64,000 nucleotides of DNA from Antedon mediterranea. Taxonomy: Eukaryota; Echinodermata; Crinoidea; Comatulida; Antedonidae. The stretch is from the NCBI RefSeq assembly GCF_964355755.1, contig NC_092670.1:10663201-10727200 (forward strand), written 5' to 3'. Below are positions 1 through 64,000 of this stretch, piece by piece (positions within the stretch are counted from its first letter, which is position 1; each line of letters begins with the position of its first letter). Under the pieces are notes generated by a model, which was not told the DNA's origin, did no database searches, and saw only the letters and a list, made by a program, of their open reading frames with translations. The translations under genes and the position numbers were made by a program.

Positions 1-110
1 CTTTATCCATTTAGTAACGAAATATTAATTGTTTTCATGTTTTACAAATAATATACCACTATACACAGTAAAACATTTAATACTTTGTTGAAACTATCAC
101 CGTCGATTGA
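1..110. repeat. Flank segment shared with the left flank of duplication copy 2
   Basis: The sequence around 'agtaacgaaatatt', 'ttcatgtttta' and 'aatactttgttgaaa' recurs twice near 44,920-45,150, just left of duplication copy 2. It therefore looks like part of an older repeating unit of this gene cluster. No coding potential is visible. From 110 to 565 I see only AT-rich non-coding DNA. Confidence 0.6.
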
Positions 111-587
111 AATAGTATAGTACATGTAACGATACATCACTACGACGTGTATATGTTTATATAATTTAAAACAATTTGTGAAAACCACCTCTATTCGGGC
201 AAAATCATAAATTCGATTTAATGGTCAATAAATATTAAATTATCTAACTCAACTTAATTAGTAGGCATAATGGTTTTCAATTGTTTCTTAGAGCCAATTC
301 ATACTTAAGTTGGTTCCTACCCTACCCTCCAAAGTTGTTCTGCGTTTAGTTAGGGCATGTGATGTACCGTAGGCATGTGATGCCCCTGTATTGAACTAAT
401 AGTATATTTTTGAATATCTTTTAAAAAAAAGTGACCAATAATCAAATCTGATGTAATAATAAAACAATTAAAGCGTTAAATTTGACTGTTATAAGACAAA
501 GTTTAATGTACCCTACCTAGTGAGTTTACTGGTAAAATTATTAAATAAAGAAGTTAAATTTAATTTTGATCTTCATTGTTCTTTTAG

Positions 588-658
588 GCTTGAAGCTGTT
601 CATTGTGGGTGTCTTCCATTGTGTCCTAACCAGCTGGTTTATCCTGAGATATTTCCAA
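588..658 (+). other. Exon-like module 1 (unknown protein, GT-AG bounded)
   Basis: This is a 71-nt open stretch preceded by a pyrimidine-rich acceptor (tgttcttttag) and followed by a consensus donor (gtaagt). In phase 1 it reads 23 codons including [18 protein letters not shown], with three cysteines. The same module recurs at 14,539-14,859 and 57,056-57,376, where a SINE-like insertion splits it, and as a 3' piece near 41,545-41,575. Its end phase fits the start phase of the second module at 15,301. I do not recognise the family. It may be a relic of a repeated plus-strand gene. Confidence 0.35.
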
Positions 659-1415
659 GTAAGTTCAAATCTTATGAGTTCAGAGTTCTCAACTTGCTAT
701 AATGGATTTCATTAGTTTGGATAAAAAAAATTCTGTAGTAATTACACAATTTCAATAGTTGTGTACATGTTTCAGAGCATGTACAAAATGAGATTCAGAA
801 AGGCTATCACACTGTGATTGTGTTTTGACAAATTGTAATTCAGAAATGGAAATGGAAATCCAGAACAAGGGCTTTTCGTGGATTTTGGTTCGATGATTTG
901 TCCGTCATAATTTTGTGTTTTATTAGGGGTTTCTCATAATTTTAAGCCAAATCATAAATTTGCCTAATATGTATTTCCATAATATGTATTTCCATAGTAT
1001 TTATCGCCATTTCCATATATTATATGGCAGCACTGAAATAAGTAATTCAATATTCCAATAATAAAGATGTATTGTCCCTTTGACTAATTCAAACAAAATT
1101 TTGAAGTATCATAATAGTTATTAACTTTCACCAAAAATGTGTCCAAAAAAATTAATTTAACTGAAATACAGACTTTTTTTGTTAAAAAAATAACTTTGAC
1201 TTCCAGTCAAAGTTTGGCTACTCTGTATGCATAATCATAAAACTTCCTCGCGATCTGTGTGAAAACACCTTCTCAACCGTGACGAGTTGTAAACAATCCT
1301 AATTAGCAGCATACTCGTGGTTTAAAATCTTTGTTTACTTTCTCGCGACGATTTTTCAGATGAAATCAAATTAATTAACCTGTTAATTACGTAAACTTGT
1401 TGTTTTTGGCTCGAA

Positions 1416-2579
1416 TTTTTGACATCTACTTCTAGTAAGATAACCTGTGGCGTCCCGCAAGGGACTAAGCTTGGTCCCGTGTTATTCTTGGTGCTCATTA
1501 ATGATGCATGTGTCGGAAGCTGCAGAAGGTGGAAATACGTAGATGACCTCACCCTGTTAGTTAGTAAAGGAGCAAGGCCTGCAATGCAAGAGATGCTTAA
1601 TGATGTTAATGATTGGTGTAGAAAGAATAATATGATCCCAAAGCCCTCTAAGTGCCATACTGTTAACTTTTTGAAAGACATCAGCGTTGACGCTGCGTCT
1701 CCCATTTTTAATCTAGATGGCTCCAACCTTGATGTAGTAGAACATATGAGATTGCTTGGCGTCATAATTCAAAGTAATTTGAAGTGGGACCTCAACACCC
1801 AAGATATTGTCTCACGGGCATCAAGAAGACTCTTTGCTCTATGTATTTTTAAAAAAGTCAGTGTTGTTCTTGATGACCTAATCACTGTGTACACTTCCTA
1901 CATTAGGCCCATCTTGGAATACGCTTGCCAGGTATGGCATGGTGCTATTACCAAGAAAATGGCCAACAGCATTGAGACCATTCAGAAAAGAGCATGTCGA
2001 ATAATGTTAGGTGCTACCTACATTTCCTATGACAATGCCCTAGAGGTTACAGGGTTACCTTCTCTCGAGGCAAGGAGAGACACTCTTATGTTGTCCTTTG
2101 GCAGGGGGTTACTCAAGTCCAACTGTTTTCGAGACATGCTACCTCCTTGCCAAGGGCAGAAGAGAAGAGAACCCTTAGGTCTAATACAACTAGTACCGGA
2201 AGTCTCCTTCCCCCCAAGTGTAAAACTGAAACCAAAGGTCTGCCATACATACGATTGTTAAGTTTATTAATGCTAACTGATATGGGTTGATTTCCATGAT
2301 TATTTCTTACTTTCTCGATGCCGTTTTGACTTTTTATATAATAATTTTAATAATGTATACTAATAATAATCTTAAATAATAATAATAATAATGACGTACT
2401 TAATTTTATGAACGAATAATATTGTATTTTGTGTTTTATAATATATAGTTATTTTTCTATACTGTTTATAATTGTGCCTCTTTTACTTGTAATTATATGT
2501 ATATTGATTGTAAACAAACGTTATCAGCCAATGGCTGGTGTTTTTGTATGTGTTTTTAAACCTAAATAAATAAATAAAT
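1416..2579 (+). pseudogene. 5'-truncated LINE reverse transcriptase, copy 1
   Basis: An open frame of 280 codons (1,419-2,261) begins inside the reverse transcriptase. GVPQG is at residues 11-15 and the catalytic YVDD at 40-43. The thumb and C-terminal region typical of CR1/Jockey-group non-LTR elements follow, with motifs such as SYIRPILEYACQVWH and IQKRACRIM. The fingers, the first catalytic Asp motif, the endonuclease and ORF1 are missing, so this is a 5'-truncated insertion. The 3' UTR runs to a TAAATAAATAAAT tail at about 2,560-2,579. The ORF is uninterrupted to its stop, suggesting a fairly recent insertion. Its clade is assigned from motif resemblance only. Confidence 0.8.
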
Positions 2580-3734
2580 TATGACAGGTAGCGTTAGGTT
2601 CGACGACAGTGATATTCCGTCGGCTTCACATACAATGTAAATAGATAGATAAATGAGGAAAGTAAGTAGATTAAATTCTCATGAGCCTTTATGACTCTTT
2701 TATTCATAAACTTGCCAACTACAGTATTGATTAATAACAAAGATACAAGAACTACGGGATTTTAAAGTCAATTTACGTCTCACTCACTCAAAATCAAAAC
2801 GAATACAGAACAACAGTTATTTAAACATCTACGACGATTCTGCAGAACACCAAATATTGTACGTAACTATGACAGAAGTACACTGAATGAAATCACTGCA
2901 AAATGTAGCTGGACATCTCTCAAGCAACAATATCTAACACTGCTTTCAAGTCAAGAATCATAATGGTGTATCACAATTTTTCAAGATGCATAATTGGCGT
3001 GAATGGTAAATCAATAACTTATGTACTACTTTTAAATTGGTATTCACTTTTATTATACCTGCCTTAGTACAATTCCAACTAATTTGATACATCTCATAAC
3101 CCCGGACACCAGTATCTCCCTGTATTCACCAACCTCCACCCCTCTTCAATCACATCCCTCACTCGGGTGGAAAAAAAATCCTTCCCAGAAACCAAACTAT
3201 AGCTTCATAATAAGAGGCCAAGAGGATTATGCACAACCATGATAGGCCTATGGTTTAGATACTTTGCAAACTGTGTAAATTAATAGGTGTCGTATTGGCT
3301 AATGATTAAAATATCAAGACAGCTACGTATGATACTGCTGAATTACCTTAGCCCAAGGCTTTTTTACTCCTCTCCCTATCCCAGCCACAATCAACAAACC
3401 CTAACTCCTTTCTAGAACAGTTCAATCCCAATCATGTTGTCCTTCATTAGCCCCAAAACGCCAGTATCTCCACCCCACTAGGTTTGAGACGTTTCTAGTA
3501 TAAATTATATTGAGCCATACAGTATATCACTCCCAACCCATAACCCCGCAGTGGAAGTTTTTTTTAAATATAGTTTAAAACATTTCCAGTAGAGTTTCAG
3601 CCATGTTGATAGGCCTACGACCCACCCCAAACTCCCAACCCAAACTCCCAACTCCTTTCCAGAAATACTCCCAACTCCTTTCCAGAAATACTTTTTCAAA
3701 TTGATAGCCTACTACTCTTAGCCCAAGCAAAAAT
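2580..3734. other. Intergenic stretch with one exon-like module and pyrimidine-rich repeats
   Basis: 2,797-2,963 contains exon-like module 2 (listed separately). The rest is non-coding, with C-rich stretches and a local duplication of 'ccagaaatactcccaactcctttccagaaatac' type sequence around 3,640-3,700. No gene is supported. Confidence 0.4.
2797..2963 (+). other. Exon-like module 2 (unknown protein), longest version
   Basis: The open frame reads through TEQQLFKHLRRFCRTPNIV and KCSWTSLKQQYLTLLSSQES to a TAA at 2,961-2,963. The same sequence at 15,301-15,425 and 57,817-57,945 has TGA in place of the TGG codon at 2,910, so those copies stop earlier. A shorter derivative lies at 43,640-43,730. 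At 15,301 the module has a good acceptor (caatctcttttag); here the upstream part has been replaced. The family is not recognised. It is grouped with module 1 because the phases match and both recur together. Confidence 0.3.
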
Positions 3735-4194
3735 CCCCACCATTCCTTTTACCGCAACTCCCCCTCCCCCTCCTGACTTTGGGAATTTTTTAAATGTAGT
3801 TTAAAACCTTCACAGACAATTGCAGTAATTTTGATAGCCATAAGTATGGTTACGTGCAGAAACAGAAATTTGTATAACGAACAGAAAAACACAAAAAGTG
3901 GAAAAAAAGTTTGGAATTTTGACCCATAACATGTATTCAAGATGGCGGATGATGTTCAATATAGTTTAGAACCTTCCCTGTACCATTACGGTCATTTTGA
4001 TACCCCATATGTGTGCAGTAACAAAAATGTGTATAACTAACATACAAACATCAAAGTACAAGCAGATTCATAAGTTAAATTCATACAAAAAGAATTGATC
4101 AAATTTTTGTTTTTTCTGAAAGTGATTTTTGACGCTAATACATTCAAAGTTGAATTTTGTAGTTGTTTATTTGCTTTTTAATATTTATATACTT

Positions 4195-4800
4195 TTACCT
4201 TTACCTTGGAAAATACATTAGCATTCATCTTGTGTTTCCTTATGTCACTAATTTCTTAGATCAAAACCAATATAATAAGATATATAATATGTAGGCCTAC
4301 ATTTATTGTAAGTTTTTATTTAATTTTTAATCATTTCAAAACAAGATTCAATTTAAAAACTACTGCAAATATCCATTGAAAATACTCCTAAAATTAGATT
4401 AAGATTTATGATTAGATATCAATTTGATTTTATTAATTAAAAACAACAATAATAATAATGTTACTATTATGCATTTATTAGCATAGTTTTAAAATATTAA
4501 TTAAATTCTTAATAAAATTAATAATTTTTTTACATTATATTATTTGGTATAATATTTAAAAATGATTAATAACAACAAATTCATTGTTACTATATTATAT
4601 ACTTTAAAATTCAAAATAAAAAATTCCATATAATAAATTTTAAACAAATCACAGTTGATATGACATTGACAATATATTGATTATTAATGTTATAACATTT
4701 GGATTATTATAATAAAATAATTATTTAATGATAAGGCAAAATGATATTCAAAAGAAACAAAGAAGAATCTAAATTATTCAATAATTACAGATTCTGATTT
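4195..4800 (-). repeat. 3' flank of lectin gene A, a family-wide repeated segment
   Basis: AT-rich sequence downstream of the terminal exon on the minus strand. Recognisable relatives lie at 16,661-17,240, 25,020-25,570 (3' of gene B), 19,350-19,600 plus 21,040-21,235 (inside the copy-1-specific segment), 45,620-46,220 and 59,180-59,760. This shared 3' flank shows that all these places descend from duplicated lectin gene ends. No protein coding is visible. Confidence 0.65.
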
Positions 4801-4910
4801 GTTATGGTGCTCTTTTAACCATCATCCCTTCAAAAGCATTCCAGTTGATGCCTTTAGAATCATGTGTATCTGGTGTAAGGTAAATCCCATTCAGGTCTGA
4901 ATCATGAACA
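4800..4910 (-). pseudogene. Spare partial terminal exon next to gene A
   Basis: On the minus strand this encodes SDLNGIYLTPDT, then GINW and MMVKRAP followed by a stop. That is a diverged copy of the last third of the fibrinogen-domain exon lying immediately upstream of it on the minus strand. It lacks the DRDND and GAWW regions and has no visible acceptor of its own. The matching place in duplication copy 2 (46,220-46,450) holds two such tails, about 116 bp more sequence, so this site expands and contracts. It could be a donor cassette for conversion or simply a relic. Confidence 0.7.
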
Positions 4911-4915
4911 TTCTC

Positions 4916-5166
4916 TTATGGTGCTCTTTTAACCATCATCACTGTCTTCTTGAGACTGTTGTTATTATTATCGAAATGATACCAGCTGATGCCTTTATTA
5001 CCAACTGTACCTGGTGTAAGGTAAAGGCCATTCAGGTTTGAATGATGACAGTTATTGTACCACCAAGCACCTTTGTTATACTCAGCACAGTTACTACCAC
5101 TATTCTTATCATTGTCTCTATCATACGTTGTAAATTGGTGACCATTGCTGTGTTCCAAAGAATCAC
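4916..5166 (-). CDS. Gene A exon 5: C-terminal end of fibrinogen domain
   Basis: The acceptor (tttgtttag) and exon start at 5,166 give GDSLEHSNGHQF, in phase with exon 4 (..GTA + G). Next come the calcium-binding DRDND, a cysteine pair (NCAE..., NNCHH), the GAWWYNNC pocket motif and LNGLYLTPGT. The exon ends at TAA 4,916-4,918 after KKTVMMVKRAP. This exon differs from its duplicate at 46,458-46,708 at about 24 of 251 bases, clustered between 4,963 and 5,152. The flanking introns differ by well under 1%. It is the most variable part of the duplication. Confidence 0.85.
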
Positions 5167-5838
5167 CTAAACAAACAAGATAATATTAGATCATCTTTAG
5201 TTTACTTCATAAATCTTAAATTAACATTCATTTTTAAATATTTGTTTTTCTTTGTGTTATAAAATAAAAGATATTTGATATACCAAAAGGGAAAATAATA
5301 ATATACAGTATACCCTAAAATTCGTAATATATTTTATAATTGATTTCATTTATCTGTAAATTGTATGCCATAAATTAAATCATAGCACAATTATATAAAT
5401 AGTTTTTTTTATATGTACTGTATATATATTTTTTATTAACTATTCTTATATCATAGTTGCTTTATTTTAATATTTTATATATTTTGTTTTGTCATAGTTA
5501 ATTTTACTTTAAAAGCAATGCATTTAATAATGAAGAAGAAAGAAGAAAACACAAGTTATATGAAACTGTACTAGATTCACACTATGATTTTTAATTTCAA
5601 TTTCTTTAACTTTATTTTGTGTACTTTTAAATCAGAGTGGTCCTTAGTTGTTATAACTGGCTCCTTTTTGAGGGACCACTGTCTAAAAAATAACTTTAAT
5701 GTGCGAGTGGGCTATGTTATTGTAAGGTACAAGGAGGATTTTTACAACAAAAATTATTTTGGGTAGAGAATTCTATAATTCTGTAGTTACTGGCAGTAAT
5801 TATATTTTGTTATATCTAACCTGTTTGTGCAATTATTT

Positions 5839-6595
5839 AGCAAGCTTGTTTGGATATTAATCATACATATACTGTTGCATTGACTGCCTCATAAATGCCT
5901 ACTACATTAATCATACACATACTGTTGCATTGACTGCCTCATAAATTCCTACTACATTAATCATACACATACTGTTGCATTGACTGCCTCATAAATGTCT
6001 ACTACATTAAAACAAAAATCAGTAAATGTAGTTACTGCAGTAAATGCAGTATAATAATTTTAACATGATCTATTGATAAGATAAGTTGTTGTACTGTGGG
6101 TATGTGAACATTTTAATAGATTCGTTTCAGGCCTGTAAGAAGGAATTGCGAAGTGGGAGGTCCATCCAAAAATGTACTTTATAGACAGTTTACATTCAAG
6201 ATGATCACCTTTGGGCTTTACATTATATTTGAGAAGCGACATCAATTGATAATCAAAAAGTATCAAATGATTATCATTTGTTGTTTAAACTTTTAAATAT
6301 TGTGGTCTAATTATGACATGACTGGCTAAAACATGGGGCTATATGTCACAAAGGCGTAGAAGTTTTTTTTGCATGAGATTCACTTCAATATCATTATTAG
6401 AATTGTTTTGTTCCATTTTCAGATGTTTTTAGAAGCTTTTCTTTTAATGTTTGTCCAATTTCTTTAGCTTTAGTATGTTGCGTATACCGTTATTTTTAGT
6501 CCTACTGTATGGGCCTTGGCTATGATCCCGGATGTTTATAATATGGTGCCTTGTCAAGAAAAGCGGTCATCTATTTGACCTTTGTAATACAAAAA
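5839..6595. repeat. Repeat block with 3-unit 50-bp array (left copy)
   Basis: The block starts 'ttagcaagcttgtttggat', carries three 50-bp tandem units (5,857-6,006; each with 'attaatcatacacatactg' and 'gactgcctcataaat'), and then about 590 bp of shared sequence. A second copy of the block, with about ten units, lies at 10,062-11,200. The two blocks bracket the LINE remnants at 6,612-10,047. The corresponding blocks in copy 2 are 47,382-48,138 and 51,604-52,742. From 5,170 to 5,839 is intron sequence with no other feature. Confidence 0.8.
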
Positions 6596-6611
6596 AATCA
6601 ATATTTTAAAA

Positions 6612-7525
6612 AATTAATTTAAACGATCACAAAAGATCTGAAATATCTAAAGGTAACTTTACAGGTTTGATGGTCCTTGACATACAAAAGGCCTTTGATA
6701 CAGTCAACCATCAGATATTATTGCAAAAACTGGTTCATATGGGCATTGATAAAGAAGAAAGATTGCAAACAAATGACATCAGTAAATGGCGTTCAGTCCC
6801 AACCATGTACTATATCTAGCGGAGTTCCCCAAGGTAGCATTTTAGGACCTCTTTTTTATGTTATATGCTGAAGATACAATATTGAAGTCCAAATCTGGCA
6901 TCATGTAACAACTGGCTTATACTGTAAACAACAAACTATCATTACATCTTGATAAAACTGAGTCAATATTTTTTGGTACTAAAAGAAAACTTAAGAATGT
7001 TCTTGATTTTGCTGTTATTTTTAAAACTAAGTTGATATGTAAGAAGAATATGATCTCATATCTTGGTTGTTTGCTTGATGAAGACCTGTCTGGAGAATCT
7101 ATGGTTCAAAAAGTTCTTGGTAAGAATAATTCAGGACTTAAATTTTTGTATAGACATTCTGCATGTCTAAATTTCTTTTCTCGCAACATTCTATGCTCTG
7201 CACTCATTACCTGTCACTTTGATTATGCATGTTGCTCCTGGTTTCCAGCTGTTTCTAAAAAACTTAAACAAAGACTTCAAAACAGTCAAAATAAAGTTGC
7301 TAGGTCTATAAAATAAATATATAAATAATCGAGCACATATTGGTAAAGACGAACTGAACCAAATCGGTCAATTATTTTTAGAGGATAGAATTTGCCAACT
7401 CAAACTAAATCATGTTCATAAGATTTTTTATGGAAAATCTGTACCTTATTTGACTGAAAAGTTTAAAAGAGTTTCATCTAACCACCTTTATAGGACTAGA
7501 AGTAGTGTCAATGGTTTCAGTTCCT
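6612..7525 (+). pseudogene. Broken non-LTR reverse transcriptase relic
   Basis: Pieces of one RT are visible in shifting frames. GLMVLDIQKAFDTVNH (first catalytic Asp) is near 6,660-6,710 and SSGVPQGSILGPL near 6,815-6,860. A deletion removes the FADD box. 7,032-7,316 carries the thumb, with SYLGCLLDEDLSGE and CHFDYACCSWFPAVSKKLK, and 7,322-7,525 the C-terminal region to a stop. It belongs to a different LINE family from the elements at 1,416 and 8,154. It has several frameshifts and is not functional. An almost identical copy is at 48,155-49,068, so the decay predates the duplication. Confidence 0.75.
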
Positions 7526-7569
7526 AAATCTGATAGTCAAATATCTCAAACTTTTTATTATACAGGCAA

Positions 7570-7953
7570 AAAATATCCACAAACGGTTTCAGATTTTCAC
7601 CAACTGTAAGTTAATCTTTGAGAAAATTCTTTCCGATTTTTTCACACTCGATCCCAGGCCAACAATCGAACGGGCCCACCGAGATGGTAAAAGTATGAAC
7701 GGTAAGCCAAGGCATATCATTGCCCGTTTTCTCTCATACGCTTCTAAGATTGAAGTTATGAAACAACGAAGTTCTGCGCTAGATAGCCAGAAATTTTATA
7801 TCATAGATGATCTTACTGCTGCCGATCTACTGGAAAAAAAGAAATGGAGATCACAAGTAAAAGAGATGTACAATAAAGGTACCAAGCTTCGTTTTACGGC
7901 TGGAAAATGGCGAACTTCAACTGGCATTCCGGTAAACTTTTCGAAATTCCATT
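7570..7953 (+). pseudogene. Fragment of LINE ORF1-like RNA-binding protein
   Basis: The frame reads DPRPTIERAHRDGK, then KPRHIIARFLSYASK and FYIIDDLTAADLLEKKKW, ending at a TGA at 7,953. This resembles the RRM to C-terminal-domain portion of L1/Tx1-type ORF1 proteins (IERAHRxGK, PRxIIxRFLSY, NIYINEDLT patterns). The N-terminal coiled coil is missing. It lies between RT fragments of different LINEs and could come from either. The duplicate at 49,113-49,496 is the same. Confidence 0.6.
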
Positions 7954-8153
7954 GAAATAGTTCCGGTAAACTTTTCGAAATTCCATTGCCATACTAGTGA
8001 TCGGAATGTTGTTGTAAACACTTGGACTGACTAAGAATCTTTTATCCATTATTTTCCTTACATCTGCATACTTTGCTTAATTTGTACAAGCCACTTGATT
8101 GATTTTACATAATAATTTTACAATAGCGTTTTCAGGAGTCTGTTCTCACATAA

Positions 8154-10047
8154 TTGCATTGTCATAAGATGTTTAAATCACTTAAAACCATTTATTCACC
8201 TTTGTTTTATTGTTACCCCCCAATTCTTAACTTGTTTCTTTATATTTACGTTCTTGTACTTTTCTGTTTTTACGTAACATTACCAGGCATCTTTTATTAC
8301 ATACTATTGAATAAACTGATCACTACTTCCCAAAGCAGACCTAGTATTGATTTATGTAAGCTCCCTACGTATTTACCTGCTAATAAACCCCCTAATGTAA
8401 AAGAATGGGAAATGTACAATCAATTAAGAAAAGTTAAAGTAAAAAAGTCCCCGGGCCCTGATAATGTGCCTAACAGATTAATAAGAGATTTTGCATGCGA
8501 ACTAAGCATCCCTATGACTAATATCTTAAATGCCTCCCTCAGTGAGGGTCATGTCCCAACTATGTGGAAAGATGCTATTGTTACTCCGGTTCCCAAAGAA
8601 AATGGTTGTACTAGGGTTGACAAATTTCGACCAATCTCACTTACATGTATCCTAGCTAAGGTAGCTGAGGGCTTCATTAAAAAATGGCTCTTAACAGATA
8701 TCGAGAAAAATCTTGATAACAACCAATATGGTTGCCGTAAACACTTTTCTACAACCCATAATTTGGTTGATCTACTAAATGTGTTCTATGAAGGTAGTAA
8801 CATTCCCAAATCTGTTGGTCAGTTAGTTTTAACTGACTTTAGTAAAGCATTCGATTGTGTTGACCACACAATAGCAGTTTCTAAATTAGTAACACTTGGT
8901 TGTAGACAACAAGTACGCTATAAATCCACCTTATCAATGAGTGTTAATCTAACATGTGGCGTCCCTCAAGGTACGCTCCTTGGGCCTATGATCTTTCTTG
9001 CTCTAATTAATGATGCCATGCAAGACTCGCCATGTAAAACTTTGAAATATGTAGATGATTTGTGCATAGGACAGATAGTAAAAAAGGATGTAATTTCCTC
9101 AATTCAGAATGATGTTGCTTTACTGAATGTATGGTCTAATGAAAACAAACTAAAACTTAACCCAACTAAATGTAAAACTATGTATTTTAACTTTCAAAGA
9201 AATCAATATGAACATGAACCCCTTTTCATTGGTAATGCTACAATTGAAATCGTTAATGAAACTAAGTTACTAGGTTTATGGATACAAGCTAACCTCAATT
9301 GGGACCGTAACGTTAAAGAAATTGTATCCAAAGCCAGCAGACGTCTGCATATATTATGTAGATTAAGAAAGTTCAATCTTCCGAAATTTGATCTTGTAGA
9401 TGTATTTAAGAGTTACATAAGACCAAGTGTTGAATATGCTGTCCCAGTATGGCATTCTAGTCTCACTAAGAAACAAAGTGATATGATAGAATCTGTCCAA
9501 AAAAGGGCTTGCAGAATAATATTGTGTAATGACTACATATGTTATGACCAAGCACTCAATGATCTTTCTTTATACACTTTATCTGATAGAAGGCGTAATC
9601 TATGCTATAAGTTTGCTCTGAATTGTTCAAAAAGTATTCATTTTGGAAAATGGTTTCCAGTGAAGAATGTAAGTAACATGAAACTACAGTAAGACGTGTA
9701 AAGTATCAACAACCCAAATGCAGAGTTGAAAGATATAGAAAAAGTGCAATACCATACCTTATCTCGCTTCTAAATGAATAATCAGTATATATCACCCAGT
9801 ACAGCTTTGCGATTCTTATTGATGCTTTTAGGTGTTTTTTTCTTTTCTATTTTAATATTTTAAGCTAAACTTTTTGAATGTTCCTGTATTGTATTTCTTG
9901 TGTAAATTGCCTCCTTTTTTATATTTTTTTATCATTGGTTTTGTACTTTTATACAAATTTTAATATTGAACAAATGTAAATGTCTTTGTAATTCAGCTAA
10001 GGCTGCGATAATGATATTGAAATAAATGAAATGAAAAAAAAAAAAAA
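8154..10047 (+). pseudogene. LINE reverse transcriptase with long ORF and poly-A tail (copy 1)
   Basis: The ORF at 8,154-9,692 has 512 codons. Residues 1 to about 60 are hydrophobic and probably read-through of upstream DNA. RT homology begins near residue 62, with SPGPDNVPNRL at about 98, FRPISLT, DFSKAFDCVDH at 228, GVPQG at 269 and YVDD at 299-302, then the thumb. Between TLGC and RQQVRYKS about 15 residues usually present before this strand are absent: an in-frame deletion that should disable the enzyme. The endonuclease is missing. The 3' UTR ends with 'gaaataaatgaaatg' and a poly-A run at 10,034-10,047. The RT type resembles the element at 1,416. Confidence 0.8.
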
Positions 10048-10061
10048 TTATGTACCGAATT

Positions 10062-11200
10062 TAGCAAGCTTGTTTGGATATTAATCATACACATACTGTT
10101 GCCTCGACTGCCTCATAAATGCCTACTACATTAATCATACATATACTGCTGCCTCGACTGCCTCATAAATGCCTACTACATTAATCATACACATACTGTT
10201 GCATTGACTGCCTCATAAATGCCTACATTAATCATACACATACTGTTGTATTGACTGCCTCATAAATGCCTACTACATTAATCATACACATACTGTTGCA
10301 TTGACTGCCTCATAAATGCCTACTACATTAATCATACACATACTGTTGCATTGACTGCCTCATAAATGCCTACTACATTAATCATACACATACTGTTGCA
10401 TTAACTGCCTCATAAATGCCTACTACATTAATCATACACATACTGTTGCATTAACTGCCTCATAAATGCCTACTACATTAATCATACACATACTGTTACA
10501 TTAACTGCCCCATAAATGCCTACTACAACATTAATCATAAACATACTGTTGCATTGACTGCCTCATAAATGTCTACTACATTAAAACAAACTAAAATCAG
10601 TAAATGTAGTTACTGCAGTAAATGCAGTATAATAATTTTAAAATTATACCTATTGAATGTCCTTTGACCTTGTGAGTTGTTGCATTACAGAATAGAAGTT
10701 GTTGTTGTACTGTGAGTGCATTTGAACATGTTAGATTTGTTTCAGGCCCGTAAGAACCAATTTTGAAGTGGGAGGTCATCCAAAAATTTACGTTATAGAG
10801 TGTTTAGAGAGTACTTTGCATTCACCTTTGGGCTTTACATTATGTGAGACGTGGATAATAAAAAAATATCAAATGATTAGTATTTGTTGTTTAAACTTTT
10901 AAATATTGTGGTCTAATTATGACATGACTGGTGAAAACATGGGGCTATTTCACAGAGGCGTAGAATTATTTTGCATGAGATTCACGTCAATATCATTATT
11001 AGAATTGTTTTGTTCTACTTTTCAGATGTTTTTAGAGGCTTTTCTTTAAACATTTGTCCAATTTCTTTAAGCTTTAGTATGTTGCATATACCGTTATTTT
11101 TAGTCCTACTGTATGGGCCTTGGCTATGATACCGGATTTTATAATATAATGGCTTGTCAAGAAAAGCGGTAATCTATTTGGCCTTTGTAATACAAAAAAT
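10062..11200. repeat. Repeat block with about ten 50-bp tandem units (right copy)
   Basis: The block begins with the same 'ttagcaagcttgtttggat' start as 5,839. It carries about ten 50-bp units (10,080-10,573; one unit is 46 bp) and then the same downstream sequence with about 10% divergence and small indels. The units are more alike near the array centre than at its edges, as expected for unequal exchange. It contains no spacer/repeat alternation and is unrelated to CRISPR. Confidence 0.8.
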
Positions 11201-11429
11201 AGCTATATATTAAGCTAAATTAGGCCTAAGACTAAAATATCAACAAACGAAAAGTTATTCACGAAAAATGTTGTACCTGAAAACGTTATTTGCAGTATTA
11301 ATTTGAAATCAGTTTCTTTTATTTCTAACCTAAATAATTTCCAAATATTTTGGTCAAATTCAATTTCCGTTCTTTTATTTGATATTTTTTACATGATTTG
11401 CAAATAGAAATAAAATTTATTGCAAAATC

Positions 11430-11690
11430 AAAAATACAGAGATATGTGGTCAAGGACCACTTCATTAAATTTTGGAGGCAATCCGGACCACGCTCTTAAT
11501 TCTGGACCACTTTTTAGTATTATTTTCAAATCTTCAGATGTTAAAAGATAAGACAGAATTTTCAAAAGCCGGCAAGCAGTCTAAAAGTAACAAGTAAACT
11601 GGAATTGGATTGTCCAAAAACCTCATTTTTGTACAAGAGGCAAGAGTTATAATTTGTGATTTGTAATTTTAAAACATAATTTTATTTAAT
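11430..11690. repeat. Dispersed repeat, about 260 bp
   Basis: The segment starts 'gatatgtggtcaaggacca' and ends near 'acaagaggcaagagttata'. It recurs in inverted orientation at 42,826-43,080 and in copy 2 at 52,972-53,232. It is probably a non-autonomous element or a fragment of one. No terminal repeats or target duplication could be fixed. Confidence 0.6.
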
Positions 11691-11758
11691 GTACAGTTTT
11701 TTTGATACGAGTAGTTTTAAAAAACCTATTTTTTTACAAATGTATTGAATGCACTAAC

Positions 11759-12020
11759 CTGCAGTTCCTGTTTATCCACTGATTGTCAACTTATAGTTAG
11801 AGTCCTCAGGACCAATGCCAAAGTGAGAATATCTTGCAAACTTCATTTTGTCTAAGTGGTCCCTCATCTCTACTAAGAGCTCAAAACCTCCGTCAGATGT
11901 TATACGATTGATTTGTTCGTTACCAAGCCAGAACTCTGTGTTCACATTTCCAAAACCCTCTTTGTATTCTAACCAATTACGGTAGAAATCAACTGATCCA
12001 TCTTGTCTTCTCTGTATAAC
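11759..12020 (-). CDS. Gene A exon 4: central fibrinogen domain, with stop codon
   Basis: The acceptor 'attatcag' leads into VIQRRQDGSVDFYRNW, then YKEGFGN, EFWLGNEQINRIT and LLVEMRDHLD, a canonical FReD core. The donor is gttagt. The codon at 11,772-11,774 is TAA, where copy C has TAC (Tyr, in SGYTGTAG). The single differing base is 11,772 (T) versus 53,314 (G) on the plus strand. It is the only difference I found between exons 1-4 of A and C. Confidence 0.85.
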
Positions 12021-12361
12021 CTGATAATGAAATGATCTATACTCTAAAGACTTACTAAAACATTGATGGCAAGCCCATCAACTGGAGTAAATGGAAATAA
12101 ATGAATTAAGAACCTGACCACTAATATTACGATGAAGGTACCATGTGTAAACTTGTGTATTTAACATTAATATAATGAACGCCGAACACTTGGACAGTAA
12201 TCCGTGGATTAGCTTACCACTTGCGTGAACCACGCCAGTCTTGTGCCGTACATGTGAACGTACCCTTAGCAGGGAGTTGTACTCCCTGCCCTTAGTAAGC
12301 TCTGCCAAGGCTTTTGGAATTGCACTTGCTGATATCTTTGAATAGGTTGGCCTATACTTAC

Positions 12362-12498
12362 CGTCCAACCTCCATCTTTTCTCATGTCACAGTATACAAT
12401 TAACCGTGGACCTCCATCAATTTGCCGTATCACATATTCACCACTCACAGCATAAGGATAATGTTGTAAAATGTCACCACAGTCCCTCATAAAACACT
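12362..12498 (-). CDS. Gene A exon 3: start of fibrinogen domain
   Basis: This 137-nt exon begins 'agtgttttatg' after the acceptor gcaattttag and ends at tggacg|gtaagt. It encodes CFMRDCGDILQHYPYAVSGEY and GGPRLIVYCDM..GGWT, the classical N-terminal FReD signature with its first disulfide cysteines. The codon split over its start is completed by the last base of the 16-nt microexon. The intron to exon 4 (12,021-12,361) holds no other gene. Confidence 0.85.
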
Positions 12499-13082
12499 CT
12501 AAAATTGCACAGTTGGCATTGGCATTACACGATCACATTTTGTTTTGAATACGCAATATTTCAACATAAATTGTGAAGGTTTTATTCAGTGATGTAGCCA
12601 CAAGAAATAAAGTGGTGCGGTTGTTGCAAGAAAAAGGAACACTCCCATGTGCAGCCCATGGTTGTCAAAGGCCTGTGGTGAAAAAGTGGTCAGTTTGAAA
12701 CCGTACCTACCTGCCCTGTTATTTCAAAGTATTTTTTAACAAAAAGGTTGTTAATAATGTTAGCATACAATTCATTTTTTTAAAAGAGGATTTAATTTAA
12801 GTTTTTTCAACTTGTTTGCATTGTCGTGAGATGTTTTCCAAGTGATTGTACTAACGTTCTTGTGACCAATGAATCATTCATTCATAGAAAGTACTGATGT
12901 AGAAGTCGGCGACTCTACAATGGACCAGAGACCTGAGTTGTATATTTTTTTTGTCTCCATTTTTCGTTTAAATACTTTACTTACTTGGAGGAATTGGTAG
13001 ACACACGTCATCCTGACATGAGTGAAAGGTAGCCAGTACAGCTAACATACAGCAGATCATGAATGCTTTAGAATACGTTTTA
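12499..13082. other. Intron 2 sequence without recognised feature
   Basis: Part of the large gene A intron between exon 3 and the inverted-repeat element at 13,083. No ORF, tRNA or repeat structure stands out. Confidence 0.4.
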
Positions 13083-14030
13083 CGCCGTGGTTAGGATTCC
13101 GGTACCGGAACTCAACTTCCCACCGTTATGGAATCCGACACGCTATTGCGCATGCCCAGAGCGAAGTAATTATAGCTTGCACTAGTGCCACAGACCACGC
13201 ACCACATTACCCGAGAGTCGGAGTGTTAACTAGGGATGTACTGTGTAGCCAAAGATAGTGTCACTATCTTTGTTGTGGCCTAGTTAGTCGTCGCGCAGGG
13301 GAGAGAGCGATGGATGAAACTTGGCCTAGGCCATACATGAATTAATAATTACGCCACGCGTTAAAATAATTATTATGATATGCGTATTTCAAGAAATGTA
13401 CGAAAATGAATAGCGTAGCGTTGCGAAACCGACTTCTTCCGAACAGTTTTTTTTTCACATCCGCCCGGCGGCTGCTGTCAACAAATCAACTTGTATACGA
13501 TTGCATGATGTTATGTACAGTATATAAGTGCGTTATATAAAATCTTTTATTTTGTACTTGAAAAATCATAAAAATTAAAACTAGTCATGTAATTATAATT
13601 CATAATTATATAAAGTTTATATATGAATTAAGCAACGACTTTTTTAATTACGAAATAAATAGGCCCAATGGTCACATCTAGCTGGTAGGCCTACTAGTAT
13701 TAGTAGGCATGTAGGCCGGCTAGTTCGCCATGGCGCAGCTATTAAAATGATCGATCGCTGTAAAGCTTGGTTCCCACTAGAACGTAACGCAAGTGTTTTA
13801 ACCAATGACAAGCGAAGTTATAGACAGTTAGCAATCACAAGCGAATAAGCCATCGCTTGTGATTGGTCAATTCACTTGCGTTACGTCCTTGTGTCGATAG
13901 TGGGAACCACGCTTTAGTCTGTAGACAAAAATAGAGTCGCTGATTACCTCGCTCTGGGCATGCGCAATAGCGTGTCGGATTCCCTAACGCTGGGCAGTTG
14001 AGTTCCGGTGCCGGAATCCTAACCACGGCG
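13083..14030. mobile_element. 948-bp MITE-type element with long terminal inverted repeats
   Basis: The ends are inverted copies of about 95 bp, starting CGCCGTGGTTAGGATTCCGG. They include 'gcgcatgcccagagcga' and its complement 'tcgctctgggcatgcgc'. The left flank is TA. The right flank is TT here but TA in the duplicate (55,573-55,574), which fits a TA target duplication as in Tc1/mariner-type elements. There is no transposase ORF; open frames within it are by-products. A palindrome (aaagatagtg/tcactatcttt) is at 13,253-13,273. The duplicate is 54,625-55,572. Confidence 0.8.
13762..13917. mobile_element. Nested palindromic mini-element, about 155 bp
   Basis: The ends are inverted ('aaagcttggttcccacta' versus 'tagtgggaaccacgcttt'), and the interior is also largely self-complementary around 'atcacaagcgaat'/'cgcttgtgattg'. 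It sits inside the 948-bp element. Related end sequences occur at 41,472-41,520 and 43,785-43,885, so it belongs to a dispersed family. The duplicate is 55,304-55,459. Confidence 0.7.
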
Positions 14031-14538
14031 TTCATTTTATGTTACATTTCTTGAAAGCTCACTAAATACAATTGACAGGTTATTTTCATTTAACTAGATT
14101 AGAAAAGTATGCAGTCAAACGACAAGTATTATGTTGTATTTTCACCTGATCTACCTTGCAGTGTATTAGAAATCGCCAAGTTTCTAGCCATAGGCAAGTT
14201 ACTATCACATGTCTAATAGAGTGTTGTTTTGTCTCATATTTGATCAATTGATAATTTTCAAAATAAAATCCATTTTACATACTTGTTTATTTGCCATAAT
14301 AAATACTATTTTTAAAGTTCATTAATTTTTACAATTATGAAAGTATTAACATTTCAATTGATACTTTGGAAAAAAAAGTGACCAATAAAGAAATTAAATC
14401 TAATAATAGCAATAGCATATTTCTAGGTAACTTTGATTGTTATATTCTATAGGCATTCTCACCTTTAAATGGCTGACCAGTAAAAATATTAAAAATAGAA
14501 GTTTAATTTTATATTGTTCTTTGTTGTTGTTCTTTTAG

Positions 14539-14859
14539 GCTTGAAGCTTCTTGGATAAGGACTATAAACCATAGGTCCAGTGTACACAACTTGCTCGTGT
14601 GCACTTTAAAGAACCTAGTACATCTTTCGAGACGAGTAGGGGGTTACCCCGGTGTATTAGTACATCACAGCCACTGATTACCAACTGGGCCCTCTGGGAG
14701 ACCAGTCTTTGACTGAAGAGGTTAGCCAGTATAAATATATATTTCAATCAAGCCTACATATCACATGTTAAATGTTTAAAAAATAAGCATTATTATACTG
14801 TAATTGTGGGTGTCTTCCATTGTGTCCTAACCAGCTGGTTTATACTGAGATATTTCAAA
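14539..14859 (+). pseudogene. Exon-like module 1 split by a SINE-like insertion
   Basis: The acceptor (tgttcttttag) and the first 11 nt are at 14,539-14,549. The rest (gtgggtgtcttcc... to the donor gtaagt) is at 14,805-14,859. The 253 bp between contain the SINE-like repeat. The uninterrupted version is at 588-658. The same split exists at 57,056-57,376, so the insertion predates the duplication. Confidence 0.5.
14552..14757 (+). mobile_element. SINE-like short interspersed repeat
   Basis: The segment contains 'gtgcactttaaagaaccta', 'gagtagggggttacccc', 'accaactgggccctctggga' and 'gaggttagccagtataaat'. I associate this arrangement with SINEs of marine deuterostomes, from memory and not verified. 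There is no clear tRNA A/B box in this copy. It interrupts exon-like module 1. The duplicate is 57,069-57,274. Confidence 0.5.
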
Positions 14860-15149
14860 GTAAGTTATAATAAGTTCTAAACTTACTTATATAATAATTT
14901 TAGTAGTATTTTTTTTTTTTCAAAAGTCAATTTGTGCTGTATTTTGACAATTGTACGGCCATGGAAAACCCTTTTTGTGAAGTAACTTATGTCATTTGAA
15001 GTGTACAGAGGTCATAATTGATTTGTCTCTAGTTTTTTTCCAAGCATAGTTTATTCCATTTCCTTGTGACAATGTGGCAGCACTAAAAAAATAATTCAAT
15101 ATTCCAATATTCTCTTTTATTATATTATATGGTGATGATATTGTTCAAC

Positions 15150-15250
15150 AAAGTGCTTATTTTGTATCCCATTCCATTCCATCATTGTATTGTATTTGTA
15201 TATGTTTTGTTTTATTTTGGAATAAAAATGTTTATGATTGATTGATTGAA
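15150..15250 (+). mobile_element. Short retroelement 3' tail
   Basis: A 'ttggaataaaaatgtttat' stretch followed by GATTGATTGATTG repeats looks like the 3' end of a severely truncated LINE. Nothing of its coding region remains. Confidence 0.35.
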
Positions 15251-15300
15251 AATAAATGATTATTGTCCCATACCGAATTACCTCTTTCAATCTCTTTTAG

Positions 15301-15425
15301 AAGACTGTTTATACAATACAGAACAACAGTTATTTAAACAGCTACAACGATTCTGCAGAACACCAAATATTGTACGTAACTATGACAGAAGTACACTGAA
15401 TGAAATCACTGCAAAATGTAGCTGA
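15301..15425 (+). other. Exon-like module 2 (unknown protein), shorter version
   Basis: The acceptor 'caatctcttttag' is followed by an open phase-1 stretch reading DCLYNTEQQLFKQLQRFC and NYDRSTLNEITAKCS, ending at TGA 15,423-15,425. Joined to module 1 (14,859) the frame is kept. The family is not recognised. The duplicate is 57,817-57,945 and a longer version is 2,797-2,963. Confidence 0.3.
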
Positions 15426-15652
15426 ACATCTCTCAAGCAACAATATCTATCAGTGCTTTCAAGTCAAGAATCATAATGGTGTATCACAATTTTCAAGATA
15501 CGTAATTGGCTTGAATGGTAAATGAACTTATAATATTTATAATAAGAATTTAGTTGAAATGCGCTGATACTGCGATATGAATGTTTATATTAACATTTTG
15601 ATTACTTGAATACTGCCATATAGCCAATGACTGCTCTACTAGGCAAAAAAAC

Positions 15653-15859
15653 ATGTTAAATGGCTTTAAAATAGCTCGCATTTTAATTTCTAAATGCTCC
15701 AGCATGTCAGTTGTGGAAAAATATCCAGTCATCAAAGTGTTGGTAAATGGCTCTTTGGAGAAATTAACAATAAACAAAATGATCGGTCCGGTTGGCGAAA
15801 GATCCAACTTCAAGAATAGATCTCTGAAAGGTCATATATTTCATTGGGATCATCCATAA
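15653..15859 (+). other. Small open frame of unknown nature, not conserved in copy 2
   Basis: 68 codons containing SKCSSMSVVEKYPVIKVLVN and ending at TAA. In the duplicate the stretch 'gtggaaaaatatcc' reads 'gtgaaaaaaatatcc', which shifts the frame. This argues against a maintained protein. No motif is recognised. Confidence 0.2.
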
Positions 15860-15933
15860 TCAAATGAGGATTACTATCAAGTATAGATAGAAGGCAATGT
15901 TGTTGTATCAATGCCAATCTTTTTTTATTTATT

Positions 15934-16191
15934 TTACAGTGTGTTGTAATGTGTTTTGAATAGTTTGATTATTTCATTAGGTTTTTGAATCCTTAATTGA
16001 GAAAATATGGGTCGCGATTTATTATCAATTATACACTGATCTAAGATGTGAATGTTCTCAGTTTTGTAGAATCTACAAAACTGATACTTTAAATCTACAG
16101 ATTTTCTCTGTGTTGAAGCGAGTAGCGCACCGACACAATTGGGAATCAACGACGGGGCAATGGCCGCTTTTGACACATCGTTAATATACAA
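15934..16191 (-). other. Conserved 85-codon open frame, unknown
   Basis: The frame is extended upstream as PCHRIPHLYINDVSKA after a possible acceptor (ttggtag, near 16,219). It continues through NCVGALLAS and YQFCRFYKTENIHILDQC to a TAA at 15,934. Composition is protein-like and the frame is intact in both copies (58,452-58,709). I do not recognise it. It could be a terminal exon of another gene nested in gene A intron 2, or a relic. Confidence 0.3.
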
Positions 16192-16660
16192 GTGAGGAAT
16201 CCTATGACATGGATTTACCTACCAACTGGTTCTACGGATTCTGTAGTTTGCAAAAGAGTATGTAACTTAACTGAAAAACAGTGAACTTTGATGTACCGGC
16301 AGTGGGAACTTTACAATGAACATTGAGTAGAAGAAAGTCCAGCCCAAATGATGTTATACTCATAGTATTATTCAGGTCCTAGCCAGGGGAAAATTTATGG
16401 TTCGGGAGAACCCCTTGACGTTAGCATTGAACGCAATTTAAGCTATCCTTAGTCGCTTGTGTTTACCTGTGAAAAAAGTATGCTACAATCAAAATGTTAT
16501 TTGCAAGTGTGCTATTATTATCATTTTCGGCCAACTAGTGGTGCCATTTATCATGATTTTACGTGCAAGATTACCATTTCCGGTCATCTAGGATTGTCAT
16601 TTAACAAAATTCGCTTTGCTACAGGCCCCACTACATGAAAAATGAAAGTTTTTCTTAAAT

Positions 16661-17277
16661 TTACTTTCACCTTGACCTTGAAAAATACATCAACATTCAT
16701 CTTGTGTTGCTTATGTCAGTAATTTCTTTGATCAAAATCAATATATTAAGATATATAATATGTAGCCCTACATTCATTGTAAGTTTTTATTTCATTTTTA
16801 ATCATTTCAAAACAAGATTCAACACATCATTTAACAACTGCAGTGAATATATATTATTTAAAATACTCCTAAAATTTGATTAAACTACTAATTATCATTA
16901 ATGAAAATATAAGAAATACTGATTTATGATTAGATATCAATTTGATTTTATTGATAATTAAAAGCAATGAATAATAGTAATGTTATTTTTGAATAAATTG
17001 AAATAATAATAAAATCGATAATTTTATAAAATAAATTTAAACAAATCACATTTTTGGAAATATTATTTGACTATTAATTTTATAACATTTTGAATAAATA
17101 ACTAGCTTTTATTATAATAAATTAATAATTTAATGATAAAGCAAAATGATATTTAAAAGAAACAAAGAGGAATCTTTGTTATTCCTATTACTATTATTAT
17201 TCATAAGTCAAATTATTCAATAATTACAGATTCTAATTTCTTTTATGCTGCTCTCTTAACTATCATAACTGTTGTTT
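16661..17277 (-). pseudogene. Relic of a lectin gene 3' end inside gene A intron 2
   Basis: 17,243-17,277 reads TTVMIVKRAA and stop on the minus strand, the last residues of the FReD terminal exon. It is followed by about 580 bp resembling the 3' flank of gene A at 4,195-4,800. The rest of the exon is missing. So another lectin gene end once lay directly downstream of the PAN exons, and the present gene A may be a composite of two units. The duplicate is 59,180-59,795. Confidence 0.6.
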
Positions 17278-17657
17278 TATTTTTAATATTTTGATAGCAA
17301 GTCCGGCCTAGGCAGGCAGGAATTCAACGTGAATATGGAACCAATAGATAGATAGAAAGTTTCAATTTTTTCTCAAGTTCTTGAGTGCAGATCAATTGTC
17401 AAAAAAAAAGTGAAAATTATTATGTGCAAAAGGAAATGTCTCTAAAAAAATGTTCAGCTCTAATAAGCAAATAAGTTTAGCGGTAGGATTGCAACAATTA
17501 GGCCTATTCACAGAGTGAAGCATTACATTTGTTGATACAAACAATTTCCTAGGCAGAATTAATAGCAACAAAATATACCCATCAATGATGATGTGAATAT
17601 CCATATAAAAAATACTGTTTTTATTTAATAAAGGAGTTTGCAAAGTTGTATACTTAC

Positions 17658-17673
17658 GCTTTTTGACCAGGAC
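17658..17673 (-). CDS. Gene A exon 2: predicted 16-nt microexon
   Basis: Sixteen nucleotides between 'cattttcctttag' and 'gtaagt' on the minus strand. They add V-L-V-K-K and one base, which completes a codon with the first two bases of exon 3 to give ..Q-C-F-M. In gene B the homologous donor (gtaagtataaa) directly ends the PAN exon in the same phase. This supports a true donor here, with an intron gained or exon split in A/C. Splicing is inferred only. Confidence 0.5.
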
Positions 17674-17799
17674 CTAAAGGAAAATGAAATAAAGTATAGT
17701 AGTAGTTCAACATTTATTTATTTCTATCAATGGTACAATGATAAGAAATCATATAAAAACATTGTAATATTAAACAATAGGCCTACAACAATATCATAT

Positions 17800-18362
17800 C
17801 TTGCAAGAAGAAATTACTTGAAGGAAATGTAATGAAATTGTTAGCCCCATCAGTTTGAAGTCACGCCCACTATGTAGTTGCATATCAACGCAAGATTAGA
17901 CGTAATTATGGTCCTTGTATGTAAAAATGTAAAACTTTTACCAATACATTATTCATTTTATTGCCAATATATTCAGTTTTTCTGTGATTCTTAATACATT
18001 ATTTTTATTTACTAAATTATTTACTAAATAAAGTTAGCTGTTTCAGGTCAATCTATAAACATAAAACACGCTATCAATTTAATGTATTGAACCCGAGATA
18101 AAATAACAAGCTGAACAAACAATTCTGAAAATTTGTAAACTTTAAACTCAATTTTATAATTACATTAGATAGCACAATCAAACTAAATCGTACCAATTAG
18201 TCAATTAAAAAAAATTGGATCTAAATTTGACTGGTAACAGATTTACAAACTTTTGAAGGCCTAATAGAAACACCTGTACATGCATCTATTGAACTAATTT
18301 TTGTTTTTGTTGAAACATATTAAAACACATTAAAGTTGTTCATTTCATGAGTACTCAATTAA
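17800..18362. other. Intron 1 and flanking non-coding DNA
   Basis: AT-rich sequence between the microexon and the PAN exon. No repeat, ORF or RNA gene can be supported. Confidence 0.4.
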
Positions 18363-18389
18363 TCAGTTGATGCTCAGAACATCACTCAC

Positions 18390-18674
18390 CTGATTAATGT
18401 GATTCAAATGAGACGCTTGAATGTTGTTGTTTTCAACTGATGTTTCTTCCAGTATTTTTTTACTGATTTGACAAACACGATATTTCTGGTTATAGTTGAC
18501 CGACAAGCAATATAATTTCTCGGAACATTCCAGCAAACAATTTACACGGCTTATATTCTTCAACTCGTAACTCCAACCATCAAGAGCCTGGCCTCGTATA
18601 ACTGTATAAAATGAATTGGTCGAAAGAACACTGACGACAAAGGGCAGAAGAAAGACAATCAAAATAGTATGCAT
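18390..18674 (-). CDS. Gene A exon 1: signal peptide and PAN/apple domain
   Basis: The start ATG at 18,674 gives the hydrophobic signal peptide MHTILIVFLLPFVVSVLS. A PAN/apple-type module follows: LKNISRVNCLLEC, LYCLSVNYN and VCQISKK, with the usual Cys spacing of CLxxC...C...C. The exon ends at AATCAG|gtgagt in phase 0. PAN modules mediate protein or carbohydrate contacts, here placed N-terminal to the lectin domain. The exon is identical in protein to copy C (60,908-61,192). The gene B counterpart has a frameshift. Confidence 0.85.
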
Positions 18675-18728
18675 TGCGACGTTTTAGAAATGTGTTTCTG
18701 TACAGTTTTGGTGTCAATGAATTTCTTA

Positions 18729-18735
18729 GTTTATA
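18729..18735 (-). promoter_or_regulatory. Possible TATA element for gene A
   Basis: TATAAAC on the minus strand lies about 55 nt upstream of the start codon, and the same holds in copy C (61,247-61,253). It is absent from gene B. It is one short motif in AT-rich DNA, so the call is weak. Confidence 0.2.
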
Positions 18736-19125
18736 CTAATATGAACTGTTCCATCATCCAACCACTTCAATAGACAACTCAGTGCACCAATCAAAACGGT
18801 GATAGTAATATATGATTTACATAATAATGTATGAACAAAAATTAAGAATATAGAAGATACATTCATTGCATTTTTAAAAATAAATTTGGTGATATTGAGC
18901 TTCATGTGTCTAGGTAGGCTTCAACTTCATCGTTATGAGTTCTCACAATCATCATGTAGATTATTATGGAAATAATTCAGCAACAATGTCGTGTGAATGA
19001 AATATTGTCCCTGTAGTGAAATATACTTAATACATTCATTCATTTTAAAGTACTGTATATGCATTTAATTTACCATTTAATGTGTACCTCTGTTGTAATA
19101 AAATCACAGCCATGCTTTAAAGCTA

Positions 19126-19355
19126 ACATAATTAAAACAATAATGAAAATATTAACAATCATATATCAACAAAACGATTTTTACAGAATGATCCACAAAG
19201 ATATTCGGGAGTTATCCATGTTGAACACCCTTTAATGACCTAATATATGTACGTTATCCATTACATTTGTTGTCGTTCTCCAGCTCTGTAATTTTGATTC
19301 CAATATTTACAGTTACATTTTCTATGGTTACATCGTTATTGTACAAATCTAATTA
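19126..19355 (+). repeat. Direct repeat R1 flanking the copy-1-specific segment
   Basis: About 230 bp ('acataattaaaacaataatg' to 'caaatctaatta') recurs at 22,097-22,322 (R2), which lacks four bases ('tatatgtacg' against 'tatacg'). Duplication copy 2 has one such repeat (about 61,644-61,873) with the R1 version of the marker and R2-type sequence to its right. Confidence 0.85.
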
Positions 19356-22096
19356 TTTTATTAATAAAAACGATAAATAAAACGATTAATAATAATAATG
19401 TTAATTTTATATATGTATGAGCATAATATTTTGATAAATTATTGTAAACACAGTTGTGAACATATTATTAGATATCCTCGTGTATAATCCCACCCCTACT
19501 GATTTTACAAACAGGCATATCTCCGGGTATAGTCCCAGTATTGACTTTTGGCCACTTCAGATGAGTTTTTACAATAAATGCTTAACAGTTATTTTTTTTC
19601 ATAAAGTGGTTTACCCGGGTATAGTCTCATGCCCAAAGTCGGCCCAACTTCGTGTTTTAGCGGCATGAAATTATACCAGAGGATATATGGTAATAATAAA
19701 AACATGTTCATTGTTAAAAGTATCTATATATAAATTATGGTTAATTCTGACATAGGCGAGCACAATGCAAAAACTTCGGTACAAATCTCCGCCTTGGATA
19801 CCTACCTTATCTATCTGAGATGTACCGCGAAACGTAGATTTGATAACATTAGTGTTCACGGCGACGCTATTGTTCCATATTTCTATCTTAGGAAGATATT
19901 ATAAAGAGTTTTTTAACACAATTTATGATTTCAACATTAGATTTTCATCTCAATTTCAATTCTTCCCGGTCAAAGTAATTTCCGGGTTTAAGATAAGTTC
20001 ACCTGGCAACAACCTGGTATCAAATATTTTCTCTCTTTTATACACAAGGGAGCAGTTAAAATAATAGATTTGACCCTAAAGGTGACTGGAGACAGGCACT
20101 TTCCATCAATCAATACAGTGTCCCTTAAGTTGGCCATTAGTCATTTCCATTTCAGTTTTTTGTTTATTTTAAAACATACCGCGCGTGTGTGAAGGTACAG
20201 TAGTTAAATAATAGGAATTATACTGCAAATTAATAAATATCAAATTAAATATACGCCATAAAGAATCAGAATATATTGTGGGGAATAGTATTATAAAATT
20301 ACATAGGGAGATTTGATGATAAGACATTTTTCGAGTGAAATCCCGATAGCTGAGCTTTATTGAGTAAGCTTGCAGGAATAACTGTAGGCTATCTTCCTGT
20401 GTCCCGTTAGGACCGAGATGTCTGCCCATGTTGCAAGCCGTAATGTCTTCTTTCTTGGGCCCACTCTGTCACGGCAGTTAGTTTCAAAAGATGATTAAAT
20501 TAAATAATGTATTAATAATTATTAGGATGGTATTCATTTGAATAAACGCCTCTCCAATAAAACATCACTTTGAATAATAACCCCCCCCCCCAACCCAACT
20601 ATCTAATAAACGTCCATCCACATATTTATAACAACACAATTATACTATTTGTAGTAGAATTCACCGCACTGTTATTTACAATTTACCAAGCATTTGTTAT
20701 TCTTTTTTAGCACTTTTCATATCTATTAGAGGATTTCATTTGATTATAAATGTTACCATATTATTAAAACTACAAAATTTAACATATATCCCTCGAATAT
20801 GCACCTCCCTCAAATGACCTCCGCCTCCCCAAAGGGCCCTACCAAACAAAAAAAACTATACTTTAAAATGTTATTAATTATCTAAAACACTGTGAAACAA
20901 AGTAGTTTAGATTTACGAATGTCAAGCATTTTCAATAATGGTAACCGACAGAAAAACGTATAAGGAGAACATTATCATTCCGAGAACCATCGTCTACACC
21001 TCCTAGAGGGGGAGCGAGCGAAGCGAGCTCACCCTCTAGTTATAACAATTAAAATAATAGTAAATCAATACAAAAATAAATCACAGTTTATTTGATGGGA
21101 CAATGTTTGATTTAGAACATTTGGATTAAGTAACTAGCCTTTATTATAATTTAATGATAAGGCTATAATGTATAATAGATCTGAGAAACAAAATAGAAAT
21201 CTATCCTTATTCCCTTTATTCATAAGTCAAATTATTTATTTATTTATTTATTTATTTACCAGATTTCTATAGCGCCCTTTTCATGAAAACTCATGCTCAA
21301 AGGCGCTTCACATCATAAAGACAAACATCATAAGCAATAATTATAAAAGTAACCTCAAATTATACGAAATAAGATTTCTTAAACTAAGTTATAAATATTC
21401 TTACTGTACATTAATTAAAATCGCATAAAATAGAAAAATAAAATGAACGATATACAAAATAGGTCGGAATTTCTTAAACTACGATTACAAAAATACAATT
21501 TATTTACATATTAATTATTATTTAATTTATTTATTTATTTATTTATTTATTTATTTTTTTAAATTTTAATTTAATTTAATTAAATTGATTAAAAATTAAA
21601 AATATTATTGCACAATAATTGACCAAACAAATTGCAGTAGAAAAATACAAGATTACAAAAATAGGCATCAATATACTATATTCAAATTGAAATCAATCAT
21701 TGTTGTAGTATGACACAAATAAGTGTGTTTTAAGTTCCCCCTTAAAAATGTTCAAGGAAGAAGCACTGCGGAGCTGGTATGGAAGAGCATTCCATAGAGT
21801 CGGCGCGGCCTTCATGAAACACCTTTCACCATACGATTTGTTTTTAACTCTAGGAACACATAAAGTAAAAGAATCCTGTGATCGTAATGGCCTATTTGGT
21901 TGATAAAGACAAACATCATAAGCAATAATTACAAAAGTAACCTCAAATTATACGAAATGAGATTTCTTAAACTAAGTTATAAATATTCTTACTGTACATT
22001 AATTAAAATCGCATAAAATAGAAAAATAAAATGAACGATATACAAAATAGGTCAGAATTTCTTAAACTACGATTACAAAAATACATTTTATTTATT
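19356..22096. other. Copy-1-specific segment, about 2.74 kb between direct repeats
   Basis: This is absent from duplication copy 2. It contains sequence matching the 3' flank of gene B (19,350-19,600 like 25,040-25,320; 21,040-21,235 like 25,378-25,570) without the exon itself. It also has a C10 run at 20,581-20,590, a minus-strand LINE 3' end (21,235-21,900) and an internal direct repeat (21,318-21,505 and 21,903-22,090). Other open frames in it look random. Confidence 0.7.
21235..21900 (-). mobile_element. LINE 3' end (C-terminus of RT and 3' UTR)
   Basis: Reading on the minus strand from 21,900: PNRPLRSQDSFTLCVPRVK, then TLWNALPYQLRSASSL and FKGELKTHLF. This is the typical C-terminal tail of CR1/L2-like LINE polymerases. 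A 3' UTR follows, ending 'aaagggcgctatagaaatct' and a TAAATAAATAAA tail (21,235-21,260). Everything upstream in the RT is missing. A second ATTT run is at 21,523-21,555. Confidence 0.75.
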
Positions 22097-22322
22097 ACAT
22101 AATTAAAACAATAATGAAAATATTAACAATCATATATCAACAAAACGATTTTTACAGAATGATCCACAAAGATATTCGGGAGTTATCCATGTTGAACACC
22201 CTTTAATGACCTAATATACGTTATCCATTACATTTGTTGTCGTTCTCCAGCTCTGTAATTTTGATTCCAATATTTACAGTTACATTTTCTATGGTTACAT
22301 CGTTATTGTACAAATCTAATTA
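22097..22322 (+). repeat. Direct repeat R2
   Basis: Partner of R1 (19,126-19,355). See that entry for the 4-bp marker showing that copy 2 carries an R1/R2 hybrid. Confidence 0.85.
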
Positions 22323-23900
22323 ATTTTCAAAGAAAAATAAAGAATTTATCATGTCATGTATAATAATAATAATAAATCAACCACCTTCTGAAAATGATTA
22401 ATACGGCGCTTTATTAAAAGTGTTCATTGTATCATTAACTCATAAGATTATTGTTGAATATGTATTATAGTTATGTATTCTGAGATCGTACAAGGTCGCA
22501 AAATATAATACTGTATTTGGGTGTATTATGCTGTGAAAAGTACTGCAATTGTGTAATTCTAATCAAAATTAGTTTAATTATTGAAAACATACCTTTTGCA
22601 TAGAATAATAGCATTTGTAAATTTAGTGTCTTTGAGAAATTAAATTGGATGGTGTTGCAATAATTCATTTTTCATAATTATGTTGTTTGCATACATCTTT
22701 AAAACACACTTTTTAAATTAAATACTATAGATATTACTACTTTTTATATATATTTAACTGCAAAGTAAATAATACAAATTCATGTTTGGAGACCAAAAAG
22801 AAGTTCTAACCATGAAAAGTATAAAGTATTTGCGATAATTTGTAGAAAGTTTCGAAATAACCCATAAAAAATCACCCAGCACTTAGTACAGTAGGTAATT
22901 CAGATCTTTCTTTCTTCTGTTCGATTTTACTGTATGCAATTTCATTGACGGATTTGAGGATTAATAAATGGGGAAGGTGTGCTTAAAAATTGTGAACTTA
23001 AAGGATTAACTTAATAATAGTATACTTTTCCATTGCAGTTTCCCAAATTTAGAAGGGGTCTAGACAGGTGAGGAACAATTTAAAAAATAAGAAAATGTCA
23101 GTTTAACTCTGGACGTATGCAATATTTGGTGGTGGGAAGTGCAAACGAGTCTCCACAACATCAAGCACACTTGTTGGAGCTGAGGTATGAAAATTGTGAA
23201 AATATAAACCTGGAATTGCTCCCTATAAACGTATGGATACTATACAAATTGCAGAAAACAATTCAAACCGCGCAGTTTACTTCAGCTGGTTGCGTTTCTG
23301 TTCCTTTTAAAATAACAAACTGATGGTCTATCGAAAATCTTGTACATCTTTGTACACACTGCGCAAGATCATTCCGCAACATAAAGGGATTGCTTCTGAA
23401 TGTTCGACTGACACACACACACACAGATACCAACCTAGCTAGTCTTCATCAGACACGGTGGATAGCAAAAGAAGAACGTATTCCAGATCGTGCATAATAG
23501 CATACAGTATTTTGATCCGATGATGTGCTTTCAGTTTTAAATAAAATATTGATAATTCTGTGTTATTCTGTGAGGAATACGTAGAAGTGTGATTTCAGGG
23601 CTAGATCATGTGGTTGGATGAAATATGATTTTTTTAAATAACGGTTGGGCATACAGTAGGTATAGGGGCAGTGCTGGAAGTGGCTATTAGCAGGCAACTG
23701 TATAAAGGTGTAATGTAATATTTTCTATTGACATGGTTGACCATTTGTCTAGCCAACCAAGAATTCAGGTTAAGAGCTGTGAATTATCAAATAAATAGTT
23801 AAACTTTTGTGATAATTTTGTATTTGGCCATTTTATTTCTGTTACACATATTTGTTTTATGTACATTTAACCATATATTATTTGAGCTTAAAAAATCAAT
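22323..23900. other. Right part of duplication copy 1, non-coding
   Basis: No gene is supported. A CA microsatellite is at 23,409-23,423. From about 22,850 onward the match to copy 2 weakens to many substitutions and small indels. The recent high-identity tract therefore ends near here, and the remainder reflects older paralogy. Confidence 0.5.
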
Positions 23901-23929
23901 CACTAATGTAACAGTTTCTTTAAGCACTA

Positions 23930-24930
23930 ACAAAACAAACTTCATTAACCACTAATGTAACACTAATATAAATTTAACCACTAACGTACAGTAGAAAATG
24001 TTGAGATATGTTTGGACTTAAATATTCTGTATTTTTTTGCGGAAAAATTCTTTTAAGTTGGAAATCTTTTTTGTTCAAGTTCAATTTTAATCCTGTGTGT
24101 TTTTTACAAACCTATGTTTAAATTTGTGCAAATACATCTCTTTACTTAGCTATCAGTCTCCACCTTTCGTAAAGCGACCGACTTTAAAAAACAGCCATCT
24201 CGTAAGTAACCACCTCCTTAAAACGACCATATATCGATATGATGCCAGTGTTATTATAATTATGTACCTGGTGTAAGATAAAGGCTATTCAGGTTTGAAC
24301 GATAACAGTTATTGTACCACCAAGCACCTTTGTATTGCTCAGCACAGTTACTACTGCATTTCTTATCATTGCCTCTGTTGTATGTTGTAAATTGTTTACC
24401 ATTGTGAATTGATGCCAAAGAATCACCTAAACTAAGCGGCAATCTCTCTCTATGGTCTATTACGAGAGGTGGTGGTCCTTTGGAAGAGGTGGTCGCTTAC
24501 GAGTTGGTTGATCATGATAAGCTTTCCCTAATGAGAGGATATGGTCGCTTACGAGAAGTGGTCCTTTAAAAGAGGTGGTCACTTACGAGAGGTAGTGGTC
24601 GTTAAGAGAAGTTGTTCCTTAGGAGAGGTCACTAACGAGAGGTGATGAACGTTTAAGAGAGGTGGTCACTTATCAGAGGTGGTCGATTATGAGAAGCTTT
24701 CTCTTAGAGAGAAACGTTGTCAGTATATTAGCCAAAAAAGTCAAAGATTTTAGTTAAGTTTAATTTAGTTAAATGTAAAATTATTTTTCCAGTTAAAGAG
24801 AGCTGATAAACTCAGTTCCTAGATTTCCAACTTTCAAAACAAAAAATATGTTGAGTTTTTAAAAGATTTCTTAACATTTTGTCCTGTTGTTACGTTAGTG
24901 GTTACATTTTCTGGTTAACATTCAACTTGT
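23930..24930. repeat. Foldback element with unequal arms, about 1 kb
   Basis: The left arm (23,930-24,245) runs 'aaccactaatgtaac', 'aagttggaaatct', then GACCACCTC-type units. The right arm (24,445-24,930) has the same three parts in reverse order and complement: 'gaggtggtcgcttacgag' units, 'agatttccaactt' and 'gttacgttagtggttac'. Between the arms lies a fragment of a lectin terminal exon. The left arm alone recurs, with many more units, at 63,450-64,000. Confidence 0.75.
24260..24426 (-). pseudogene. Lectin terminal-exon fragment at the centre of the foldback
   Basis: From an intact-looking acceptor context (cctaaac on plus) the minus strand reads [20 protein letters not shown], then [20 protein letters not shown] and LYLTPGT, and stops. 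It is closest to gene B exon 5. The calcium motif is altered (DRDND to NRGND), and the last 25 or so codons are missing. The homologous position in copy 2 (about 63,790) has no exon, so it arrived here after, or was lost from, the other copy. Confidence 0.8.
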
Positions 24931-25626
24931 TGCAAAACAAAGATTAAAAACATCACTTAAACATTAAAAATAATTGGATTTGAAAACTACTAATTATCAC
25001 TAATGAAAATATAGGAAATATTATTATTATTTTTATTAAATATCAATTTAATTTTATTAATAAAAACGATAAATAAAACGATTAATAATAATAATGTTAA
25101 TTTTATATATGTATGAGCATAACATTTTTATGTGATAAATTATTGTAAACACAGTTGATATAAACTTGTACGTATTATTTGATATCCTCCTGTATAATCC
25201 CACCACTACTTTATGTGTAATTTTACAAACAGGCATATCCCCGGGTATAGTCCCAGTATTGACTTTTGGCCACTTCAGATGAGTTTTTACAATAAATGCT
25301 TACCGTTTTTTTTTTAGCGGGATGAAATTATAACAGAGGATACGGTAATAATAAAACATGTTCATTGTTAAAAGTATTATAACAATTGAAATAATAGTAA
25401 ATCCATACAATTAAATACATCACAGTCGTTTTGATGGGACAATATTTGATTTAGAACATTTGGATTAAGTAACTAGCCTTTATTATAATTTAATGATAAG
25501 GCCATATGTATAATAGCTATAAGAAACAAAATTGGAATCTATCCTTATTCCTATTATTCATAAGTCAAATTATCTAATAATAATTACTACCTGTGCCATC
25601 ATCAGGTCTGAATCATGACAACTCTC

Positions 25627-25877
25627 TTATGGTACTCTTTTAATCATCATCACTGTCTTCTTGAGACTGTAGTGATTAGTATGGAAATCATACCAGATGA
25701 TGCCTGTCGCATTATCGGTACCTGGTTTAAGGTAAAGCCCATTCAGATTTGAACGATAGCAGTTATTGTACCACCAAGCACCTTTGTATTGCTCAGCACA
25801 GTTATAACTTCTCTTATCATTGTCTCTGTTGTATGTTGTAAATTGTTTATCATTGTGAATTGATGCCAAAGAATCAC
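25627..25877 (-). CDS. Gene B exon 5: C-terminal end of fibrinogen domain
   Basis: This 251-nt exon, the same length as in A and C, has acceptor tttgtttag. It contains NRDND (calcium site, Asn for Asp), [35 protein letters not shown] and MMIKRVP, then a stop. The exon itself is intact. Bases around 'tgtcgcattatcgg' and 'ttgtattgctcag' resemble copy C more than copy A. Confidence 0.8.
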
Positions 25878-26310
25878 CTAAACAAACAAAATCTTCAGTT
25901 TACTTCATTAATATTGAATTTATTTGTTTTTAAAATAAAAAATAATAATAATAAAAACAATATTACCTACAAACCCAACTTTTTTCTCCTCAAAATATCA
26001 GTATCAATAAAACACCTGAAATGTGTTTATAACATCATGAAGGTATGATTTTATTTGATTAGGTAAAGAAATCTATAATTGTGTAATAAAAATATTCTAC
26101 TGCAGTTACGAGATATATGTGCATGTTATCAGACCTCGTGCAATGATTTCGTTCGTCGGCTTTTGTACCTGATTTTGAATCCCATTTTCTCACTTTCTTA
26201 CTAGATAAGCTCTTTCACTCTGTTTATATTTATTATAACCACGATAAATATTGGCATCCAGATCTTGTTGGCCGATTGCTACGTTCTGAAGAACTCAAAT
26301 GGCCGATTGC

Positions 26311-26313
26311 TAC

Positions 26314-26394
<81 letters not shown>
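26311..26394. repeat. (TA)n microsatellite
   Basis: About 80 bp of TA repeat interrupted once by 'tgatt', in intergenic or intron sequence upstream of gene B exon 5. Confidence 0.9.
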
Positions 26395-26397
<3 letters not shown>

Positions 26398-26772
26398 AAC
26401 TTTAAAGGTCAATTAATTTTTAAAAATGGATTTGCACACAGTAAAGTATTTTATTTACATGTACCATAAAAATGACAAAAGTCGCCTCCCCTAAATTTAA
26501 TTAAAACAGCACCACCGCTACTTGGTTACAGTACATGTATCAAGTTCTGTCCTTATGATATAACTGTGTTTAAGCAGTCGTAATTCTAAAATTGCTTTTT
26601 ATTATATATACTTTAGACCTAAATGTGACAAATGCAACAGAAACCCTACAGTATGTTAGTAGTGCATGACTATTTTTACTGCTAGATACAAAGGCCTACA
26701 AAAAAGTTAATTCTATGTTTAATTGAAATGTGCTATTTTAGAGTGTAAAAATTGACAGAAAGATATACTAAC

Positions 26773-27034
26773 CTGCCGTTCCTGTGTATCCACTGATTGT
26801 CAAATTATAGTTATACTCTTCAGTACCAACTCGAACGTGAGAGTAGTTTGCGATCTTCGTTTCATCCAAGTGATCAGTCATTTCTACTAATAGCTCAAAA
26901 TCTCCATCAGATGTTATACGGTGGATCTTTTCGTTACCAAGCCAGAACTCTGTGTTCACGTTTCCAAAACCCTCTTTGTATTCTGCCCAATTACGATAGA
27001 AATCAACTGATCCATCTTGTCTTCTCTGTATCAC
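26773..27034 (-). CDS. Gene B exon 4: central fibrinogen domain
   Basis: The acceptor tcattcag is followed by VIQRRQDGSVDFYRNWAEYK, EFWLGNEKIHRIT, LLVEMTDHLDETK and LTISGYTGTAG. The donor is gttagt. The exon is open throughout and keeps the Tyr codon that is a stop in gene A. Confidence 0.85.
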
Positions 27035-28390
27035 CTGAATGATAATAATGATAAAAGTAATAGTGTAACACTCTGACCATCAGGTCAACAACCCTTTTAC
27101 ACTATTTCTCCCTACTCCATCTATTAACATTCCTAGTGGTTTCTTCCTATCCCTAGTCACTATCCTATAACCCACATCCTTAATCAATTACTGTTTTCTC
27201 ATCATCAAGGAATGTTCCCTTTACTAAATAGTCCCCTCCCGTTACATGCATATTAATTAGGACCGTTCCTTAAATATGAATATACTGGTAAGAGAAGAGA
27301 GAAGGAAAAGAAGAGCTTGATAGAATAAAACATTTATAAATAGAGAGAAAATGTATTTGAGATAGCCAGAACAGACTGTATTATATTTAGTATTGAAATA
27401 AAACTATATCTGGACAAAACCATATTTACTGTTTGTACATTTCTGTGACTGTGTGAAATCCTGCCGCTGATACTATATGATATAGTAACGGATACACTAA
27501 AATACCACCGTTACAACTGGTTCCCACACAATTTGAACCCACAGAAGCCAATAAAACAAAAAGAAAAAAGAAGAAAAAACAAGAAGATAAAACATGGATC
27601 AGATTTGGAGTTTGCAGAGTTTGTGGAGCTGCAGATGCTGATGGATGAATGAACCCAGACAAAGAAGAGCAAAAGAAGAAAAAACGAAGATTATTGGATG
27701 AAACAATTGCAGGACCAGCCCCAGGAATAGAAAACGGAAGACAGAAGAGACAACGCCGAGGACAAGGAAGAAGATCATTAACTGTTTTTTGCGACCTTTT
27801 GTTTCACTTTCTTTTGACATTTTAATACTATTTTTGAACGCTTTATATAAATTTATAACATTTGTTTAATACTTTGGATGGCCTGGCTGATTTATTTTTA
27901 AACATTATTTTGGACGTTAACCTATAGTATATTCAGCTTGGATTGAACACAATATTAACGATGTGGTAAGTGATCCATCATTTCTAGTTCTTTTCTATAA
28001 CCTCCTCTTTCTTCGGGTGATATATTATTATTATAGATATAATCATATTGTAACATGTTTTTACGTTCGGGAAATTCGGCTGTTAATACTCCAATTTCAA
28101 CACACAGTCTTATACCTGGTAAAGATACTAGCCCGATTACCCCATCACCCACCTCATTAACACAACTGGATTTAGCCCTTTCTGGCAACACTTCAACATA
28201 ATTTTCAGCCTGTAACGTCCCACTGCTGGGCAACGTTTCTCTGCTAAATCATGACATTATTTTCAATAATAAATGATTTCTGTCCACGCTGAACCCTGGC
28301 AGTACTTACAGTAATGATGATGCACCGTTTTCGTTTTTTGGAATGAAGTAATAATTAAGGATATCTTAGAATATTGCCTACACTTCTTAC
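27035..28390. other. Gene B intron 2 with weak coding remnants
   Basis: A purine-rich stretch near 27,560-27,760 reads LEFAEFVELQMLMDE in one frame. A minus-strand open frame of 92 codons (27,955-28,233) contains SLPGIRLCVEIGVLTAEFPE. Both look like decayed transposon coding pieces, but I recognise neither family. Nothing else is visible. Confidence 0.25.
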
Positions 28391-28527
28391 CGTCCAATTG
28401 CCACTTTCCCTAATGTCACAGTACACAGCAAACTCTGGTCCTCCATCACATGGCTGCATCACATATTCACCACTCACAGCAGAAGGATAACATTGTAAAA
28501 TGTCTCCACAGCCCCTCATAAAACACT
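28391..28527 (-). CDS. Gene B exon 3: start of fibrinogen domain
   Basis: 137 nt, with acceptor acattttag and donor gtaaga. It encodes CFMRGCGDILQCYPSAVSGEY and GGPEFAVYCDI..NWT. An extra cysteine (LQCYP) and a second (QPCDGG) are not in A/C, so disulfide pairing in this region could differ. GGWT is changed to GNWT. Confidence 0.85.
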
Positions 28528-28640
28528 CTAAAATGTACAAAGTTTGATGTGTTTAACACATCAAACTATATTTTAGTAATTTTATTAATACATTTAGGCC
28601 TACTCAATTTTGTATTTAAACTTTGTACTTTCAGAGAAAA

Positions 28641-30287
28641 GGATTAGTAAGGCAGGATACGAATCATTGGGACCGAAGAAGACCAGTAAGACAGGATACG
28701 AAATATCGGGATCGAAGAGGACCAGTAAGACAGGATACGAATCATCGGGACCGAAGAGGACCAGTAAGGCAGGATACGAATCATCGAGACCGAAGAGGAT
28801 CGGTAAGGCAGGATACGAATCATCAAAACCGAAGAGGATCAGTAAGACAGGATACGAATCATCGGGACCGAAGAGAACCAGTAAGGCAGGATACGAATTA
28901 TCGGGACCGAAGAGAACCAGTAAGGCAGGATACGAATCATCGGGACCGAAGAGGATCAGTAAGGCAGGATACGAATCATCGGAACCGATGAGGACCAGTA
29001 AGGCGGGATACGAATCATCGGGACCGAAGAGGACCAGTAAGGCAGGATACGAATCATCGGGACCGAGGAGGACCAGTAAGGCAGGATACGAAATATCGGG
29101 ATCGAAGAGGATCGGTAAGGCAGGATACGAATCATCGGGACCGAAGAGGACTAGTAAGGCAGGATACGAATCATCGGGACCGAAGAGGACCAGTAAGGCG
29201 GGATACGAATCATCGGGACCGAAGAGGACCAGTAAGGCAGGATACGAATCATCGGGACCGAAGAGGATCAGAAGGCGGGATACGAATCATCGGGACCGAA
29301 GAGGACCAGTAAGGCAGGATACGAATCATCGGAAGAGGACCAGTAAGGCAGGATACGAATCATCGAGACCGAAGAGGACCAGTAAGGTGGGATACGAATC
29401 ATCGGAAGAGGACCATTAAGGGAGGATACGAATCATCGGAAGAGGACCAGTAAGGCAGGATACGAATCATCGGAAGAGGACCAGTAAGGCAGGATACGAA
29501 TCATCGAGACCGAAGAGAACCAGTAAGGGAGGATACGAATCATCGAGACCGAAGAGAACCAGTAAGGCAGGATACGAATCATCGGGACCGAAGAGGACCA
29601 GTAAGACAGGATACGAATCATCGGGACCGAAGAGGACCAGTAAGGCAGGATACGAATCATCGAGACCGAAGAGGACCAGTAAGGCAGGATACGAATCATC
29701 GGAAGAGGACCATCAAGGGAGGATACGAATCATCGGGACCGAAGAGGACCAGTAAGACAGGATACGAATCATCGGGACCGAAGAGGACCAGTAAGACAGG
29801 ATACGAATCATCGAGACGGAAGAGGACCATTGAGGGAGGATACGAATCATCGGAAGAGGACCATTAAGGCAGGATACGAATCATCGGAAGAGGACCATTA
29901 AGGGAGGATACGAATCATCGGAAGAGGACCATTAAGGGAGGATACGAATCATCGGAAGAGGACCATCAAGGGAGGATACGAATCATCGGAAGAGGACCAT
30001 CAAGGGATCAGATTCGAATCATCGGAAGAGGACCATCAAGGGAGGATACGAATCATCGGAAGAGGACCATTAAGGGAGGATACGAATCATCGGAAGAGGA
30101 CCATCAAGGGAGGATACGAATCATCGGAAGAGGACCATCAAGGGAGGATACGAATCATCGGAAGAGGACCATCAAGGGAGGATACGAATCATCGGAAGAG
30201 GACCATCAAGGGAGGATACGAATCATCGGAAGAGGACCATTAAGGGAGGATACGAATCATCGGAAAAGGACCATTAAGGGAGTGTTT
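28641..30287. repeat. Minisatellite with 39-bp units giving way to 34-bp units
   Basis: More than 40 tandem units carry 'ggatacgaatcatcgg' as their core. The first part has 39-bp units, which on the plus strand read KRTSKAGYESSGP repeatedly and keep a frame open (28,610-29,419). The later part (pure from about 29,820) has 34-bp units lacking five bases (gaccg), which breaks the frame. Between 29,330 and 29,820 both types alternate. The open frame is a by-product of the 39-bp period, not evidence of a protein. The array lies in intron 1 of gene B. Confidence 0.95.
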
Positions 30288-31509
30288 AATTGCAGGAATG
30301 GCTCAAAGATTTTAAGACATATTGTACACATTATTATTTAGATCTAGATGTAAAGTTTGATGCCATATTAAGTCATTTGGGGGATCGGCTAAGGAAACTA
30401 GGTACATTACCAAATGTCCATATTGGGTACAAGTAAAAATTCCAGAAAAGCCATTCAAGTATTACAAACTTTTTTACCGTTCTGGGGGACAATTACATCT
30501 TTAAGCGTGAGGTTAGCACTCGTAAAAAAGAAAAGCATTACATTCAGTTGGTAAATTAACTTCTTTAAACATGACTGACAAATTAATAAATAACATTTTG
30601 AATTAAACTAAATATATACAGTAGAATGGACAGAAAAGGAGAAAGAAATACTATAAAAAAAATCAAACAAAGAAGAAACTTCGTCCGTTTATGTATTGAA
30701 TTGGAAAAGTTGTGTATTGAGGGCGCTGCGTTGTCATTCTGTAATTAAACATACAGGTGATTGTGTGTGATATAATGCCGTGCGTAAGCAGAGCGGGTCT
30801 TTTGTTCGTTACAGTTGTTATTTTTCATTTGCAGTTGTTAGCATATATGTAAGTTATCGTATTATATACTGTATTTAGCAACTGAATTACATGTAATTTA
30901 CTTGGTTATAATAACATTACAGTTCTTGTTCATATCGTAGGCCTATGTAGGCCTATAAGCAATTTACCAAACTAATAATCATGCTGTGCTTAGCAATAAA
31001 TGAGTCTTACATTTACAATATTTATCTTAGTTTTGATATGTTTCGAATGATTTTCGGGCGACTATTATATGTAGTCAATGTGCTCGATCAGAAGTAATGG
31101 GTCCACACATGTGTTTAGGGCAAGTTGCCGTGTCACGAACATCAAAGAAATTAGAAACCCTGTCTAATGAGGAAAATGTTAAAAGATACTAACATCAAAA
31201 CAAAGGTAAAATGTGTAAAATATAGTCTGATATCGGGTAATAAATACATAGTTTTAAGTATTATAATAGGATACAGTTTTCCTTCTGTAGTTAAATTAAT
31301 TAAATTAACTAAAACTAAACTTTAGTACTGTGCTTATTCCGGGGGTAGGGGAGTTACTCCCTGTACAAACAACTCTAATTTTTCAGAACCATCGTCGTAC
31401 AGCCGTCGCTAATCAAACAATTCTTCATCTATACACACACACACACCAGGAAAGAGGGTTCAAACCATCCGTTAAAATGATTTACCATATAACAAGGATT
31501 TGACCATGT
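30288..31509. other. Intron 1 of gene B, no recognised feature
   Basis: AT-rich non-coding DNA between the minisatellite and the hairpin. A short CA run is at 31,433-31,445. No ORF or repeat of note. Confidence 0.4.
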
Positions 31510-31577
31510 AAACAATGTTTTTGTTTGGCTGTTAATGGATTCATTTTAACTCAACAGCCAAAACGAAAACATTGTTT
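31510..31577. repeat. Long perfect-to-near-perfect hairpin
   Basis: Arms of about 24 nt ('aacaatgtttttgtttggct' and 'agccaaaacgaaaacattgt', extended by a few bases) flank a 19-nt loop. It could be a solo MITE remnant or a structured transcript segment in intron 1 of gene B. Confidence 0.6.
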
Positions 31578-32201
31578 ATTGAACAGGTTTATACACGCTA
31601 GCACACATCTCATAGACCTTCCCAGACGTGCTTTGGGGGTTGAGGATGCATGATCCTAAATTTGTCCTTTTTAGGTCATATGCATACATATTATTTTCAA
31701 AAGCAATATATATTTCTATTTCTATATTTCTTTTCACATTTACTTTAAATAGGTTAAAATAATGAGTGTAATTGATGCGTCAAAACTATGACCTCTTCTG
31801 ATTCCAACACATATAGACCTATTAACATTGCTTAACATTAAATCGTTGAAAATTGAACTTGTTCACAATCTTAATATAAATGTGACAAGGTGACAATTTC
31901 TTTGTTACAAAAATGATACGTAGGTTAATCTATTTTGTGTATTTTAAACTCTTCTATGAAGAAATTTCAACTGGAAATTCTTTAATAAACAAATTATTGT
32001 ACAACTATGCCATTCGACTTGTAATATTTTGGGCTTTCTTCCAATTTTTGCATACCTATACGTATACCAATTTCCATTTCCTTTTCCATCGTCTATTGTA
32101 GCAAACGGTAACAAAATATCACTACCAATCAACATTGGTATAAACCTCCATATAAAGAATCAATTTATTTAATATAGAAGTTTGCAAAAATTTATACTTA
32201 C

Positions 32202-32492
32202 TCCTTTCAATGTAACAAAATTTAGGCGTTTGAATTATGTTTTCAACTGATGCTTTTTCCAGTTTTTTCTGACTGATTTGACAAACACTATCTTTCTGGT
32301 TATAGTTAACAGACAGGCAATCGGATTGCTTGGAACATTCCAGCAAACAATTTAGTTTATGTATATTCTTCAACTCGTATAGTAACTCCAACCTTCAAGA
32401 GCATGCCCTTGGAGAATAACAGTATAATTATATGTATTGATCGAATCATCACTGATGACAAATGACAGAAGTAAGACAATTAAAGTTAGCAT
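32202..32492 (-). pseudogene. Gene B exon 1: signal peptide and PAN domain, frameshifted
   Basis: ATG at 32,492 starts MLTLIVLLLSFVISDDS, a signal peptide, then YTVILQGHALEGWSY. Here five extra bases (tagta on plus, about 32,380-32,384) shift the frame. The second frame continues LKNIHKLNCLLEC, CLSVNYNQ and VCQISQKK, a PAN domain like that of A. Donor gtaagt at 32,201. The insertion is a short tandem duplication relative to A's 'ctcgtaactcc'. Confidence 0.8.
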
Positions 32493-32710
32493 TTCGACGT
32501 TTTTAGAATTATGTAGTGACGAATGAAACGGTTATTGTGCCAATACAATCTACAATTCGTCTTAAAATACTCGATGATACTGTATGAGTTACCTAATGTG
32601 GTACGAACTATATTTTTATCTTTTACATATTCCATTATCCAATCACTTTACATACAACCCAGTGTGCACCAATCAAAATGGTGATAGTAAGATATGATTT
32701 ACATAAACAA

Positions 32711-35052
32711 AGTTAAACATGAGGATATAGTAGGGAGGCCAATGTGAGCTTTTTCATCATTGGGGACATTTTCTGTTAATAGCAGGCAACCATGTGGAAT
32801 ATGTTCCTTATGGGATGAAAAAAAAAATAGGGGTGGATGCCGCTCTCAAATTTCAAGTTAAAGGTCATTTTTAAGGTTATAAGGTCAAATATGGTAAAAT
32901 CGGGATTTAAGGTGTTTTCAACAACTTATAAGCAAATTAAAACATATTTAACAATAATTGACATCATGTCGATGATGATCAAGTTTTTCAATATATCAAC
33001 TTAAAAGTTTAAAGGTCATTTTCAATGTTATAAGGTCAAATTATGGTAAATTCATGTTTTTTAGCTGGTTCAACAATGTACAAGCAATATGAAACAAATG
33101 TAACAATTATTAGATCATTATTGACGTATTATAGAAGATGGTTAAGTTTAAAGGTCATTTTCAAGGTCATAAGGTCAAATAGAACACAGACCTGTTAATT
33201 ATTATCAGTATTAATAATTTAAATAAATATTAATAAATAACTAATTTTCATGAGGATAACCTGCTGGGGCTGATGGGTAGTGATGTGTCAAAATTACCAG
33301 AATTGTCCTGGGGAGATTTTAAACTTGACATTTCATGGGGAGTCATGGAATATAAAAATAACCGGAATTTAAGATTTTTAAGAATTTTAAAAGAATCACA
33401 GAGGGGTTGTGGGTTGGAAGAGACCATGGAATATCAACATGAGCGGAATTTGTACTTGGAATGTTTTAAACTACTGGTGTAGGATTGGGAGAGGTAGCCG
33501 CACTGGGGTGGGTATTTCTTCTATTACATAATATAATTGCATGCATATTAGCCAGCTGGGTATTCAACAATCACACATGCATATTTACGGCAACAAATAT
33601 ATCTGGCTCTTTCATTTCATTTTGACCATAATATTGATTTACAAATTCCATTTACAAGGAGTGGATGCGTTACGAATGATTTCCAGTATGACTGCTTCCC
33701 ATAACCATCAAATGATGATGTCTTGACACCTGTAAAGGTACGAAAGCTGTTTTGATTATCCGTAATATTTTTTCGGCCACTTTTTTGTTCAGTATACCAG
33801 ATATCGTCCTTTAGTATGTTTGCTATAAGACTTAAAAAGTGCACATTATTACACATCAACTGTCATGTATAAGCACATAAGCTTCTTCGTGATTGATATA
33901 GCAGATCATTTCTCCTTGTTTACCTTGCATCTTGAAAATCTACCCACTGTTACCAACTCGTATTATTCTTGAACTGTTCTCTATGTATTCATTATCTAGG
34001 TAACTAAAATGCCTGACAGCCATGTTTACTGAATCCTTAAACTAGTAATGAATGATTATCATGTTTTTAAGTTCCAGCTTCTGGAACATCTGTGAGTATG
34101 TCAACGCCATTCACCATTAAATTATGTATGAAGTCAGATTTGACTAAAGAAATTGAAATTGAACTATGATCAGGCTCTACTTTATGATATTGACCAACTC
34201 CAATGGTTGGTCAGCAGATTTTCTGTCAGCTTTTTTTCGTAAATTTTGTTTTGATATGCACTATTAGAAATGGTTGCCTTATAGAAATCAGCAAAGGTTT
34301 AGAGCGATGCTTTCTCAGTGGCTTATAAAATTCTACTGTTTTTCTCTTTCTTTAAATGTAAGCTCTTCCACATCATCCGTCAGGTTGAAAAGATATTGTG
34401 TATGTACCATGTCATGCAGAACCTATCACTGAATGAATTGTTTCTTGTTGTACCATAGGCCTATAATTCTATAGGCCTAACAAACTTCTCAATATTACGT
34501 TATATATAGATAGTAATAATATTATAGTAAAATATGAATATTTTGGCACATATGGCGTTTCATACCTATAATAATTTAACTATTTTCCCGACTAAAATCG
34601 AAACGCTGACTGGTGGACAACATAAAAAAAGACAAATTAACAACAGACTGGGGAAAGTCTAAAAAAAATTTGTTGTAATTAAAAGATGTTTTATCTGAAT
34701 TATGTTAAAACAAAATTTTGAGAAAATGACACTTTTGTATTTAATTTCCTATATTTTTATGTGTAGAATAAAATGCTTATCTTATAATTACTATAATATA
34801 AAACATTAGTTGATCTTTGTTGATGATTTTCCATGAATAAAGTAAAAATCCCATATTTTGACCTTGTTTGACCTTTTGACAATATAAACTTACCTTAAAA
34901 CCTAAAACTGAGAATGGCATCCACCCCTATCATTTTTTGTCAACCCACAATGGATACATTCAACATGGTTGCCTGCTATTAACAAAAAATGCCCCCCAAA
35001 CCTTTTCTAGAGGACTTTTGAGTATTTGGCCTCATGTTAAACATGAGGATAT
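32711..35052. mobile_element. 2.3-kb inverted-repeat element upstream of gene B
   Basis: The inner ends are inverted copies of about 130-190 bp, with 'gttaatagcaggcaaccatg' at 32,774 and its complement at 34,965, and 'aggggtggatgcc' likewise. A perfect 17-bp direct repeat, GTTAAACATGAGGATAT, lies at 32,711-32,727 and 35,036-35,052. Gene A's upstream DNA (18,800-18,910) aligns across the site without the element, so this is an insertion. Internal units of about 140 bp ('aaaggtcattttcaaggt') repeat at 32,860-33,180. I cannot assign a superfamily. Confidence 0.7.
33617..34450 (-). pseudogene. Decayed coding sequence inside the inverted-repeat element
   Basis: On the minus strand, pieces in shifting frames look protein-like: FNLTDDVEELTFKEREK, TFADFYKATISNSAYQNKIY, VKSDFIHNLMVNGVDILTDV, MAVRHFSYLDNEYIENSSRI and, at 33,859-33,617, GVKTSSFDGYGKQSYWKSF. 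Stops and frameshifts separate them. This could be a dead transposase or a captured host gene. I recognise no catalytic motif. Confidence 0.35.
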
Positions 35053-35600
35053 GTTGTTTTTTAGACGCATTTAATTTTTTATTAATTTTATAAATTGGGC
35101 AATATTAGGCTTCACGTATCTTGGTAGGCTCATGAAGTAATTAACACATCAACAGTATTGGGTGCATGTCATATTGTCCCTGTTTAATGTGATGGTCTCT
35201 TCATACCTCCACCTCCCGCAGCAATACTTCAAAGCTAACAATAACATTAATGTACAATAAAAACAGTTATAATAATATTGACAACATTGGCAGATTATCC
35301 TCCACAGAGACATATTTGGAAAATGGTGTGATGTTTATGAGACAGTAAACGTCATCCATGACGATTATGTATATAAGTGCGATGACGTCTTTCAGAATTC
35401 AGAGTTTTACATTTAAAGTTTCTTATTTTTCCATTCACATTTCACTAAATAAATGTGTGAGGTGTAAGATTTTTAAAACGTGATGTATTGAATACAGTAT
35501 TCTAATTTAAAGTTTTTTGGAGAGTAGTCCTACAATGAGTGGACATTTGTATGCACAAAAACATCCCATAAACAATCGGTTCACCTCCACGGCGGTGCAA
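35053..35600. other. Upstream flank of gene B, paralogous to that of gene A
   Basis: Sequence around 'aggcttcacgtatcttggtaggctc' and 'catattgtccctgt' matches 18,890-19,020 upstream of gene A. The homologous promoter-side region therefore extends to about 35,330. No gene. Confidence 0.5.
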
Positions 35601-37081
35601 TAATTCAATTCAATTCAAATAAACATTTATTTCTTTCATTCATATTTGAGTAAAAAAAAAACATTATAATTTCTGATATTTTATAAATAAATTTTTTTTT
35701 TTTTTTATAGATACAATACAGTAAATCATAATGTATAAAAAGATGATTCAGTTATATACAAAATGAAAGAGGCAAAAAAACCCAAGAAAGTATCGATCAA
35801 TTGGAAAAAAAAAATCCAATTGAAACTTGTATGTTGGGAAGCCATGTAAGAAGAGTTTATGAAAGTTGGGACGAGAAAGTTAGTCAGGAACAAATAATAT
35901 TTTATATGCATTTTCAAATATTGTTTGTTATCCGAGTAAGATTCTTTAGGAGCGGGATAACATTTTCCAAAACTACAAATTTGTTTTACTCTAAATCTGC
36001 TCCGGTGAGTGTGATTTTCAAAATCTTTTGTCCAGATATAATATTTAATTTGCATGTCGTATACGTATTCCAATTGAATCGTGTGAATTTTCTGTATGCA
36101 CGTCCCCCATCAATAAACATATTAATCATTCATTCATTAAACCATACTTACAAAATCAATTGCATCACATAAGAAAAAAACAAGTTTATCTCAGGATGTC
36201 CATCATTTTGTTATGGAGCCTGGATGATTCAAATGATGATAGTAATACTTCTTTCTTGGAGATACAAGAAATATTTATTATATATGGCCTTTGGCCCAAA
36301 TAATATACAATGTAATACAATATTAAATAAATATCATTTGAATGCGTTTAAATGAAAAAAATAAATATTTTCCAAGTTTAACAATAAGATCAGAATTTGT
36401 GATAGACATAAGATCAATATATTTTAATTTAGTTGGGTTGTTTGTATAAAAGGAAAACATATATTTAGTTCTAATATCTTCATAAAATGGACAAACTAAA
36501 GTCAAATAATATTCATCTTCAATTGATTGTAAAGCACATAATTTACATAATCTTTCATTTCTATTTATACAATTCCATCTTCCTTTTTCAATTTATAATT
36601 CTAAAATTCCTAATCTTATCTTAGCAATAATTTGTCTATGTTTGTAATTTGTTACTTTAGTTAGATATTCTTCAATTCCAAAATTATATTTAATGTGTTT
36701 GTAATATTGGAGCTTAGAGTGTAGCCTAGTATCTTCATAGAATTTTTGTCGTTCAATGTCTGTAAGCCTTTGTTTAATATTTGAAATAAAAGTATATATA
36801 TTATTAACCTGTTGTGAGTACCATATGTTACCAAATCCATTTATGCATAGTATTTGTTTTACGTCATTGGCCCAACATTGATCATTTCTTTGAGCTTTTC
36901 TATATTGAAAATCATAACATTGTTTAATAAATTTGTCATTATCCATTTGGATTACTCTTAGCCAGTAACGAATTATATTAATGATAATTTGAATTTGGAT
37001 AGTAAATCTTCCACATTCTCCTCTCACTGCAACACTTGGTGCAGAATTTTTTTTTTAAACACCATATTTAATGAGGGTTAT

Positions 37082-37272
37082 CCATCCAGCTATTGCTGAT
37101 CATTAGGGACCCTCAGAGGTTCACACGACAAACATATACACAAGATGCTCTACATAAACAAAGTCTTATTACAAGTCTTTGGGAGTGAATTGTAATTTGG
37201 TCCTTAGAAAAAATCCTGACATGTGACGGGACTTGGAGTGGTAGCCAAGCATCATAACCACCAAGCCACAAC
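37082..37272 (-). mobile_element. tRNA-derived SINE
   Basis: On the minus strand it starts GGAGTTGTGGCTTGGTGGTT, a tRNA-like A-box region, followed by 'atgatgcttggctaccact' and 'ccaagtcccg' where the B box should be (degenerate here). It interrupts the RT between GVE and the GECGRF segment. The adjacent T-run (37,049-37,057 on plus) could be part of its insertion site. Confidence 0.65.
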
Positions 37273-37666
37273 TCCACTCCTAGAATGTATTTACAGAATC
37301 TTAGATGAACTTTCTCTAATACTGATATATCATTTAAACCCCATATTTCGCTACCATAAAGTAGGATTGGCATAATCTTAACATCAAATATGGTTCCATA
37401 TATTAACTTGGAGGTTGCCAAAACGCATATGGGTCAATCCCTTCAATGTGAACAAAGCCTTATTAGCTTGTTGACAATTGTATTCTTTAGCTATTCCAAT
37501 TACCATTTGAGTTGAAAACAACTCCTAAATATTTAAAGGATTTGTCAATGTCAACTGTATTTCCATTGTAATTCCATTGTTCAAATTTGTTAAGACTACC
37601 ACCATTCTTAAACACTACAATATTACTCTTGTTAACATTGACAGTTACATCCCATCTTGTACAATA

Positions 37667-38211
37667 TCCCTTTCACACCAAAAGCAAAACTCCGGAGACA
37701 CTCCGGAGTTGACGCCCCGCTGCTGTTTGGTGTGAAAGGTAAAATCAAGCAACTCCGGAGTTTAAAACTGCGGGGTTGAACAGCTGAACATTCTCCGGAG
37801 AGCGAACTGCGGGGACACCCCGGTGTTTTGGTGTGAAAGGTACCAACATCAAACTCCGGAGTGTTTCGGGTCAAAAGGTCATCCTCACACGATCACTCAT
37901 TGCTTTAGTTTTATTTCAAAATACTTTAAATATTTTTAAAAAATATATAGCGGGTTTAAAAAAATAATAAGTAGTATCAATAAAACGTTATATTACTTCT
38001 AAGACTTTTGAAAGTAATTATTAAATTTATAATATTATTAATTAAAATGATTCTAATGATCGTCGCTATGTAAACAAACAAAATAGAGGGCGACATTTAC
38101 AATGTTATTTTGTAAACCCCGGTGTTGCTAGGTTGGTGTGAAAGGGGTATCTCCGGGGTTTCTCGACGTTTTGAATGGTCATAAACCCCGGGGTGTTTTG
38201 GTGTGAAAGGG
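37667..38211. mobile_element. 545-bp hAT-like MITE with ACTCCGGAG palindromes
   Basis: The terminal inverted repeats are CCCTTTCACACCAAAA and complement. It is flanked by the 8-bp direct repeat GTACAATA (37,659-37,666 and 38,212-38,219), which fits hAT-type target duplication. Near the ends the palindrome CTCCGGAG and further CCTTTCACACC copies recur many times, which could be transposase-binding sites. No ORF. It is inserted in the minus-strand LINE thumb region. A second copy in the opposite orientation lies at 42,182-42,725. Confidence 0.85.
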
Positions 38212-38399
38212 GTACAATAGTAGATAACTTGTTTAAATAATATTGTAGACCATAAACGGTATCACCGAATAATATAAGGTCATCTGCATAGAGTAAATGA
38301 TTAATTTTTAGATTTCCTATTTGGATTCTATGCCCGTCGCCTTCCTCATTTAATGTTTCACTCAAATCATTAATAAAAATATTAAATAACAAGGCCATA

Positions 38400-39105
38400 T
38401 AGATGGCTGCAGTCGCGTGCTTAGTGTTTACCGACCGACCGACCAACCTACCATCTGACCGAAATTACTGAACATGTTTTAAAATGTTGAAATGTTTAAA
38501 AACAGTAAATATTTTTTTAATTTACACGTGCGTAGCCTGTCACTTTTGACGTGCTCGTATAACGTAATTTCGAATTGAAAAGTAAGTCAAGAAAACAGAA
38601 ATCGGGCAAAACGATTGCGCAATAACATTTAACGCGCAGCGCGCGCGCAAAAATCTGCGCACTCATGGCAATTTTGTAAACGCTTAAAATTGCCTGACAC
38701 GTACTCTTATTTCATCGAAAATAAATTTTGAAAATTGTAAGCGTGCGTACGCATGCGTTACATGCGCTACGCACGTAATTGTATTGCCATATGATGATTT
38801 ATGCCCTGAAATTTATGAATTGTGATTCATGGTTGTGAAGATATGATTACAAGCGTGATTTCGTTAAATCGTGCGTAGACCGCGTAATTTTTTTATTGCG
38901 CACCGTGAAAACATAACCACATCGATTCCTGGCCATAAGGAATATACTGTGAAAAATTGACTTAGCTAGATTAAACTGATATCAAGATAAGGTCAGAAAG
39001 CGATAAAACGCATAGTGATACCGGACCGACAGACCGACAGACCGACCGACCGACCGACCGACATAGTAAACTATAGAGTCGTTTCCACGCGACTAAAAAG
39101 GACGA
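38400..39105. mobile_element. About 700-bp element with internal ACCG/CCGA tandem runs
   Basis: The two ends carry inverted AGTCGCGTG, and each end has a run of (ACCG)n or (CCGA)n, at 38,428-38,450 and 39,025-39,062. Flanks CCTTTTTA and CCTTGTTA on the LINE strand resemble an 8-bp target duplication with one change. The interior is CG-rich for this window and non-coding. It interrupts the LINE just before its YADD segment. Confidence 0.65.
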
Positions 39106-40159
39106 GAGTGGCGAACCCTGTTGTATACCTATTAAACATTTGAAAGAATTACTAATATTGCCGTCGACCTTAACATGTGCTGATAACTTATTGTACATTG
39201 AATTAATAACGTTTAACATTTTTCCTTTTACTCCTTAATTTTTTAGTTTTATGTGAAGATATTGATGTCCTACGGAGTCAAAGGCTCGTTTAAAATCAAT
39301 GAAAGCAGCATACTTTCCCACGTTTTTTTCCTAGGTATTTGTTAATTATTGTGTTAAGAATAAATACATTATCCGATGTTCTGAACCCCTTTCTAAAACC
39401 GGCTTGTTCCTGATGTAGAATGTTATTATCTTCTGCCCAAAATTGTAATCTTTTATTAATAAAATAAGAAAATTTTAGCAAAAACAGGAATAAGTGATAT
39501 TCGTCTATAATTATCTGGTTGTTCTTTGTCACCTTTTATAAATATTGGGACAATAAGGCTGGTTGCCCATTGCTGTGGAAACTGTCCTGTATTATAAATT
39601 ATATTATATAATTTTGTTATTAGATTGATTACATTTTGAGATGAGTGTATAAAAAGTTCTGGTAATAATCCATCAATTCCAGGTGATTTACCTGTTTTTT
39701 GGATTTAATGGCATGAATTACCTCATCTACTGTAATGTCATTATTTAGTTCGTTTTCATTTACAGCAGGTTCATTATTAATGACTTTCTACAGTTTGATT
39801 ATCTCTATTTTCATTATTATGAAATAAGGATTCGAAGTGAGTGCGCCATGTATTAATACGTATGTTATTTGGAAAATTTTGTTTTGTTTGTTTTAGTTTA
39901 ATCCAGAATGATTTTGAGTTTTTTTCTCCTAATGATCTAATCAATTCTGTACGTGATCTTTTAATATAGCTGTATTTCTTATTTCTTATTAATGTTTTAT
40001 ATTCTTTTTTTATTTCCAGGTATGCATTAAGCAATGTTTGTGTACGATCGTGTCGGAATCTATTTAAACTTCTTCGAACTTTGTTTTTAAGTGTAAGACA
40101 TTGATTGTCATACCTTCATTGTTCTTCGACTTGGTCCATAGAATATTAAATGCATTTGA

Positions 40160-41471
40160 AAAAAGGGAATAGGCACTTACTACCTTTATGGATTTGTCAA
40201 AAGCGTTTGACATTATCGATTACAGTATTCTGTTGAGCAAATTGGCGCATTATGGTATAAGAGGCATCGTTTTAATGTGGTTTAGAAACTATTTAAGTGG
40301 CCGCAAACAATATGTTTATGCCAATGGTAGATCATCATGTTTAAAAGACACCAATATAGGGGTGCCACAGGGTTCTGTTTTAGGACCACTTTTGTTTTTA
40401 ATTTACATCAATGATATAAGTCGAGCAAGTAGTAAAATAGATATAATTAGTTTTGCTGACGACACAACTTGTATAACAAGGGGAGATGACCCTACAATGT
40501 TAAACCATACTATGAATATTGAACTAGAAAAAATAAACGTATGGCTTAAAGCAAATAAGCTGTTACTGAATGTCAGCAAAACTAATTACGTTGTTTTTAG
40601 AACTAACCAAAAGTATTTTGACAAAAACCAGTTTAAAATAAAAATGAATAATGTGTTATTACATAGAAAAGGAAATGTGACATTTCTAGGTGTAATTTTA
40701 ATCGAAAATCTTAACTGGAAACATCACATACAGCTTATTAGGAAAAAAATGTCTAGGGCAATATACTTTTAAAAGTAAGAGAATTCTTTCCTCATAAAGT
40801 CCGTATTAGTCTTTATAACACCTTAGTATTACCTCACCTTCAGTATGGTAACTTAATATGGGGAAATACATACAAGAGCACGTTAGAAGTAATACTAAAA
40901 CTCCAAAAGAGAGCTGTAAAATGCATTACCTTCTCTAAATTCAGACAAACCTCAGAGCCACTGTTTAAGAAACTAAAATATTAAACGTTTATGATATTTA
41001 CAAAGTAAACGTCATAGGATTTATGGCAAACGTAAAATTCAATGAATTACCACATCACATTTTAAATATTTTTAATTACTCTGACAGTATTAGGCCTACT
41101 CATAACCTCAGAACAGAAACTGAATTCGAAATTCCCTTCACAAGACTAACTTGCAGTCAACAGTTTATACACATATATGGACCAAAATTGTGGAAAGAAT
41201 TCACTTGTAATGGTGGTAATAAACCGGTTATCTTAAAGAAACAAAATAAATGTATAAAAAAACAGGTCAAAAAATACTTTTTATCACTATATGTTGATTA
41301 ACAACACCTTTGTTTATTTAAGTTCTATATACTTGTTCTTATGTAAAGGGGTCCTACAAAAAAACGAAGCTACAGCTTTTTTATGCAGGATCCCTGTTTT
41401 CAGTTGTACTGTAATTATGATGTACTGTAATTGATGACTAAATAAATGTGGAATAAATGAAATGAAATGAA
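40160..41471 (+). pseudogene. 5'-truncated CR1/Jockey-like LINE
   Basis: It begins head-to-head with the minus-strand LINE. 40,188-40,772 has DLSKAFDIIDYSILLSKL (first Asp motif), WFRNYLSGRKQYVY, GVPQGSVLGPLLF and FADDTT. A frameshift near 40,770 leads to LPHLQYGNLIWG and QKRAVKCITFS. 41,023-41,301 contains PTHNLRTETEFEIPFTR and the C-terminus. The 3' end is a GAAAT-type repeat (41,455-41,471). One frameshift and a stop-rich patch at 40,980-41,020 make it defective. Confidence 0.85.
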
Positions 41472-43885
41472 AGCGTGGTTCCCACTAGCGACGCAACCGA
41501 CGCAGCGTAACTAATGCCCTTTCAATAATTGTGTTTTCCTCCTAACCAGCTGGTTTATCCTGAAATATTTCAAAGTAAGTTGAAATCGTCTTTGTGCTGA
41601 TTTCTTAACTTACTATTATTAATTTCAATAACCTGGATACTAAACAAGTCTGCAGTCAATACAGAATTTAATCAATGTCACCACTTTAATCAATAAGTTG
41701 TTCAATATTCCAATATTGAATCACCTCGATTCTTTGAATCTTCTTTTTTTCTTTCTATGAAATTTCATATATATGTATATTTCTATTACAGATTGCATAT
41801 ATAATATATATGATGAAGATGTTTAATAAAATTAACAAATAAATTATTATTGTCCTATATTTAATTACTACTTTCAATATCTTTTTATGACTGTTTATAC
41901 AAAACAGCTTACGATTCTCAAGCAACAATACTTTCAAGAAAAGAATCATTATTTTCAAAATTGAAGGGAAAATCTTATAAAACTAGAAAGCCACTTCGAG
42001 AGTGCATACGTATCTCCGCCTACTGTAAAATTCTCCTACATAAGATTTCTCCGGGGATATATTTGTGTCTGTCTTAATGCTGTTTGTGATTGAGGCTAAT
42101 TTCACAAGCATGTGTATGCGAGTTTGGTGTAATGGTTATGTAACAAGCCTTTCAATTAACAATAGCTTCAGTTAACATATTCCCCTTTTACACCAAAACT
42201 CCGGAGTGATTTCCGGAAACAACCCGGGGTTTATGACCGTTCAAAACGTCGAGAAACTCCGGATATACCCGTTCACACCAACCTAGCAACACCGGGGTTA
42301 ATAAAATAAAATTGTAAATATCGCCCTCTATTTATTTGTTTATATAGCGACGATCATTAGAATCATTTTAATTGACAATATTTTTAATTTAATAATTATT
42401 TTCAAAAGTCTCAGAAGTCATATAATGTTTTACTGTTACTACTTATTATTTTCTAGACCCGCTATATATTTTTTACAAATATTTAAAGTATTTTGAAATA
42501 ATACTAATACAATGAGTGATCGTGTGAGGATGACCTAAAAACTCTGGAGTTTGATGTTGATACCTTTCACACCAAAACACCGGGGTGTCCCCGCAGTTAG
42601 CTCTCCGGAGATTGATCAGCTGTTCAAACCCGCAGTTTTAAACTCCGGAGTTGCTTGATTTTACCTTTCACACCGAGGCGTCAACTCCGGAGTCTCTCCG
42701 GAGTTTTGCTTTTGGTGTGAAAGGGATATAACAATAGAGCAGCAACGCGAAAATCACACGAGTGAATTTGAAAAGAAATAGGTTTTTTAAACTAATCGCA
42801 TCAAAAAAGGTGCACATTAAATCAAAAGATTATAAATCACAAATTATAATTCTTGCCTCTTGTACAAAAATGAAGTAGTTCTCACGAAAATGCAATTTCA
42901 GTTTACTTGTTACTTTAAGACTGCTCGCCGGCTTTTGAAAAATTCTGTCCTATCTTTTAACACTAGCAGTGTTTGAAAAGTCTGAAAAGTATATTAAAAA
43001 GTGGTCCAGAATTGGGACCATGGTCCCAAATGATCACAAAATGTAATGGAATGGTCCTTGACCACATATCTATCTGTATATTTATTTTGGTAAATATCTG
43101 GTAATTACTTTTTGAGTAATCCTGCTAACAAACAAACACACGCGACGGATTACATATACCTCCTTGGCGGAGGTAAACTAGATTTGAGCTTGTCACTTAG
43201 TTAAGTTAAAACAACAGCAACAACAACAATCATGTTAACGTGTGTGCACGTTTGTGTTTGTGTGAATAACCTAAGCGACAGGTTCAACTCAAGTTAGCGT
43301 TAAGTAATGGAATGCAACGCAAGAACGTAAGCGCAATACAAGCAGTTGACCAATTAACAAGAGATAGTTCGAATAATCCATTGCTTGCGTTGCATTATAC
43401 ATTTGCGTAGTTTGTATTTATCTCCATTTGACAATAATATTTCACCACTGCAATCAATAAGTTGTTCAATATTCAATATTCGACTCTTTAAAATCTCTTT
43501 TAGATCATAAGACATGAGATAACTTAATAACATAATGTGATTTCCAAGAAGTTTCATATGTATATTTCTAATACAGACTGCATATTTATAATATATATGA
43601 TGAAGATGTGTAACAAATACATTACTCTTTCAATCTCTTTTGATGATTGTTTACAGAACAAAAACAGCTACAACGATTTTCAAGCAACAATATTTAAAAT
43701 GTCTTTCAAGTCAAGAATCATAATGGTATCACACTTTTCAAGATTGGAGGGTAAATCATTAGGGCGCAAATCCTATTAGGACGTTAGCGCAACGGATTAT
43801 TCGAACTGTCGCTTGTCATTGGTCAACTCACGTTGTGTTTGCGCTTACGTCATTGCGTTGCGTCTTAGTTGGAACCATGCTTTAG
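41472..43885. repeat. Mosaic of MITE ends, exon-module fragments and dispersed repeats
   Basis: 41,472-41,520 begins 'agcgtggttcccactagcga', and 43,863-43,885 ends with its inverted partner ('tagttggaaccatgcttta'). So an element of the 13,762 family may enclose the whole stretch. Inside are a piece of exon module 1 (41,545-41,575), module-2-like fragments (41,900 and 43,640-43,730), the second hAT-like MITE (42,182-42,725) and an inverted copy of the 11,430 repeat (42,826-43,080). No functional gene. Confidence 0.5.
42182..42725. mobile_element. Second copy of the hAT-like MITE, inverted
   Basis: It has the same CCCTTT(C/T)ACACCAAAA ends and CTCCGGAG palindromes as 37,667-38,211, in opposite orientation, with several substitutions and the same AT-rich middle. 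A clean target duplication is not visible. Confidence 0.8.
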
Positions 43886-45160
43886 GCTCAATGCTGACTA
43901 GATTTGAACTTCCGCGCAAACATAACGTGCACGTTAAAAATATGAACGCAGAGAAAATTGATTATACCATCCCTTGACCATTAATAAATATATTAAACGT
44001 GTTGAATTGTGTCTAGTCTGTGTCATATAGTATAAACAATACTACTACATTGTAGCATAGGTGAAATTAGGAACGCAGTTAAATTCAAATTTTTTTAATG
44101 ATGTCATCAAAATTAAACATGAATATAACAATTTTGGAAGATAATTATCTGGAGATCGAAGAAATTCGGGAACATAGAAGCGAGATGTGCGCTCTTTAGA
44201 ATGTGATGAATTATAACGATAAAGATGAAAATCCCTCTTTTTAAATTCAGCTCAACCATATATGATGACGTCATACCGATAGGCAGCAAAATCATTTTAT
44301 ACATGAATTCGTATCTATTTCAATAGCATCTCTATTAATGATTTCCAAAATAATGTTGCATTTGTTGATTGTGCAAGGTAAAATTACAATGTCATGTATT
44401 CAAATAGTATCCTAATAATGCAAGAAGTTTCGTTAGGTAAAAACAAACAGTACATTTTAGATTTAAAAGATGGCGGATTTTGTTGTGAATAAAATGAAGA
44501 TGTTTTTGTTTTGAACAATTTTATTTCATTCTAATAAACATTTATTTCCTTCCTTTTTTCTTTTTTTTAGAATCATGACGATATCATGTAAAAAAAGTTG
44601 AATGGATTATTGATTATGGATTGACGTGCGGCCGTCATACGAACATAGGTTGCGGGTAAAATTACCCACAAAACTGGCGATTTCAAATGTACGTACCACC
44701 TATAATACATTGTCGTTTACAGAAACGAATAAATGATGATTTATGTAGTCAACTAAAATTAATACCATGGGAATTACTCCCGAAATAGAAACCTGTCACA
44801 AAATGAGTCCAAATGTTTGATTTGGACTCATTTAAACAAACCCAATTTGTGTTTTGTATGTAACATTATGGTTGAACGATGGGTACAAAGAGGAACATTT
44901 TTAAAATAAATTCTTTACACTCAGTAACGAAATATTTGTTCATGTTTTATAGGCCTATAAAAATTATATCATTAAATACAGTAGAACATTTGCGATTTAA
45001 TACTTGAAGGATGGGTACAAAGAGAAACAATTTTTACATATACTCTTTATTCACTCAGTAACGAAACATTATGTTCATGTTTTATAAGCATATAAATATT
45101 ACACCACTAAATACAGTAGAACATTTGTGAATTAATACTTTGTTAAAATCAGGGTTAAAA
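43886..45160. other. Intergenic DNA left of duplication copy 2
   Basis: Mostly non-coding. 44,920-45,150 contains two tandem copies of an about 110-bp segment ('actcagtaacgaaa', 'gttcatgttttata', 'aatacagtagaacatttg') that also starts the window. No gene is supported. Confidence 0.5.
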
Positions 45161-46219
45161 CCCCACCATTCCTTTTACCGCAACTCCCCCCTCCCCCTTC
45201 TGACTTTGGGAATTTTTTTAATGTAGTTTAAAACCTTCACAGACAATTGCAGTCATTTTGATAGCCATGTATGGTTACGTGCAGAAACAGAAATTTGTAT
45301 AACGAACAGAAAAATACAAAAAGTGGAAAAAAGGTTGGGAATTTTGACCCATAACTTGTATTCAAGATGGCGGATGATGTTCAATACAGTTTAGAACCTT
45401 CCTGTACCATTATGGTAATTTTGATACCCCATATGTGTACAGTAACAACAATGTGTATAACTAACATACAAACATCAAAGTACAAGCAGATTCATAAGTT
45501 AAATTCATACAAAAAGAATTGATCAAATTTTTGTTTTTTCTGAAAGTGATTTTTGACGCTAATACATTCAAAGTTGAATTTTGTAGTTGTTTATTTGCTT
45601 TTTAATATTTATATACTTTTACCTTTACCTTGGAAAATACATTAGCATTCATCTTGTGTTTCCTTATGTCACTAATTTCTTAGATCAAAACCAATATAAT
45701 AAGATATATAATATGTAGGCCTACATTTATTGTAAGTTTTTATTTAATTTTTAATCATTTCAAAACAAGATTCAATTTAAAAACTATTGCAAATATCCAT
45801 TGAAAATACTCCTAAAATTAGATTAAGATTTATGATTAGATATCAATTTGATTTTATTAATTAAAAACAACAATAATAATAATGTTACTATTATGCATTT
45901 ATTAGCATAGTTTTAAAATATTAATTAAATTCTTAATAAAATTAATAATTTTTTTACATTATATTATTTGGTATAATATTTAAAAATGATTAATAACAAC
46001 AAATTCATTGTTACTATATTATATACTTTAAAATTCAAAATAAAAAATTCCATATAATAAATTTTAAACAAATCACAGTTGATATGACATTGACAATATA
46101 TTGGTTATTAATGTTATAACATTTGGATTATTATAATAAAATAATTATTTAATGATAAGGCAAAATGATATTTAAAAGAAACAAAGAAGAATCTAAATTA
46201 TTCAATAATTACAGATTCT

Positions 46220-46450
46220 GATTTGTTATGGTGCTCTTTTAACCATCATCCCTTCAAAAGCATTCCAGTTGATGCCTTTAGAATCATGTGTACCTGGTGT
46301 AAGGTAAAGCCTGTTCAGGTCTGAATCATGACAGCTTTTGTACCACCAACCACATTTGTCTAAGGCCTCTATCAAAAGTATACAAGTTGATGCCAGTGTA
46401 ATCAGCTGTACCTGGTGTAAGGTAAAGCCTGTTCAGGTCTGAAACATGAA
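46220..46450 (-). pseudogene. Two spare partial terminal exons beside gene C
   Basis: The minus strand reads DLNRLYLTPGTADYTGINLY in a first tail. After about 116 bp comes a second tail preceded by more of the exon: KCGWWYKSCHDSDLNRLYL, HDSKGINW and MMVKRAP, then a stop. The matching site by gene A has only one tail. These are tandemly amplified fragments of the FReD terminal exon. Confidence 0.7.
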
Positions 46451-46457
46451 CATTCTC

Positions 46458-46708
46458 TTATGGTGCTCTTTTAACCATCATCACTGTCTTCTTGAGACTG
46501 TTGTAATTACTATGGAAATGATACCAGCTGGTGCTTGTCACATCATTTGTACCTGGTGTAAGGTAAAGGCCATTCAGGTTTGAATGATTACAGGCATTGT
46601 GCCACCAAGCACCTTTGTATAGCTCAGCACAGTTACTATGTCTATTCTTATCATTGTCTCTATCATACGTTGTAAATTGGTGACCATTGCTGTATTCCAA
46701 AGAATCAC
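46458..46708 (-). CDS. Gene C exon 5: C-terminal end of fibrinogen domain
   Basis: The frame, length and splice site are the same as in gene A. It contains EYSNGHQFTTYDRDND, CAELYKGAWWHNACNHSNLN, TSWYHFHSNYNSLKK and MMVKRAP with a stop. About 17 of 80 residues differ from A, concentrated around the GAWW pocket and the LTPGT-to-WYHF loop. The calcium site and both cysteines are kept, so the fold should be preserved while the binding surface differs. Confidence 0.9.
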
Positions 46709-49700
46709 CTAAACAAACAAGATAATATTAGATCATCTTTAGTTTACTTCATAAAATCTTAAATTAACATTCATTTTAAAATATTTGTTTTTCTTTGTGT
46801 TATAAAATAAAAGATATTTGATATACAAAAAGGGAAAATAATAATATACAGTATACCCTAAAATTCGTAATATATTTTATAATTGATTTCATTTATCTGT
46901 AAATTGTATGCCATAAATTAAATCATAGCACAATTATATAAATAGTTTTTTTTATATGTACTGTATATATATTTTTTATTAACTATTCTTATATCATAGT
47001 TGCTTTATTTTAATATTTTATATATTTTGTTTTGTCATAGTTAATTTTACTTTAAAAGCAATGCATTTAATAATGAAGAAGAAAGAAGAAAACACAAGTT
47101 ATATGAAACTGTACTAGATTCACACTATGATTTTTAATTTCAATTTCTTTAACTTTATTTTGTGTACTTTTAAATCAGAGTGGTCCTTAGTTGTTATAAC
47201 TGGCTCCTTTTTGAGGGACCACTGTCTAAAAAATAACTTTAATGTGCGAGTGGGCTATGTTATTGTAAGGTACAAGGAGGATTTTTACAACAAAAATTAT
47301 TTTGGGTAGAGAATTCTATAATTCTGTAGTTACTGGCAGTAATTATATTTTGTTATATCTAACCTGTTTGTGCAATTATTTAGCAAGCTTGTTTGGATAT
47401 TAATCATACATATACTGTTGCATTGACTGCCTCATAAATGCCTACTACATTAATCATACACATACTGTTGCATTGACTGCCTCATAGATGCCTACTACAT
47501 TAATCATACACATACTGTTGCATTGACTGCCTCATAAATGTCTACTACATTAAAACAAAAATCAGTAAATGTAGCTACTGCAGTAAATGCAGTATAATAA
47601 TTTTAACATGATCTATTGATAAGATAAGTTGTTGTACTGTGGGTATGTGAACATTTTAATAGATTCGTTTCAGGCCTGTAAGAAGGAATTGCGAAGTGGG
47701 AGGTCCATCCAAAAATGTACTTTATAGACAGTTTACATTCAAGATGATCACCTTTGGGCTTTACATTATATTTGAGAAGCGACATCAATTGATAATCAAA
47801 AAGTATCAAATGATTATTATTTGTTGTTTAAACTTTTAAATATTGTGGTCTAATTATGACATGACTGGTGAAAACATGGGGCTATATGTCACAAAGGCGT
47901 AGAAGTTTTTTTTGCATGAGATTCACTTCAATATCATTATTAGAATTGTTTTGTTCCATTTTCAGATGTTTTTAGAAGCTTTTCTTTTAATGTTTGTCCA
48001 ATTTCTTTAGCTTTAGTATGTTGCGTATACCGTTATTTTTAGTCCTACTGTATGGGCCTTGGCTATGATCCCGGATGTTTATAATATGGTGCCTTGTCAA
48101 GAAAAGCGGTCATCTATTTGACCTTTGTAATACAAAAAAATCAATATTTTTAAAAATTAATTTAAACGATCACAAAAGATCTGAAATATCTAAAGGTAAC
48201 TTTACAGGTTTGATGGTCCTTGACATACAAAAGGCCTTTGATACAGTCAACCATCAGATATTATTGCAAAAACTGGTTCATATGGGCATTGATAAAGAAG
48301 AAAGATTGCAAACAAATGACATCAGTAAATGGCGTTCAGTCCCAACCATGTACTATATCTAGCGGAGTTCCCCAAGGTAGCATTTTAGGACCTCTTTTTT
48401 ATGTTATATGCTGAAGATACAATATTGAAGTCCAAATCTGGCATCATGTAACAACTGGCTTATACTGTAAACAACAAACTATCATTACATCTTGATAAAA
48501 CTGAGTCAATATTTTTTGGTACTAAAAGAAAACTTAAGAATGTTCTTGATTTTGCTGTTATTTTTAAAACTAAGTTGATATGTAAGAAGAATATGATCTC
48601 ATATCTTGGTTGTTTGCTTGATGAAGACCTGTCTGGAGAATCTATGGTTCAAAAAGTTCTTGGTAAGAATAATTCAGGACTTAAATTTTTGTATAGACAT
48701 TCTGCATGTCTAAATTTCTTTTCTCGCAACATTCTATGCTCTGCACTCATTACCTGTCACTTTGATTATGCATGTTGCTCCTGGTTTCCAGCTGTTTCTA
48801 AAAAACTTAAACAAAGACTTCAAAACAGTCAAAATAAAGTTGCTAGGTCTATAAAATAAATATATAAATAATCGAGCACATATTGGTAAAGACGAACTGA
48901 ACCAAATCGGTCAATTATTTTTAGAGGATAGAATTTGCCAACTCAAACTAAATCATGTTCATAAGATTTTTTATGGAAAATCTGTACCTTATTTGACTGA
49001 AAAGTTTAAAAGAGTTTCATCTAACCACCTTTATAGGACTAGAAGTAGTGTCAATGGTTTCAGTTCCTAAATCTGATAGTCAAATATCTCAAACTTTTTA
49101 TTATACAGGCAAAAAATATCCACAAACCGTTTCAGATTTTCACCAACTGTAAGTTAATCTTTGAGAAAATTCTTTCCGATTTTTTCACACTCGATCCCAG
49201 GCCAACAATCGAACGGGCCCACCGAGATGGTAAAAGTATGAACGGTAAGCCAAGGCATATCATTGCCCGTTTTCTCTCATACGCTTCTAAGATTGAAGTT
49301 ATGAAACAACGAAGTTCTGCGCTAGATAGCCAGAAATTTTATATCATAGATGATCTTACTGCTGCCGATCTACTGGAAAAAAAGAAATGGAGATCACAAG
49401 TAAAAGAGATGTACAATAAAGGTACCAAGCTTCGTTTTACGGCTGGAAAATGGCGAACTTCAACTGGCATTCCGGTAAACTTTTCGAAATTCCATTGAAA
49501 TAGTTCCGGTAAACTTTTCGAAATTCCATTGCCATACTAGTGATCGGAATGTTGTTGTAAACACTTGGACTGACTAAGAATCTTTTATCCATTATTTTCC
49601 TTTCATCTGCATACTTTGCTTAATTTGTACAAGCCACTTGATTGATTTTACATAATAATTTTACAATAGCGTTTTCAGGAGTCTGTTCTCACATAATTGC

Positions 49701-52700
49701 ATTGTCATAAGATGTTTAAATCACTTAAAACCATTTATTCACCTTTGTTTTATTGTTACCCCCCAATTCTTAACTTGTTTCTTTATATTTACGTTCTTAT
49801 ACTTTTCTGTTTTTACGTAACATTACCAGGCATCTTTTATTGCATACTATTGAATAAACTGATCACTACTTCCCAAAGCAGACCTAGTATTGATTTATGT
49901 AAGCTCCCTACGTATTTACCTGCTAATAAACCCCCTAATGTAAAAGAATGGGAAATGTACAATCAATTAAGAAAAGTTAAAGTAAAAAAGTCCCCGGGCC
50001 CTGATAATGTGCCTAACAGATTAATAAGAGATTTTGCATGCGAACTAAGCATCCCTATGACTAATATCTTAAATGCCTCCCTCAGTGAGGGTCATGTCCC
50101 AACTATGTGGAAGGATGCTATTGTTACTCCGGTTCCCAAAGAAAATGGTTGTACTAGGGTTGACAAATTTCGACCAATCTCACTTACATGTATCCTAGCT
50201 AAGGTAGCTGAGGGCTTCATTAAAAAATGGCTCTTAACAGATATCGAGAAAAATCTTGATAACAACCAATATGGTTGCCGTAAACACTTTTCTACAACCC
50301 ATAATTTGGTTGATCTACTAAATGTGTTCTATGAAGGTAGTAACATTCCCAAATCTGTTGGTCAGTTAGTTTTAACTGACTTTAGTAAAGCATTCGATTG
50401 TGTTGACCACACAATAGCAGTTTCTAAATTAGTAACACTTGGTTGTAGACAACAAGTACGCTATAAATCCACCTTATCAATGAGTGTTAATCTAACATGT
50501 GGCGTCCCTCAAGGTACGCTCCTTGGGCCTATGATCTTTCTTGCTCTAATTAATGATGCCATGCAAGACTCGCCATGTAAAACTTTGAAATATGTAGATG
50601 ATTTGTGCATAGGACAGATAGTAAAAAAGGATGTAATTTCCTCAATTCAGAATGATGTTGCTTTACTGAATGTATGGTCTAATGAAAACAAACTAAAACT
50701 TAACCCAACTAAATGTAAAACTATGTATTTTAACTTTCAAAGAAATCAATATGAACATGAACCCCTTTTCATTGGTAATGCTACAATTGAAATCGTTAAT
50801 GAAACTAAGTTACTAGGTTTATGGATACAAGCTAACCTCAATTGGGACCGTAACGTTAAAGAAATTGTATCCAAAGCCAGCAGACGTCTGCATATATTAT
50901 GTAGATTAAGAAAGTTCAATCTTCCGAAATTTGATCTTGTAGATGTATTTAAGAGTTACATAAGACCAAGTGTTGAATATGCTGTCCCAGTATGGCATTC
51001 TAGTCTCACTAAGAAACAAAGTGATATGATAGAATCTGTCCAAAAAAGGGCTTGCAGAATAATATTGTGTAATGACTACATATGTTATGACCAAGCACTC
51101 AATGATCTTTCTTTAGACACTTTATCTGATAGAAGGCGTAATCTATGCTATAAGTTTGCTCTGAATTGTTCAAAAAGTATTCATTTTGGAAAATGGTTTC
51201 CAGTGAAGAATGTAAGTAACATGAAACTACAGTAAGACGTGTAAAGTATCAACAACCCAAATGCAGAGTTGAAAGATATAGAAAAAGTGCAATACCATAC
51301 CTTATCTCGCTTCTAAATGAATAATCAGTATATATCACCCAGTACAGCTTTGCGATTCTTATTGATGCTTTTAGGTGTTTTTTTCTTTTCTATTTTAATA
51401 TTTTAAGCTAAACTTTTTGAATGTTCCTGTATTGTATTTCTTGTGTAAATTGCCTCCTTTTTTATATTTTTTTATCATTGGTTTTGTACTTTTATACAAA
51501 TTTTAATATTGAACAAATGTAAATGTCTTTGTAATTCAGCTAAGGCTGCGATAATGATATTGAAATAAATGAAATGAAAAAAAAAAAAATTATGTACCGA
51601 ATTTAGCAAGCTTGTTTGGATATTAATCATACACATACTGTTGCCTCGACTGCCTCATAAATGCCTACTACATTAATCATACATATACTGCTGCCTCGAC
51701 TGCCTCATAAATGCCTACTACATTAATCATACACATACTGTTGCATTGACTGCCTCATAAATGCCTACATTAATCATACACATACTGTTGTATTGACTGC
51801 CTCATAAATGCCTACTACATTAATCATACACATACTGTTGCATTGACTGCCTCATAAATGCCTACTACATTAATCATACACATACTGTTGCATTGACTGC
51901 CTCATAAATGCCTACTACATTAATCATACACATACTGTTGCATTAACTGCCTCATAAATGCCTACTACATTAATCATACACATACTGTTGCATTAACTGC
52001 CTCATAAATGCCTACTACATTAATCATACACATACTGTTACATTAACTGCCCCATAAATGCCTACTACAACATTAATCATAAACATACTGTTGCATTGAC
52101 TGCCTCATAAATGTCTACTACATTAAAACAAACTAAAATCAGTAAATGTAGTTACTGCAGTAAATGCAGTATAATAATTTTAAAATTATACCTATTGAAT
52201 GTCCTTTGACCTTGTGAGTTGTTGCATTACAGAATAGAAGTTGTTGTTGTACTGTGAGTGCATTTGAACATGTTAGATTTGTTTCAGGCCCGTAAGAACC
52301 AATTTTGAAGTGGGAGGTCATCCAAAAATTTACGTTATAGAGTGTTTAGAGAGTACTTTGCATTCACCTTTGGGCTTTACATTATGTGAGACGTGGATAA
52401 TAAAAAAATATCAAATGATTAGTATTTGTTGTTTAAACTTTTAAATATTGTGGTCTAATTATGACATGACTGGTGAAAACATGGGGCTATTTCACAGAGG
52501 CGTAGAATTATTTTGCATGAGATTCACGTCAATATCATTATTAGAATTGTTTTGTTCTACTTTTCAGATGTTTTTAGAGGCTTTTCTTTAAACATTTGTC
52601 CAATTTCTTTAAGCTTTAGTATGTTGCATATACCGTTATTTTTAGTCCTACTGTATGGGCCTTGGCTATGATACCGGATTTTATAATATAATGGCTTGTC

Positions 52701-55700
52701 AAGAAAAGCGGTAATCTATTTGGCCTTTGTAATACAAAAAATAGCTATATATTAAGCTAAATTAGGCCTAAGACTAAAATATCAACAAACGAAAAGTTAT
52801 TCACGAAAAATGTTGTACCTGAAAACGTTATTTGCAGTATTAATTTGAAATCAGTTTCTTTTATTTCTAACCTAAATAATTTCCAAATATTTTGGTCAAA
52901 TTCAATTTCCGTTCTTTTATTTGATATTTTTTACATGATTTGCAAATAGAAATAAAATTTATTGCAAAATCAAAAATACAGAGATATGTGGTCAAGGACC
53001 ACTTCATTAAATTTTGGAGGCAATCCGGACCACGCTCTTAATTCTGGACCACTTTTTAGTATTATTTTCAAATCTTCAGATGTTAAAAGATAAGACAGAA
53101 TTTTCAAAAGCCGGCAAGCAGTCTAAAAGTAACAAGTAAACTGGAATTGGATTGTCCAAAAACCTCATTTTTGTACAAGAGGCAAGAGTTATAATTTGTG
53201 ATTTGTAATTTTAAAACATAATTTTATTTAATGTACAGTTTTTTTGATACGAGTAGTTTTAAAAAACCTATTTTTTTACAAATGTATTGAATGCACTAAC
53301 CTGCAGTTCCTGTGTATCCACTGATTGTCAACTTATAGTTAGAGTCCTCAGGACCAATGCCAAAGTGAGAATATCTTGCAAACTTCATTTTGTCTAAGTG
53401 GTCCCTCATCTCTACTAAGAGCTCAAAACCTCCGTCAGATGTTATACGATTGATTTGTTCGTTACCAAGCCAGAACTCTGTGTTCACATTTCCAAAACCC
53501 TCTTTGTATTCTAACCAATTACGGTAGAAATCAACTGATCCATCTTGTCTTCTCTGTATAACCTGATAATGAAATGATCTATACTCTAAAGACTTACTAA
53601 AACATTGATGGCAAGCCCATCAACTGGAGTAAATGGAAATAAATGAATTAAGAACCTGACCACTAATATTACGATGAAGGTACCATGTGTAAACTTGTGT
53701 ATTTAACATTAATATAATGAACGCCGAACACTTGGACAGTAATCCGTGGATTAGCTTACCACTTGCGTGAACCACGCCAGTCTTGTGCCGTACATGTGAA
53801 CGTACCCTTAGCAGGGAGTTGTACTCCCTGCCCTTAGTAAGCTCTGCCAAGGCTTTTGGAATTGCACTTGCTGATATCTTTGAATAGGTTGGCCTATACT
53901 TACCGTCCAACCTCCATCTTTTCTCATGTCACAGTATACAATTAACCGTGGACCTCCATCAATTTGCCGTATCACATATTCACCACTCACAGCATAAGGA
54001 TAATGTTGTAAAATGTCACCACAGTCCCTCATAAAACACTCTAAAATTGCACAGTTGGCATTGGCATTACACGATCACATTTTGTTTTGAATACGCAATA
54101 TTTCAACATAAATTGTGAAGGTTTTATTCAGTGATGTAGCCACAAGAAATAAAGTGGTGCGGTTGTTGCAAGAAAAAGGAACACTCCCATGTGCAGCCCA
54201 TGGTTGTCAAAGGCCTGTGGTGAAAAAGTGGTCAGTTTGAAACCGTACCTACCTGCCCTGTTATTTCAAAGTATTTTTTAACAAAAAGGTTGTTAATAAT
54301 GTTAGCATAAAATTCATTTTTTTAAAAGAGGATTTAATTTAAGTTTTTTCAACTTGTTTGCATTGTCGTGAGATGTTTTCCAAGTGATTGTACTAACGTT
54401 CTTGTGACCAATGAATCATTCATTCATAGAAAGTACTGATGTAGAAGTCGGCGACTCTACAATGGACCAGAGACCTGAGTTGTATATTTTTTTTGTCTCC
54501 ATTTTTCGTTTAAATACTTTACTTACTTGGAGGAATTGGTAGACACACGTCATCCTGACATGAGTGAAAGGTAGCCAGTACAGCTAACATACAGCAGATC
54601 ATGAATGCTTTAGAATACGTTTTACGCCGTGGTTAGGATTCCGGTACCGGAACTCAACTTCCCACCGTTATGGAATCCGACACGCTATTGCGCATGCCCA
54701 GAGCGAAGTAATTATAGCTTGCACTAGTGCCACAGACCGCGCACCACATTACCCGAGAGTCGGAGTGTTAACTAGGGATGTACTGTGTAGCCAAAGATAG
54801 TGTCACTATCTTTGTTGTGGCCTAGTTAGTCGTCGCGCAGGGGAGAGAGCGATGGATGAAACTTGGCCTAGGCCATACATGAATTAATAATTACGCCACG
54901 CGTTAAAATAATTATTATGATATGCGTATTTCAAGAAATGTACGAAAATGAATAGCGTAGCGTTGCGAAACCGACTTCTTCCGAACAGTTTTTTTTTCAC
55001 ATCCGCCCGGCGGCTGCTGTCAACAAATCAACTTGTATACGATTGCATGATGTTATGTACAGTATATAAGTGCGTTATATAAAATCTTTTATTTTGTACT
55101 TGAAAAATCATAAAAATTAAAACTAGTCATGTAATTATAATTCATAATTATATAAAGTTTATATATGAATTAAGCAACGACTTTTTTAATTACGAAATAA
55201 ATAGGCCCAATGGTCACATCTAGCTGGTAGGCCTACTAGTATTAGTAGGCATGTAGGCCGGCTAGTTCGCCGTGGCGCAGCTATTAAAATGATCGATCGC
55301 TGTAAAGCTTGGTTCCCACTAGAACGTAACGCAAGTGTTTTAACCAATGACAAGCGAAGTTATAGACAGTTAGCAATCACAAGCGAATAAGCCATCGCTT
55401 GTGATTGGTCAATTCACTTGCGTTACGTCCTTGTGTCGATAGTGGGAACCACGCTTTAGTCTGTAGACAAAAATAGAGTCGCTGATTACCTCGCTCTGGG
55501 CATGCGCAATAGCGTGTCGGATTCCCTAACGCTGGGCAGTTGAGTTCCGGTGCCGGAATCCTAACCACGGCGTACATTTTATGTTACATTTCTTGAAAGC
55601 TCACTAAATACAATTGACAGGTTATTTTCATTTAACTAGATTAGAAAAGTATGCAGTCAAACGACAAGTATTATGTTGTATTTTCACCTGATCTACCTTG

Positions 55701-58700
55701 CAGTGTATTAGAAATCGCCAAGTTTCTAGCCATAGGCAAGTTACTATCACATGTCTAATAGAGTCACTTGCTAATGAAGTTACTTGTCTATAGAGTGGCT
55801 GGCCAAGGAGTCGCCAACCTAGCCTACGGAGTGACTAGCCTATACAGCCACTAGCCTGGAGTCACTGGTATAATAATAGATACCTACACTCATATTGTGT
55901 AAATAATTGATTGATTGAAAGCACAAGCTTAGAGAAATTGTGAAATTTTAGGGGCTCTTCAATCTCAAACATAAACTGTAAAATTAATTAAAATTTGAAG
56001 ACATCATCAACTTCCCTATCAATTTAAATTGAAAGAATGTAATTCTTACAACTATAATTCAATGTCTTTTACACCTCAACTGAATGATGAAGCGATTGTC
56101 TCAGATCTCACAGTGCAATATTGGAACACCTCTCTTATTTAGAGATTGATTGGAGAACAACCCACATGTTTTCAAACCACACCCTTTCAACTAAAAGGTT
56201 TATAATAGGATTTCTCATGTAATCTCAATGTTACAAATTACATTATACTGAACAATATTTGAATATTGTATATATTTGGATATTTGTTGATAATTTTTTC
56301 AGCTAATTGATTCGTGAATGATCTGAAAAACTTTGTAATTTGCTATTTGTAAACACTCAAGATAGAATTTGCTTTGTTGGGTCTTTTTAATTTGTTTAGC
56401 TAATTTGTTCGTGAATGAGATTTAAAAACACTTTTGCTTTGTCAAGCTTCATTTTAATTAATGTGAATGAATTCCTAGTTATCTATCTCTTTCTCCTAGT
56501 GTCTCTGTTCCTATTTGTCCATATGGCCCAGTGTTATGAATATCAACATTAATTAACACAGAAACACTCTCATGCATTTACTTCGTTATATTTATTAGCT
56601 TATGTACAAAATGTTTTGTGTAGCTTTGTACGCCAGTCTGTGTTTCTGATCACATAGTAGCCTACATTTGTAATTAAGTGAGAGAAGATGTGCCTAACTC
56701 TTGTATTTATTTATTTTTACTTTAGTTATGCTGTTAAGTGTTGTTTTGTCTCATATTTGATCAATTGATAATTTTCAAAATAAAATCCATTTTACATACT
56801 TGTTTATTTGCCATAATAAATACTATTTTTAAAGTTCATTAATTTTTACAATTATGAAAGTATTAACATTTCAATTGATACTTTGGAAAAAAAAGTGACC
56901 AATAAAGAAATTAAATCTAATAATAGCAATAGCATATTTCTAGGTAACTTTGATTGTTATATTCTATAGGCATTCTCACCTTTAAATGGCTGACCAGTAA
57001 AAATATTAAAAATAGAAGTTTAATTTTATATTGTTCTTTGTTGTTGTTCTTTTAGGCTTGAAGCTTCTTGGATAAGGACTATAAACCATAGGTCCAGTGT
57101 ACACAACTTGCTCGTGTGCACTTTAAAGAACCTAGTACATCTTTCGAGACGAGTAGGGGGTTACCCCGGTGTATTAGTACATCACAGCCACTGATTACCA
57201 ACTGGGCCCTCTGGGAGACCAGTCTTTGACTGAAGAGGTTAGCCAGTATAAATATATATTTCAATCAAGCCTACATATCACATGTTAAATGTTTAAAAAA
57301 TAAGCATTATTATACTGTAATTGTGGGTGTCTTCCATTGTGTCCTAACCAGCTGGTTTATACTGAGATATTTCAAAGTAAGTTATAATAAGTTCTAAACT
57401 TACTTATATAATAATTTTAGTAGTATTTTTTTTTTTTCAAAAGTCAATTTGTGCTGTATTTTGACAATTGTACGGCCATGGAAAACCCTTTTTGTGAAGT
57501 AACTTATGTCATTTGAAGTGTACAGAGGTCATAATTGATTTGTCTCTAGTTTTTTTCCAAGCATAGTTTATTCCATTTCCTTGTGACAATGTGGCAGCAC
57601 TAAAAAAATAATTCAATATTCCAATATTCTCTTTTATTATATTATATGGTGATGATATTGTTCAACAAAGTGCTTATTTTGTATCCCATTCCATTCCATC
57701 ATTGTATTGTATTTGTATATGTTTTGTTTTATTTTGGAATAAAAATGTTTATGATTGATTGATTGAAAATAAATGATTATTGTCCCATACCGAATTACCT
57801 CTTTCAATCTCTTTTAGAAGACTGTTTATACAATACAGAACAACAGTTATTTAAACAGCTACAACGATTCTGCAGAACACCAAATATTGTACGTAACTAT
57901 GACAGAAGTACACTGAATGAAATCACTGCAAAATGTAGCTGAACATCTCTCAAGCAACAATATCTATCAGTGCTTTCAAGTCAAGAATCATAATGGTGTA
58001 TCACAATTTTCAAGATACGTAATTGGCTTGAATGGTAAATGAACTTATAATATTTATAATAAGAATTTAGTTGAAATGCGCTGATACTGCGATATGAATG
58101 TTTATATTAACATTTTGATTACTTGAATACTGCCATATAGCCAATGACTGCTCTACTAGGCAAAAAAACATGTTAAATGGCTTTAAAATAGCTCGCATTT
58201 TAATTTCTAAATGCTCCAGCATGTCAGTTGTGAAAAAAATATCCAGTCATCAAAGTGTTGGTAAATGGCTCTTTGGAGAAATTAACAATAAACAAAATGA
58301 TCGGTCCGTTTGGCGAAAGATCCAACTTCAAGAATAGATCTCTGAAAGGTCATATATTTCATTGGGATCATCCATAATCAAATGAGGATTACTATCAAGT
58401 ATAGATAGAAGGCAATGTTGTTGTATCAATGCCAATCTTTTTTTATTTATTTTACAGTGTGTTGTAATGTGTTTTGAATAGTTTGATTATTTCATTAGGT
58501 TTTTGAATCCTTAATTGAGAAAATATGGGTCGCGATTTATTATCAATTATACACTGATCTAAGATGTGAATGTTCTCAGTTTTGTAGAATCTACAAAACT
58601 GATACTTTAAATCTACAGATTTTCTCTGTGTTGAAGCGAGTAGCGCACCGACACAATTGGGAATCAACGACGGGGCAATGGCCGCTTTTGACACATCGTT

Positions 58701-61192
58701 AATATACAAGTGAGGAATCCTATGACATGGATTTACCTACCAACTGGTTCTACGGATTCTGTAGTTTGCAAAAGAGTATGTAACTTAACTGAAAAACAGT
58801 GAACTTTGATGTACCGGCAGTGGGAACTTTACAATGAACATTGAGTAGAAGAAAGTCCAGCCCAAATGATGTTATACTCATAGTATTATTCAGGTCCTAG
58901 CCAGGGGAAAATTTATGGTTCGGGAGAACCCCTTGACGTTAGCATTGAACGCAATTTAAGCTATCCTTAGTCGCTTGTGTTTACCTGTGAAAAAAGTATG
59001 CTACAATCAAAATGTTATTTGCAAGTGTGCTATTATTATCATTTTCGGCCAACTAGTGGTGCCATTTATCATGATTTTACGTGCAAGATTACCATTTCCG
59101 GTCATCTAGGATTGTCATTTAACAAAATTCGCTTTGCTACAGGCCCCACTACATGAAAAATGAAAGTTTTTCTTAAATTTACTTTCACCTTGACCTTGAA
59201 AAATACATCAACATTCATCTTGTGTTGCTTATGTCAGTAATTTCTTTGATCAAAATCAATATATTAAGATATATAATATGTAGCCCTACATTCATTGTAA
59301 GTTTTTATTTCATTTTTAATCATTTCAAAACAAGATTCAACACATCATTTAACAACTGCAGTGAATATATATTATTTAAAATACTCCTAAAATTTGATTA
59401 AACTACTAATTATCATTAATGAAAATATAAGAAATACTGATTTATGATTAGATATCAATTTGATTTTATTGATAATTAAAAGCAATGAATAATAGTAATG
59501 TTATTTTTGAATAAATTGAAATAATAATAAAATTGATAATTTTATAAAATAAATTTAAACAAATCACATTTTTGGAAATATTATTTGACTATTAATTTTA
59601 TAACATTTTGAATAAATAACTAGCTTTTATTATAATAAATTAATAATTTAATGATAAAGCAAAATGATATTTAAAAGAAACAAAGAGGAATCTTTGTTAT
59701 TCCTATTACTATTATTATTCATAAGTCAAATTATTCAATAATTACAGATTCTAATTTCTTTTATGCTGCTCTCTTAACTATCATAACTGTTGTTTTATTT
59801 TTAATATTTTGATAGCAAGTCCGGCCTAGGCAGGCAGGAATTCAACGTGAATATGGAACCAATAGATAGATAGAAAGTTTCAATTTTTTCTCAAGTTCTT
59901 GAGTGCAGATCAATTGTCAAAAAAAAAGTGAAAATTATTATGTGCAAAAGGAAATGTCTCTAAAAAAATGTTCAGCTCTAATAAGCAAATAAGTTTAGCG
60001 GTAGGATTGCAACAATTAGGCCTATTCACAGAGTGAAGCATTACATTTGTTGATACAAGCAATTTCCTAGGCAGAATTAATAGCAACAAAATATACCCAT
60101 CAATGATGATGTGAATATCCATATAAAAAATACTGTTTTTATTTAATAAAGGAGTTTGCAAAGTTGTATACTTACGCTTTTTGACCAGGACCTAAAGGAA
60201 AATGAAATAAAGTATAGTAGTAGTTCAACATTTATTTATTTCTATCAATGGTACAATGATAAGAAATCATATAAAAACATTGTAATATTAAACAATAGGC
60301 CTACAACAATATCATATCTTGCAAGAAGAAATTACTTGAAGGAAATGTAATGAAATTGTTAGCCCCATCAGTTTGAAGTCACGCCCACTATGTAGTTGCA
60401 TATCAACGCAAGATTAGACGTAATTATGGTCCTTGTATGTAAAAATGTAAAACTTTTACCAATACATTATTCATTTTATTGCCAATATATTCAGTTTTTC
60501 TGTGATTCTTAATACATTATTTTTATTTACTAAATTATTTACTAAATAAAGTTAGCTGTTTCAGGTCAATCTATAAACATAAAACACGCTATCAATTTAA
60601 TGTATTGAACCCGAGATAAAATAACAAGCTGAACAAACAATTCTGAAAATTTGTAAACTTTAAACTCAATTTTATAATTACATTAGATAGCACAATCAAA
60701 CTAAATCGTACCAATTAGTCAATTAAAAAAAATTGGATCTAAATTTGACTGGTAACAGATTTACAAACTTTTGAAGGCCTAATAGAAACACCTGTACATG
60801 CATCTATTGAACTAATTTTTGTTTTTGTTGAAACATATTAAAACACATTAAAGTTGTTCATTTCATGAGTACTCAATTAATCAGTTGATGCTCAGAACAT
60901 CACTCACCTGATTAATGTGATTCAAATGAGACGCTTGAATGTTGTTGTTTTCAACTGATGTTTCTTCCAGTATTTTTTTACTGATTTGACAAACACGATA
61001 TTTCTGGTTATAGTTGACCGACAAGCAATATAATTTCTCGGAACATTCCAGCAAACAATTTACACGGCTTATATTCTTCAACTCGTAACTCCAACCATCA
61101 AGAGCCTGGCCTCGTATAACTGTATAAAATGAATTGGTCGAAAGAACACTGACGACAAAGGGCAGAAGAAAGACAATCAAAATAGTATGCAT
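46458..61192 (-). CDS. PAN-fibrinogen-domain lectin gene C (intact)
   Basis: Exons: 61,192-60,908, 60,191-60,176, 54,040-53,904, 53,562-53,301 and 46,708-46,458. The phases match and no stop interrupts the 316 codons. Product: secreted protein, signal peptide about residues 1-18, PAN/apple module to about 95, then a FReD from CGDI to the end. FReDs with PAN or other N-terminal modules are typically secreted recognition lectins. Specific ligand and expression are unknown. The 5.9-kb second intron (with the 948-bp MITE) and the 6.6-kb fourth intron (with LINE remnants) mirror gene A. It is the only copy of the three without a disabling change in the predicted exons. Confidence 0.8.
47382..48138. 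repeat. Repeat block with 3-unit 50-bp array (copy 2, left)
   Basis: Duplicate of 5,839-6,595, with the array at 47,400-47,549. One unit reads 'catagatgcc' instead of 'cataaattcc'. Confidence 0.8.
48155..49068 (+). pseudogene. Broken reverse transcriptase relic (copy 2)
   Basis: Duplicate of 6,612-7,525 with the same frameshifts. One 1-bp rearrangement near 48,150 (tttttaaaaatt for ttttaaaaaatt) leaves a longer open start here (48,075-48,362). Confidence 0.75.
49113..49496 (+). pseudogene. LINE ORF1-like fragment (copy 2)
   Basis: Duplicate of 7,570-7,953, same protein. Confidence 0.6.
49697..51588 (+). pseudogene. LINE reverse transcriptase with long ORF (copy 2)
   Basis: Duplicate of 8,154-10,047. 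The ORF at 49,697-51,235 differs at four bases by my reading, three of them changing residues (V to I, Y to C, Y to D). The same in-frame loss of about 15 residues before RQQVRYKS is present, so the defect predates the duplication. The poly-A tail is one base shorter. Confidence 0.8.
51604..52742. repeat. Repeat block with about ten 50-bp units (copy 2, right)
   Basis: Duplicate of 10,062-11,200 with the array at 51,622-52,115. Unit number and the 46-bp unit are the same, so the array has not changed since duplication. Confidence 0.8.
52972..53232. repeat. Dispersed repeat, copy 2
   Basis: Duplicate of 11,430-11,690. Confidence 0.6.
53301..53562 (-). CDS. Gene C exon 4: central fibrinogen domain, open
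   Basis: Same as gene A exon 4 except that the codon at 53,314-53,316 is TAC (Tyr in ISGYTGTAG) instead of TAA. Donor and acceptor are intact. Confidence 0.9.
53904..54040 (-). CDS. Gene C exon 3: start of fibrinogen domain
   Basis: Identical in protein to gene A exon 3 (CGDILQ..., VYCDM...GGWT). Splice sites are conserved. Confidence 0.9.
54625..55572. mobile_element. 948-bp MITE-type element, copy 2, with TA flanks
   Basis: Duplicate of 13,083-14,030. Here both flanks are TA (54,623-54,624 and 55,573-55,574). The nested palindrome is at 55,304-55,459. Confidence 0.8.
55763..56737. other. 975-bp segment present only in copy 2
   Basis: Compared with copy 1 (junction at 14,222) this segment is extra, with GT shared at both ends. 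Its first 105 bp contain degenerate short units around 'gagtcact', 'gagtggctggcc', 'gagtgactagcc', and the sequence left of it in both copies has related units ('gccaagtttctagcc'). A deletion in copy 1 between short repeats is thus as likely as an insertion here. A TTGATTGATTGA run lies at about 55,908-55,919. There is no gene. Confidence 0.75.
57069..57274 (+). mobile_element. SINE-like repeat (copy 2) splitting exon-like module 1
   Basis: Duplicate of 14,552-14,757. The split module is at 57,056-57,376 and module 2 at 57,817-57,945. Confidence 0.5.
58452..58709 (-). other. Conserved 85-codon open frame, copy 2
   Basis: Duplicate of 15,934-16,191 with the same protein. Function unknown. Confidence 0.3.
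59180..59795 (-). pseudogene. Relic of a lectin gene 3' end in gene C intron 2
   Basis: Duplicate of 16,661-17,277: a VMIVKRAA tail plus 3' flank. Confidence 0.6.
60176..60191 (-). CDS. Gene C exon 2: predicted 16-nt microexon
   Basis: Identical to 17,658-17,673, with the same acceptor and donor. Confidence 0.5.
60908..61192 (-). CDS. Gene C exon 1: signal peptide and PAN/apple domain
   Basis: Same protein as gene A exon 1. Start ATG at 61,192, donor gtgagt after AATCAG. Confidence 0.9.
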
Positions 61193-61643
61193 TGCGACGT
61201 TTTAGAAATGTGTTTCTGTACAGTTTTGGTGTCAATGAATTTCTTAGTTTATACTAATATGAACTGTTCCATCATCCAACCACTTCAATAGACAACTCAG
61301 TGCACCAATCAAAACGGTGATAGTAATATATGATTTACATAATAATGTATGAACAAAAATTAAGAATATAGAAGATACATTCATTGCATTTTTAAAAATA
61401 AATTTGGTGATATTGAGCTTCATGTGTCTAGGTAGGCTTCAACTTCATCGTTATGAGTTCTCACAATCATCATGTAGATTATTATGGAAATAATTCAGCA
61501 ACAATGTCGTGTGAATGAAATATTGTCCCTATAGTGAAATATACTTAATACATTCATTCATTTTAAAGTACTGTATATGCATTTAATTTACCATTTAATG
61601 TGTACCTCTGTTGTAATAAAATCACAGCCATGCTTTAAAGCTA

Positions 61644-61873
61644 ACATAATTAAAACAATAATGAAAATATTAACAATCATATATCAACAAAACGATTTTT
61701 ACAGAATGATCCACAAAGATATTCGGGAGTTATCCATGTTGAACACCCTTTAATGACCTAATATATGTACGTTATCCATTACATTTGTTGTCGTTCTCCA
61801 GCTCTGTAATTTTGATTCCAATATTTACAGTTACATTTTCTATGGTTACATCGTTATTGTACAAATCTAATTA
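61644..61873 (+). repeat. Single hybrid R1/R2 repeat in copy 2
   Basis: It has the 'tatatgtacg' marker of R1 but is followed by 'attttcaaagaaaa', as R2 is. This is the expected product of recombination between R1 and R2, with loss of the segment between them. Confidence 0.8.
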
Positions 61874-63440
61874 ATTTTCAAAGAAAAGTAAAGAATTTAT
61901 CATGTCATGTATAATAATAATAATAATCAACCACCTTCTGAAAATGATTAATACGGCGCTTTATTAAAAGTGTTCATTGTATCATTAACTCATAAGATTA
62001 TTGTTGAATATGTATTATAGTTATGTATTCTGAGATCGTACAAGGTCGCAAAATATAATACTGTATTTGGGTGTATTATGCTGTGAAAAGTACTGCAATT
62101 GTGTAATTCTAATCAAAATTAGTTTAATTATTGAAAACATACCTTTTGCATAGAATAATAGCATTTGTAAATTTAGTGTCTTTGAGAAATTAAATTGGAT
62201 GGTGTTGCAATAATTCATTTTTCATAATTATGTTGTTTGCATACATCTTTAAAACACACTTTTTAAATTAAATACTATAGATATTACTATTTTTTATATA
62301 TATTTAACTGCAAAGTAAATAATACAAATTCATGTTTGGAGACCAAAAAGAAGTTCTAACCATGAAAAGTATAAAGTGTTTGCGATAATTTGTAGAAAGT
62401 TTCGAAATAACCCATAAAAAATCACCCAGCACTTAGTACAGTAGGTAATTCAGATCTTTCTTTCTTCTGTTCGATTTTACTGCATGCAATTTCATTGACG
62501 GATTTGAGGATTAATAAATGGGGAAGGTGTGCTTAAAAATTGTGAACTTAATGGATTAACTTAATAATAGTATACTTTTCCATTGTAGTTTCCCAAATTT
62601 AGAAGGGGTTTAGACGGGTGAGGAACAATTTAAAAAATAAGAAAATGTCAGTTTAATCTGGACGAATGCAATATTTGGTGGTGGGAAGTGCAAACGAGTC
62701 TCCACAACATCAGGCACACTTGTTGGAGCTGAGGTATGAAAATTGTGAAAATATAAACCTGGAATTGCTCCCTATAAACGTATGGATACTATACAAATTG
62801 CAGAAAACAATTCAAACCGCGCAGTTTACTTCAGCTGGTTGCGTTTCTGTTCCTTTTAAAATAAAAAACTGATGGTCTATCGAAAATCTTGTACATCTTT
62901 GTACACACTGCGCAAGATCCTTCAGCAACATAAAGGGATTGCTTCTGAATGTTCGACTGACACACACACACAGATACCCACCAGGCTAGTCTTCATCAGA
63001 CACGGTGGATAGCAAAAGAAGAACGTATTCCAAATCGTGCATAATAGCATACAGTATTTTGATCCGATGATGTGCTTTCAGTTTTAAATAAAGTATTGAT
63101 AATTATGTGTTATTCTGTGAGGAATACATAGAAGTATGATTTCAGGGCTAGATCATGTGGTTGGATAAAATATGATAATTATGGCTGGGCATACAGTAGG
63201 TTATTACGTATAGGGGCCGTGTTGGAAAGGGTTTTAGCAGGCAACTGTACTGTATAAAGGTGTAATGTAATATTTTCTATTGACATGGTTGACCGTTCCT
63301 CTAGGCAACCAAGAATTCAGGTTAAGAGAGTTGAATTATCTAATAAATAGTTAAACTTTTGTGATAAATTTGTATTTGGGCATTTTGTTTCTGTTACACA
63401 TATTTGTTTATTATGTACATTTAACCAGATATTATTTGAG
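61874..63440. other. Right part of duplication copy 2, non-coding
   Basis: Partner of 22,323-23,900. Divergence rises after about 62,390. No gene is supported. Confidence 0.5.
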
Positions 63441-63449
63441 CTTAAAATA

Positions 63450-64000
63450 TCAATCACTAAATGTAACAAATTCTGTAACAACTAACCTAATTTAACCACT
63501 AACGTAACAACAGTTTAACCACTAACTTAACAAAATGTAACCACTAATGTAACAAGAGTAGAACATTTTGAGATATGTTTGGACTTAAATATTCTATATT
63601 TTTTTGCGGAAAATTTTTTGTAAGTTGGAAATCTTAGACACTTTTGTTCCAAGTTCAATCCTTTGTGTTTTTTACAAACCTACGTTTAAATTTGTGCAAA
63701 TGCATCTCTTTACTTACTCATTCTCCACCTTTCGTAAAGCGACCGACTTTCAAAAACAGCCATCTCGTAAGTGACCACCTCCCTAAAACGACCATAAATC
63801 GTAAGCGACCACCCTCATTAGCGACCACCTCTCTTAAGGGACCGCTTCTCATAATCAAACAACTCCTAACGACCACCTCTCGTAAGTGACCACCTCTCTT
63901 AAACGACCATAATCTCTCTTAAGGGACCACTTGTTGACATAATTTACCGCCTCTTATAATCGACCACCTCTAGTAAGTGACCAGTTCCTCTTGTAGAGGA
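63450..64000. repeat. Left arm of the foldback repeat, cut by the window end
   Basis: AACCACTAACGTAACA-type units (63,460-63,560) precede 'aagttggaaatct' and then at least a dozen GACCACCTCTCGTAAGTGA-type units from 63,720 to the end. It pairs with 23,930-24,245. No FReD exon is present before the window ends. Confidence 0.75.

Follow-up and report, generated by a model that had tools for sequence, protein, structure and literature searches.

Why should two gene copies that are almost identical over some 14 kb differ in the short exon that ends the protein? The question is raised by a stretch of 64,000 nucleotides from the crinoid Antedon mediterranea (here called the window, whose positions are used below unless a contig is named). 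Within it, and at other places in the genome, near-identical copies of a lectin gene differ almost solely in the terminal exon, and there are loci at which the flanking sequence switches at this exon. We consider it probable that these genes belong to a large PAN and fibrinogen-related family whose terminal exon, which bears the Ca2+ site and the S1 pocket, is exchanged by recombination or short-tract conversion and is under diversifying selection. The original prediction, made from two genes in the window, describes a real phenomenon that is both wider and stronger than was claimed.

Genes A and C in the window

Gene A is read from the minus strand as a PAN_1 exon, Fibrinogen_C exons and a terminal exon. 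The N-terminal exon (18,363-18,683; an open reading frame with PAN_1 at 24.6 bits, cut-off 21.4) has a hydrophobic start, which by itself is what suggests that the lectin would be secreted, and the exon is found with 100% identity at four places in the genome, A and C among them. The first Fibrinogen_C exon, with approximate limits of 12,386-12,532 in the open reading frame 12,266-12,532, scores 21.3 bits and thus just below the PF00147 cut-off of 22, and the exon preceding the terminal one ("exon 4," 11,775-12,020, placed by tblastn), our control exon, scores 99.3 bits (E 3.7e-28). The coding part of the terminal exon (exon 5), stop codon included, occupies 4,916-5,166, as given by its open reading frame and an acceptor AG at 5,167-5,168; it is the hypervariable C-terminal end of the Fibrinogen_C domain (80.8 bits, E 1.7e-22). 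A scan of the four exon pieces at E 0.1 returned PAN_1, Fibrinogen_C and a sub-threshold DUF5121, and no Ig domain. In the intron between exons 4 and 5 there is, on the plus strand, an open reading frame of 512 amino acids (8,154-9,692), termed retrotransposon-type on account of its reverse-transcriptase-like letters and of its original designation as a LINE frame. A tandem repeat of ~50 bp stands on either side of it (5,856-6,010 and 10,059-10,584), in A and again in C.

The terminal exon of C, the paralogue of A, lies at 46,458-46,708 (minus strand; alignment to A and sequence), and that of a third gene, B, which belongs to flank clade c7, lies at 25,627-25,877 (minus strand; limits from sequence, protein match at C1:10688830-10689057). 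Just upstream of a Fibrinogen_C exon of B is a long tandem array (28,636-30,282) with shifts of ~70-80 bp and ~75-90% identity between shifts. Partial copies of the terminal exon follow downstream on the same strand. After A there is a copy of the 3' half (4,802-4,915), in frame after the stop as judged by eye; after C, copies of the 3' half occupy 46,226-46,457 (alignment and sequence), one unit of ~118 bp more than in A; and after B, an extra partial copy (24,236-24,435; self-BLAST and sequence) retains the acceptor side.

In pairwise alignment, the terminal exons of A and C differ by exactly 24 substitutions in 251 bp, the number first given as approximate, and all of them lie in the span 4,963-5,152 where they had been said to cluster. 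They change 17 codons, in line with the estimate of about 17 of 80 residues, and every change is a replacement, with silent codon changes numbering zero; the DRDND motif and the cysteines are unchanged, as had also been noted. The alignment within 5,235-19,359 holds 26 other substitutions over ~14 kb (~0.2%), and the binomial probability of 24 of 50 substitutions landing in 251 bp is ~5e-29. By this comparison, which was fixed beforehand, exon 5 and its surroundings are not equally diverged. The retrotransposon-type reading frame differs by four substitutions between A and C, and a single substitution, at 11,772, falls across the exon intervals 11,772-12,077, 12,266-12,532 and 18,363-18,683; both counts agree with those claimed for this frame and for exons 1-4. 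The equation of the divergence island with the terminal exon was less exact: the partial copies adjoining it downstream (in the minus-strand sense) differ as well, with four substitutions at 4,869-4,889. Mismatch is again 0.4-0.8% in 250-bp bins at 4,000-4,750, and the alignment ends below ~3,730. At 14,220 in A and 55,764-56,737 in C, gene C is longer by ~970 bp, an insertion or deletion in an otherwise near-identical stretch.

Exon-confined differences across the family

The A/C pattern is general and not special to these two genes, as it recurs in other copy groups, one of them distributed over three contigs. A protein search of the genome (354 Mb, 18 contigs) with the terminal exon gave at least 150 matches (150 of 188 candidates scored), the strong ones mostly in C1:10.0-11.85 Mb and further ones in other parts of C1 as well as on C3, C4, C6 and C10. 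Our sample consists of the 75 best of the 150 matches, fetched with their flanks; the remaining 75 were weaker or partial matches and were left out. Sixty-one of the 75 terminal exons are distinct and 74 are open, the sole one with a premature stop being that of L003 (C1:10.297 Mb, clade c0). Their alignment of 110 columns comprises 59 framework and 23 hypervariable columns (entropy >1.6 bits), with 28 sparsely filled columns in neither set, and the consensus of the frame is roughly GDSL..HNGQQFTTYDRDNDK.S..NCAE..KGAWWY..C..SNLNGLYLTPGT....GI.W..F.....SLKKTVMMVKRAP. Clades were defined by grouping the loci according to the intron adjoining the terminal exon; the nine members of c1 have nine different exons, the six of c3 have six, and the six of c2, which holds A and C, have three.

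How closely the differences are confined to the exon can be seen in L053 (C1:10.60 Mb) and L066 (C1:10.11 Mb), ~490 kb apart, which differ in 21 columns of 9,863 bp. Twenty of these columns lie inside a 98-bp tract of the exon and amount to 14 substitutions and two in-frame 3-bp indels, leaving a single difference in the remaining 9.6 kb. The c3 copies L020, L051, L059 and L065, on C1, C4 and C10, have 0-2 mismatches per 400 bp of intron and 1-4 over ~700 bp of 3' flank, and 20-29 in the exon (mismatches plus gaps). Three pairs compared over 7-9 kb show a background of 0-5 per 250 bp (~0.6-0.8% in summed bins) and one peak, at the exon, of up to 32 per 246. Four lectin blocks on three contigs (L076-L079; C10:12325000, C1:9044000, C4:14784700 and C1:11840700) share ~98-99% identity over ~7-9 kb, and a mobile element may have carried the dispersed c3 blocks (C1, C4 and C10; aligned over ~7-9 kb).

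Among the 31 pairs in which each flank differs by ≤1%, exon mismatches number 0-3 in 22 pairs, 14-29 in 9 and 4-13 in none; these pairs are not independent, since loci recur, and the 9 divergent ones come from seven c1 and c3 loci. Because no low-flank pair has 4-13 mismatches, the exon appears to change by steps rather than gradually. The c5 loci and L026-L028 of c0 have identical exons although their flanks differ by ~1%, and exchange is therefore not general. One alternative to exchange is that point mutations and diversifying selection have acted on their own after duplication. It fails on the bimodal exon distances, and it fails on L053 and L066, where 14 substitutions and two codon indels would have to be set against a single mutation across the remaining 9.6 kb.

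All comparisons are drawn from one assembly, and the pattern could in principle be an artefact in which near-identical repeats were collapsed or misjoined, or both haplotypes placed in tandem. The many near-identical copies and the repetition of the exon order in separate stretches (for example, ~10.17-10.30 and 10.66-10.82 Mb) would be in keeping with such errors. An artefact is nevertheless very unlikely in our view, given that 74 of 75 exons are open, that the observed indels preserve the frame and that the pattern is repeated on C1, C4 and C10, and even allelic pairs would have their differences in the pocket codons.

Silent-cassette conversion of the vls or pilin type relies on silent donors beside the variable gene, and the partial exon copies downstream could serve as such local donors for gene conversion. 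At least one partial copy is present within 900 bp at 39 of the 75 loci (scored as presence or absence, the per-locus numbers being counts of BLAST pieces), including 5 of the 6 loci in the hypervariable c3, and A and C differ in their partial copies as well as in the exon. In c1, however, which is likewise hypervariable, only one locus of nine has a partial copy and eight have none, while c5 and part of c0 have partial copies yet identical exons. Furthermore, the partial copies represent the 3' half of the exon, and the tract that distinguishes L053 from L066 is in the 5' half. Local cassette donation is disfavored, as c1, among the two most variable clades, mostly does without partial copies, and we regard it as extremely unlikely.

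Exon 5 history and gene history

If the exons had diverged together with their genes, silent changes in the exon should track the flanks, and in c1 and c3 those of exon 5 do not. In the control exon 4, pS is 0-0.021 within c1 (L042, L053 and L066) or within c3 (five loci) and 0.175-0.197 between them; L067, with a c1-like intron, is separate in this exon (pS 0.105 from c1 and 0.28 from c3). In the framework of exon 5, the 15 distinct c1 and c3 exons give a pS of 0.068 within clades (51 pairs) and also 0.068 between clades (54 pairs), and 2133 of 5000 shuffles of the clade labels gave a difference as large as the one observed. Framework pS stays at 0.05-0.07 in every filtered class of intron divergence up to 4% and is 0.106 at 4-7%; filtered classes were used instead of the unfiltered intron and flank divergences, which above ~6% include gap-rich non-homologous alignments and were excluded as distances. 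Of the silent framework minor alleles that segregate within c1 and c3, 11 of 11 also occur outside their own clade, where ~50% would be expected by chance; because two sites are linked in each clade, we put the P value of this sharing at ~0.0005-0.002. The sharing is not universal, since clade c11 has one silent codon that is absent from all other copies. The exon 5 tree, of 17 rows, has c1 and c3 intermixed, and c3 as a single clade is rejected with a p-AU of 0.003, a rejection that weakens to a p-AU of 0.058 without the chimera L069. The silent variation of exon 5 in c1 and c3 is not tied to the host gene, and a framework silent divergence of ~0.07 next to introns with none is a further point on which point mutation and selection alone fail.

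A fourth such point is the existence of chimeric flanks. Upstream of its exon, L069 (C1:3.02 Mb) has the c3 context, with 1 mismatch in 1,500 bp to L059, and downstream it has the c1 context, with 19/1,484 mismatches to L066; past the exon edge the two contexts have no mutual homology. L067 (C1:11.21 Mb) is its near-reciprocal, being c1-like for 300 bp upstream (3/297 to L042) and c3-like over ~950 bp downstream (8/952 to L059, with one gap), and in L043 a third upstream context is joined to the c1 3' flank. Homology common to the contexts starts ~44 bp upstream of the exon, and an exchange between contexts would therefore lie from there on. At L081 (C1:11209866-11212508), the terminal exon of L067 is followed by two truncated copies with a repeated 3' flank, a unit of ~1.2 kb, as if by unequal exchange.

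We infer exchange or conversion because the near-invariant framework and the ~44 bp of intron provide homology between flanks that are otherwise unrelated. The terminal exon would then evolve as a separate pool of interchangeable parts, through unequal exchange and short-tract gene conversion (tens to ~150 bp) between paralogues and perhaps alleles. Diversifying selection would retain new pocket codons and favor exchanged exons while the framework of the exon is purged, and the likely purpose would be a germline repertoire of lectins that differ in binding specificity.

At the level of the codons within the exon, shared identity at the variable codons of far copies, as observed over expected, is 1.68 for adjacent codons, 1.35 at 9-15 and 1.00 at >50, although the fall with distance is uneven. 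A greedy tiling of exons from far copies is weakly positive, with 17.7 pieces versus 20.2 in shuffled columns, and it leaves 7.2 novel codons versus 4.4. A PHI-like incompatibility test on a 100-bp scale detected no clustering (the permuted value was no higher than the observed one in 919 of 1000 permutations, in 881 for third positions and in 704 for the framework), and it is counted against exchange here even though it may lose power if exchange is very fine. Among pairwise identical runs, none was above the null maximum, the mean run being longer than the null (15.8 versus 11.1). The search for a donor of the L053/L066 tract among the 61 distinct exons gave at best 10-12 mismatches over 102 bp together with a gap of one codon, and in a genome search with the L066 exon none of the 40 of 99 candidates scored was above 93%, the exon itself excepted. 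The lack of silent change between A and C also counts against exchange, as sequence taken from a diverged donor would often carry silent changes along. One way to reconcile these negative results would be that the donors are alleles or copies absent from a single assembly and that exchange is very fine-grained.

The binding pocket, selection and known systems

Aligned to FIBCD1, the hypervariable columns 39, 51, 77 and 89 correspond to Tyr405, His415, Tyr431 and Trp443, with an alignment that is gappy around 431-443. These four residues are described as lining the acetyl pocket of FIBCD1 (PMC3908420), and the chance of finding four of four pocket residues among 23 variable columns out of 82 is 0.005. 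Asn413 and Asn399 are also in variable columns, and the Ala432 column is outside the variable set. D393, D395, Ser397, C401 and C414 belong to the framework, and in the columns for D393, D395, C401 and C414 (21, 23, 35 and 50) the 61 exons have D in 58, D in 61, C in 59 and C in 60. The family does not have the conserved S1 acetyl pocket of Tyr405, His415, Tyr431 and an aromatic residue at 443, all four positions being hypervariable. What varies is therefore the binding site, and the variable pockets may bind different ligands.

In eight pairs of distinct exons with zero intron divergence, pN is 0.357 at the variable codons, and the framework has a pN of 0.042 and a pS of 0.068. Taking c1 and c3 together, H in the variable codons is 0.43 for the first base and 0.38 for the second but only 0.010 for always-silent third bases (T/C), for which the framework value is 0.033. 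Because the silent third bases are nearly fixed, it is amino acid change that is kept and random local mutation is not the driver in c1 and c3; untargeted hypermutation is a poor fit for the same reason. Over all 61 exons, the first and second bases of variable codons have an H of 0.52 and 0.49, and always-silent third bases one of 0.151 in variable and 0.088 in framework codons. Of the framework minor alleles that are confined to either c1 or c3, 12 of 12 are replacements, and there are 17 private variable codons in c1 and 18 in c3. These patterns support what appears to be strong diversifying selection on the pocket codons. It had been proposed at the outset that the binding surface is diversified by selection, conversion or both, and there is now support for both, from the replacement excess on the one hand and from clade-independent silent variation in c1 and c3 and flank switches on the other. 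The replacement excess at zero intron divergence (0.36 versus 0.07), the 17 replacements and no silent change between A and C, the 12 of 12 private framework alleles and the negative PHI-like test would all suit selection on point mutations without exchange, but in view of the four failures described above we find that explanation distinctly improbable.

The pocket codons might instead be rewritten by a targeted mutagenic or programmed mechanism, germline or somatic. Such a mechanism would account for change limited to a small part of a single exon when the copies are identical elsewhere, and it draws support from the close donor that was not found for the L053/L066 tract among the 61 distinct exons and in the genome search, from the private variable codons of c1 and c3 and from the somewhat higher H of always-silent third bases in variable codons across all exons. 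That the T/C third bases of the c1 and c3 variable codons are almost constant, that silent framework A bases are mostly retained and that many recent duplicates have identical exons speak against it, and we judge it distinctly improbable as well. A small chance may be given to the bolder form of the proposal, in which dedicated germline or somatic machinery would rewrite the ~23 pocket codons in single steps and without a genomic donor, as an adaptive-like invertebrate repertoire. DGRs act through adenine-specific changes copied from a template repeat; with the silent framework A bases mostly retained and codon indels present, A-targeted mutagenesis of this kind is a poor fit.

For exchange under selection, which we favor, chicken-type and lamprey-type copy mechanisms are parallels, and the diversification of binding sites on a constant frame may be somewhat comparable to that of antibodies. 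The nearest precedent would seem to be ASSET, the exon switching of snake toxins, in which exon segments change faster than introns by a mechanism that the authors call unknown (PMC2474615). As there described, short specificity-setting exon segments outpace the introns in a multigene family, and here too exon segments are changed between copies while introns are conserved. The protein family is a different one, however, and the lectin change is limited to the terminal exon; moreover, unlike in ASSET, there are many copies on several chromosomes, and the chimeric flanks and decoupled silent variation point to ectopic recombination.

Among lectins, FIBCD1, the ficolins and tachylectin 5A have the same domain region by sequence, with the Ca2+ aspartates and the cysteine pair in common with the present family. 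Their acetyl pocket is reported as conserved, Trp443 being Tyr in some (PMC3908420), whereas in the present family it is hypervariable. The FREPs of Biomphalaria glabrata are a large fibrinogen-domain defense family for which gene conversion and point mutation have been reported, with diversification described as somatic (PMC3313920, PMC7588048). The C-terminal FBG domain of FREPs is called relatively conserved, and a PAN/Apple domain is mentioned for a few mollusc FReD genes (PMC7588048). FREPs carry N-terminal IgSF domains, whereas the N-terminal domain found here is PAN; unlike in FREPs, it is the FBG ligand pocket itself that varies here, as seen in one assembly. The sea urchin Sp185/333 genes resemble our family as a large invertebrate immune family, and gene conversion and recombination have been suggested as sources of their diversity (PMC1988830). 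According to that report, diversity is overall higher in the intron than in the exon, and what distinguishes the genes is which elements they have or lack; in the present family, members of a clade share a constant intron, and the variation is in codons set in a fixed frame. None of the open-licence papers listed for FReDs named a pocket exon that is hypervariable and passes between paralogues.

In conclusion, the family offers a clear natural case of a binding-site exon with a history separate from that of its gene, including in L053 and L066 a pair so young that what is seen is close to one single event. Two questions thereby become testable: what moves short exon segments, left open for the exon switching of toxins, and by what means invertebrates assemble large recognition repertoires in the absence of lymphocyte-style rearrangement. 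The family also provides a FReD case in which the acetyl pocket has turned into a variable surface.
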